A stretch of DNA of 64,000 nucleotides, taken from assembly GCF_000003815.2 (NCBI RefSeq), contig NC_049986.1:23175527-23239526 (forward strand), read 5' to 3'. The DNA comes from Branchiostoma floridae. Lineage: Eukaryota > Chordata > Leptocardii > Amphioxiformes > Branchiostomatidae. Positions within the stretch are counted from its first letter, which is position 1, and every line of letters starts with the position of its first letter. Made by a program: the position numbers and the translations under genes. The notes below the pieces were generated by a model. The model had not been told where the DNA came from. It made no database searches and was given only the letters and a program-made list of their open reading frames with translations. This document shows, piece by piece, positions 1 through 64,000 of this stretch.

Positions 1-49
1 ACTTGTAACAAGTCATGTCTACTAAAAAGGTATCGTTTTCAAAGTGAAT

Positions 50-3000
50 TTAGTTAGGCCTTATCTTCATCTCAGTGTGCTTGAGAGAATAATTGTTTCC
101 TGTCCATTGTCCCCAGTTGACTCCGTCTGCATAGGACTGATGTGCCCCAGCATGGTACAGGCCGTTCAGGTTGGCACTATGGCAATGGTCGTACCACCAC
201 CCTCCCTTGTAGGTTTGAGAACAGTGGACTGTATCCTGGATATCATTATCTCTGTCCTTGGTGGAGAAGAACATGGAGGAAGCACTTGTCATGCCATCCC
301 CTGAAAATACAAATGCAACATTAATGTCCTGTTCTCAAAATCAACAAGAGCTATCTACCACTCGAAATTCATAACCATAGCATCTTCAGAACACGAGATA
401 TCAATACTTCATGTACTTCTTGTTTAGGATGATCCTAATTTCAACCTTCAGTCTGACAGTGTTGTGTTCATAAGAAGATTTATATGTTGACCACAGTACG
501 CATCTTTGTGGAATGGAACCACACACATCAATTTTTGTGTATGCTCTGAGAGGGATTTTAAGATAAGTGTTGAACTTCATACCGGCAGTTCCTGAGTAAG
601 TCCCTACGGTCAGTCTGTACTTGTGCCCTTCATCCTCCACCCTGAAGTTATCGTACTTAGCAAAGGCTGAGTTTCCCTCAAAGTCCTCCAGATCCACCCT
701 CAGTTCGTATCCTCCCTGTGCTGCCAGGTGGTACAGGTTCTCATTACCTGATGAGAGCAAGTTGTGGTCTATAAATGAGGTGAAGCTTCAAGCATAATGA
801 TTTCTCCATGAGCTGATTGTGCTGTGGCTGCTGCATGTGCAATAGCTTACATTTTCAGTGAATCAAACAGGGTAACTCCCCTTCACTTTTGCTAACACTA
901 TTGCTGCAATGAAACCAGATGGTCTTAATAATTGTTCAAAATCTTGAATAGAATTGTTGCATGTTCTAAACTCTTGTAATTCCACAGAAAAATGCTGATG
1001 ATTTCCCCCTTCCTAGCCTGAGAACTCGACAAGTTCTCAGCCGAGCAAACTAGATGTTTCTTATTATAAAGCGACCATATGATCCTTGCAAAATTAAAAC
1101 ATCTTAGTGAAATCTTGTGTTAAGTTTTTATATTTCATTTAAGATTACATGTAGATGGTTGTACGGTATGTCAGCACAGGAAAATGCTGTTTTTCCCTAC
1201 CCATCCAGAACTCTCCTCTCAGGTCCCCAAACCCAGCCTTGTATGCCTGCCAGTCCAGGTAGAAATCTACTGACCCATCCTGTCTTCTCTGGAACACCTA
1301 GGAATTAAAAGATAATTATATAAAGAATATGTTTGCTGTCAGTTGGACAGTTCATACATTTCTGTTGTGGCAATTCTGTTGTAATTGGTCATTTTCCCTC
1401 TTTCTTGTATTAGTCTGTAAGCACAAAGTAACACAGTCTGAAAACTATCTGCCACAGATTCTTAATGTGTGTTTGTAAGAGATTGCATCTAAAAGAGCCA
1501 TACACATGCAAGATAGTATAGCTTTGACTGAAAGTTTGAAGTTTGTATTATGCTTAGCTGCCACATCCTCCTATAACGCCCGGTCCCCAACGGCATTACC
1601 TTATGGGGCCCTGCTATCCCATGCCCTATCAGTGGCTATTATGATTGTCGCCACAAACAAGCTGTCGACCAATCAGAGAATAGGCCTTTCTTGGGCTTGT
1701 TGTTGTCGCAAGCTGTTTCGCAAAGGCCGCTGGGAAGCTATCAGCCAATCATGTTACGTATTACCATGGCTTTGTTTGCTCACCATGCCGACGCCCGATC
1801 CCCAACGGCTGACTGCCCATATAAGGGCAAGCTCATTAATATTCATAGGCCAGGCACCCATAATAACCGAATACTGTGGCTGAGTTGTCAGGGGTGATAT
1901 CATAGGCTTTGCCGTGATTGTCAACCCTGAGTGTGAGGGTGAGCTGCCAACAAAGCATCAACTGAGCTCAGCTGATAAAAAAAAAACAGTTCATCAAAAT
2001 GAGTGACATGTTGATATGTGTGAGCAAATAGTTCCTAAACTCCCCTGCAATGCTGAAACAGTTGTAACAACAAACTAAGAAATGAGTTTGCATGGAAAGA
2101 TTAGGGCCCACTTGTGTACAGAGTCTAAAAGACAGTTACAAACACACACAAATGTACTGCAGGCTTACCGTCCAACCTCCCCCATCAGTGTCCATGTCAC
2201 AGTAGACATGGATGGGGCTGATGACCCCTGCAGGGTAGATCTGGTACACCCCGCTGGTGTCATGGCCGCTCTGGAGAATCTCCTGGCAGCTTTGAGGGCC
2301 GGTTACCTTATCTGTGGTTCAGATATAAGAGGAAGAGGTGAAAACGAATTTCAAAGCTTTATCCACAGCCATTCACACCTCAATCACCCAGCTGCCATGT
2401 AGCCCTAATGCTGCCATTTTCTCCCCATAAATGCACAACCCCTAACAGTTAACATAATCCAAGTAATGTTTGTAGGCTGGACTTTAGAAATCCTAAAAAT
2501 GTGGTTAAACCACTACACCACTGCTTTTTAATGATCAAATTTATGACTCCTGATTTAGAAGCATTTAGATGCTTGACTGTACATTATTTCTCAAGACAAG
2601 GGTTTTTTTTGTACCTGTAGTTTAAAGAATTGCTGATCTATATTGACTTTTTTTTAAGTCAGCAAAATACCTTGAAGTTGCTGAAGGTCTGTGGTACACT
2701 GCTGCAGGGTTGCTTCCACTTGCTGCAGGCTGCTGGCTTGCTGCAGATTGGTGGTCTCCAGTTGCTGCAGGGTTGCTTCCACCTGCTGCAGATTGCCGGC
2801 TTGTTGTTGGATTACGGCAGCTTGTTGTTGGATAATTGATTCCTGCTGCTGCAGGCTGCTGGCCTGTTGCAGATTGGTAGTCTCTATTTGCTGCAGGGTT
2901 CCCTGCAGCTGCTGCAAAGCTGCAGCCTGCTGCTGGATGATGTTATCCTGACTACTCACTGTTGCCTGCAAAGCCTCAACTGTGGCCTTCAGGTCATTCT

Positions 3001-3715
3001 CTGCCTGGAACTGTGCATTGTTTCAAAACCTCAGAGCCTTATATGATGGATCAGACTTATTACCTCTGCCAAAGTATGTTTTGGTTCTACCGGTGTGTTG
3101 GTATGTTTCTTAGTGAACAAAATATCTCATCGAGTTTGAATGGATCGGAATGCTATTTGGTACGTACTCTAAAAATGATTGAATGCTCTCCAAATTGCCT
3201 TGGGACTGCTACAGGAATATTTGTAAGTCTTTGCTCTGATTTTGAACATGACATGATGCTATAATTACAAGGCTCTTTAATTTGTACAATCATGTACAAA
3301 TTGTATACTTGGGAGAACATTTCAAAGTGTATTACTGTAACAGTAACGTTAACAATCACTGGCAAGTTTTCCACAACATTTTGTGGTTGAAAAGTCAGCC
3401 TCAGATACTCACCTCAACCAGCTCCTGCTGAGTTAGCTGCTGCAGCTGCCCATTGATGCTGTCCGTCCTGTTCCTCAGCTGGTCCAGCTGACCTTGAAGG
3501 CTGTCCTGAGTACTCAGGTACAGCAGCAGCTGGTCCATGGCTGGACAGGAGGGAGCTGGCTGGGTGGGACAGCACACCGCGCACTGTCCTCCCGTGACCT
3601 CATTTTGCCCGACCACTGTCTCGTGGTCATGGACAGTCTCGAGGAGATTCTTGACATTTGCGGCACTTCCTTGGTGCAGAAGTGTGAGAAGAGCAAAAAC
3701 CACCAGCCTTCCCAT
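50..3715 (-). CDS. Secreted fibrinogen-related (FReD) protein with Gln-rich coiled coil, six exons
   Basis: Exons in gene order: 3715-3413, 3010-2671, 2311-2169, 1297-1201, 747-583, 300-50. All phases agree and give 432 aa. The start at 3715 opens a hydrophobic signal peptide ([18 protein letters not shown]), then a Cys cluster CAVCCPTQ that could cross-link chains. Exon 2 is a Gln/Leu coiled coil with internal repeats ([12 protein letters not shown] appears twice). Exons 3-6 form a full fibrinogen C-terminal domain: [15 protein letters not shown] at the start, [19 protein letters not shown], then [10 protein letters not shown] (calcium-site-like), [15 protein letters not shown] and a C-terminal KIRPN. 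Both expected disulfide pairs are present. Proteins of this build (ficolin, tachylectin, angiopoietin types) are secreted, oligomerise through the coil and bind ligands with the globular domain. Which subfamily this is cannot be told from sequence alone. It is divergent to, or nested in, the laminin gene that follows. Confidence 0.92.
1564..1941. mobile_element. hAT-like nonautonomous element (MITE), copy 1
   Basis: A 378-bp element lies in intron 3 of the fibrinogen-related gene. An exact 8-bp target-site duplication AGCTGCCA flanks it (1556-1563 and 1942-1949). The ends are short imperfect inverted repeats (CATCCTCC against CACCCTCA). A closely similar copy is at 5955-6330. An 8-bp duplication with ends starting CA fits the hAT superfamily. 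There is no transposase. Confidence 0.85.
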
Positions 3716-4628
3716 GGTGGTTCTGTGTCAGAAATGGGTGGTGCGATCTGCGTGGGGTGCTTTCGTGGCATGTTGTTGACAAAAGAACTGACTCCATCAG
3801 CTGTTTTGCACTCCACATTGCTGCTTGTGGTTGGGTCACCAGGAAACACTGGGACTGTTTAGGCCACCCCATGTGTTTGCACTATGCACTGTTTGCTGTT
3901 CTAGACCAAATTTTGTATACATTGGTCTTTTTGTACTTAGAGTAATGTAACAGTATTAATTGTTATTCTGTCCATGTCAAATTCCATATGATATTGTCTT
4001 TGTTTCTGTCACCAGGGCTACATGTAGCTTTTAGCTCTTTGTAAGGCACAAGCTAGTTGGGCATCCCTGGCTGAGTAAATGAATGTCAAACAATTAGATA
4101 GATAATCAGCAGGATGTCCTCAGTTAATGGGTTTTAATTACTCTCTGTTGGTAATTGATAACCCAAACCCCTCACTCAAAGGTACATGTATGTGTATGTT
4201 GGTCCCAGGTGTAAATGAAATTACCATTTTAGTGAACATCTGGTGGCATACAGTTTCAGTCAATCTTTGAGTTTAGTAACTGTTATAGTTTTGAGTAGTG
4301 ATGAATGTTTATTTTCAATATGAATGGGTGTCAAATTATCTATCAATAATCTAATTTATACACCTACACACAGCATTAGGATTATTTAATACATACTGTA
4401 TACATGGTCTACATTTTACCTGAAATGACCTGTTGTAAAGATGGTGGCCTGATTTTTTTCCATTGACCACCTTTTCATATGGAACACATTTTATCAGTTT
4501 TGAGTGTTTGCTTTGAGTAATTTTTGCTATATAAGCTGCTATTGGAGATGAGAAAAACAAGTTTTCTGTCAGGCAACTTCTGGTTAGCCTTTTTAATTCA
4601 CAATGTTTTTGTTTTTCAATACTTGCAG
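3716..4628. other. Interval between fibrinogen-related gene and first visible laminin exon
   Basis: I see no exon here on either strand. It would hold the promoter of the minus-strand fibrinogen-related gene. If the laminin gene has exons before position 1, this is also part of a laminin intron. No convincing TATA box or other named promoter element was identified. Confidence 0.4.
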
Positions 4629-7600
4629 CTCAGACATCATTACTACAGCTGACGGGGCCTCCTACTACAGTGTAGGCAGAACGATGGCAGGAGACCACAC
4701 CAAATCCTACGGGTTAAACCTCATCCTGACCCTTGACCTGACTGGTGGGGATGATGAGGTATGTTCAAAGTTTTGTGTCTTCGTTCAACTTCAGGCAACC
4801 AACAAGTATGGTAGAAGCTCTTTGACTCTTTGAGTGTTACCTCTTTCAGACAAACACAATTAACAGTGGACTATGGCTTAATGTCAAATATCCTACAGAC
4901 TTACAGACTAACCCGAAAAGAATAAGGGTCCTTTCCAGTGTGAGCGGACCAAATAAATCAGTCCAGATATGCAGCTTGTACTGTTTAGTACAACGTGGTG
5001 CAATTTGCCTTATTAGGCATTTTTAATTACCAGGTATGCAAAACAATCCCAAATGCTTCCTTTGCTCTCCCTTTTATTCAGTTGTCTTTTATGTATCTCA
5101 GGTGAGCACTGACGGCCTGGTAGAGTTAGAAGGAGCTGGTTTCAGCCTGGTAAACTGGGGAAGAGAAACCCTGCAGGTGTCACGCAGCAACTCCTCAGGA
5201 TCGCCTTTCTTGAAAATTTACTTTAAATTTACTTTTATCTCAGGTGAGCACAGACGGACTGGTAGAGTTAGAAGGAGCTGGTTTCAGCCTGGTAAACTGG
5301 GGCAGGGAAACCCTGCAGGTGTCACACAGCAACTCCTTAGGATCGTCTTTCTTTAAAATTTACTTTTATTTTTATCTCAGGTGAGCACAGACGGACTGGT
5401 GGAGTTAGAAGGAGCCGGGTTCAGCGTCTTAAACTGGGGCAGGGAAATCCTGCAGGTCTCACGCAGCAACTCTACGGAACCACCCGCAGCGCTGCAGGAA
5501 ATCTCCCTCCTGCTGCATGAAAAGTACTGGAACATCTCTGACATTGAGCCTTTCATAACTGCTGTGTTATACAACAGTAAGTAATGCATTAGCTCTTCTT
5601 AATCTTACCTTTTATAACTGCTGTGTTGTACAAAAGTTAGTAGCGCAAACTCTTCTAACCCTAACACTAACCCTTAAAAATGCTATTTTATACAGCAGTA
5701 AGTACAGCAAGCACTTCTAACCCTTACTCTTCATAATAACTGACATGTGTTCTACAACCGTTACTGTTACAGTAAGTACAGCAAGCTCTTCTGTTATCAG
5801 ACTTCCCAAAACATTTGTGAGTGGTTTAAAATGAGTATTGCTTTGTGATAAAATTTTTGTGAATGAGGAAAAATTAACAAGTTAACTGGAGTATGAAAAT
5901 GCCAGTTGTACAGACCGATTTCAAGCAAAACTTTAATTCAAAATTTATCATTTTCATCCTCCTAACGCCCGGTCCCCAACGGCACTACCTTATGGGGCCC
6001 TGCTGTCCCAGGCCCTACCTACGGGTATTATGATTGTCGCCACAAACAAGCTGTCAACCAATCAGAGAACAGGCCTTCCTTGGGCTTGTTGTTGTCGCAA
6101 GCTGTCTCGCAAAGGCCGCTGGGAAGCTATCAGCCAATCATGTTACGTATTACCATGACTTTGTTTGCTCACCATGCCAACGCCCGATCCCCAACGGCTG
6201 ACTGCCCATATAAGGGCAAGCTCATTAATATTCATAAGCAAGGCACCCCTAATAACCGAATACTGTGGCTGATTTGTCAGGGTTGATATCATAGGCTTTG
6301 CCGTGATTGTCAACCCTGAGTGTGAGGGTGATCATTTTATAACAATTTTTTCCTCAGTCACCCACTAATCCTTTTCCCAAAGTTAAAATTCTTTACTTTA
6401 CTTTATCATAGTCCAACATACAATGATTTTGTAGAAGTGTCATGAAAAGCTATAGCGATGGTTTTGTTGAGAAAGATGACCATGACTTAAGTGTGTTTGT
6501 CCTGTTGTTTATTTGTCCTATTGCTTACTTTGTATGGAAACAGTCCAGGTCCTTTTGCAACCTTTTGGTAAGTTTGGAGGGGTTTATTTATCCTAATGTT
6601 GAATATTAAATGTTGAATTTTTGTACCATCTGGTGAAAATGATTTCATAGTGTGTTACCTACAGTCATAGATGGCGTTTCAGCACCGTGGTGCCATCAAA
6701 CCAACCTTGTTTGTTTCTGCCTGGTTCTTCCCTAAGTGAGGGATGAAAAGACTGCTATCTCTAATTTTGCCTGTCAGATTGTGTTGTGAAGCTGTTTTGC
6801 AAATTAAGGCAACACCAATTTATTTGATTCTTGGACATTCTGAAGGAAGGAAAAGCTAGCAATCAAGATGAAAAAAGAGGGCTAAGAGTAAAACTTACTA
6901 CATGTATCTGTAACTGACAACAAGGTACATTCCTATCAGGCTCTGTTTTAAGTTTATGTTTCAATTGAGCATTATTCTTTAGAATCCAAGAAATTCAACA
7001 AATAAAATTGGCGTAGCCTTAGCATATTACCTAAAGTCATTGAAGGCATTTCAGCACCATGTAGTCAGTTAACATGTCATCTGTTTTAGAATACTTTGTT
7101 TGTGGGTGAATCAAATATATTTGTGTTTTGCTTAAGGATGTGAAGCCTGTAACTAGTTTTTGAGAATGCATTGCAAGGCAGTATGGTTAAGGGGGTGAAG
7201 TCTGCCATCTCTGATTGCCTTGGTTTGAAAACCCTGAAACAAAGCTTATATTATGTATTGAGTATATAGTAGAGTGGCCTCATTCCTTGGCTAACCGACT
7301 CGGAGGTCACCTCAGTCATCCCTCAGTTTGAAATCTGGAGCCGCATAGTTCCAGTTTCTGAACCTTTATTCAGCATGCCAAAATTTGTATGTAATATTTG
7401 CAGGCCTCCTGTCCGACCTGACCGCTGTGAGGGTACCCAGACATGTAGGTAACACCACGGTCACACTGCACAGGGTCCTACTTCAGACTGCCGTCGCCAT
7501 GGCAGACCCCACCCTGCCACCTGTCTTGTCTGTGGAGAACTGCAGCTGCCCAGAAGGACTATCAGGTGATTATTGCATTCATGGCAAATGTCTTGTATTT

Positions 7601-10600
7601 TGACTATGATTTGACTTTGTTTTAATGATTTGTGCATTTTTATGATGATGAGCAAAACTACCAAACACAGAATTGGTGGTCTTTCTGGTACCTTTCCCAA
7701 ACTGGCAACACTGACCCTTGCACCATACTATAATCACTCCTTCAAACTGATGCTGATATTTACATTCAGCATTATTTTTAAGAATATAAGAACCAAAATT
7801 CAAATTGGTATGGTCTTAGCAAAATCTACATTTTACAAAAGCTATCTCACCAGTATTACTGTTAGATAACAGTAACAATAAAACTTTTTTAAAGTTCTTT
7901 TTTTACAACAACAACAAAAAATGACATGCGATGCTACCTCATTACGCAGGGCCTCATTGAGCCAGACCGATGAAACTATTCACAGTTTTAAAGTTCACAA
8001 TTTCTGTTCTGTTTGCAGGCCTGTCGTGTGACGAGTGTTCCCCAGGGTACCACCGGGAGGCGGAACATGACGACCGTCTGGTGCCCTGCGTGCCGTGTGA
8101 CTGCAACAACAACACGCTGACGTCTCCGCCTCAGTGTGATGCTGTCACAGGGGAGTGCCTCAACTGCAAGCCCGGGAGAACTGGTGAGTTAGAACCTTAT
8201 TCATTACACCACTTTTCAGGCTAAAAGCTGGAATTAAGCTGGCATATACACATGAAAGCCATAGCAGACCATTAAAAACTTGACAGTCACTACTAAATTA
8301 ACATCTGGTAATTTACACATATCTTAAAATCACTGCAAACACAATAGATAGGATACTCAGGTAACAGTCCCTACAGTAACAATGAGTTGGTTTTTAGGGT
8401 GGGTATGTGGGAGGTAGGGTTTGATGGATGTTTGGACACATATCTGCTGTTGGACATGTATTGAATTTATTATATTTTACATGATTGTACATGTATGCTG
8501 TCTTTTCACAGGCAAACACTGTGAGCTGTGTGATAACAACGTGGTGGGGGCAGACTGTGACAGGTGTGCAGAAAACACCTACGGACTGGACAACCCGGAC
8601 TTCCCTGGATGCAGAAGTGAGTAATAAGATTAATTAGCTTACCTGCCCTTAGTGAATGAGGACAATGTATTGAGTATATCATGTCATCTGTCTGTTTGGA
8701 AGCATCTTGACAATTTTAACAATTCCTCTCCAAATTTGAAGAAAATAAAATACAGTCCAACCTGCCCGAGCGACCACCTCTTCTCAGCGACCACCTGGCC
8801 ATTTCGACCGCTTTTTCTCGGTCCCGATTTATTTTCCCATTGACGTAAGCATTAAGCGACCTTTTCTCAACGACCACCTGGCCAACGCGACCGCGACCGG
8901 CCCAAATTGGGACCAATAACGACCGCATCATTTTCAAAATTGAGGTATTCATCGGTTTTTGATGATAACTAGCGCGATTTTGTGCCGAAATCGGCCAGTT
9001 TGCATGATAGCATGTAGCATTAGAGATAAAAGAATTAGTCTAAATTTGAAGAACTTTGGAGTCAGAGTTTCATCCAGTTTTGTGCAATCATCCCTCGAAA
9101 TAAACTAAGTCCAACTTTAAAACTGTGTATAATCTAATTTATATCTGATTCAGTTCCTTAGATGCTATTACTTTTTTCTTATCATTGTTTTATCAACAAC
9201 CTAACACTTATAACATACAACAATGTACAAAAAAAAATACTCATCAGATCACAATTTTCCCTAACACTTATAGTAGTTTCTTTGTGTAATAATATGACTT
9301 TCTGGAAAATTCAGACTGTAGCTGCAGCCCCTGGGGTGCAGTGAATGCCTCCTGTGACCTGCAGACTGGACAGTGCCACTGCAGGAACTCCACCGAGGGG
9401 CTGAAGTGTGACCAGTGCAGGGGAAACTTCTACTACAACCAGACACTGGGGTGTATAGGTAGGAGCTGATTTGGTTGTAAGACAAGTACATAAAAGAATG
9501 ATAATTACTGCATTGTGAGGTGAGAAAGAGTGATTGAATGCAGAAATCTTTCTGTCAAACTCCTTCCCAGTGTGACCACATCATGTTTAGACTTTGATTT
9601 CTTTAAGTAAACAACCTACATTTACAAATTTAATAGGCAATAGTGTACATAATATCATAATGTTTTGTAGGCAAAATCAACTTACATTCTGGTCACTTAA
9701 AAGCCGAAAAACCTTAAAAGCCAAATATGACCAACACGCGTCTAACTCTGATAACTGAGGATGCCTTATGGATCAGGAAACCTACTTAAGTCATGAACCA
9801 CAATATAAAGGCAGATACCTACTTTTTGAACTGCATTCTTCAGACTGCATCAGCACCACCTAGATACCATGCAAAGTATTGCCCACTTTGTCCGCTAAGT
9901 AGAAACTCTAATGTATGAAGAAATTTTTAAAATACTGACAATAACTAATTTTCGGTTCTGTATTTTTTTTTCTAGAATGTGAGGGCTGCTATGACCAGAT
10001 TGAGACCAGAACAGCCCAGTTGATGCTCCTGCGGGACAACATCACCCAGTTTGTGGACAGGATCGTCTCCGAGGCCGACCAAGACGTCTGGTTCTCTACC
10101 AGGCTGGAAACTGTCCAGTCACAGGTGTGTAACAGGGTTCAAGTGTCATCAACTAGTAGTAATTACTAAGTAGTAGTAGTAACTGTTGTCACTGTCAGTA
10201 GTAGTATCCCGTGTGTATTACCCTCTTCACTTACTGACTCATGGGTAGGCAGCTGTAGGATCAGTGAGTCTTTACACTACACCACACCACCTGTCCAGTC
10301 TAACTAGTCCATCAACTAGTAGTAGTAATTGGTTGTAGTGTTGTAGTGGTACCATTTACTAGTAGTAGTATCAAGACTTACATATTGATTATACTGCTGC
10401 TGGGGTCCCTAACACGTGGGTAGTCAACAGTAAGCTAGTCTTCAAACTACACCACACCAACTTTCCAGTCTAATTAATCCAGACCTTTTAGCTTTGCGCT
10501 TCGTGCATAGGGTTTGTGAGCTGGCGACACCTGTTTGGTGTTGGTTCGAATCCGGAGAACCAGGAGACTTCACTACTCACCTTGTTTCAGTCAGGTTCTG

Positions 10601-13600
10601 CCTTGTCCCTGTGCCATACTGTGGAAATCAAACTTGGTCGAATATAAAAAAGGGAGGGGAGTAGTGTAACAGTGGGGTTCATGCGCCAACAACTGACCAG
10701 TCTATTAAACTTATCTGGACCTTTTAGCCTTGCAGTAAGCTGTATTAGGTTTGTTAGCAGGCGCAGGAGCTAGGATACTAAACTACTCTTGCCTCTTGTG
10801 TTACAGGTGACCAGCCTGTACAACCGGTCGCAGGTGACAGAAGACATGGCGGCAGAGATGCACGAAACCCTGGACCGGCTGAACGCTTCTGCTCAGGAGG
10901 TGCTGTCGGGGTTGGAGGTGGCTGTGGAGTCAGAAGTGGCACAGATAGAGGGGATGTTTGAACATGCACTGGGAAATGTCTCCAGCGGACAGGCCGAGAG
11001 GAACTTCACTGTTGAAGACCTCAAGAGGGCTTACAATATAATCAACAGTAAGTACCACAGTCACTGACAATCTTTTTATTCATACCTATCCGTAATTATT
11101 GCAATTTCATATTATAGTAATCATTCTGTGTACCATATTAACAGGTCCTGGAGTGCTTTAAAATTGGATGTTACAGTAAACTGCAGTACATATAAGTATC
11201 TAAAGCTACATTTTGTATGATTATCAGAAAGAAATGCAGTTAACAAACTTTAGCTTTGGTGACATCACTTCGGATAGCAACCTACTACCCCTAACTACCC
11301 AGTTAGAGGGCTTTGGTACTAGTTTATCTTTTGTCTATATGATGTGTGTTTCTCAAAATAAGCTATGCTATCTGGCTTACTCTGTTGCAACCTCCATTCT
11401 AAATGAAAGTGAACATATTTTGCTACATGTATATCTCCTTTTCCCCTGTGCAGTCTCCCTCCCCAGTGTGACCACAGAACTGGACAACTGGGTTGAAACT
11501 CTGAACCAAATGTATTGTAAGATGTGCTATTTCAGCCTTTAATGAATAAAAGTGAACATATTATCTCCTTTCCCCCTCCCCAGACTCCCTCCCCAGTGTG
11601 ACCACAGAACTGGACAACTTGGTTCAGACTCTGAACCAGACGTTGGCAGACATGGCTGCCATTCAGGGCGAGGTCAACACCAGCATCTCCACGGTGCTGG
11701 GGACGCTTGGGGATATCCAGGACTCGGCTCTGCGGGCATTCCAACTGGCACGGCAGGCGCAACAGGTTAGCTTTGCTTTTGCCTGACAGAAAAGGCAAGT
11801 CTTAGAGTGTAACATTTAATGTCAGGTTGAAGGTGATCTACAGACTAATTAAACCTGTTGGTTCTCTGGCATGCATCTGACTTTGTTCATCGTGAATCTC
11901 TGGAACCATGTGTGCTAGCTAAAGGTAAAGACTTTGCTTTCATGTTGATATTCAAAACAAGCATTCCAGTATCTTTAGATCTGAATACAAAAATTTTGAA
12001 TTGATCTCTTTGCAACTAAGAACAAAATACAATATTATCATACTTGTTCTCTGAGCCACTGCACAGTCAGTTTGGAGAAATGATAATTCAGTACAAATGT
12101 ACCCTCTTGATTCATGTTTCTAGAAGCCTCAGCATAGTTCCTAAAAAGCCAAATTGAATTATAATTTCTTGGATAAATGTATTTTGCTATAAACTAGTAA
12201 GCACAGTTTTGTACATCGTTCTACATTTTGTGTGATCTTCAGGTTGCAAGCAATGCCATCAGCCTACACCAGAACACAACAGAACTCGTCCAGCAACTGA
12301 ACCAGACAGCTCTCAACCTCACAACCAGCCTTGACTCACAGAGGGACCAGGTACAGGGGTTGTATGGCACCGTGTCTGAAGCTACACGAGTTGTCATGGA
12401 GACCGAGAGGTCAGTGAACTCCACGGGAGAGCTGCCCACACAGCAGGTGGAGGAGTTGATTGACAGGAGTGTGGGGCTACAGGAGACAGCTGGAAACCTG
12501 ACGCAACAGGTCAGCTTTGGGGAGTTTTCTAGTCAAGTTAGAAATGTTATTGGAAAGAGAGAGGGAGGAAGAGAGAAAGAGAGAGAGACTGAGAGAGAGA
12601 CAGGTAGGGTCTGAGATAGTGTGGAGCAAGTGACACCCTAACCCTAACCCTAGCCCTAGCCCTTTGATGTAACAAATGACAAAAAAATCTTTCAGTATAT
12701 AAATTATATAGATATCATGAGAGCAAGAAGATGACAAAATGATCTACAGCATCAAATTTTACTACATGTAACTTATTGAATTGGAAGTTGAAATCAAGTT
12801 GTTTTTAAAGGTGGCTATACATTGTATACATGTGTACTTGTTGAGCTATGCACTTATTTTCTCCAAACTTGTGTTCAGGTAACCACTGGCATGTCTGAAA
12901 ATGAAGCCACATCAGAAGTAACCCAGCAGGCCCAACAGACAACAGCCCAACTGGAGAGAGAAGTGCAGCTGCTTCTGGCGCAGACAGACTCACTGCACAA
13001 CAGGTCCTCACAGGCCTTTACTGAGGCTCAGGCAGCTGCACAGTGGGCACAGGACAACTTCACTGCAGCTGAGTACATGCTCAGTGTGCTGCAGAACTTT
13101 ACTCTGCTGTCTCAAGGTAGGGATAGAGTACTTTACCAGGGTGCCATGATCATAGTTACTGTAAATCTATTCAAGTCTGCATAGTTTAAATGTTGCTTTA
13201 CATGTAGAAGGGAACAAAGAGGTTTTTGCAATGTTGAATGTTCATGATTTAAACAATACTACAGCAGTACATATAATTATGTTAAACATGACCACCATTA
13301 CCTGTAAGGTAAGGAGGCCTATGGCACTTGGGACTAGGCACTGTTCAGAGTCATTGTTGAAAGTTAGTGGATGCTAACTGAAACATCTGACTGGTACCAG
13401 AATCATATCCAGTCGCTTGCTTAAGTTTGATGAGTAGTTGCTATTTCGAGTACACATAGTGCATTGGAATTATTATTCCTGATTTTCAAGATTTATTGGG
13501 ACTCTATACTTTACAAATTGGAGTAGATTTTCGTGTTTTTGTTTTTTTTAAAAACTGGATTGACGAAAGTTTCCTTTAAATCATTTCTCTCTGCAGTAAT

Positions 13601-16600
13601 GCAGGAGGTGGTCAATGCATCCCTGCAGGAAGTGGAACAGGTGCAGTCTGGGAGCCAGGCCACCATGCAGCAGGCACTGGAGCTGCAGGAAAACCTGCAG
13701 CCTGCAGCAGAAACAGCACAGGCTGCACTGCAGCAGGCAGAAAACATGCAGGGATTGGTCAACAATCAGTCACAGGTAAAATTGGAACTTAAGGGAATAA
13801 TCTCTGCAATGTGTGCACTTTGCATCAATATATGCAATCTATGCTTTGCTGTTTGTGATCTGCACAATAACAAATGTATTCTGCATATAGCAAGTTGATT
13901 GGATACAGTATTACCTCATGGTGTAACTGACAAATTGAAATCAAATGTTAATGACTTTCTTTTCTCTCCACACAGGTAACAGCAGACATCCTGTCCCAAG
14001 CTGAAGCCCTGAACAGTTCGGCCGCTGCCCTCCCCTCCCCAGCCCAGGCTGCGGCAAACGTGAGCACCGCAAATATCACCAGAGTTCCCATCATGCAGCA
14101 GGCCTGTAGCGACCTGACCCAGGACGCAGATAGGCTGCAGGGCGAGGTCAACAGGGTCGGAGGTCAGGTCAACAGGACACAGAGGTAGGTCATAGGTTAG
14201 ATGTCAACTGATTGTGATTTTTGGTGGATGAATTACGCTGACAGTCAAGTCTTGAGGATAATGTAGCTAGAGGTAATAAAAACATTGGATTCCACAGCAT
14301 GTGTCATAAAAAATTCATTCATTCTTTCATTTATTCTTTTTTACTTGTCCATCCATCCATCCATCCATCCTCCATCCATCCATCCCTCCGTATGTCCGTC
14401 CATCCATCCATCCATCCATCCATCCTCCATCCATCCATCCCTCCGTCTGTCCGTCCATCCATCCATCCATCCATCCATCCATTCGTCCTTTCATCCATTT
14501 ATCCTTTCATCCGAACGAACCAAGAGTTTCAAGGTCTTACAGGTTATATACATGTAATATAGGTTAAAATGATTGAAGGATTCACTAACCAAAATGTATA
14601 CCTGTAATATATACAAAATGTACCTGTAACAAAATTTATAAAAATTAGACTGACTAGAAAAAGATGCTATCAAGGCATAAAAAGAACTGTTCCCTGTAAA
14701 TGTAAACTTTCCATAAAGTTTATACTATGTCTTGTTCAATGTATAATAATTATTATAATATTTAGTTTTGTCAACTTTTTTTTCAACCCAAAGTTCTGTG
14801 CAGCAAACCCAGCAAGATGTCTCCCGGCTGACCTCTGACCTTCAGAATGTCCAACTTCTGGACAAGGGGAGACTGCAGGACATCAGAAACGAGGTAAAAC
14901 ATAAAACTGGATGAAGCTAATGTTATTTTTTTACTAGTGCTGTTATTGTCTGAAGGAACACCTGGAAAACAGCTGGTCACAGACCAGAACTTTAATCTAC
15001 AAGTAATGATCATGAATGATCATTTAATGAATGAATGAAATTTGGGATGAAGCAACTTCACCATCAAAACACTGTAAGGTATTTGGCTAAAACAAACATG
15101 ATGACCATCATGTTACTTCAGACATATTAATACAGTGACTGTCCTAATTGAAAACATTGAGTAGAGCAAAATGGTCAGTATATCGCCCATTCCTCATTAA
15201 CTGGGAAAATTGGAGGTAGAAAATTGTAAAAAATAAAGTTGTCCAAAACGCTTACCTGCTGGTATGAACTTGTTACCACTTATATCGACTATCTTTTGCT
15301 ATTTTTGTCTGGTGCTAACACGCTTAATTTTGGACATATTTGATTTTCAGTAGGCCTTGTCATCTTTCCTACAATTTCGTAATAAAGAGCATATTACTAC
15401 ACAGAGAAATGTTCCAGCAAGTAATAGTGGATTAACAACAGCCAAATTAGCGAATTTTCCAACCCAAAACCTTCAAATTACACGCCAATGAGAAATATTT
15501 AACCGCCGTGTCATTTGTTTCGGAATAATCATCAAAATTACTAGCTATTAAGTTTGCTACATTTGTATAAAAGTAAATAAATGATATGTTTTTTTTCTGA
15601 TATGAAGACAAACCGTTTAATACTCCTTAATTTTCACCCTGTAGGATGGGATAAGAGCGATAGAATATATTTATGAAAATGGTTGGAAGCAGGCGATATC
15701 TATTCTACAGGTAAATGCCAATGAACTGTGGTAACGTAAATTACAGAATCTCTAACATTTGGAGGAAAGCCGAATAGTGTACATACTGGCTCTATTTGAA
15801 CTAATCAGGTCATGTTCGTCTATAATGCTGGACCTCTTATCTTCATGTTGCTAACTCAGAGTAGCAAAGAAGTGTATCTTTGTTATCCGGAATACCCGTA
15901 TAATCTTGTTCGTCCTGTACCCACCCGGTCTCTGCGGAAAGACACCCAAGATATGCAAGGTCTCTTTCTTGGCGGGGTCTATTTAAATACATGCTAAGTA
16001 ACAAAGGATTCACGCAATCACACGCTCTAGGTCAGAACCGCTTCGTCCTCGCGTCCTTCAATCAAGTCTTTGGGAATAGCAGGACATGATGCGATGGCAA
16101 CATGCACCAGATGGACTGGGCCTTTCTAGCACAAGCTTTCGATATTGGAAAGACAACAAACTAAACACCAGTTATCGCACTTCTTATAAAACATTTTTTA
16201 ATGTCAGGACAATCTTTGTTCGTGGAACAAACACAATGTCACATTCAATACAGAATGAATGTGCTACCTAACAAAATGTCCATCCATACACCTTATATCG
16301 TGTGGTTTAATAATACTGGCAGAAAGAACTGTGTAATATGTGTATAACAAGGCTTTTGTTGATGAGCAAGGCTATAAACAACAGTGAATTTTCCAAAAGA
16401 GAGCTGCATGTGTAAAGGCAGTCTGTTCTACAGTTATCCTGGCAGCCTGTCCCTTTATACTAATGCCACATGATTACATGACAAGCCTGACGTTATATAG
16501 ATCTTGACTTTATAGAGTGGGATTGGTTTCACAAATAGCTTTCTGCCTTGAACCATGTGTTTGTCCATGTAAAACAATTCTGTGCATCAATTCTGAGCAG

Positions 16601-19600
16601 TCACGACTGGTTGAAAGAGTAGTTTGCTTCTAATTAACAAGATTTCCAACCTAAACAAGCAAAGGTGAATACGTTGGAACATAATATTTAAGAAGCTCCA
16701 TCTTAAGATTGGAATTCCGTTTTTCCCATTTTGAAATGTGCTAATATTTTCAATATAAAAGCACTTGGTGCAAAGTCTTTACATATGATTGACAAGTATG
16801 ATGCACAGTTGTGAAATATGATAATAACTTTCATGAATATTCATTTTGAAAATTTTCTTCCTGCAGGAATTCCTGCAGGAATTCCTGCAGGAAGCGTTTT
16901 TCCTGCAGGAATTCCTGCAGGAAGCATTTTTCCTGCAGGAATGCTGCAGGCATTCCTGCAGAAATTCCTGCAGGAGAAAGGTAAATTCCTGCAGGAAGAA
17001 TGTTTCCTGCAGGAATTTCTGCAGGAATGGCCTTATAATTCATATCTAAATCAATGACACTAAGATAGGAGTGCTACACACCGGCAAAAAAGTATGCAAC
17101 AAACGTTTTAGTAGTAGTTTCTCCTATTCATGCAACTTTTTCAACATATACATTTACATTTTGTACTACAGTTAAATGTAGAGTATAATCACACCCCGCG
17201 CAACATTTCTACCCCCAGTTCAACCTGTATGACCTCACAAGCGCCATGTTCTTGTTGACTGTCGACGCATCAAAAGCCAGCCAATTTCTCAACAGTTATC
17301 ATATATAATATCAATGTCACTAAATCCTTCAAAATTATGAGGTAGTCTGGCAACATTTTGGAAGCACGACGTGTGCCCGACTCGGGGTGGTCGTGGTCGC
17401 AAGTTTGAGTTTAATCCGATTAAATGTGAACGCATTTTTTTAATCCAACAGAAAGCTTTAATCGGATTCCTCATTTAACTCACTTGTATTTTTTCATTTG
17501 AATGGGGTCCAAGTTGCCCATGACATGTTCAACAGTTGTGCCGACAGAGCCATTACGGCTGTTCACACATGGGTGTTTTCATCAAATGAAAACTGCTCTA
17601 TTCGAATGCTCCTTCCATGCATGCAATGATATCTTGTAAATGCAGTACCAAGTTGAACGTGGCAAAGAATGAAAGCTCCTTGGTCAGCAACTTGAGATTT
17701 GTTTGATCTGGTTGGTCATATTTTGACCATCATAAGATTAACACTTGAATTTTTGTTCCAGAGAATATTTCATAAAGTTTAAAATTGGGCCTAAGAAAGC
17801 CAGGGGCTTGCTTCCTCTTGTTGAAAATTCAAGTAAGTATGCGCTATTGTAATGCGGGTTCAAAGTAAGGTCAGCTATTGTTCTATAGATATGCAAAGGA
17901 TGCTGGTGTCCAATTATCAATTATCAAAGGACTAATTATTCCCCAGGTCCAAACATCCTGGCTACCTGTAGTGCTGAGGACCTAAGGCCTTCAGAAAGAA
18001 TCCTGGAACTTGGGGGTACACTATTACAAGAAATTACAGACTGAAGAATTACAGAATTTCAGAAACCTAAGTTCACTTTTACACTAATCTATTTATTATA
18101 AATATGAAATGGTTAAACCTAAAGGGTAAATCAAGGTTGTCTTTGTCAATTTAAAGGTAAACTATGAATAATTTTTCTTGAAGTTTTGTGAAAATTTGAT
18201 GGTAATTGTGGACTCCATTTATAATAAGGTAATAAATAGACTGCTCAAACCAAGGAGGTTTAATATAGGCATCATGGAATGAAGTCAGCACCTCTATGCC
18301 TAATTTCCAATCCAGCTGTGCCTTGCTCAATTTGCCCTTCAAGCTGCGTTACATTAAACAACTGCTCGCTATCAGACCCCCTTCTGTCAGTAATGACCAT
18401 GGTAAAATCAGACCGAGTGCTCAAAAATAAAAGCTGGACTGCTTCTAGTTGGGGGGGCTACTTTCAAAGTTGGTCATTTGGTCGTTTGATACCACTGTTG
18501 CACAGTGACTATGACTGCTTCCCAAAAAACCTGGTGCAGGATAAAGACCCAAAAAAAGTTTGCTTTTGCCCAACTAGTGTAACAGTGGGTTCAAGTAGTT
18601 CCTACCGTCCTTGCTAAGGAGCTCTGAGCTTTTGTGGCGACAGCGGTAGCGTACTGGATTTGTGATCCGGCTGCTGGTTTGAATCCTGGGAGTTGGGATG
18701 TTGTTTTTTCTGTTCTACTCGCCCCTCTGGTTGTTTCACTGGTTGCCACACCAGATATCGAACCCTTTCTTGAGTGACAGATAAAGCTCCTTGGTTGATA
18801 ACAAAGGACACAAAATATGCCAGGGAAGGAATATACACCGGTAAGCTTGTACGGGCTAGACGAGTTCGGCTTTCCCCCCCCCAAAAAAATCGCCAAGCTT
18901 CCCAGAGAGGCCAGTGAAGGAGCCGAACTCGTCTAGCCCGTACAAGCTTTCCGGTGTATATTCCTTTCCCGGCATATATTCCTTTCCCGCAATATTCCCG
19001 ATTAAAAATCGGGAATCGACCCCCCCCCCCCCACCGAAAAAAAAAAACCGCCAAGCTTCCCAGAGAGGCCGGTGAAGGAGGCTACTAGCCTGACTAAAAT
19101 CGCGCTCCTAGCGGCCGGCCCTATAGTATTGCTGCTGCCCTAGGAGGGGTCATTAACCCCAGCCAGCGCTAGATTGTGTAAACACAGGCTACTCAGCCTA
19201 AGGTGCATGCAAAAATGACTTTCAAGCCCTGTGATGCAAAAAAAAACAAGACAGTTTTAAACAGTTTGTATTTTGCCTTATGATGCAAACTGGTACCAAG
19301 GCTAAAACCAGTTCAGTTCAGAAAAAGGGATGCATGGTAATGTGACCTTTCCCACTGACACAGAAGAGGGTCTGCATGGGGGGTTCTTGGTAACGCTTAA
19401 CGGTGAATTCAGGAGGCCCGGTAATGCTTAACGGTAAATTCAGAAGGTCCGGTAACGCTTAACGGTAAATTCAGGAGGGGTTACAAAGCATGACAGTAAA
19501 CATTGACGTTCGTTCCTCTTTGTACGGCGCTAAACTAGGTTACCTCGATGGTTGAAAATATCAGACTAATGGCATTGTGAGAAGGAAAAGGTGCCCAGAG

Positions 19601-22600
19601 CCCGGAGGAATGACAGGGACAATGTCTGCTGTGTCTATGACGTTTGCTTCCCTGGGTCAGTGCTCCCACCAGAGGCGGCAACAGCAAGTTTCTTGTAGGC
19701 TGGGGGGGACTATTGCTGACAAAATTTTCAGCACATGGAGCGCCGAAGGCGCAACGCATCGTATGGGGGTAGGGGGTATGCTCCCTGGGAAATTTTTTAA
19801 AATCATGGCCCTCTGAAATGCTATTTCCTGCATTTTCCGGCAAATTTTGCTGACAGAATAATGAAATTTTCATCAAAATTACACATGGTTGTAGCAATTG
19901 ACCTCCGGCCTCCGACATATTTTTACCATTTCAAGCTCGGACGGCACGAGAAATTGCCAGACAAGTCCGGGGAAATTTAAAAGTCTGGACCGTCTGAAAC
20001 GCCATTTACTGCATTTTGAAGGACAAATTTTGCTGGCCAACGAAGGTAAATCAAATGACATTTTATTAAAGAGAAAATTTTTTGGGCCAACGCCCCTGAA
20101 ACATGTTTTCGCCAGGTCGTCGTGAGCACCAAAGCCACAAGCCGTTGCAAGGGAGGTCTGGAGAAACCTCATTTTCTGCATTCGATGAGAAAATTTTGCC
20201 GGAAACTATGCTAAGTTGGACACTGAAATCTGTTTGAGTGAAAAGGTTTTTTGGGAGGGGGAGGGGCGACGCTTCCGCAACATATTTTTACCCGAAGCGG
20301 GTAGGCTCGGAGAAATTTTGAAATCTGGACCCTTTGAAACACCATTTCCTGCATTTTCAGGGGCTCTATCTGGCATTTGACTTCGTGGGTATAACTTGTT
20401 ACGAAGAATTTCTTGGTAATGCTTAACGGTGAATTCGGGATAACAAGTAACGATTAACGTGGAATTAAAACGACCAATACGCTTCACGAAGAATATACCG
20501 ATAACGCTTAACGGTGAATTAGAGTGGGTCGGTAACGATTAACGGTAAATTAAAATGGCTCGTAACACTTAACGGAAAAAGGCATGCAGGCCCTCACAGA
20601 AGTGCAACGTCCTTCACAACCTTACACTTCTGAAACACAAGAGAAAAATTTGTGCCTGGCTCCCAGGATTTTAACCTGGGCCCGCCAGCTCATGAACCCA
20701 ACACATTTACCACTCAAGCTAAAAGTTGACAGAACAGACTAATTAGACTAGTCAGTTGGTGTCCTCCGAACCCTACTGTGTCATTTGCACTGTGCTTCTT
20801 TGGCTATCATGATCAGAATCTCCAAGCGGATCTTGCAGGCTGACAATACTATCTTATGCAACCGTAAGAAGCTACATTCTTTCATGGCCTTTCAAGTGCC
20901 TTCAAACACATCCTGTTTCAAAAAAATTTTTGATTCAGAAACATGGCCTAAATATAAGATTATTATCTAAAAACTTTTATTTCCTGGGTGACGCCACAAA
21001 GTATGACGTCACATACCTGGATGTAACCTGGATCCAAGCTTCAATGGTATATAATATTATATTATATTACGTAAAGTGAGAGGTTGGCTAAAGTGCAATG
21101 CAGAGCACTACCTAATTTACCATTTTTCTGAATTCTAAGATTTCCATTAGTTGGCAGTTCAAAACAAAAGTGTTGAGCCAGATCAAGGAGGTTGAAAGAG
21201 GGCCAGATCAAGATGGTGAGATCAAGGAGCTTTTATTACTCCTTAATTTGCCGATCTGGTTTAACCATTCGAATCCTGTAATCTATCCCAGAAGTGAATT
21301 TTCAGGTTTCTGCAATTTTGAAGTTCTTCTAGTTCTAATCTGGCTCAAAAGCAGTTCAGTATAGAAATATCTCAGCAAGAAGCAACCTCCTTGATCTCAG
21401 GGAGGTGTTCTGAATCTTTCCATCCAGTGCTTTGGGACAGTCCCTGTGGGACTTGCTAATTCAACTTGCTAATTGGGAAGCATGCCTTAACAATAACTGA
21501 CCTCCTTTGAACCTGCATAACAATGTGCATAATTACCAAAAAGAGGAAAGTGAGTGCCTTATATACAGGCCCATGTAATAGGATTTGGAAACTACAAATA
21601 ATCTCTGGAACAAACTTTTGCCTGTTGTTTCTATATAATGAATCAATGACCTTGATTGTACATTTGTGCTCAAACAAGCTAAGTACAGATTGTAGCGCTA
21701 GTGATAATGTACAATTTTGATTAAAAAAAAGGTATCTTGTCACCTCTACAAATACTAATACATTCCAGTATTTACAAGTTCAACTTCTTCTCACCTCTTA
21801 AAACAGTTATAAATATAAGTACAGATGGAATCAATAATGTATGGTTGATCTAATTGCATGAGAAATATGAATTTTTTTCCGTGGTATTCAAGTATTGGAA
21901 ATAGGGAACATATCTTGTATATTTTCAAAGAGGATGTTTCTTTTGTTGTTGTATAAAGTACAGTAAACAATAAAGTGACACTCATCCTCTATCTTATTCA
22001 AGTTACAGTATTGGCAAATTCTTTGTTCCAGAGGAATGCGGTTATGTCGGCCTTCTGGCTTATAATGAATCATACTGGTAAACAGCTTCATAGCGGGCTT
22101 CAAGTTTATTAATAGTCAAAAAGATAATGGTTCTTTGGACCAGATAAAGCCCAGGTTATCAATAAGTTTGGTTATCAAAAAGTTTGTTGTTATTTTGTGG
22201 GCCTTTCTGCTTTTCAACGCCTGGCTCTATAGTACAAAAATTGCTTGTATTTGCAAGATACTCCAGGACCCCAAATTTTACATATCAATACCCTCTGTGT
22301 TGGCAAACTTTCCTGGTTGATTTTGAAGAGTAGAAGGCCTGTGGTATATATTTTGATGTGATACTGATAGCCATTCTGGAATGGTAGCTTTATTCTGGCT
22401 ATCAGTATCAGCCTTCAAACCCATCATCAGGAACTTTTTGTCTGAAACCAAGATAAAAGCCCCTTGCTTAAACAAGAGACCTAAGGTAGCCAAGACAAGA
22501 GTAAAAGATTACCAATTGAAAGGCAAATAGTAAAAAATTATATCTATTCCAAGGTTGCTGTAAAACCTAGGTTTAATAGGTCAGTGAGATCAGAGAATTC

Positions 22601-25538
22601 TAAACTCCTTGGTGATCTACAAGGTAGTTAAACCTCTTTGGGTAAACTTTAGTCTTCTATGCAGTGTTAAATACTGACCTGTTCTATACACCAGTGGAGG
22701 CACTGAATAAGGCAGCTACCATTCACTTCAGTCTCTAATTACCTGTCATTATAAATCAATACACGCATTGTTGTTGCTGGCTTTAAACACCTTCATGTAG
22801 GTGCAAAGGAGATTATATAATGACTTCTCTAAAGATAGGTGAGAAAGGGGAGGGGAGGTGATAATATCACACTCTTGTGATAAAAAGGCCTTTGTCCCAA
22901 TCTCAAGGATTTTAGAGCATGTAAAGAGTTCCAGATGAGGACAGGGTGTTGTTCTGATTGATCAATGTTCTGTGATCTGATCTGATCTGGTGACGGTTGA
23001 TTATTATTTTCTATTGGGCACTTAGAACTTCATTAAACACAGCTGTCCAGTAGGTATCAAAAACCTAATAAATAAGATTCATTTAGCACCAGTGTTTAAT
23101 GAATTTCTAGGTGTCCACGCACCCGGCTCGGGACACTTCTAATATTGTGTTACAGTGTCATAACTAACATAAAATATGACTGGTGAATGCCACCTGGCTA
23201 TATGCTAATAAAGGATCAATGTTTTACCCTGAGGGGTGCATCATGAGATAAAGCCGCCAACTGAATGTATCATTTGATTTACTACAGTTTAGAATTCAGT
23301 AAATAGTTACTGGAAGTTCCGAAAATAATTTCATCAGGTTGGCACTGATAATAGGATAAAGGTTTTTACACAACATGTAACTAAAAGTACTGTACTTTCA
23401 TTGTACAGTACTTTTCTTATGGACTCCAATGATTATCCTATTAGGGCACCCTACCCTTACAGTACATGTGCAATTTACAATAATTGAATTTATACTTTTA
23501 AGGGAAGCTTAGGCCTGTCATGAAATTTATGAATTTTGTGTTTATGTTCCTGACTTGCACCTACATGTACAATCAAATTGGCTTAGATACTAATAAACCC
23601 TAAGTGGTGATGTTAAAGAATTAAAGAAAAAAATGAAAGAAGTTCAAGCTTCTGTACTTCTGAAAAATATGAGTAGCCACTGAAGGAAATGCATTTTCTT
23701 GAAGTGAAGTTCATTCATAGGTCAGTTATTTCTAATGCCAGGCATCTCCAGCAACAGTCAATAAAACTAGGAAAACAAAACAATAAAAAATGCCTCCATT
23801 ATATATCTGTTTTACATAGTTAAAGTCAAGTCTGAAACATCTAATGAAATCTAATGCATTGTTTAACAGTTTCAAAACAAAATTAAATGCATAAAGAATG
23901 CTTCCTGTCATTGTCAAGGCCATTCCTGCAGAAATTCCTGCAGGAAACATTCTTCCTGCAGGAATTTACCTTTCTCCTGCAGGAATTTCTGCAGGAATGC
24001 CTGCAGCATTCCTGCAGGAAAAATGCTTCCTGCAGGAATTCCTGCAGGAAAAACGCTTCCTGCAGGAATTCCTGCAGGAATTCCTGCAGGAAGAAAATTT
24101 TCAAAATGAATATTCATGAAAGTTATTATCATATTTCACAACTGTACATCATACTTGTCAATCATATGTAAAGACTTTGCACCAAGTGCTTTTATATTGA
24201 AAATATTAGCACATTTCAAAATGGGAAAAACGGAATTCCAATCTTAAGATGGAGCTTCTTATATAATGATAGTGAAGTCTTCAGGTTTATCATTTGAACA
24301 TCGTTCCTATGAGAAATGAAAAGTCCCAGCATCGTAAAATTCACTGAAACAGGAACATATAAACAGACTGCATTGTGACTCTATGGCAAGCCAAGCCCAC
24401 CTACAGTAACATTACAGCAGATAATACGTCTTTGGTTGATGTGCTCTTGCTGAACATCCGATGACATGTTGAAAAAAAAAATGGTAACGTAAATTATATG
24501 GTAACGTAAATTATATTTATGCTTTTAATGATAAATAAAATTTTAACAAACAGCTCTGGAAAGATTAACTCTGCAGGCAATTACTTATCTGGGAGCATTC
24601 TTTCCTATGAGTACAAAAGTAATGATCTTTCTATAATTCTAAGGGACTTATTATGGTAACGTAAATTATATCAAAAAAGTGACAAACGGCCTGAGATTGG
24701 CGGTTATAGTCATGTTTCCAACATTCGTGTTTTATGTGTTCTGTCATTTGTTTGTTACGCAACACCACTGTTTAGCAGATAAAACAGTGAAAAAATTATC
24801 GGAAAATGTCTTTTCGTAAGCGAATTACACCCAACAGAAGTTCGGTAACGTAAATTATACAAAAGTTGGCGACAAGAATAAAACGGCATCTGACGTAAAA
24901 AGGTCGTCTGCTGGACAAGTTCATCAACACCTGACAAGCTGGCCTAAGTGGTTGATGTAAATTATGACTGAAAATTTAAAGAACTAACGTCTTTTCATTA
25001 TCAGAATGCCACGATATTCACCTTTATAGCATTTCCGACACATGTTTTTAGCGTGTTTCTAAGGAAAACCTTACCCGGGACGACCAAAAGGTAACTAACA
25101 ATGGTGGGAAAACATTGCTTAGCATATTACTATCATGTACTTGTAACGGAAAAGGGCAAAATACGTAGTCATTGTGTCTTTTAAGAAAACTGTGGCCCGC
25201 TGCTTATGTGCGACAGCAATTTGCCCCTTTAACGAGGAATGGGCGATATACTAATAAAGGTGCTTTTTAGCTGTAGTATATTATATATTACTAGACTTCT
25301 TTTCTTGAAGTTATGTTTGTCAAACTGTAAGTCTTAGAATATTTTTGATGTGTTGTTAAAGATCCAAGCCTTACGAAGAGAAATAACCAGCGACCAACTA
25401 TCCGCGACCATTCAGCTGCTACAAGCCAGCAGTGAAGAACAGCAGAGGTGGATACAGGAGAAACGTACACAAGTCACTCAGATCAGGAACAAAGTACAAA
25501 ACCTTCAGATACTGAAAGAGCAGCTTGGAATCAGGTAG
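4629..25538 (+). CDS. Laminin gamma-like chain, C-terminal two-thirds (L4 domain, laminin EGFs, coiled coil), 16 exons
   Basis: Exons: 4629-4758, 5381-5576, 7404-7565, 8019-8183, 8512-8616, 9315-9458, 9976-10124, 10807-11047, 11584-11765, 12243-12509, 12879-13116, 13597-13775, 13976-14184, 14794-14893, 15645-15710, 25362-25538. Phases agree throughout, giving about 900 aa. The order is a laminin IV-A (L4) domain ([25 protein letters not shown]), then laminin EGF modules ([17 protein letters not shown]..., CELCDNN, CSCSPWG), then [10 protein letters not shown] opening about 600 residues of coiled coil with many Asn glycosylation sites. L4 plus a coil without LG domains means a gamma chain, which trimerises with alpha and beta in basement membrane. 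Oddities: the first exon begins mid-codon, so the N-terminal LN and EGF region lies outside the window or is missing. There are fewer EGF modules than in vertebrate gamma-1, and the C-terminus stops at LKEQLGIR without the usual Cys-containing tail. Confidence 0.9.
5099..5377 (+). repeat. Two partial tandem copies of a laminin L4 exon (decoy exons)
   Basis: Two copies of the 3' splice site plus roughly the first 110 bases of the L4 exon ([20 protein letters not shown]...) start at about 5099 and 5241. The complete exon follows at 5381. Spacing is 142 and 137 bp. Each copy has its own pyrimidine tract and CAG acceptor but ends before any donor, and runs into the tract of the next copy. They look like abortive exon duplications. 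If spliced in, they would give truncated products. Confidence 0.88.
5955..6330. mobile_element. hAT-like nonautonomous element (MITE), copy 2
   Basis: A 376-bp relative of the element at 1564-1941 lies in the same orientation in a laminin intron. An exact 8-bp duplication ATCATTTT flanks it (5947-5954 and 6331-6338). The copies differ at scattered bases. Confidence 0.85.
6806..7020. mobile_element. Decayed Harbinger-like MITE
   Basis: The left end reads GGCAACACCAATTTATTTG. The right end is its inverse, ending AAATAAAATTGGCGTAGCC. These match, with divergence, the ends of the cleaner element at 29493-29853 and lie next to TAA/TTA. Further degraded relatives are visible near 7780, 31415, 32100-32320 and 34470-34740. 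Confidence 0.6.
8752..8960. repeat. Fragment of a CAGTCCAACCTG-ended DNA transposon family
   Basis: The sequence starts TACAGTCCAACCTG, followed by repeated CGACCACCT...GGCCA motifs. It is related to the more complete element at 35886-36393. I could not place a matching right end, so this is probably truncated. Confidence 0.55.
10145..10800. repeat. AGT-rich tandem repeats and tRNA-like SINE fragments in a laminin intron
   Basis: 10150-10370 holds repeated AGTAGTAGTA runs and a loosely duplicated block (ACACTACACCACACCA occurs twice). At 10480-10570 there is a tRNA-like stretch with a B-box-like GGTTCGAATCC. A partial relative follows at 10660-10770. The related phrase GTGTAACAGTGGGTTCA recurs at 18577. 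I read these as remnants of a tRNA-derived SINE, not a working tRNA. Confidence 0.5.
11403..11541 (+). repeat. Partial tandem copy of a laminin coiled-coil exon (decoy exon)
   Basis: About 100 bp covering the 3' end of the upstream intron, the acceptor and the exon start ([18 protein letters not shown]) precede the full exon at 11584-11765 with a period of about 130 bp. The copy breaks off after about 60 coding bases (TLNQMY). A GTAAGA at about 11517 could serve as a weak donor but would change the frame of the mature message. The intact exon is preferred. Confidence 0.82.
12636..12664. repeat. Short interstitial telomere-like array
   Basis: (CCCTAA)n grading into (CCCTAG)n, about five units, lies in a laminin intron just after a GA-rich run at 12555-12600. 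It is the plain metazoan telomere hexamer but very short. Confidence 0.75.
14345..14512. repeat. (CATC)n microsatellite
   Basis: Long CATC/CCAT tetranucleotide tract with CCGT/CCGTATG interruptions, itself duplicated as a roughly 60-bp higher-order unit. Reading frames through it (HPSIHPS...) are repeat artefacts. Confidence 0.95.
16690..17034. repeat. 345-bp inverted repeat, left arm, with CCTGCAGGAATT palindromic array
   Basis: This arm is the reverse complement of 23916-24260 with one difference seen by eye. The first 165 bp are unique sequence beginning AAGAAGCTCC. The rest is a tandem array of the self-complementary dodecamer TTCCTGCAGGAA with TTTTT and ATGCTGCAGGCAT interruptions. Outside AAGAAGCTCC and GGCCTT the two flanks diverge sharply. 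It lies in the last laminin intron. Confidence 0.92.
18575..18720 (+). repeat. tRNA-derived SINE fragment
   Basis: The stretch GGCGACAGCGGTAGCGTACTGG followed by TGGTTTGAATCC has the spacing of A- and B-box promoter elements of RNA polymerase III. It follows GTGTAACAGTGGGTTCA, a phrase shared with the SINE debris at 10660. No full tRNA cloverleaf is supported. Confidence 0.5.
18827..18964. repeat. Foldback repeat with about 45-bp arms
   Basis: GGAATATACACCGG...GAGTTCGGCT at 18827-18872 is mirrored by AGCCGAACTCGTCTAG... at 18920-18964. The spacer contains a C run and AAGCTTCCCAGAGAGGCC. That spacer phrase recurs at 19050-19078 beside another C run, so the unit is partly duplicated. Confidence 0.75.
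19388..20580. repeat. Unclassified repeat block bounded by TTAACGGTRAATT minisatellites
   Basis: Three units of about 30 bp (GGTAACGCTTAACGGTAAATT and variants) at 19388-19480 and about five more at 20415-20575 bracket a core. The core contains several diverged copies of a segment with GAAATGCTATTTCCTGCATTTT (near 19810, 20000, 20160 and 20335). No coding sequence is convincing. This may be one transposon with subterminal repeats, or a decayed satellite. Confidence 0.6.
20655..20760 (-). repeat. tRNA-like SINE fragment, minus strand
   Basis: Read on the minus strand it gives GAGTGGTAAATGTGTTGGGTTCATGAGCTGG and then CAGGTTAAAATCCTGGGAGCC, resembling A and B boxes. The flanking AGACTAATTAGACTAGTC matches phrases in the SINE debris near 10300-10700. 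It is too degraded for a tRNA gene. Confidence 0.45.
21177..21398. repeat. Small inverted-repeat element
   Basis: AGATCAAGGAGGTTG near 21180 and CAACCTCCTTGATCT near 21384 are perfect inverses about 200 bp apart. Further GATCAAGG motifs lie just inside the left end. Probably a foldback MITE. No target duplication is clear. Confidence 0.5.
21888..22103 (-). pseudogene. Fragment of a non-LTR retrotransposon C-terminus
   Basis: The 71-codon minus-strand stretch contains [20 protein letters not shown] followed by CHFIVYC. This has the CxxC...DExHxxxxC arrangement common at the C-terminal end of LINE-type polyproteins. Flanking frames are closed, so this is a decayed fragment in the last laminin intron. 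Confidence 0.6.
23916..24260. repeat. 345-bp inverted repeat, right arm
   Basis: Mirror image of 16690-17034, separated from it by 6.9 kb. The palindromic CCTGCAGGAATT array and the AT-rich outer part are both retained. The near identity means the pair is young or kept alike by gene conversion. The DNA between the arms shows no transposase I can recognise. Confidence 0.92.
24482..24965. repeat. Cluster of GGTAACGTAAATTATA motifs
   Basis: The motif occurs twice in tandem at about 24482-24515, again near 24655 and 24844, and in a weaker form near 24952. One more copy is far upstream near 15730, just after the penultimate laminin exon. It resembles the TAACG...TAAATT core of the 19.4-20.6 kb block. 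Function unknown. Confidence 0.5.
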
Positions 25539-25861
25539 CACAAGGTTTCTGGATGAAACTGAGACTGGTATAGGAAGCAATACATTGGGGGGTTCAATAT
25601 CTAAGAGCTCTCACAAAGAGTATGAACAATAATGATTTATGATGTAAAAAAGTATGTTTTAAGTTCATCTTTTAAAATAGACAGTCTGGGAGAATGCATA
25701 TTTCAGTGTCCAAAGTTCAAACCATAATTGTGCACACAAGTTTAACTGCTAATGGAGGGAAAAGCAGCTTGTAAAAAATGTCTTTTAAATTTTAGCTTCA
25801 AAATGTAGAATCTTTGCTTGTTTTATGTTGTATAGATCAGATTCTACTTAATATCATCAGC

Positions 25862-25867
25862 AATAAA
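25862..25867 (+). promoter_or_regulatory. Candidate polyadenylation signal of the laminin gene
   Basis: AATAAA lies about 325 bp after the laminin stop codon. It is the first clear canonical hexamer downstream. Confidence 0.5.
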
Positions 25868-26855
25868 GTTCTCTGGGGCAGGGAAAAGATATCCCCCCAT
25901 AGAGATCTAAAAATGTCTTTAAAGATCCCATAATGCTGCATGTAGCATATCTTTAAGCAGCACCAAGATCTGTAGATAAAGATTATAAACCCAAATAAGG
26001 ATAATTGTGTACGAAAAAGTTGAAATGAATATTTGTAAAAGCTGTTGTATTTTAAATTTGATTAACTGGCCTTAATCAATTTACTAGCTTCTTAAATCTT
26101 TCACATTTTTCCTAGTACATGTACATTGTAATATTATTATCTTGTATATGAAGGGCCTTACCATTACCTTGTTTAAAAAAAAGATAGATTTCATCTATGT
26201 TCATAACTCAGAAAATACATACACATGACTGTAAAAAACTTAATAACTATAAAACAATCATCACATATCATCATTCAAGTTGGGAATAAGCCAGTAGATA
26301 TAGTCTAAGTTACAAACCTACAGCTAACTGATGACACATGGAAAACCAACTCACCTGGGAAAACTTTTAGTAATTATGACATGATGACACAATTCAAAAT
26401 TAATGTATAGTTTACATCATATATTATGTATAACATTATGGAACAAATACCAAAGTGCTACCATCATCAGATGGTAGGAAGCCTACTACAGTTGTGTGTA
26501 CTGTAACTAAATAATATTGACAGACAAAGCAGGTCATTCTTCCCTGTATTTTATTTAATCTTCTTCAAAACGAAATTTCAGTCTTCAATATCTGTAATTA
26601 TGGTTAAACTACTTCAAGTCAATGATTGAATTAGTAAACATTATGTTACTTTTAAATGGACCAAATGTTATATAATGATGTACAGTTGCAGTATGTTTGA
26701 GCTGGATCTCAAATCTCGACTTGTAGTAATAAAAAAATGATGTTTGTAGGTGGAGATAAAATAAAAACATGTTTCAGTGTCATTCTTGTATCACAATTAT
26801 TCTGATTAGTTTATACAACAGAAGGCGGAAGGCGGGCAAGAAAGCATCCAAAACG

Positions 26856-27183
26856 AGGGCTCGAAATACCACCTGCACATGGATCTGTGCAGGTATTTCT
26901 GGTGTCTACCTGCACCTAACCTGCACTGCTCCATGTACTGGGTTTTATACATAAATGTCCAATGAATAGTATGATGTAGGGGTATCTGGATTGTTATTAG
27001 CTGCATTGACTGTTACCACTTATAAAGTATAACAGAAAAAATAGCTATAGTTCCTGAACAATGTCAGTATGATCCATACTTCCTAAATTCATAGTGGTGC
27101 AAGTAAAATTTGTCTGGAGCAGGTAATTTTCAATGTTACCTGCACCAGTGCAGGTATGCAGAAAAAAGTATTTCGAGCCCTGA
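26856..27183. mobile_element. Small transposon with AGGGCTCGAAATA ends
   Basis: AGGGCTCGAAATA at the left and TATTTCGAGCCCT at the right are inverted ends about 330 bp apart. Several ACCTGCAC/GTGCAGGT inverted motifs lie just inside. No clean target duplication could be read, so the superfamily is left open. Confidence 0.65.
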
Positions 27184-29492
27184 AAACCCTGAGATACAAG
27201 AATATATATAGAACAGTCGTGTACTAGTAGAAACTCCAGCACAATTCTAGCTTCATTTGTATCAAGATTATATAATTAGGCTAAAAAAACAATGTCATTG
27301 AAAAAAAACCTATTTTATTGATGACCACCAGATGGCATTTAAGGAAAAACTTAACACTGTATTTAACATAGCTGGTCTTGCCTTTGTGTCTTTGAAGTTT
27401 CAAGCAAAAGAAACTTTTTTTTTAATTTGTGATTAAGACAGTCTCAGTATAATATAGACTACACATTCAAGTACAACACCAAATTGCTTTAATTTAATCT
27501 GCCATAGCTACATACACATTCACGACTATTTCTACACACCTTTCAGTCACCACAAGTGAACTAAAATACTACATAGTGATGTATATAATGAGATCGTTGC
27601 TAGTAATACAGCCCAAAGTTTTGTATCTGCCAAATCGGCAAATGCGGATGTTTTGGTCACCCCACGTATACCTTCTTTTCTTATTACCTGATGCAAAATG
27701 GACTAAGTACGTATACCCCTAGTAGTACTAGTAGACTACATATTTGATGACATAGTGCCAGGTAGAGGAAATACAGGTTCAGGTGCAAAGAATCAGGCCA
27801 AGATCTGGACCTGAACAAGCTAAGTTGTATATTGTAGTGATATGCATGTAGTCATTTTCCAGTAAAAATTAGGGCCGACTGTTTACAAGTGAGAGCAACT
27901 TCAGAATGAACATTTGTGCCCAAAAAAACAGAATTTCACCCTTTTCTAACCAATCATATCACAGTAATTGTTACTGCTTATTTTCAAATTGGTCCAGGTA
28001 CTGGTCCACTGACTATTATCCGGTCCAATTTTTTTTCAAACCAGTCCAGCAAGAAATAGTGATTTCATACAATGTAACAGTGCTCACCCCTTCTATAGTC
28101 CATTTTGCCTTAAAGCAAGGTATCAGAGGAGTTATGAAAACATCAGAAGAACATTCAATTTGGGTTGTGTAGCAAAGACCTCAATATACATTAATTTATC
28201 AACCTGATTAAACTACCTGCTGATTATATAGTGATCACATCAAACTGCTCTGTAGGATTCAGGATACAAAAAGCTGTACACATGCAGAAAACACAAGTTC
28301 CGTTTAACTGTACAAACTTGGGATGGCTAGATCTTTGTCTTTCCACTTCCAATCCATCTTTAACTTAATTATGCAACTGATTCAAATGGGTAATACGCAC
28401 ATGTATGTATTGGAAAAAAGTGAAAATTTCAATCACAAATCTGCAATAGTTTGCAAATGCATAAATCAAACTTACACATGGCTTGCTCTTTAAGACAAAA
28501 TGTGTACAATTTAAGGTTTCTAGCATTGGCAAATACAAATTTCCTTTAGGCATACAGTAACTGATTTTAGGCTGTTAAGAACAATTCACAACCCAAATTT
28601 AGTGAAAAAGGGCCATTCTTACTTGGCCTACATGTAGTTCTTTGTCCTGGTAAGCATTACAGGGCTCTGCCTAAAGTATGCTGACGCTACAAATAACATT
28701 CATATGTTGTTCTTCCCACAATGTCTAACATTAAGACAACATCTTTTGAGGACTTCTGACTGAAGTTACATTTTCACAGCTCATGTTTTAACTGGACAAA
28801 AATTTTGCCAATGAGTATATTCGGTAACATCACCGAAGGTGTATTCCAAAAATGAACTCGTCCTGATTTCTTCTGGCTTGCTCTCTCTGATGCCAAACAT
28901 AAAGACAGCAAATATGTACAACTTACATCTGTTGCTGATATTTAACCTTTAAGTTAGCATTTTCAAGCAGTTGCATGCATACAGTGTATAATGAGTACAA
29001 TCACACGTATTATATACAACGTACCTGGATATGTGGTTAAATGCCCTAACAGGCTTTCATTTTTTCCCTTATATAAATCAACACACAAAACAGTGTATAC
29101 AAAATTGTCTCAATGTTGAAATCATTAGCTATAGACCACACCAATATAACTTCTTGGTTCCTGGATTTAAAAAGTGATTTTAGATATCATTGCAACTTCA
29201 ACACAAAAACAGAGTCTGTGGGACTATCAAATGTCCTCTTCTTCGGCCTTGTTATTTTCTTGGACCTGTAAGCCCTAAAACAAGTATAATGTTCATTCTT
29301 GAATCAGTCCAAAATTTGGTCCACTGATTATTTTCAGGCCCCTATTTTCTGGACAGGTCCAACAAGAAAAATTGTCTTGTACCTATACATCATAAAGGTA
29401 CCCACCCCTAGTACACAGAGTTTCAGGTAGTTATAAAGTCAAATGCAAGTTTACTTGCCAACCTTCTGCTTCATGTTTTTCTCTAAACTTTA

Positions 29493-29853
29493 GGCCACAC
29501 CAATTTAATTTCTTGGTTCACGGATTCGCTCGCTCCTATTTTTTGGAAAAAAAAATAAAAATAAAAATTACCACTCAGCAAATTTTCACCATTAATGAAA
29601 CCATTCACCAACTTTCTGGTGTAGCAAATTGGCCTTTATATCATAAGCTCCTTAAAGTGTGGGTACTGGTGCTGTTACTGTACAATAATAGTGTTTTTGT
29701 ACTTTTTTCAAGCTGAAACCTTTTTTTCTTTATGTTTTGGATTAGCCGTTACCTTTACCCCAACCATTTTACAATTTTTATTTTTATTTCGCCCTTTCGC
29801 TCCATATCTTTTATGAAAAAATCCGTGAACCAAGAAATTAAATTGGTGTGGCC
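29493..29853. mobile_element. Harbinger-like MITE with TTA target duplication
   Basis: The terminal inverted repeats are near-perfect over about 37 bp, starting GGCCACACCAATTTAATT. The element is flanked by TTA on both sides (29490-29492 and 29854-29856). A 3-bp TWA duplication with GGCC ends is the PIF/Harbinger signature. Diverged relatives recur through the window. Confidence 0.82.
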
Positions 29854-30187
29854 TTACATAAAAGAACTCTACTCTAAACTCTACTTTACTCTAAACAACA
29901 GAGACAGGGGGCGACATAGACTTTCGGATACTTATGACCCCCTCCTACAAAAAAGGTGAGTTCCTGAAGTCACTGCTGGAGATAGAGAGGGTCATTCTGT
30001 GAACAAGGTCGACAGAGATTGACCGAAAATTCAGAGGGGTAAGTCCCTATAGTTTGATTCATTGTTGGAAGTAAAGTAAAGCATTTTTTCTATAATTTAC
30101 ATGATAAAGATGTCCCAAGAACCAATGAATTAAGATAGTGTGGCCTTAACAAGGGTCTAGAAAACTCATCTCCATGGAGCCCCTTGA

Positions 30188-33100
30188 CTATCCGCGAAGT
30201 GCAGCTAGTGACCACGGCAGGCGGAAATGGCTGGCCGGCAGCGGGGTACAGTGGGTGGACTCATAGTTTATCATGTGTTTGGCAGCCTGTGGAGAAAAGG
30301 AAATTTGAACTGTTAAGGTCGATGTATCCAAGTACAATGTATTATTTGTAGTTTTTCTTATGTACTTAGAATATTGTTATTATTTTTTTTTATCCTGCTC
30401 ATGTCAAATTCTATTTTGAATTGTCCTTGTCTGTGTCAGTATGTCTAGCTCTTTGCAATAGGAACAGGCTAGTTAGGCAGAAACAATGAATGAACTTTAT
30501 TGCAAGACATTTGTATATGGTACAATGTAACATATGATCAGTTTGCACTGCTTTTAGGTCAGAGGGCTTTGGCTTTCAAAGTCAAGTCAAAGTCAAAACT
30601 ATGTTTTTTGGACATAGTCAAAACTATGTTTTTTCTGTCTGCCTCCTCATCTGTCGTTTGGACAGATGAGGAGGCAGACAGGCTTTTTGCCTGTTTGCCT
30701 AACCTGCACATGACTTTTTATGGTGAAGGAGGGGTGTGCAATTCCTTCTCCACCCTCTCGTCTACTGGAGCACTAAGTCTCACAGGGGCAACTGTATGCA
30801 ACGTGTGAGGCGGCTCCAGCAGATGCAGCTTTGTTGTTTAGAGTATCCGTCTCCAAGGAGGACTTCCAACACTATATTAGGACAAGGCTAATAGTATTGT
30901 GTGCGAGCAGCTTGACAAAAAGGTTACGGGGGAAACGTTCTGCAATTTTGTGAATATGTTGCCTCCATCTTTAGTTTCTACAACATTCACTATACTTACC
31001 AAGAAGAGTACCAGCTGAGTCTTTTCCTCTGTGCTGAGCTGCTCGCCGATCAGACAGGGGAAGTTTGCAGAGTTCTCCTCCACCCATGACTTCAGCAGGG
31101 AGGTGCACAGCTGCTCGTCTACAGAGTACTGGTTATACACGGCAGCTAAACATGGAGACAAACAAACAAACAAAAAACAAACAAACAAACAAACAATAAG
31201 CCATGACATGGAGAACTGTAGATCAAGACCTTCCTGAGCTGGGCTGCACTTGGGAGGGGGTGCAATGGACAGCAGCAGATAGGAAAGTGTGAAGAACAAT
31301 GACAGCCCACATCAGGAAACATTGACTGACATGCGGCGAGTATGATACTGATGAAACAGTAAAGTACATCATAAATACTGTTGCTAAAACTCTGAATTGA
31401 AAGGCATGATAAGGTCATACCAATTTATTTCCTCAGGTTCACAGACATGATTCTTGAAGGAAAATTTTAGCTTAACCAGTCAAGATGACAACAGAAGCAT
31501 CTTAATGCATGTACATTCACTCCCTGAACTGTGTATACCAAGGTAAATGTTCAGCTCTCAGGCTCTATTTCAAAATTTATACTTCAGTTTAAGCCACACT
31601 TACTGTAATTCACTTTGTCTTCTCGGTACCAAACTTTCACGGTCTGAGAAAATTTTACTTTTTCTTGGAACTAAATGTTCAAGGTTGCAGCAGGTGCACA
31701 TAAAAAGAGTCTCTGAATTATTTGTTATCAGTAATGATAAGTTCACGTTACAGTGGTCACCGTGAAAACCATGAACATAACAGTACATTGAAAAAATCAG
31801 GATTTTATTTCTTGGTTTTCTGACATTTTTATGCAAAATTCTAGCAAGATAACATCAAGAAAACAGAGGGCTGGGAGGAAAACCTGCATTTGGCTCTGTC
31901 CACTCCTTGAAACTGTGTGGCAAGAGTCTGTTTTCTTGTGGATAAAGATTAACCCAGTCAAGTAATATTCTAAATATATATAGTTTCCGCTGTTTCTGTG
32001 CTCAATGCACTGCTCATTCTTTTTACAAATAGAGGATATGAGGAATTGTCATGAGGAAATTTTTCTACTCACAGAGGATAAAAAATCATATTATTAAAGG
32101 CAAATCTTATTTCCTTTAGTGGTCCTCTGACATTTTGAAGTAAAATTTTAGCCAGCAGTCAAGATGAAAACATGTAGAAGGCTGGAAGGAAAACTTGTAT
32201 CTTACTACCATGTATATTCACTCCTTTAAACTTGTGGATAAAGATTATCCCAGTCAAGTATTATTCTAAATATATCCAAGTCTGATCAACCAAGACATGA
32301 TATTGGTGTGGCCTAACACAAACCATTACCTTGCACCGTGGGAGTGGGAGCTGACAGCCATTCCCGAAGCATTGTGATGGTGGACTCTGTGATCAGCTTA
32401 GGGTATCTGGAATAAAGATAACAGTGCACAGAATTATCATGCAAATAATCTGTTCTCAGTTTTCTATACAAAATGTACTTTCATCTACAAAATGTTGAAA
32501 CAACAAGACTTAGTTCATTTTTCATCAGATTCTCTGATTTTGGATGTAAGCTCTTTACTATAGTCTTAAACAAACCATAGAATTAATCATTGGTAAAATC
32601 AATCCCATAAAATAAAACTGAACCTGGCTGACCCCACCTGAACTGCAGCAGCTTGACCAGCAGGTCGTTGCCCCTGTTGGATTCTATTGCATCAGGGTCA
32701 CTGGAGGTCAGGAAAAACAGACAAGAATGTAGTAAACACACAACGTAGTCATGATATCATATTCTATATTTTTACAATTTCCAATTTTTAACCATTAATT
32801 AAATCAAAATCAGTCTCTCTCAAAATATTCTTATTGGAATTAAGGGCTCTAGGAAAAGCTTCTTTAGTTACACCAATGCTTCAGCTTTCTCTAAAATTAC
32901 ATACTATACATTTAAGTATAATCATTTTCTTCAAACAATGTTACACAATACAAAATGTAGTCTTGCATCTACACATGTAGTCTAGTACTACATAAGCTAG
33001 TGTGTACAGACTGGTGTTAAATCTTACATTGTTGTGATCATCTCATCTCTGGTTCTCCTGACTAACATCACAGGGCCTGGGTACCTGTCAGGGCAACAAG

Positions 33101-36100
33101 GGGTCACATTACACACGGTTTCATAAACATGGCAGCATGTGGTCACATTACATATGGTGTCATACATGTGGCAGCAAGAGATCATATTACATAATATGGT
33201 TAATACACATGGCAGCAAGCAGTCATATTACATATTACAAATGTACATGGCAGCAAGGTATCACAATACACACTCTGTTGAATATTACAGTTTAACTAGC
33301 TAAATACACACTCTGTACATGTATCAGATTCTGTATAGCTGATGAACCGCCTTCAGTATGACAGTTGATTTGAGTTTATACCAACCTAGTAAGTATGCAA
33401 ATGCCACAAAACCCTAGCCTGATATGCCAGCAAAGAGATATGAAATCATTATAAATAAGTACAATAAGTCGTCCCTCGGATAGGACGTTAAATGGAGGTC
33501 CCGTGTGTGGGAGAGCCATACCCTATGCACGTTAAAGAACCCGCCACATGTGCGAACATCCACCCGAGCGGATCAAACCATTCCGGCCAAAATAGGGGTA
33601 GGGAATCTCCCGAGCAGCCCTCGTAACCCCTGCTTCGCCTATTGGGTCAGTTAGTCCTCACTCATAGTGAGCAATTGGGCTGGTTTCAATCATGATGTTT
33701 CTGACCTAGGGCGATGAGTTGCTGTTACAGTTCCAATCATGTAACCCGTAACATTGAGTGGCCTTCAGGCCGTGTTACGTGGTGACCATTGAGTAAAAAA
33801 AAAAAAAAAAAAAGTACCTGTTGAGCTGTGCTGCTATGTCCAGGTTGAAGTAAGTGTTGACACTCCGGATCACCATACCTCCTGCAAATACAATTCATGG
33901 CAGGTTTCTATGACAACCAAAGAACCAAGTAACACTAACTGTGATTACATATAACTGGACAGACTTTCAGATACAATGTCTACTGTACAACATACCTTAC
34001 TCTTCATTTTGGAAATTTCAATCTGCTAATAACTTTATTACAGTATTTTGATCATTGCTTTGCTATAAACCTTTGATTCCCTTTCCTCAAAATCCTAAGG
34101 CCTATACTGTGGAAAATCAATTCTTTTCTCAAAAAAAGAACTTTCTGAAGAAAAAGAAAGAAACTCACGTAAGCTTTCTGGCATCCTGGATATCGCCAAG
34201 GGCAAGAGGTCATCGAAGGTCGCATCCAGAATGACCCCGCTGACCGTGGGGTGGTTCATGGCTGCAAAGGATGCTGGGTAACCGCCGATGGACCAGGCGA
34301 AGATGATGATGTTGTCAGGAGAGAACCCTAGCTGATGGATGGCGTACTGCAGCACCACATCTATGGCATTGCCCTCGTTCTCAGGCATGGGGATGCCCTG
34401 GAGGAGGAGTGGGAGTCACGTTTGTTGTAAGGAAATATTTCTACTCATAGAGGATGAAAAATCATCTTAAAGCCACAATGTTATTTCATGTAGTGGTTCT
34501 CTGACATTTTGAAGGAAACATTTAGTTTATTGTAAAGATGCAAACAGAAGACAGAGAGGAAAACATGACTAAGTAGACATATATATTGACTCCCTGAAAG
34601 TCTATGTACCAACTTGAAAGTACAGCCCACTGACTCTATTTTTACTTTTAATATTTCAATTTTTTTACATCTGAGAACCAAAAAATAAAATTCAGTAAGT
34701 CAGTCAGTCGTGGACATCAAATAAGATCATTAGTGTGGCCTATTGACTGAATGAAGAATCAAAAGTAAGCAGTAGTAGTATCCAGTTTAGTAGCCAGGGA
34801 CTCTTAAAACTGGCACTTCGACAAGACCATTTATTTTGATAAAAGTTCTCCCCTACCGAGCTTCCCCCAAATCCAGGGTGGTTCCAGCCCAGCACAGAGT
34901 ACCCAGCTGGGGAAGGAAACCAGATAACAGTGAGTTTACATTTCTCAAGTTTCAGCATTTTACAAGCCCTCAACTGGTCTACGTGCTGTGATAAACTATA
35001 AACTCCTCTTCTATTACCCGTGCTCTTCCATTACCCAGCAACTACATGTACTACATCTAATCCACCTTGCATCATAATTGTAAAATTTATATAAGTAATT
35101 CCATTATATTGTGTATGCTGATTTATTATGAGTTTGTAAGGGCCCCCTTGGAAATCAGTTACTAAGTTAACTGAAGGGATTACTCTAAAGATTTGTAAAG
35201 AACTGAATATCAATGCATTAAACCAAGCAGAATGCTCCAGTTATTTTTTGTATGGAAAAAGTCATGATCATTGACTGTGTACAAAAACTTACCATCCAGT
35301 GGAGTACACATGCACCCAACCTCATAGAACCCAGCATTCCCCTCACTGGTGATCACCTAGGGAAAAACAAAATGTTGTATAACTGACAGCTTTGTAGCTA
35401 CACAGTACATGTAAGTTAGATGTTTCAGTATCAGTTATCCTACAAGATGTGAAAACCTTTTAAAAATCCATAATCTGTCAAGTACACAGAGCATCATAAG
35501 AAACAGTCATACTTTATTCTTTGTGCAATGTCATATAATATCCTAAAGACCTTGGAAAAAATCGACTGAACAACCGACACATAATATCTGGGTAACTGTG
35601 AATAAACACTGAAGATTGACAAGGAATAATCAGCATCAATTCTGACCATCCAAACATGTGTGTAATCACTACCAAGGTAAACAAATAAAAAAAAACAAAA
35701 AAAAACAACGTACCAGTTTCCTGCCCTTCTCCTCTCCCATTGGTCGCCTGTCCACAAACATGGTGTCGATCTCGTTCCCGTCCAGAGCCAGAAGTTTGGC
35801 CCGCTCTCCATCGTACTGTGGACACAGGGTACAGCTGGTCAATTCTGAACAAATACAAGGCTAGAAACTGTTGTCAAAACAACTACAGGCAAATCTGTAT
35901 AAGGGGCCACCTTTGCATAGCAGCCACCTGGCCATTGCGGCCACTTTTTGTCGGTCCCTTGGATTTTCCCATTGACCTAAGCAATAAGAAATAGTCTATA
36001 GCGTCACCTGTCCAACGCGGCCACGGCCACACGATTTCAGGTCCAATTGATACAAAAACACAGCCTATTGCGACCATACAGTGGTCGTACATGTGTGTCA

Positions 36101-39100
36101 TCCTGCACCAAGTTTCAAATTGTACTTTACGAGGATTTGGAGTTCCTGACAAGGTCATTTTGGCGGTAGCGGAATGTACGCACGTCTTGAACGTTAGAGC
36201 GCAATCATTTGCAGTAGATTGGACCAGAGCAGGGTCAACTGAATTTTGAGACAATCAAGACAATGTTATTTGGTGAGAAAGATCAGTGGGTACTGAAATC
36301 ATGTGTAACTTATTGCTCTTGATCAATTGATCAGCATTTTCTCTATAGTGGGCACATTTCTTCAGTCCCTTGAGCTATACACAGGTTTGACTGTAGCAAT
36401 TTGATCAAAGTACTTGTAGTCATTGTTTCTACGCTGCCCTACCACATCACAAGCTTTTGCATGCTGTTAACTAACAAAATTGTGGTTCATACTACTGCAC
36501 ACAGGAGGTATAGTTGGTGAATTCCTCAAGAACCAAAATAGATATTCTTTTTGACAAAATCTATTGTTGCTTGTTAATTGTATAAGCAGCAATTACATGA
36601 ACTTCTACCTGTCCTTGCTTCTACAATGCTAAAAGATATTTTTTTTTTATTATCACCAGCATAACTAAAGAAATGACGTCATTTGTTTCTTACCTTTTCC
36701 ACAAGTTTCTTTCGGCCCTCCTGAAGCATTGGAGCTGAAAAATGATTAAACAGAAGAGGAAACATTTTGTAAAACTCCTTGACCATTTGTGATTGCCATT
36801 TCCGAACTCAAGTTCAGAATCAGTATAGATGTAACTGCAATTCAAAATTCAGTCATATTAGGCTTCAGACATGGGCCATGTCAAATTGATTGCACCTTGG
36901 TACTTAAAGTTTCGGGGAGTGAAACTAATCACATTTTAAGTCCTCAAAGTCATCTTTTTCTAATTTACTATTTAATGGTTTAAATTACTACTTCAAGATG
37001 TCTGAGAACCAAAGCGTGGCCTTAAGGTGCACTCTGACTGCACTTGGGGCAACGGTGCGGCACTGCGGGGTTCGTTCACTGCGGCAATGTGTTGCGATTT
37101 TTAAGAATTAAGATATTGCGTTTTACTAATATGACTTAGAAGACAACAAAATACACAAGAAGAAAACCCATTCTTCATCTCTGAAATTCGTTGAGTATCT
37201 TTTGAACCCTGCAGTGCCGCACCGGTGCCCCAAGTGCAGTGAGAGTCCACCTTAAGAGTTAGATAGCCTACCCATGGCTTTCTGCAGCAGCCCCACTGTG
37301 CCTGGGTAAATCATCCTCCGTCCAAACGTGTGAACCATCAGGTAACTGGAAACAAACACACGTCTCATCACAAGCCAAAACACAATTAGACACGGCAGAA
37401 GATAGTGGATGCCAAATGAAACGTCTGACCGTTTCCAAAACCATACCCAGTTGCTTAACTGACTGCTTTTTGGCATATCTTGTTACCTGGATGCAACCTT
37501 CGTCGATACCTCATCAAAAGATACACATCAATCCATGAGTCCATCAATCAATCAATCAAATCATCAGTAAGTTTATACCTAATAATATCAGCATTAAAGC
37601 GTGTCTTAGTTGATAATATTCTGTATCCACAGTTATCATGAAGAGGCTCATAGTCAAGAGCCACATTGAAGCGCGGTGTGAAGACTAGCCAACTGCTGCC
37701 TACCCCTGTGTCAGGGATCCCAACAACAGTATAATCAAAAATGGATACTACTACTACAACTGGTCAAATTTGCTGAGTCAACTGTTTTTGTTATGTCTAT
37801 CCCTGCTGTTCCTACCTGGCCACATCACACGGCAGGCCCCACACCTTGGCAGCCACCCCGCGGGCCTTGGTCCTGGGCTGGAGTCTCTTCATGGGGACAT
37901 CCCTACATAAGGGCAAACATGTAACGTTAAGGTCTTTTACAAATAGCAAGTCTTTTACATCCCAAGATGAGTACAAACATATACATATAAATAGCAAGTC
38001 TTTAACATCCCTACATAAGGGCAAACATGTATTGGTTAGTCTTTTATATCCCTATGTGAGGACATTCTTTATTGCTCAACAATTGTACAAGGTACAAAGT
38101 ATAGCTTATATGTGACATGGACGGTTTTCACGTGAAAAATGCGCGCAACCTTCTGTCGATCTTAAATATGGCCGATCTTTCATCCATACGCCTGAAGATC
38201 GTGGATAATGTGAGGGGGGTATTAGGGATTTAAACCCAGGACCTCTGGGTTTTGGGCCAAACACCCTATAACTGTTGCGCAGACACGACGACACATACAT
38301 TTTGTATCTTTGGTTCGACTTTGTCCCTCACCTGATGGCCACCTGTGTCCAGCTGTAGTTCACAGGCCACGCCCAGAAGTCAAAGTCATACCTGGCCAGT
38401 CTCACCTGGGGGTGGAAAGGATGATGTAGCAATTTATCAGGTGAGTTCTTAACACCTGGCCAGGTGCTGCTTGCGGTTTCTACTGACAGTCATTCAAAGC
38501 ATTCTCATTTCCTCTAACATGCAGGTATCATATTAATACACTCCTGTCTTATCATGTGGTTATCAATTACAAATATAAAAGCATTTTACTATATATATAT
38601 ATATATATATATATGAAATGCAAATTTGCCATTGTCTAGAGTAATCTTCCTAAATCAAAGAATGGAACAATCGTCATATCACACATGTATCAGAAAGTAA
38701 TGTTTTCTACAACATATTTTTCCTGCAATTGTTGACTAGATGTAGAAGCTTAACTCCAGGAAATAGTCTCATTTTCCAGTTGAGGAAGGCAAAATGCTTG
38801 TCTGTGTACTCCTCACGGACCATTGTGCCCATTGTCTTGTGTAGTTTTTCTTATACAGTAGAAGCCAGTTAATTGCAATTGCACAACGGATAATCGCACA
38901 CTTCTATTAATTGGATGGAATCCCCAAAATCCTGTGGTGGTGCGGTCCAGCTTGATAACTTTGCTTTGTTGCACCATGCGGATAATTGCACGAAATACAC
39001 TGGCAAATGGGGTGTGCAATTAAACGGCTTCTACTGTAGTACCAGCATACTCTAAATTTCATAGGGATATCCCAGAGTTTATCTCTGCTCCCCTCACCTT

Positions 39101-42100
39101 GTTCTCTGTAGAGAAGACCTGCCTAGCTGCAGTCAGGATGGCGATGAAGGTGCAGTAGTCAGGGTTAGCCCACCTCCCAATGCCTGGAGGAAACAACAAT
39201 GTCATGGTTATATATTAAAATCTTAATAATACACATGAGGAAGTACAATCCCCTAGCAACTTCTTCTTGCAGCTTATATGTGCAAGCATGTAAAAAAGGT
39301 AGAGGTAGTCTCATAGTCTTGATGATGATGACTGGTTTATTCAAAACAATGCAAAACAATTCACATATACATGTCTCTGATGGCAGCCCTAAGGCTGTTT
39401 ACATTTACAATTGGAATGAAATCTGTTAAAACTATTTACAATATGTCATCATTAAACAAGAATATTTACCGAACAGCACCATAAACTAATGATTAAGCAA
39501 TTTTAAAAAAACTATTCACAAAGTCATCATTTAGCAAGGAAGCCATGTAGTAAATTGGACTTCTCTTGAAACGAGTACTATAGCTAGCAGTATTGGCTTT
39601 CAGAGTCTGGAGCCTGTTACTAGATCGAGTCTCTTTAACCGAGATCTTGTCTTTTTGCTGTGGTAGGGGAAGTGGGTTGTTTCTAGGGTATGGTATTGTA
39701 AGGTGGAGCCCAACCCTCTCCTCCCACCTCCTTTTACTTACCAAAATTCGAAGATTTACAAAGATTAAAGAACACACAACTGAGCTACACTACATAATCC
39801 TATTCCCTCACCTCTGAGCCAGAAAGCCCCCGACAGTATCACTGCTGTAGCCATGGCCATACGGAGTCCGCTGTTCATGCCTTCTATGGTGAAATAGCCT
39901 GCAATGGGATAAACAATAGTATCAACTGTATCAGCCTTCAGTCAATGTTGTTGTTATTGTTGATATTGGGTGGGCCGACTACTCAGTCTTTGCAGCCAGG
40001 GGCTGAATTGCGAGGAGCTTACAATGGGTGGGGCTAAATCGCAAGGGTCTGGAGCGAGCTGCCATTCGGCGCCACTCAGGTGACCTCAGTACGACTGTCG
40101 CAAGTGTCTGGAGCGAGCTGCCATTCGGCGCCACTCAGGTGACCTCAATACGACAGTAATTGCCCCAGGTGCGGCCAAAGTACTGTACGTTTTGAACCGC
40201 GCTCACACCGCACCATTGCACATGTGGCGGGTTCTTTAACGTGCCCGGGGTATGGCTCTCCCCAGACACGGGACCTCCATTTAACGTCCTATCCGAGGGA
40301 AGACTCATTTTCACTTGTGAGGAAAGTCGTGTAAAGTGCCTTTCCCAAGGGCACAAGATCGGCAGCACGGCAGGCGGATTCGATCCCGCAACCTCTCGGT
40401 CACGAGGCGAACACAATACCACTGTGCCAAGCGGTCTTCACTTAATAGAGCCTTGTGCTCAAATGAGAACAACACATGACTAATAACTCACCAAGTAATG
40501 TCCCATACAATTTGTCATTCTGCTTATTTTGTATCTTCATCTATCATACACACACTTTGGTTAACATCAAAATAGCCTTGACTTTGACTTTATCCCTGAT
40601 TAACAAAATAGCCATGATTAACAAATAAGCTGCTTTAGTTTTTTGCTGTCCAAGAAAATAAAGAATTGTATTAACTTTGTCCTGATGGTATAGAGTTTCC
40701 ATAGATAAAGTTGGACACATGAAAGTTGCCATCAATGTCCAAGTTAGAGAAAATGCAGCCAAACTTATACTATATACATGGTATATCTTATAGAATACAT
40801 CCTTCCCTACCTTTCCTGTACAGGTAAGTAACGAGGATGGGTGACGTCCAGCAGGACAGAGACCACATGAAGGAGGCCTGAGAATAGAAAAGTACCGAGT
40901 AGTTAGTGTGGGAACTGTGGCAACTCCCTTACTACATATTATATAGCTTCAGCAAAGTTACTCCTCTGCAGTCTGCACTGTCAAGTACTTCTAACATATG
41001 ATAAACTAGAAATGGGGTTGGATAATCACTGCATAACAACTAAACAAGTCATTGTTAAGCCCCCTTTACAAATCAAGAATTTAGCTCGGCCGAGTNNNNN
41101 NNNNNNNNNNNNNNNNNNNNNNNNNNNNNNNNNNNNNNNNNNNNNNNNNNNNNNNNNNNNNNNNNNNNNNNNNNNNNNNNNNNNNNNNNNNNNNNCCTGC
41201 TTTTGGGTGGATATGGCACTTAGTTCTGGTGTCTACATCTACATGTACATAAATTCTATTACCCATCAAAAAAGCACACAAAAATATATAAATATGTAAT
41301 ATAACTTGCCATAATACAACAAAGAACTGGCCCCAAATGTGATTGTAATTTGCATACCTTTTATTGTACACACCGGCGGATCCAGAAAATTGCTAAGGGG
41401 GGGGGCGCGCACCATGACGCGGCCGAAGGCCGCGGCGGCGCAGCGCAAGCTGCGCGGGGGGAGAGCACGAGAGGGGGGTTCCCCCCTCTCGTTGGGGGGG
41501 TATGGGGGGCCTCCCCCAGAAAATTTATAAGAAATAGAGGCTCTCTGGTGCATTTTAGAGCCATATCTGAGCAAATTTGAGAAGCAAACTAACACTAACT
41601 TTTTGTCATGTCTGTGGCTGTCTAGTTCACTTCAGGGGCATCTTTTACTATTTTTAGCAACTACAACTGAGGACAAACCTAACGAAGGATAGTTCCTCCT
41701 TCTTAATATTCATAAATGACGCCACGCTACACAAACAATATCGCAAAATTATTTGTACCTGGCTGCCGATTTGCCTTTCTCCGTGAAGCGGCTCGCGCTC
41801 CTATAAAATCGCATAGAAATCTCGTGGGATCTGAGTGGCTTGCCGGAGACGATTTTAAAAGTGTCTTACGCATTTGAAAATGCATATATTTCGGACTCTT
41901 TTTGCTTCTGCGGTGGCAATTGATGACGATTATTATATATAAATCGGGGGGAAATGACAACAAAAACGTCAGCACGGTCACCGCGGCGACTGATCAGAAC
42001 TGGAGTGGGGAGGGGGGTGTCGGCGCACGACGCCGATTTTCCCAAGGCGGGTTGCGTCTCTCTAAGCCGATGACGGACGATAGAAATCATCAGTTCATCA

Positions 42101-43177
42101 AAAATAATTAACTTCCGCTGATTTTCTGGAGATCTTACAAAATTTCGACGTTCTTTCTATATTTTTGAGCGCCGATTTTGGCTTGCAGCGACCCACCAGT
42201 TTCTTGGGGAGAAATTGATGCGGCCGCGCTCCGTCCCCGGGCCTTTACCGTATGTTTACGTGACTCGAAAGACCCACTAGTAATTGCAAACTGCAAGTTT
42301 CTCTAAATAAGTACCAGAAAATCTCCTTTCAAATAAGCGAATTAGTTTTATAACGTTGTCAATATTCTTGACGTAACTTCCGAAGACCTCTAGTAGCCTT
42401 GGTTTATCTTGCCATTTTTTTTTTTTGCCAGCTGAAGGGGGAGGCGCGCGCCCTGCGCGCCTCCCCCTGGATCCGCGCGTGATACATGTACATTCTGTAT
42501 ACAATGTATGTATCAATTAGCCTACATCTGATAATGTGTTTGATATTGTGTCTGACACCCAATAAGAACATGAATTATTAATCACCATATTGTTTACAAC
42601 TGTCTGCCCAAGAGTCATAATGTACATTTTTCTACTAGTACACACACCAGTATGACTGGCCAAAATTGACCTGCAGGTCACTTCCACGTTGTAGCTAACA
42701 TGACGTCATTCTACATGGAAATACCGATGACACAGTTTTTTGATGCCCCGCCTAGCCTAATAGAAAGTGAAACCGAACCCAACCCCCTCCCCCAAAATAT
42801 GATTATTTCTTCTATATCGATATCATACAATAGGAGAATTTCATGGCGTAGATCTATTCTTATAGTACTCTAGTTGTTTGAGAATATAAATGTCTCCATC
42901 AGCAATGTATTTACCGTCCAACTGATTACATAAGGCGGCAAAAAAATGATAAATTTTCACTGAAATCGCCCCCCTCCCTCACCATCGAAATGACAATTTG
43001 AAATGACCAACAAACGCCTAAATCCTTGCTTTGACCGTCCATAGTTTTCGCAAACGTTAGATTGTGGTCCCTACAGTGATTCTATTTCCTTTCCAACCCC
43101 ACACTTACCTTTCCCTCGCTGTTGGCGGGGATTCTGAACAGCCTGGGTCCGGTCGCACAGCGCCAGAGAGCAGCCAT
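30188..43177 (-). CDS. ABHD16A: ABHD16A, phosphatidylserine lipase (alpha/beta-hydrolase), 18 exons visible
   Basis: Exons in gene order: 43177-43109, 40877-40811, 39898-39812, 39183-39098, 38405-38332, 37902-37816, 37345-37272, 36734-36694, 35815-35714, 35356-35293, 34906-34857, 34397-34169, 33881-33818, 33084-33028, 32700-32638, 32406-32330, 31145-31000, 30286-30188. All phases agree, giving 511 aa. ABHD16A hydrolyses phosphatidylserine to lyso-PS at intracellular membranes. The sequence shows N-terminal membrane segments (exons 2-3), HTFGRRMIYPGTV, GWNHPGFGGS, the nucleophile motif AWSIGG, the acid loop VILDATFDDLLP, RRTRDEMITT and the C-terminal HCTPLPASHFRLPW. The similarity to vertebrate ABHD16A is strong and collinear. 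About 45 residues expected between exon 1 and the first membrane segment are missing. Both flanking exons are phase 0, so a whole exon probably lies in the 100-N gap. Confidence 0.96.
30635..30681. repeat. Perfect 21-bp hairpin beside a short tandem duplication
   Basis: CTGTCTGCCTCCTCATCTGTC, a 5-base GTTTG loop, then the exact reverse complement. Immediately upstream the 25-base unit GTCAAAACTATGTTTTTTGG... is tandemly repeated (30590-30634). It lies in the last ABHD16A intron. Such quasi-palindromes can arise by template switching. No small-RNA evidence. Confidence 0.85.
33110..33262. repeat. Minisatellite of about 40-bp units in an ABHD16A intron
   Basis: Four units carrying CATGGCAGCA...GGTCACATTACATA are spaced 38-41 bp apart. 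They start close to the acceptor side of the 33084-33028 exon. Confidence 0.8.
33470..33814 (+). mobile_element. 5'-truncated SINE with poly(A) tail
   Basis: The body carries CCTCGGATAGGACGTTAAATGGAGGTCCCGTG and CACGTTAAAGAACCCGCC and ends in a long A run at about 33795-33813. It is the same family, in opposite orientation, as 40040-40435, whose copy keeps a tRNA-like head. It abuts the donor of the 33818 exon of ABHD16A, leaving only a few bases between the A run and the splice site. Confidence 0.78.
35886..36393. mobile_element. TA-flanked MITE with CAGTCAAACCTGTATA ends
   Basis: The left end CAGGCAAATCTGTAT and the right end ATACACAGGTTTGACTG are inverted repeats 508 bp apart, each followed by TA. 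The internal motif GCGGCCAC is repeated. The TA duplication suggests a Tc1/mariner-type element. The family matches the fragment at 8752. Confidence 0.75.
37021..37256. mobile_element. MITE with about 46-bp terminal inverted repeats
   Basis: CTTAAGGTGCACTCTGACTG... at the left is mirrored by ...CAGTGAGAGTCCACCTTAAG at the right. Arm identity is high across the CACTTGGGGC region. TA borders both ends. A diverged relative sits at 54177-54408, where its empty site is known. Located in an ABHD16A intron. Confidence 0.82.
37903..38060. repeat. Tandem duplication adjoining an ABHD16A splice acceptor
   Basis: The block around the acceptor of the 37902 exon (ACATCCCTACATAAGGGCAAACATGTA) is repeated at about 38008-38035. 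A looser third copy lies near 38047, and the phrase AGCAAGTCTTT is repeated between them. The extra copies carry an acceptor-like CTTATGTAGGGATGT on the minus strand. Confidence 0.7.
38593..38614. repeat. (TA)n microsatellite
   Basis: Uninterrupted TA dinucleotide run in an ABHD16A intron. Confidence 0.95.
38856..39036. mobile_element. pogo/Tigger-like MITE
   Basis: A 181-bp element with inverted ends CAGTAGAAGCCAGTTAATTG and CAATTAAACGGCTTCTACTG, flanked by TA on both sides. CAGTAGAAGCC-type ends with a TA duplication are typical of pogo/Tigger derivatives. Confidence 0.82.
40040..40435 (-). mobile_element. tRNA-derived SINE, minus strand
   Basis: On the minus strand it opens with a tRNA-like head (GCTTGGCACAGTGGTATTGTG, then GGGATCGAATCCGCC). 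The body follows: CTTGGGAAAGGCACTTTACA, the GACGTTAAATGGAGGTCCCG segment and CACGTTAAAGAACCCGCC. A direct repeat of GGAGCGAGCTGCCATTCGGC lies at 40051 and 40111. Related tails appear near 50735 and 59263. Confidence 0.72.
41096..41195. other. Assembly gap (100 N)
   Basis: Exactly 100 N, the conventional placeholder for unknown length, lies between the first two visible ABHD16A exons. The left edge stops inside a repeat (AAGCCCC...ACAAATCAAGAATT.AGCTCGGCCGA) that also occurs at about 46082. This would explain why the assembly broke there. Confidence 0.98.
41371..42482. mobile_element. GC-ended DNA transposon remnant with GCGGATCCAG termini
   Basis: CACACCGGCGGATCCAG at the left and CTGGATCCGCGCGTG at the right are inverted ends about 1.1 kb apart. 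Each is backed by G-rich or C-rich GGGGGGCGCGC motifs. The interior has no intact gene. No exact target duplication was found. Located in the first large ABHD16A intron. Confidence 0.65.
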
Positions 43178-44552
43178 CTTGGTTCCGTCTAGGTCAATGC
43201 AGTTCTGACACTTATCGCTAGGTGGCGATGGTTTCAGTCACCATCACAAAGTGCCAGTATTCTTTTCAATGCATTGTCATGTTTCATTATCTTCGTCGAG
43301 AAGGTTATGAAATGCTTTTGGTGTCTGTGTGTTGCAAGCATAACTCGAAAAGCTTCAAACGCATCCTATTGATATTTAGGTGGGAAGGACACAGGAAAAC
43401 GAGGGTTAGGTGACCTTAGGTTTGACAACTCGGGGCCCCCAGCGGCTTTTTACCGGGTACCGCAGTGGATCGTTCGGTTTTGATATCTTTTCATCTATAT
43501 TCCTACTTTTTTGCCATCGGTTATATCTCATGAATACATAAAACATTTCTTCCGTTTCATCTGACGACCATAAGAATGTCTGACTCAAGAAACAAACTGT
43601 TGGTACGTCACAGTACGTATCAGGTATCTTCAGTGTGCTTTAAATTTCCTTTTCCTTTAAATTTGTTTTAACAATACCGGTGCTGCTTTTTCTCACTTGC
43701 TTTGTTAAGCGTTCGTTCCGCGTTTTGTCCAAGTAAATCTCGCCTGCGAAAGTCTTGAAATATTCATTCGAAAGAATAATACTGCTTTCAGTCGAATGCA
43801 CACATACATGCATGGACAAAGCTGCAAATCATCAACAACAAAACAGAGAAAAAAATATTTTCTTAAATTTAATACCCTTTGATTCCGGCTCACCAAAGAC
43901 AGAAAAAAACAGTTAAAAACACACAAAAATGCACATCCTTGTCAACAAGTTTTTTTTTTTCAGATGAATAAGATATCGGCCATAAAAAAAAACAGCCTCG
44001 CCGATGTGTTCAACCACTTGGTTCAACATCTTCGCTTTATCTTATATTGTTGTAATGTACCTAAACACACCTTTCCTAACAAGACCATCGATAATCACAC
44101 ATTTTTATCCTGTATTTGTCAGAGTTGTGAACCGGTCACAAATCTTGAATGAATAATTTAAGTGTGCTTAGATCATAGGTTTACTTGTTTTTAATACCCC
44201 CTGTTGTTGACATAAGCTGCATTCGTTTGACACTTACGTGCATCTAAACATCACGTTCTCTCTAGCCCTGTGCGTTCAAGCTATCACTTCTAAGGTTTGG
44301 CTAACGCTGACGGGAGCGTATATTCTACCAAGAGGTAAAGCGGGTTCAGTTAAACACTCGAGAGGCGTTGCTCTTTCAAACTACAATACCGTCAGTCAAC
44401 GACGTCTTCCAAAGAACTGAAACGTCTCCCAACAAAATACATCTACACAACTGGAAAGATCTACTGCAAGACCGGAACTCAGTAATTTGAGTAAAATACC
44501 AAACGTACAGTAAAAACTCGGACAGGCATTGCTAACTATAGCTACGTACCGG
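43178..44552. promoter_or_regulatory. Head-to-head promoter interval of ABHD16A and apple/EGF gene A
   Basis: The two genes start 1.4 kb apart and diverge. No TATA box or named element could be assigned. The ABHD16A side is less AT-rich. I saw no coding exon in the interval. Confidence 0.4.
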
Positions 44553-47500
44553 ATGATGTCGCATGGATTTTATCTAACTCTTGTGGTGGGTTTAATGGCT
44601 GTGCGGTCGGGCCTGTGCGTTTTTAGCGAGGAGCATGTTCTGCGGAGGGTGGAGAGTGAAGTAAACATCCCACCGGTGGGGAACACTCGTCTGGTGGTAC
44701 ATATCATGGGTCGCTACAATGTAAGTAGTATAATTTCTTTATTTCAGGCACTCATCGGCCCATATGAACAAAGACAAACGTGAAAAACATAGAATATGTG
44801 CAATGCAGCATATTGAAATATCCTAGAAATACCATAGCTATGTACAGAGGCGCCGTCAGAGATTGCTGAAGAATGGGTTTGCGGTAGTAGTAGTAGTCCA
44901 CTGTGTTAGTAGTATGTACTTGATATTACACATAGCCAGTTGCTTGAGTAATATCTATTTGGCTTATCTTATAATTATCACCTGGATGTGTAACCTTCAT
45001 CGATGTATACGTCATATTCTTGTGTTCTAATCCATAAATTCTGTTTACTGTTTTTTAAATCTATTATTTCTCGATAGCTACAATTTTTTTAAACCTGTGA
45101 CGCGTTACATCAGTAGAACTAGAAGCCAAACACACATTATTATTGAAGGCAACAGGGCTTTCCCTTTTTAAGAGCCAGATGTTATATTGGCAGCCCTGTC
45201 TGTGCGCGTTGAACAGCGAAACCATGAAATAAACCTCGACGTACGTACATTTTACAACAGTTTCTTTTCTCCTAAAGGTTGGGTCACACCTGCGTATATA
45301 CTTATGAGGCGCGTATGGGAGTATTTGCCTCCACCAGGCCCCGCAGGTCGTTGGAAAAATAATAGAAATTGGACAAACGTAAACAGGTAACATGTCAGAC
45401 GAGTTAGCTGGGTCGCTAACCATACTTCTCGGTCAGCTAACTCATCTGGCATGTTATGTATCTATATTTGTCCAATTTGTACTATTTTTCCCGCGACCTG
45501 AGGAGCCGGGTAGAGACTAAGAGCTTCATACGCACCTCAAATGGACTTAAATGTATACGCATGTGTGACCCCACCTTTACTTCCATCTTTGTCCCAGGTG
45601 AGCCACCGTGTGCAGTGCTCCCAACTGTGCTTTCTCACCGCGGGATGTCAGTCCTACAACTACCATGACGGGGACACCACGTGCGAGCTTTTGTTTGACT
45701 TAAAGGCAACCTAAGCAATATTACAGTGTTAAAATATTTATCTTGCTTCTTTGTCCCAGGCGAGTCACCGCGTGCAGTGCTCCCAGCTGTGCTTCCTCGC
45801 CGCGGGTTGTCAGTCCTACAACTACCATGCCGGGGACGCCACGTGCGAGCTGAGCGATCAGAGAAAGGACGACTTTCCGCTCGACGCTGTGGAGGGGGCC
45901 GGGTGGGATTACTACGATAGCTACTCGCTCTTCATTCCAAGGGTAAATCTGTTGTTTGACACAACATGGTGAATAAATGAGCAAATGCTACAAAATGTAG
46001 AGAATATGGAATCGTTACGTAGCGTGTACTCAGTCTATATGATAGTTTGATACATTGAGCTATGTTGATCTAATTTTTAAAAGCCCCCACCACAAATCAA
46101 GAACTGGGCTCGACCGACTTGTTGACGAGCTCCAAATGGGCATTTTCGGCCAAAAGAAGTACGGACGACGTTCTGGCGACTAATAGGCCTTTTTTTAGCG
46201 ATTTTAGCAGCTCGTCCGTTGGGATTTAAAGCTCCGTGCACGTGTGATGTCAGCTGTGCACCAAAAAGGCAGAAAAGACAATAACTTAAACCTTTCGGAT
46301 TGACACAGCTAGTCCAGTCAAAGTTGTGACCGGAAAAATTTTGTACCGTGTACAATTGTCGTGCAATAATTTAAAAGTTCATCATTGCCATTTCCCCCAG
46401 GTCCTGTGGTACGAGTGCTCCCGCCTCATCAACCCGTGCGAGAATGGCGGGGTGTGCACCCGGAAGGTTCTGATGGCTGATGGGGAGGAGAGGCAGCCGT
46501 GCGACCCGCTGTGCGTCTGTCCTGTCGGCACTGCGGGCCCAAACTGTGGTAGTAAGTCGCCTCCACCAATCATTCCTACGGCAGTATGGGGATCGTAAAA
46601 TTCGGCAAAAAATCGGGAAATTGGCCAGGGAGTCAGTCCACGCTTAGGTTCATGTTTCCGCGTCCGGCCAACTCCTCTGGTAGCAAAACTCCCTTGGCAA
46701 ATTTGTTCTCCCTATAACAGCAAAGTTGAGACTAGGTACAAAGTAAGTTATTTTCGTTGTAACATCGAAAGCTTTAAAGATGCTGTGTCAGTGAAATCAA
46801 ACCACATCCCATCTTCGTTGCTGATTAAACAACGTTATCTTTAATTCTCTTTATTTAATTCACCAAATCGCACGATGAAATAAGCTGAATTTTGTGCAAT
46901 TTACAAAATTTACACTCATCATTTCAGCATTAAGGTATTCACATCTAAGATCGCACGATTGTACAGATGACGTTGAATTTTCTCTCACATCTATTAAAAC
47001 ATGACTCGTTCCCCCACGTACAGCCTGTGATTGGCAGCAGGTGTTCGCCACGGTCAGAGGAACCGGTCAGCAGGTAATTGATGCCTGGAACGCCGGACTG
47101 CATGACGAGATGCTCCACAACAAAAGTCTGCTGGTGCATCAGTGGGAAACACTCGGGATCAAGAAGGTATGTTCAGAACTTACAACATGTACTTTTTGTA
47201 ACGATTTTGCTCAGTGCAAGGCCGTTGACCACTTCTAGGCACTGAACTACGCTCACTGTAGCAGCATCTCTTCTATCGAAGTCAGAAACATCGAGCTTCA
47301 GCAAGTTCGACTAACTGATTCAATAGGCAAAGCCCGACACTCTCCACTCCATGGCGCAACTGGTAGAGTGTTGCGCTCGAAACCTAGAGGTCCTGAGTTC
47401 GATACTCGCCGTGCCCCTGACGTTGTGCACTTAGGAAATTAACTTTACAGAACCTGGGCACCTGACTTTAGGGCTTTTACCTTCTGTCTGTACTTTGTAT

Positions 47501-48530
47501 TTGAGTGTAGTGGAGTACCATATTGTCCTCATGTGTCTCAACGCAAATTATAAAAACACCTCTATTAGGCCTCTCTTATTGCTCTAAGATAAAGATTGCA
47601 CTGGAAACCTCTGGTGAAGAGGATGGCGAGGTGATGCTGAACTGAGAAAACCCAGACAAGTCCAGCTGGTTCTCCAAATCCCTTGACAATAAGAAGAGTG
47701 ATGAATGTCACGAAAGAAAATCACTTTTTAATCCAGTTGTGAAGACTGAATTGTCTTTACTCCTAAGGTAAAGGTTGTACTGGAAATCTCTTGCGAAGAG
47801 GATTTCGAGATGATCTTCAACGGAGAAGACACGGACAAGTTCGGCTGGTTCTCCCAATGCCGTGGCACTACAAAAAGTGTTATGGATATCGCTCAAAACA
47901 TCTCATTTCTTATCTAGTTGTGAAGACTGAATTGTCTTTATTTTCAAGGTAAAAGTTGTACTGGAAACCTCTGGCGAAGAGGATGTGGAGATGATCCTCA
48001 ACAGAGAGAACACAGACAAGTTCAGCTGGTTTATTCCAGACAGTGACACTAAAGAAAAGTTGTGAATGTCTCTCTACACTTCCTTACGAAAATCCAGCCT
48101 TCTTAGAGATTGAACTGTCTTTACTCCTAAGGTAAAGGTTGTACTGGAAGCCTCTGGCGAAGAGGATGTCGAGATGATCTTCAACAGAGTTGTGGACTTC
48201 ACTCAAAATGTCGTAGAGAATGAATTTGTCTCTTTGTTTTTAAGGTAAAAGTTGTACTGGAAACCTCTGGCGATGAGGATGTGGAGATGATCTTCAACGG
48301 AGAGAACACGGACAAGTCCAGCTGGTTCTCCCAGTCCCGTCTGCTCTCCTCACCATGGACGGACCTGCCTGGCGAGACGGCGAACTTCTTCTCTGTTGAG
48401 GGAGAGCTGAACCCTGTGACTCGCAGGTTGTACCTCGTTTCTAAAAAAGAAAAGAAACGTCAAGGAGTTTATTTACAAAGACACAACACACATGCACACG
48501 AACATATTGGCACAGTTCACACACACACAC

Positions 48531-48596
<66 letters not shown>

Positions 48597-49668
48597 ACTC
48601 ACACAAATAGCCAACACTAGTATTGTCAGTAGAATATTGTTCATAACTCGCCATTGTCCTTTGTATATCTACTATGTTTATACCATGTACTTGCAATTAG
48701 CCCTCGGACACGAACTTGCAAATAAACTTCTTATATATACGCACACACACGGGCTCGCACAGACACACACACACATACACACTCACGCACACACACACAC
48801 ACTTAATCTTCCTAGCAAAACTATTTGCCCAGAGAACTGTAAAAAAAAAAACCTCTCTGTTTCTCCAGATCTTTCTACATCAACCAGCAATATGGCGGGT
48901 GTGCCGGTGACGAAGGATGGCTGGCTGTAGGCGAGACCGGACCGGGGGCTGTCTGTGACTGGGAGAGGGCGTCTTACCCGGAGTTACCGGCTCTCGTGTA
49001 CTCCAAGTCAACCGCACGTGTCAACTGGAACGACGGTTGGTGCCGCAACATATTCTGTTACTGGAGCTTTTGATTTAGGTCATATTGTTACATATAGTTG
49101 TAACCACGTCGCATAACAATTGGTCTTGTGAAGAATCTCAGTCCCCTACATGGTAAGATATCTACGTATGGCGTAAATTCAATGTGAAGTTCTGATCTAA
49201 AAGAACGAAGGAAGGAAGCAATATACTATTAAATGAATGAATGACGAATGGATGGATGAGTGGATGGATGAATAGTTTGATGGCGAATAAATGGATGTTG
49301 AATGAATCAATCGATGAATGAACAAATTAATCAATGAATGCGAATGAATGCGAATGGATACGAATGAATGCGAATGAATCAATCAATGAATCAATCAATC
49401 AATGAATGAATAAATGAATGAAGGTGTCTTACGCTTTATGCTCTTCGCCCATGTGGAAAGTACAGAACAAACTTTACATATGGCAAAAGGACAGAGACAC
49501 AAATTAGCATAATTGATAAATTGCACACCTAGACTTAGTCTCAACAAACGGCCAAGTACATGCAATAATTGCCTCATTTTTTCTCTTTTCTTTCCTTTTC
49601 ATTTAATTTCAGACAGCCAAGTTGGGAGAGCTGATCGCATGGTTATCTACATCAAGACTTGCGAATGA
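44553..49668 (+). CDS. Gene A: secreted apple/PAN-EGF protein with Cys/Trp-rich C-terminal domain, seven exons
   Basis: Exons: 44553-44720, 45760-45942, 46401-46551, 47024-47166, 48245-48426, 48869-49035, 49613-49668, all in phase, 349 aa. Exon 1 encodes a signal peptide (two adjacent ATGs at 44553 and 44556) and a linker ending NTRLVVHIMGRYN. Exon 2 is apple/PAN-like ([19 protein letters not shown]...CEL). Exon 3 is an EGF module (CENGGVCTRK...CVCPVGTAGPNC). Exons 4-7 encode CDWQQVFATVRGTGQQ, KVVLETSGDEDVEMIF, GGCAGDEGWLAVGE...CDWE, LVYSKSTARVNWND and VGRADRMVIYIKTC. This last domain recalls the C-terminal domain of EGF-bearing cnidarian skeletal-matrix proteins. That is a memory-based resemblance with low certainty. 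The product is presumably extracellular, with a binding or adhesion role. Acceptor-only exon copies sit before exon 2 and exon 5. AATAAA at 49874-49879. Confidence 0.82.
45275..45577. mobile_element. Foldback MITE in intron 1 of gene A
   Basis: Inverted ends AAAGGTTGGGTCACACCTGCG and CGCATGTGTGACCCCACCTTT lie about 300 bp apart and are bordered by TA. The centre is itself palindromic (ACATGTCAGACGAGTTAGCTG against CAGCTAACTCATCTGGCATGT), so the whole element can fold. Confidence 0.78.
45598..45693 (+). repeat. Partial copy of the apple/PAN exon in gene A (decoy exon)
   Basis: The acceptor (TTTGTCCCAG) and the first 95 bases of the apple exon ([20 protein letters not shown]...CEL) are repeated 162 bp upstream of the intact exon. 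The reading frame then runs to a stop (LLFDLKAT) with no donor. If used, it would make a short secreted fragment. Confidence 0.85.
47345..47420 (+). repeat. tRNA-like SINE head in gene A intron
   Basis: ATGGCGCAACTGGTAGAGTG and GAGTTCGATACTCGCC fit A- and B-box spacing, followed by a SINE-like CACTTAGGAAATTAACTTTAC tail. The same sequence is at 55153-55228 in gene B, so it predates the duplication. Confidence 0.6.
47589..48244 (+). repeat. Array of four partial exon-5 copies in gene A
   Basis: Acceptor-plus-exon-start copies begin at 47589, 47768, 47949 and 48132. The intact exon follows at 48245. Spacings are 179, 181, 183 and 113 bp. Each begins like VKVVLETSGEED and runs into a stop or loses the frame before any donor. 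Gene B keeps only two such copies. Confidence 0.9.
48505..48605. repeat. (CA)n microsatellite
   Basis: Long CA/ACAC tract in intron 5 of gene A, with a shorter one at 48743-48801. The gene B equivalents are 56019-56070 and 56213-56285, with different lengths. Confidence 0.95.
49225..49425. repeat. (GAAT)n/(GGAT)n tetranucleotide tract
   Basis: Impure GAAT, GGAT and TCAATCAA repeats in the last intron of gene A. The counterpart in gene B is at about 56955-57125. Confidence 0.9.
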
Positions 49669-51516
49669 GAGGCCAACAGTTCAGCAAACATGGCATTTCA
49701 TAGCAAACTGTCTATCACGTTCCTTTAATGAATGTTGTGAGACCGAATATTGTAGTATAGAGTAAGCTATTATCATAGTAAGTACAAGTATAACTATATT
49801 AAGATGATGGTAAATGAAATATATTGAAATATTCAGTGCGTTTACAGTGTATATCATCTTTCCAAATAAGGCAAATAAAAATACAAAGCACAAACCAACA
49901 TTTGCTTACTGATCTGAGTGTAACTGTGTACATACTGTGTAAATTTCAGTATTTGTATAGCTCGTATTATCGCCGGTTTGTACAAGAAGATCAAATAACC
50001 CTTGATCATTGAAATCTAAAGACGGTCAAACTTGTCAGTGAGACCATGTGTCGCTGCAACCACATTCGGGTACAAGCCATATTAAAACAGTCCCATATGT
50101 TACATATTAGTTACACATTTCTACCCTGTCCTCAACAACTCCAGTCACAACCCGCATTAAAACAGCCCCGTCCATTTTACATAGCTTAAACCCCATGTTG
50201 TCCTCAGCAACCACATTCGGGCACAAGCCACATTAATCAGTTCCGTCCGTTTTACACAGTTAATCCCGCCCTGTCTTGAGCAACCATCAGTTCCTTGCGT
50301 GATTTCTGAATTCAGATGTGATTGTACAAGAAAACATTTACCGTCACATTAGAATTTCTTGAGTATTAAGGATATCCTGATTTCACAGAATTCCAACATA
50401 GTGTGGTTATCTGTTATTAGCAACATTTACGTATACATACCGTAACATTTTTTTCCATGTACTTATCATACATGTACATCAAAAAGATTTATAGTATTGA
50501 TAGGGAAAACGCGTTGATTTTGTAACATAATCTCAAACAGGAAGTAAAGCATTTTAACAAAGAATATAAGATGCAAACGGACTAAATTTCAGCACCTGGC
50601 GCTCAGATTATAGTTTAAAGTTACTATGATGTGGCACCTTTTTTATCGAATATATCAATACATGTACTGTGATTTAGATAGATCAGAAAATTGAAGCAGA
50701 AGGTAGCTTATATATGTCACAATGGCCGGAACAAGCTGTCATTCGGTGCTAACTCAGGTGACCTCAATCCGACAGTAATTGCCCCAGGTGCGGTCATAGG
50801 ACTGTAGTTTCTGAACCACTCACATCGGGAAGGACGCACCCCTACTCTTTCCGATTGTAAAGTACCATACATAGACTTTGTTGACGTAACCTATTTCAGA
50901 CACAATACTACACGGAAGTGTGAAGAAAGACTTTGTCTAGTGTAGCCGGTTCACAATGGCATCGCTAAGTCCCATGTCTCAGTACCTGACAATAAAATGT
51001 GAAAACCGTTCATTTCAAGTTAAATTGACTCAAGTGAACCTCATCTTCAAAGATTAACTGATAAGAGCATGCTTTTGTGTGTGAATACTTAAAAAATGGC
51101 CGGCATTTTTTCTGTAACATGCGGTACATTATTAATTGAACAAAAGCCACGAATAGAAAAAAAAGACCAAGATAAACAAAATGTTCTGCATAGTACTCCA
51201 GTGCTCAACATGTCTAGATCCAGTTACAGATTTCTATTAAAGAAGCATCTCATCAAGTATTCTTCCAACAAATGACAACAAGTAAAAGGTTTTGACGCTT
51301 AACAGTGTCAATTGGCGTGTGTGAGAGACAGCATTATCAATACTAATACCCATCCTACGGACCACCTACATACCTAAACATAGATTAATGCCAATAATAA
51401 TAATAATAATGCCAATGACGTTATATGCACACTACGTCAAAGACGATGCTATGCCGAAAGAGGTACAAACGCTGCAAAACGTTTTCCTGTAAAGCTGTTC
51501 TCTTCGGAACGTACCA
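49669..51516. other. A-B intergenic region, duplicated downstream of B
   Basis: No exon seen. It contains the gene A 3' UTR with AATAAA at 49874, an AACCACATTCGGG...ACAAGCCA(C)ATTA(AA)CAG direct repeat (50058-50245), a SINE-tail relative near 50735 and presumably the gene B promoter. It is repeated almost unchanged at 57363-60051, where a LINE has inserted. Confidence 0.6.
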
Positions 51517-54500
51517 ATGAAGGTGCTGCAGTTCTACGTGTTTTTTGCGGCTGCTCTTCTGCAGTCGAGTCTGTGTTATCTGACTGAAGAGGAGATACTG
51601 CGGAGGGTGGAGACAAACGTGAACAGTCAACCTGTAAAGAACACACGTCTGACGCAGCATCTCATCCAACGGTACCAGGTACGGTTTAAGTCTAAGGTAT
51701 AATTTCACCTTGTGTATAAGTGCAGCCAGTAGGTACCTAATCTGAGTAACGAGGCTGTTTGTTTGTTTGTTTTATTGGGATCTCCATTAGTGATGCTAAA
51801 TGTAGCATCACATTATTCCTGGAGTCCTACAATCCATAAACAAACAAAAAACAAAAACATAAGCAAAAAATCTTGTACAATACGTAAACAGAAAGGTAAC
51901 AAATCAACTGACTCTGAACTGAGGTAACTTAGAGTGAAGGTGGGAGATCAGAGGTCAAATCAAAATGTTAGAAGCCATAACCTTTGCTGCCTGACGAAGC
52001 ATCTCACCCAACGGTACCAGGTACGGTTTACGTCTAATGTATAATTTCCCCTTGGTGTGTATAAGTGCAGCCAGTGGGTACCTAATTAATCTGAGTAATG
52101 GGGCTGTTAACGTGCTCGAACACGGGACCCCCATTCCATGTCCGCTCCGAAAGACGAATGCAACCCTTTACAACATGTCTAAGCTTAGGGGACCCTGGGA
52201 TCGAACTCAGAACCACAGTCACACAGATCCACGGTATTGGATCCATACAGCCAAGCAGTGGGGTTGCGTTACCGCATGCTACAGAGACATGCATTAACAG
52301 TCTAATTGCGAACAAATGAGGTAAGAAATTGGTCCTGAGCAGCATTCGTAATCTATTGGTCTGTTAATCTGTAAAATATGACTTAAGATGTTGACATCTA
52401 GCATTATTTTTGTTGACTATTTGTAAATAACTTAGGATTCAGTCTTGCCAGGACAAAACATATCTATACTATCTTTCAAGAGACATATGCGGCATGGTAG
52501 AGATAAGATACCCCTCACACTTCCGCTACATCTGGGACTTTTCGTTCGAGTGGCTAAGGTAAAAATCTTAAGATTGCTTTAAACATTTGCTTTTAAAGGT
52601 TACCCATCGGCTGCAGTGCTCTCAGCTCTGCTTTCTCACCAAAGGCTGTCAGTCCTACAACTACTACGAAGAGGAAGGAATTTGCGAGCTGAACGATCAG
52701 ACTTATCTCCAAGGACTTGTCGACTTTTCCTTCCGAACCGGACAAGACTCAGGATGGGAGTACCACGACCGCTATTCATTTTACATGATAAGGGTAAATT
52801 TACTGTTTCATGTACACATTTTGCATGTTAACAGAATTGCTGCATAATGCGACGTTGTGCTTTTCTCATTAGCCTACAAAAAGAAATGTAACTTACCAAG
52901 GGGGACATTATCATTGCTTGTTTTCTAGCTATCATACTGCAACAAAAACCTACATATTATGGAAATCCATCCATTGAACGAAAGGTGTAAAAAAAATTAA
53001 CTTCGAACAAAAGTACATTTTTTTGCCAGAACATTATTTATCTTACGTCAAATGATACTTAATAGAGCAACCAGTTATGGATGAAGGAAACGATATCCAA
53101 TTGCTAGAGTAACTATTATTTAGCGTGCCTTATTACCAAAATAACCGGTGCAATGGCCTAGTGATTAGAGTGTTCGCCTTGCATTCGGTAGGTCGTGAGT
53201 TCGAACCCCGGTCGGGTCATACCAAAGACTTTAAAAATGGTACATGCTGCTTTCTCTGCTTAGCACTCAGCACTAAAGAGAAAGAGTATGGAAGTTAAAC
53301 ACACATCACTACCAGCGGACCAGCCCCCTGCTGTAGTGGCTTGCACATGTGTGGCCCAAGGGCTACTCGAAATGGAGATGGGCGCCACCCCAAAAGCATC
53401 TGCACAGATGTAAGGGTAACTTTAACTTTAACTTTTTTTTTATTACCAAAATATCTTACCGTCATCGACGTATCATACAAAATTCATGTTATCTACTGTT
53501 CGCCTAGCCTAATCCTATGTTTTCGGATCTGTATGTATACACGTAGGCCTGGTGGCACGAATGCTCCGACCAAAATCCCTGCGAGAACGGAGCTGTGTGC
53601 ACCCGTAAGGTCCTGAAGAGTTCTGGGGTAGAGCGGCCGCCGTGTGCCCCGCTCTGCGTCTGTCCGGTGGGGTACTCCGGCCGACACTGTGAAAGTGAGT
53701 TTCAACTTCTTAATGACTATCCGTACGTCCTTTGAATTATGCAAATATAATCTACCTTAGAAAGTACCATTGCCGCGAGTCAAACCCAAAACATAAATAA
53801 ACAATTACTATAGCCTTCCTCATGTCAGAATGACCAATCACGTGACGTTTCGTACAGACAAGCTTTATTGACACTTGAAATAAGCAACGGCATTAAGGGC
53901 CTGGCGGTGCAAGCTTTCTTGCACTTCTGTCCTGTGGTACGAGTGCTCCCGCCTCATCAACCCGTGTGAGAACGGCGGGGTGTGCACCCGGAAGGTTCTG
54001 ATGGCTGATGGGGAGGAGAGGCAGCCGTGCGAACCGCTGTGCGTCTGTACTGTCGGCACTGCGGGCCCAAACTGTGGTAGTACGTATCCACCAGACCTTA
54101 TGCATGTGGGGTACAGGGATCGTAGAATTCGGGGAAAAATATCGGGAAATTGGCCAGGGGAGTTAGCCCACGCTTAATGTGCACTCCCACTGTACTTGTT
54201 CACTGCATGATTCGTTCATTGCGTCACTGTTTTTTTTTCTCTCCGATTTTTGTATAAGTTAGATATTGGGTAATACGGTAAAGTTTGACTTATAAGACGA
54301 CAAAGTACACAAAAAGTAAGAAAAGTACTTTATCTCTAAAATTCGTTGAGTATCTGTCGAACTCCACAGTGGCGCAAGCTTGACGCAAATGCAATGAGAG
54401 TGAAGTTTTAGGTTCATGTTTTCCCTCCGGAGCCAGCCAACTCCTCTGGTACCCAAACTCCCCTGGCAAATTATTCTCCCTATCAGCGTATATATTATAT

Positions 54501-56015
54501 ACGTAGTCAGTCTGGTAGAGACTAGGTAGTACGTTATTTATGTTGTAACACCGAGAGATGCTGTGTCACTCTCAAACCACATCCCATTTTCGTTGCTGAT
54601 TGAATAACGTTAACCTTAGTCATAATTTTTAGATAAAGACTAAAGCTAAGGTTGTTTCATCATGCGATTTTGTGAATCAAAAGCCAACCTGAATTGCGTG
54701 GCAATGTACAAAATCTACACTCATCATTTCAGCATTAAAGTATTGATGTAAAAGTTTACAAGATTTTACAGATGACGTTCAATCAACTATCACCTTTGCT
54801 GAAACATGACTCGTTCCCCCCACAGCCTGTGATTGGCAGCAGGTGTTCGCAACAGTCAGAGGAACCGGTCAACAGGTGATTGATGCCTGGAACGCCGGAC
54901 TGCATGACGAGATGCTCCACAACAAAAGTCTGCTGGTGCATCAGTGGGAAACACTCGGGATCAAGAAGGTATGTTCAGAACTTACAACATGTACTTTTTG
55001 TAACGAGTTTGCTCAGTGCAAGGCCGTTGACCACTTCTAGGCACTGAACTACGCTCACTGTAGCAGCATCTCTTCTATCGAAGTCAGAAACATCGAGCTT
55101 CAGCAAGTTCGACTAACTGACTCAATAGGCAAAGCCCGACACTCTCCACTCCATGGCGCAACTGGTAGAGTGTTGCGCTCGAAACCCAGAGGTCCTGAGT
55201 TCGATACTCGCCGTGCCCCCGACGTTCTGCACTTAGGAAATTAACTTTACAGAACCTGGGCACCTGACTTTAGGGCTTTTACCTTCTGTCTGTACTTTGT
55301 ATTTGAGTGTAGTGGAGTACCATATTGTCCTCATGTGTCTCAAAGTAAATTATAAAAACACCTCTATTCTCTCTTATTGCTCTAAGATAAAGATTGCACT
55401 GGAAACCTCTGGTGAAGAGGATGGCGAGGTGATGCTGAACTTAGAAAACGCAGACAAGTCCAGCTGGTTCTCCAAATCCCGTGACAATAAAGAAGAGTGA
55501 TGGATGTCACGAAAGAAAATCATTTTTTATCCAGTTGTGAAGACTGAATTGTCTTTATCTTTAAGGTAAAAGTTGTACTGGAAACTTCTGGCGATGAGGA
55601 TGTCGAGATGATCCTCAACAGAGAGAACACAGACAAGTTCAGCTGGTTTATTCCAGACAGTGACACTAAAGAAAAGTTGTGAATGTCTCTCTACACTTTC
55701 TTACGAAAATCCAGCCTTCTTATATATTGAACAGTCTTTACTCCTAAGGTAAAAGTTGTACTGGAAACCTCTGGCGATGAGGATGTGGAGATGATCTTCA
55801 ACGGAGAGAACACGGACAAGTCCAGCTGGTTCTCCCAGTCCCGTCTGCTCTCCTCACCATGGACGGACCTGCCTGGCGAGACGGCGAACTTCTTCTCTGT
55901 TGAAGGGGAGCTTAACCCGGTGGCTCGCAGGTTGTACCTAGTTTCTAAAAAAAGAAACGTCAAGGAGTTTATTTACAAAGACACAACACACATGCACACG
56001 AACATATTGGCACAG

Positions 56016-56069
<54 letters not shown>

Positions 56070-57362
56070 TACACAATAGCCAACACTAGTATTACAGTAG
56101 AATATTGTTCATAACTGTCCATTGTCACTTGTATATCCACTATATTTATACCATGTACTTGCAATTATTCCTCGGACACGAACTTGCAAATAAACTTCTT
56201 AATATATATACGCACACACACGGGCTCCCACAGACACAGACACACACACACACATACACACTCACGCACAAACACGCACACACACACTAACGTTAAATCT
56301 TCCTAGTAAAACTATTTGCCCAGAAAAACCTCTCTGTTTCTCCAGATCTTTCTACATCAACCAGCGCTATGGCGGGTGTGCCGGTGACGAAGGGTGGCTG
56401 GCTGTAGGCGAGACCGGACCGGGGGCTGTCTGTGACTGGGAGAGGGCGTCTTACCCGGAGTTACCGGCTCTCGTGTACTCCAAGTCAACCACACATGTCA
56501 ACTGGAACGACGGTCGGTGCCGCAACATATTCTGTTACTTAACTGTCTTATAACGTTTCCTATTGGACGACTGAAATTGTCTTCATTCATAGTTAGAGTA
56601 TAAAAGACCTGTTTCTTCTAGGTCACTTCAGTGTCACACTGACGAAGGATAGTGGATTCTATCCGAAACGTCTGACCGTTTCCAAAACCATATCCAGTTG
56701 CTTGAGTAACTATTTTTGGCGTATCTTAATACCTGGATGTCTAACCTACATCGACGTTTTCTGTTACTGTAGCTTTTAATTTAAGGTCACATTATAACAT
56801 GTATGTTGTAACCACGGTCTTGTGAAGAATCTCAGTCCCCTACATGGTAAGATATCTACGAATGTCGTAAATTCAATGTGAAGTTCTGATCTAAAAAAAA
56901 AACAATCATGATATCATAGGAATAAATGAACAACGGAAGGAAGCAATATACTTTTACATGAATGAATGAATGACGAATGGATGGATGAATGGTTGGATGA
57001 ATGGATCGATGGCGACTGAATGGATGCTAAATGAATGAATCAATGAATGAAGGAATTAATTAATGCGAATGAATGCGAGAGAATGCGAATGAATGAATGA
57101 ATGGATGAATGAATGAATGAAGGTGTCTTACGCTTTATGCTCTCCGCCCATGTAGAAAGTACAGAACGAACTGTAGATATAGCAAAAGGACAGAGACACG
57201 AATTAGCATAATTGATAAATTGCACACCTAGACTTAGTCTCAACAAACGGCCAAGTACATGCAATAATTGCCTCATTTTTTCTCTTTTCTTTCCTTTTCC
57301 TTTCAGAAAGTCAAGTTGGGAGAGCTGATCGTATGGTTATCTATATAAAGACCTGCCAATGA
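51517..57362 (+). CDS. Gene B: chimeric apple/PAN-EGF protein with gene A-type C-terminal domain, seven exons
   Basis: Exons: 51517-51678, 52599-52793, 53547-53694, 54826-54968, 55749-55930, 56346-56512, 57307-57362. Phases agree, giving 350 aa. The signal peptide ([20 protein letters not shown]), apple exon ([20 protein letters not shown]) and EGF exon ([10 protein letters not shown]...[12 protein letters not shown]) match gene C almost exactly. Exons 4-7 (CDWQQVFATVRGTGQQ, KVVLETSGDEDVEMIF, GCAGDEGWLAVGE, VGRADRMVIYIKTC) match gene A almost exactly. The switch falls at 53929/53930. The leftover A-type EGF exon there cannot be spliced in. All other splice sites and the stop are intact, so the gene could be expressed as a secreted protein with a new domain pairing. 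Several young transposons interrupt its introns. AATAAA at 57577-57582. Expression is unknown. Confidence 0.82.
51990..52090 (+). repeat. Partial copy of the signal-exon 3' end in intron 1 of gene B
   Basis: CTGACGAAGCATCTCACCCAACGGTACCAGGTACGG and the following intron sequence repeat the end of exon 1 and its donor (51649-51715), about 340 bp downstream. Between them lies a retroelement-like piece (TTTTATTGGGATCTCCATTAG...). The copy has a donor but no acceptor, the reverse of the other exon fragments. It is absent from the matching place in gene C. Confidence 0.75.
53144..53439 (+). mobile_element. tRNA-derived SINE with 14-bp target duplication and known empty site
   Basis: The tRNA-like head has GGCCTAGTGATTAGAGTG (A box) and GAGTTCGAACCCCGG (B box). 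The tail has TAACTTTAACTTTAAC and a T run. It is flanked by TTATTACCAAAATA at 53130-53143 and 53440-53453. Gene C has the uninterrupted site at about 61109-61122, so this insertion followed the duplication. Located in the apple-EGF intron of gene B. Confidence 0.93.
53930..54080 (+). pseudogene. Orphaned EGF exon of gene A type at the duplication junction
   Basis: This matches the gene A EGF exon (46401-46551) but lacks the upstream polypyrimidine tract and AG. The preceding bases are GCACTTCTG from the C-type intron. The donor region has also changed (GTAAGT to GTACGT). The exon needs phase 0 at its start, whereas the upstream gene B EGF exon ends in phase 1, so inclusion would shift the frame. 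It should be skipped. Confidence 0.9.
54177..54408. mobile_element. MITE with TA duplication, absent from gene A
   Basis: Inverted ends ATGTGCACTCCCACTG and CAATGAGAGTGAAGTTT are flanked by TA. The empty site in gene A reads CCACGCTTAGGTTCATG at about 46646. It is a diverged relative of 37021-37256. Confidence 0.8.
55389..55748 (+). repeat. Two partial exon-5 copies in gene B
   Basis: Acceptor-plus-exon-start copies begin at about 55389 and 55566, before the intact exon at 55749. The first has lost the early stop seen in gene A's copy and reads further (KSSWFSKSRDNKEE) before stopping. Two fewer copies than in gene A. Confidence 0.88.
56540..56758 (+). mobile_element. Short retroelement with 10-bp target duplication, absent from gene A
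   Basis: Flanked by TTCTGTTACT on both sides (56530-56539 and 56759-56768). The gene A intron has a single copy of that site near 49050. The body has GACGAAGGATAGTGGATTC, GTTTCCAAAACCATATCCAG and CCTGGATGTCTAACCTACATC. Diverged relatives lie at about 37409-37505 and 44930-45010. Confidence 0.85.
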
Positions 57363-58114
57363 GAGGCCAAAAGTTCAGCAAACCTGGCATTTCGTGGCAA
57401 ACTGCCTATCACGTCCCTTTAATGAATGTTGTGAGACCGAATATTGTAGTATAGACTAAGCTATTATCATAGTAGGTTCATGTACAGCTATATTGACTAT
57501 ATTAAGATGATGGTAACTGAAATATATGGAAATATTCAGTGCGTTTACAGTGTATATCATCTTTCAAAATATGGCAAATAAAAATACAAAGTACAAACCA
57601 ACATTTGCTTACTGATCTGAGTGTAACTGTGTACATACTGTGTAAATTTCAGTATTTGTATAGCTCGTATTATCGCCGGTTTGTACAAGAAGATCAAATA
57701 ACCCTTGATCATTGAAATCTAAAGACGGTCAAACTTGTCAGTGAGACCATGTGTCGCTGCAACCACATTCGGGTACAAGCCATATTAAAACAGTCCCATA
57801 TGTTACATATTAGTTACACATTTCTACCCTGTCCTCAACAACTCCAGTCACAACCCGCATTAAAACAGCCCCGTCCATTTTACATAGCTTAAACCCCATG
57901 TTGTCCTCAGCAACCACATTCGGGCACAAGCCACATTAAACAGTTCCGTCCGTTTTACACAGTTAATCCCGCCCTGTCTTGAGCAACCATCAGTTCCTTG
58001 CGTGATTTCTGAATTCAGATGTGATTGTACAAGAAAACATTTACCGTCACATTAGAATTTCTTGAGTATTAAGGATATCCTGATTTCACAGAATTCCAAC
58101 ATAGTGTGGTTATC

Positions 58115-58933
58115 ACTTGGATTACGCGGATGACGTGGCTATCCTAGCTGAAGTCATGGAAGCCCTCCAACTTGCCCTCCAGGCCATGGACACGGAAACC
58201 CATCCGCTGGGCCTGCAGGTCAGCTGGGGAAAGACCAAGGTCCAGAGCCTCAGCGACTACGAGCCTCCTCCACCAGGACTGGTGATCAACTCTAACCCGG
58301 TTGAAGCCGTTGACAAGTTCTGTTACCTTGGAGGCACCATAACATCAGACTGCAAGAGCGACACAGACATCCAGCTCCGCATCGGCCGGGCCGTCGCGGC
58401 AATGGCCAGTCTGGACAGGGTCTGGACCAGCAGCAAGATCTCTGCGCAGACAAAGATAAGGCTCTACAACAGCCTCGTGCTGTCCATCCTTCTCTACGGG
58501 GCAGAGACTTGGACCCTCACTGCTGCCCAGGAGCGTCGACTCGACGCCTTTGATACTAAGTGCCAAAGGAGAATCCTGGGGATCAGGTGGCATGACTATG
58601 TATCCAATGCCACCCTGCGCGAGACCACCAGTCAACCCCAACTGTCCAGTAAGGTGCGCCAGGCCCGTCTACGACTGTTTGGTCACATCGCCAGGACGGA
58701 GCCACCTCTGGAAACAGCTGCCCTTCTGAGGGAGCCGACCCCACCCAACTGGTCCCGCCCCAGGGGCCGTCCCAGGCATACCTGGCAAGAACAACTGAAG
58801 GACGATCTGAGGGCTGCCGGCCTCGACCTTACCACCGCCTGGGTGCTGGCCCTCAACAGACCTATGTGGAGATCTGTGTGTGCAGGCGCTACGCTCCATC
58901 CCGGAGCATGCGGACCTGAGTGAGAGTGAGAGA
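58115..58933 (+). mobile_element. 5'-truncated non-LTR retrotransposon carrying the reverse transcriptase C-terminal half
   Basis: An 819-bp insert is flanked by GTGGTTATC (58106-58114 and 58934-58942). Unit 1 has the empty site at about 50402. An open frame runs from 58117 to the stop at 58921-58923. It begins exactly at the catalytic LDYADD box, followed by FCYLGGTITSD, LSILLYGAETWTL and a C-terminal RPRGRPRHTWQEQL. The 3' end is a TGAGAG-like short repeat and not poly(A). The frame is unbroken, which indicates recent insertion. Only the C-terminal part is present, so it cannot move by itself. The clade (RTE- or Jockey-like) is not resolved. Confidence 0.93.
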
Positions 58934-60051
58934 GTGGTTATCTGTTATTAGCAACATTTACGTATACATACCGTAACATTTTTTTCCATGTACTTATCAT
59001 ACATGTACATCAAAAAGATTTATAGTATTGATAGGGAAAACGCGTTGATTTTGTAACATAATCTCAAACAGGAAGTAACACTAAAGCATTTTAACAAAGA
59101 ATATAAGATGCAAACGGACTAAATTTCAGCACCTGGCGCTCGGATTATAGTTTAAACACTATGATGTGGCACCTTTTTTATCGAATATATCAATACATGT
59201 ACTGTGATTTAGATAGATCAGAAAATTGAAGCAGAAGGTAGCTTATATATGTCACAATGGCCGGAACAAGCTGTCATTCGGTGCTAACTCAGGTGACCTC
59301 AATCCGACAGTAATTGCCCCAGGTGCGGTCATAGGACTGTAGTTTCTGAACCACTCACATCGGGAAGGACGCACCCCTACTCTTTCCGATTGTAAAGTAC
59401 CATACATAGACTTTGTTGACGTAACCTATTTCAGACACAATACTACACGGAAGTGTGAAGAAAGACTTTGTCTAGTGTAGCCGGTTCACAATGGCATCGC
59501 TAAGTCCCATGTCTCAGTACCTGACAATAAAGTGTGAAAACCGTTCATTTCAAGTTAAATTGACTCAAATGAACCTCATTTTCGAAGAAAAACTGATAAG
59601 AGCATGCTTTTGTGTGTGAATACTTAAAAAATGGCCGGCATTTTTTCTGTAACATGCGGTACATTATTAATTGAACAAAAGCCACGAATAGAAAAAAAAG
59701 ACCAAGATAAACAAAATGTTCTGCATAGTACTCCAGTGCTCAACATGTCTAGATCCAGTTACAGATTTCTATTAAAGAAGCATCTCATCAAGTATTCTTC
59801 CAACAAATGACAACAAGTAAAAGGTTTTGACGCTTAACAGTGTCAATTGGCGTGTGTGAGAGACAGCATTATCAATACTAATACCCATCCTACGGACCAC
59901 CTACATACCTAAACATAGATTAATGCCAATAATAATAATAATAATGCCAATGACGTTATATGCACACTACGTCAAAGACGATGCTATGCCGAAAGAGGTA
60001 CAAACGCTGCAAAACGTTTTCCTGTAAAGCTGTTCTCTTCGGAACGTACCA

Positions 60052-62097
60052 ATGAAGGTGCTGCAGTTCTACGTGTTTTTTGCGGCTGCTCTTCTGCAGT
60101 CGAGTCTGTGTTATCTGACGGAAGAGGAGATACTGCGGAGGGTGGAGACAAACGTGAACAGTCAACCTGTGAAGAACACACGCCTGACGCAGAATCTCAT
60201 CCAACGGTACCAGGTGCGGTTTAAGTCTAATGCATGATTTCACCTTGGTGTGTTGGTGCAGCCAGTAGGTACCTAATAAATCTGAGTAATGAGGCTGTTT
60301 ACGTGCTAGAACACGGGACCCCCATTTCATGTCCCTTCCTAGCCAACCCTTGGATGGAACTCAGGCCCACAGTCACACAGATCCACGGCATTGGATCCAC
60401 GGTCGGCATTTGTTAATCAAATGCAAAGACAAAATGTATCTATACTATCTTCCATGAGACATATGGGCATGGTAGAGATAAGATACCCCTCACACTTCCG
60501 CTACATCTGGGAGTTTTCGTTCGAGTGGCTAAGGTAAAAATCTTCAAATTGCTTTAAACATTTGCATTTAAAGATTACCCATCGGCTGCAGTGCTCTCAG
60601 CTCTGCTTTCTCACCAAAGGCTGTCAGTCCTACAACTACTACGAAGAGGAAGGAATTTGCGAGCTGAACGATCAGACTTATCTCCAAGGACTTGTCGACT
60701 TTTCCTTCCAAACCGGAAAAGACCCGGGATGGGAGTACCACGACCGCTATTCATTTTACATGATAAGGGTAAATTTACTGTTTCATCTACACATTTTGCA
60801 TGTTAACAGAATTGCTGCATAATGCGACGTTCTGCTTTTCTCATCAGCCTACAAAAAGAAATGTAACTTACCAGGGGGGACATTATCATTGCTTGTTTTC
60901 TAGCTATCATACTGCAACAAAAACCTACATATTATGGAAATCCATCCATTGAACGAAAGGTGTAAAAAAAATTAACTTCGAACAAAAGTACATTTTTTTG
61001 CCAGAACATTATTTATCTTACGTCAAATGATACTTAATAGAGCATGCAACCAGTTATGGATGAAGGAAACGATATCCAATTGCTAGAGTAACTATTATTT
61101 ATCGTGCCTTATTACCAAAATATCTTACCGTCATCGACGTATCATACAACATTTATGTTATCTACTGTTCGCCTAGCCTAACCCTATGTTTTCGGATCTG
61201 TATGTATACACGTAGGCCTGGTGGCACGAATGCTCCGCCCACAATCCGTGCCAGAACGGAGCGGTGTGCACCCGTAAGGTCCTGAAGAGTTCTGGGGTAG
61301 AGCGGCCGCCGTGTGCCCCGCTCTGCGTCTGTCCGGTGGGGTACTCCGGCCGACACTGTGAAAGTGAGTTTTAACTTCGTAATGACTATCCATACGTCCT
61401 TTGAATTATGCAAATATAATCTAACTTAAAAAGTACCATTGCCGCGAGTCAAACCCAAAACATAAATAAACAATTACTATAGACTTCCTCATGTCAGAAT
61501 GACCAATCACGTGACGTTTCGTACAGACAAGCTTTATTGACATTTGAAATAAGCAACGGCATTAAGGGCCTGGCGGTTCAAGCTTTCTTGCACTTCTGAC
61601 CTAGCACTGACGTTACACCATGTAAGATAGTTTTTGCGTGCGTTCCCTTACAATTCGCATTGAGTGAACAATAGCGATACATCTTATCCATTAACATCTA
61701 GCTTGGAGGTGGTTCTAGAAAAAAACCGCAAATCTGCTTTAAATTCTACATTTCCAAGACTTTTTCTGTCGCATATTCTCGTGATACCCGTTTAACACGT
61801 TTCCTTCGCGTTGTACGCTCATTGTTACTTCTTACTTCTTACTAACCAACAGTCCAAGACTGCCAGGAAGGAAGTGGAGCGTCCTACAGAGGAAAGGTTC
61901 CCGTGACGACCACAGGAAAAGTTTGCCAACGATGGAACAGCCAGACACCTCATGGACACTCCAAAACACCCGCCAATTATCCGTCATCCGGACTGGAGCA
62001 GAACTACTGCCGGAATCCGGATGGGGAGTCCGGAGTGTGGTGCTACACCACGGATCCCGGCACGAGATGGGAACTGTGTGACGTGCCTACATGTTGA
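60052..62097 (+). CDS. Gene C: secreted apple/PAN-EGF-kringle protein, four exons
   Basis: Exons: 60052-60213, 60574-60768, 61216-61363, 61853-62097, in phase, 249 aa. The signal peptide and linker, apple/PAN exon ([29 protein letters not shown]) and EGF exon ([10 protein letters not shown]...[12 protein letters not shown]) are followed by a single-exon kringle. The kringle has [39 protein letters not shown] and [10 protein letters not shown], then the stop. Its six cysteines are all present and it ends the protein. Kringles bind ligands, often lysine-rich, in plasminogen, HGF and ROR-type proteins. Apple plus kringle resembles plasminogen or HGF architecture, but there is no protease domain here. 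The acceptor phase of the kringle exon (1) equals that of gene A's CDWQQ exon, which is what lets the two C-termini be swapped. AATAAA at 62321-62326. Confidence 0.9.
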
Positions 62098-62140
62098 GGG
62101 GGGTAATCACATTGCTTCAGGGCTGATAACAAAGTTAGAC

Positions 62141-62261
62141 TAATCTCCAAGCAGATCCACGGTGGCATAATATAGTATCCGTTTGACTCCCCTTGGCCAA
62201 CTACACTCCTTGGCCAGCTTTGATACTATATCATCGCAACGTAGGATCTGCTTGGAGATTA
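62141..62261. mobile_element. hAT-like MITE in the 3' region of gene C
   Basis: Inverted ends TAATCTCCAAGCAGATCC and GGATCTGCTTGGAGATTA (one extra A) with an exact 8-bp duplication AGTTAGAC (62133-62140 and 62262-62269). It lies between the gene C stop and its AATAAA, so it is probably transcribed in the 3' UTR and could fold. Confidence 0.87.
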
Positions 62262-62639
62262 AGTTAGACCGCTTCATAGGAAAGCATGTCAGAATACTGA
62301 AACAAGGCTTCAAAAGTTTCAATAAAAAATTACATGCAAATCAAATGTCATGTTGATGTTTCTTTTGTTAAATATGCTTGTAAGCAACGATTTGTTGTAA
62401 CTGGAAGACGACACAAGCAAACCTTTGAGGTAGTTTTTAAGAAAAGAAAACGAACAAAAACGATGGAAAACTCCAACGAATCAAAAAGGACATTGTTTGC
62501 ATTCAATTATGTCTTTTTCAGTTACCAAACCACCTGATGATATAGATTGAAATGCCCATGAATGGGCAATTATAGTGTGAAAAAGCAACGTAACTGTATC
62601 GTTAAAGCTGCTGGTAAATGCCCCATTGCTAAACACACG

Positions 62640-63060
62640 ACCAGACACATTTGCCTTGTATCTGTAACCTAACACCATACAACTAACACAAAACAACTCA
62701 GACGCTTGGACATCGACTTAAGAGCGATTTGTCTGGTGCGTCCTACCAACAATGGTCTATTACACAGTTGTCAATGGTTGAAGGCTGAGGCTCAGACATC
62801 GCTAAATGGATGCCTCAAAGGACCATAGCTTACTCTTATTGAACCAAGTCAACACATCTCTCTTGTAGCTTCTTTAAACTAACACAATACAACTAACAGA
62901 ATACAACTCATACGTTTGGACATCGACTTTGGATTGGTTTGTCTGGTATGTCAGCCTAACAATAGTCGATTTCACAGTAGAAAAAAACTGTTGTCTATGA
63001 TTGAAGGCCGAGGTATATACATCACAAAATGGACGTCTCAAAAGCATACACTTACTTATT
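62640..63060. repeat. Diverged tandem duplication between genes C and D
   Basis: A block with ACAACTCAGACGCTTGGACATCGACTT (about 62693) recurs as ACAACTCATACGTTTGGACATCGACTT (about 62903). Both are followed by TTGTCTGGT..GT and then TTGAAGGC.GAGG. The period is about 210 bp. Nothing coding is seen here. It precedes the gene D start. Confidence 0.7.
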
Positions 63061-63369
63061 AAGCCTAATGGTCACCACTGTCGGTCGCTAAGATCAATTG
63101 AACAGAGAGGAGTCTCAAATATTTCAAAATCGCCGACTGAAGGGCTGCTTGGATTACTTGTCACGAACTCTGAAACAGGCACTATATAGATGTTATCGGT
63201 CACCTCGTACACGCAAATTTTAGCAGCCTGCTAGCAGTCCATCGGGATCACCATCCCTTATTCAGTAGTATCTTGTCATATCATATAGAGACACGCTTTG
63301 TGTCCAAACGCTGAGATACAAATGTATTAAGATACTCTCTTACTACTCACGGAACGGGCGAGGACAACG

Positions 63370-63537
63370 ATGTGGGTCCTGGTACCGGTGTTTTACGTGC
63401 TTTTTGCGGCTACTCTTCTGCAGTCGAGTCTGTGTTATCTGACTGAAGAGGAGATACTACAGAGGGTGGAGACAAACGCAAACAGTCAACCCGTGAACAA
63501 CACACGCCTGATGCAGCATCTCATCCAACGTTACCAG
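63370..63537 (+). CDS. Gene D: first exon of a fourth apple/PAN-family gene (partial)
   Basis: The ATG opens a signal peptide ending FAATLLQSSLC, then the family linker [14 protein letters not shown]...NTRLMQHLIQRYQ and a GT donor at 63538. It matches exon 1 of genes B and C with a different first dozen residues. The apple exon would lie beyond the window end. I see none in 63538-64000. Confidence 0.85.
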
Positions 63538-64000
63538 GTTAGTCCTTGTTAAACTTGTAGGAGACGCTAATAATGCCTGTCAGCATGTTTTCTGCTATGG
63601 TTATATTTTCATCCTTGGTCCCGCAAAGCTGTTAACTTTGCAAAGCTAAAAAAAAAGCGTGTTGGTACAGTCATGCTCATTACTATTTTTCCTTTGCGTT
63701 TTGTGTGTTTTCAACTTATGGAGAAGAAATAACAGTATTTCTAGAGACTATAGGATCTATAGAAGTTATTTGTAAATCCCCATTGTTTTTGGAACGCGCC
63801 CTTAATATATACACCCTTGTGTTATATAAGCTATTATGAGATTATGTCCCTGGTAAGTCAGACAGGATTGTCTATAGAAATAGTAGCCCTAACATTAGCG
63901 ATAAATCCTACATAAGTCGGATAATCGTTGTCACAACTATCCAATGCAAAAAGCAACCATTTATTACTATTGGTAGATCCAACTTTTCATGCAGTGCTAC

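Follow-up and report, generated by a model that had tools for sequence, protein, structure and literature searches.

Genes at the locus

The window, by which we mean the whole 64,000-nucleotide stretch of Branchiostoma floridae DNA that was analysed, contains genes A, B, and C, all of which have complete open frames and GT-AG introns, and the start of gene D (Table 1). Another gene, E, lies beyond the window, 10.7 kb downstream of B. In E, as in B, signal, apple, and EGF exons of the C type are followed by a C-terminal domain like that of A and B, which we call the CDWQQ type. In searches against Pfam, PAN was above the cut-off in A, B, and C, the kringle was above the cut-off in C, and EGF was below the cut-off in all three.

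Table 1. Features of the locus, in window numbering
Feature	Position	Strand	Description
Gene A, parent of the 3' half of B	44556..49668	+	signal, apple/PAN, EGF, CDWQQ-type C-terminal domain; 7 exons, 348 residues
Duplication unit 1	46401..53929	+	begins with A's EGF exon (its first base), ends in intron 3 of the C-type gene
Chimeric gene B (probable)	51517..57362	+	7 exons, 350 residues plus stop
Exons of gene B	51517-51678, 52599-52793, 53547-53694, 54826-54968, 55749-55930, 56346-56512, 57307-57362	+	
Junction	53929..53930	+	1 bp shared; no N present
Remnant of A's EGF exon in intron 3 of B	53929..54079	+	acceptor absent; CxCT in place of CxCP; donor gtacgt in place of gtaagt
Duplication unit 2	53930..61598	+	same orientation as unit 1
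Reverse-transcriptase (LINE-like) fragment	58115..58930	+	about 815 bp; in unit 2 only; flanked by the short repeat GTGGTTATC
Gene C, parent of the 5' half of B	60052..62097	+	signal, apple/PAN, EGF, kringle; 4 exons, 249 residues
Gene D, start (kringle type)	63370..64000	+	runs past the window end; open frame of 250 residues
Gene E	68023-75852 (beyond the window)	+	loci L020, L021; 7 exons, 348 residues

Members of the plasminogen/HGF family carry a trypsin-like domain in addition to PAN and kringle domains. We considered gene C as a member of this family and rejected it, as there was no trypsin-like match at E-values up to 1.

Several smaller repeats are also present. A partial copy of A's apple exon (45600-45689, 91% identical) lies directly upstream of the complete exon. 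Exon 5 has incomplete tandem copies, covering its first 58-96 bases, in gene A (four, at 47588-48189) and in gene B (two, at 55388-55648). By eye, each is preceded by AG, but they are cut short; similar copies are found at another locus on the same contig (L043). In intron 1 of B, the end of the C-type exon 1 and its flanking intron occur a second time (51991-52108), and this copy is 87% identical to 51649-51759, which indicates an internal duplication. Elsewhere in the window, 16685-17034 and 23916-24265 are inverted repeats of each other, 350 bp long and 99.4% identical, with short repeats inside.

A tandem duplication with its ends in two genes

The preliminary description of this DNA proposed that a tandem duplication with ends in two neighbouring genes had created a chimera. 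Both self-BLAST and a global alignment of the two units confirm the repeat at the limits in Table 1. Homology ends at both limits, the flanks outside the units being only 41-47% identical, and divergence between the units is uneven. The copies are head-to-tail, and the two ends of the duplication lie inside different genes on the same strand (A and the C-type gene), so that intron 3 of C abuts the first base of A's EGF exon. The bases are CACTTCTG/ACCT on the C side, CCCAGG/TCCT on the A side, and CACTTCTG/TCCT at the junction. We checked both units for N and found none inside either. The reverse-transcriptase fragment in unit 2 matched two profiles: DUF6451, above its cut-off, and RVT_1 (E = 4e-4), below its cut-off.

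The exons of B also read as had been proposed: signal, apple, and EGF exons of the C type are followed by C-terminal exons of the A type, with no kringle, and both parents are complete. The exon lengths (162+195+148+143+182+167+56 = 1053 nt) correspond to the expected 351 codons in one frame, which are 350 residues and a stop. The splice sites had been described as intact. Every intron of B is GT-AG, but the donor of exon 6 is gtcggt, which is a weak site against the donor consensus; A has gttggt and E has gtaggt at this position.

Predicted skipping of the EGF remnant would keep B in frame

The frame of B is open across the junction when the remnant of A's EGF exon is skipped. Judging from the exon lengths, the EGF exons of both C and A end in phase 1, that of A begins in phase 0, and exon 4 of A begins in phase 1. 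With the acceptor of A's EGF exon still in place, splicing of the two EGF exons to each other (C exon 3 to A exon 3) would lead to a stop after 181 residues. Because the breakpoint falls on the first base of A's EGF exon, the acceptor was lost, and therefore the exon should be skipped, with C's EGF exon joining A's exon 4. Both are in phase 1 at this join, and 350 residues result. The loss of the acceptor is what makes B's frame possible: the parents' EGF exons cannot be spliced in frame, and the hybrid is readable nonetheless, as the breakpoint itself takes away the acceptor of the offending exon. The preliminary description had noted neither the remnant in B nor this loss and its effect on the frame.

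Of the 150 bases that align between the remnant and A's EGF exon, 4 differ, two synonymously and two nonsynonymously, and one of these substitutions abolishes the proline of the conserved CxCP motif. We also tried 17 AG sites in 53750-54079 as acceptors in combination with the remnant's donor. Sixteen of the 17 lead to early ends, at 169-205 residues. With the other, the exon would begin at 53885 and the product, remnant included, would have 415 residues; this counts against our best explanation. We considered the reverse order of events, with B ancestral and A derived, and rejected it, since there is no other source for B's EGF remnant.

These features suggest how B would work. The junction between the copies sets C's upstream region and its signal, apple, and EGF exons before A's C-terminal exons, as can be seen in the sequence, so B is predicted to be expressed like C, yet with A's C-terminal domain. 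The frame can be read directly; with the predicted splicing and secretion, the product would be a secreted protein of 350 residues. Overall, we think it likely that B is a real chimeric gene that arose by a 7.5-kb head-to-tail tandem duplication, is kept in frame by exon skipping, and encodes a secreted protein.

The duplication need not be recent

The event had been proposed to be recent, on the grounds that long stretches of the two units are almost identical. Near-identity does hold for 49964-51516 (9 of 1551 aligned bases differ, or 0.6%). It does not hold for the intron between A's exons 3 and 4 (67/429, or 15.6%) or for C's intron 1 (35/360, or 9.7%). By segment, the divergence between the units ranges from 0.22% to 15.62%, with a mean of 4.20% (261 of 6215 aligned bases). 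The segments are strongly heterogeneous (chi-square P ~1e-45 across 19 segments), and so are the noncoding ones (P ~1e-41 for 9 of the 11 noncoding segments, both intron-4 segments being left out). A recent duplication should show uniform and very low divergence, which is not what we see.

The divergence is also of the size found between alleles. For the Chinese lancelet, SNP polymorphism in the assembled diploid genome is reported as 4.39% (PMC4284660). Because lancelet alleles differ this much, a difference of a few percent is no proof of recency, and lancelet tandem copies that are a few percent apart need not be recent. Since the difference between the units is both patchy and allelic in size, they may have come from diverged haplotypes, in which case they can have differed like two alleles from their formation; or they can be older and partly homogenised, with gene conversion as the later patching. 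A young age for the event is not demonstrated from the B. floridae genome.

It is quite possible, although not our first choice, that the duplication is old, as its more diverged parts would show, and that gene conversion or unequal exchange resets the rest of the units again and again. This would change only the age in our best explanation. It fits the strong unevenness just described, with divergence of 12-16% in parts, and the higher dS in the 3' exons (0.126 between A and B, with dN = 0.016) than in the 5' exons (0.051 between B and C, with dN = 0.021). It also fits the clustering, within 18 bp of the EGF exon, of 3 of the 4 sites at which B and E are set against C and D. On the other hand, two haplotypes from a highly polymorphic population can give the same patchiness. 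By our own arithmetic, if divergence were exponentially distributed with a mean of 4.39%, then ~3% of segments would exceed 15.6% and ~12% would be below 0.6%.

Is B a working gene?

B might be correctly assembled and yet not be a working gene. The weak donor of exon 6 would be consistent with this, as would the use of a cryptic acceptor, given that 16 of the 17 tested AG sites yield truncated products if paired with the remnant's donor. But the frame is open, and over 1.1 kb the upstream regions of B and C are 98.5% identical. Also, dN/dS is low in the 3' half. There, 6.5 of 21 changes are nonsynonymous; taken as 7, this gives P = 0.006 under a null in which B evolves neutrally and A is frozen. 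For the 5' exons (B versus C), the nonsynonymous and synonymous rates did not differ significantly (P = 0.11). We consider a non-working B to be unlikely.

The selection result for the 3' exons is silent on B if the two units are really alleles, as it would read identically in that case. False gene gains from assembly duplications are reportedly the subject of one study. Here, the artefact would consist of two haplotypes of a single A-to-C interval that were set in tandem, and gene B would not exist. According to PMC7269912, the B. floridae assembly derives from one diploid animal, and its two haplotypes were merged by software; the mean divergence of 4.2% and the indels between the units are about what would be expected of lancelet alleles, given the 4.39% SNPs in PMC4284660. 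However, the junction is blunt, with 1 bp shared and no N, and we infer that a merging error would join the haplotypes at homologous places or across a gap. Loss of the conserved proline and an altered donor, as seen in the EGF remnant of unit 2, would also be unusual in an allele of a functional exon. Finally, we searched the same genome with the junction and with 49700-51700, and among the best 40 candidates scored per search we found no copy of either unit besides the two in the window. These searches do not separate alleles from paralogues, but together with the blunt and gap-free junction they argue to some degree against a false haplotype duplication, which we judge to be less probable still than a non-working B.

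The CDWQQ-type C-terminal domain

Exon 6 of the CDWQQ-type domain has 35 matches in the genome, including those in A, B, and E (loci L024-L053; the domain's part of B is 54826-57362). In Pfam, there was no match to the C-terminal domain above the cut-off in A or B; a match to Yeast-kill-tox that was below the cut-off spans the start of the domain, in A only. In NCBIfam, there was no match above the cut-off in A or E. The C-terminal domains of A, B, and E, when compared together to the PDB, gave one match (E = 0.16) and none above the cut-off. Judged by these searches, the CDWQQ-type domain is an unnamed family in Pfam (A, B) and NCBIfam (A, E).

An array that seems to re-pair modules

Gene B had been presented as domain shuffling close to its origin. 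That B marks the origin of a new combination is not supported, as the order of apple, EGF, and C-terminal domain is not new in B: it is present in the parent A and in E. The 5' exons of E are 93.9-96.3% identical to C's, and its 3' exons are far more diverged from A's than B's are (dS = 0.58 instead of 0.126 for A and B). Because of this divergence of the 3' exons, E is apparently an older pairing that is separate from B's.

The neighbours B and C, and likewise D and E, have a common 5' side, and each pair consists of one kringle gene and one CDWQQ-type gene. For B and C, the common side is the 1.1-kb flank described above; the 5' flanks of D and E are alike in blocks of 73-80%. Residues of the EGF domain follow the 3' module: B and E have [D/E]Q-NPCEN, and C and D have AH-NPCQN. 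The EGF exons of B and C (53547-53694 and 61216-61363) have 5 differences, which are clustered in one stretch. Across the 5' exons of B to E, 5 sites unite B with C and 4 unite B with E, and all 3 of the clustered B+E sites alter amino acids. As the sites are few, we view this cluster as a lead only. In a tree of the 5' exons, E tentatively groups with B and C, with D outside (58% bootstrap), and B groups, also tentatively, with C (61%).

A search with the apple exon gave 9 matches in the genome, and 6 of these are in the array from A to E. The other 3 are distant copies; an ORF with a CUB match lies downstream of one, and an ORF with a C-type-lectin match lies downstream of another. Of four ORFs tested downstream of distant apple-EGF copies, two had no Pfam match. 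At the third distant apple-EGF copy (L072), we found neither a kringle nor a CDWQQ-type exon at a convincing E-value.

The array seems to re-pair 5' and 3' modules. A bolder proposal, which we offer tentatively and regard as somewhat doubtful, is that A-B-C-D-E is a small shuffling site. Tandem duplication would have paired one signal-apple-EGF 5' module repeatedly with a kringle or with a CDWQQ-type domain, the EGF then adapting to its partner, and the event that formed B may still segregate in the population.

Comparison to known chimeras

Among the paper titles surveyed, none concerns the A-E locus. The formation of chimeric genes by tandem duplication is itself established: PMC5460883 describes 76 chimeras in 15 lines, often with changed expression. 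Like those chimeras, B has the 5' end of one gene fused with the 3' end of an adjacent one at the junction of a tandem duplication, and it is probably a chimeric gene of this known kind. As far as the chimeras are described in PMC5460883, B differs in that its parents are paralogues that share apple and EGF modules, and in that its breakpoint, at the edge of an exon, deletes an acceptor and thereby prevents a clash of phases.

Exon shuffling in lancelets is described in PMC4284660, which reports that subgenic rearrangements occur at a high rate, that they are also seen when the two haploid Chinese-lancelet assemblies are compared, and that they are biased towards phase 1-1 exons. The fusion in B is at a phase-1 intron, in line with this bias. 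Unlike the domain recombination that PMC4284660 describes, B has no new pair of domains, as its modules were already paired in A and E. If the array is indeed a shuffling site, then it would offer a manageable natural system in which to test how domain combinations are assembled in lancelets at the high rate given in PMC4284660.
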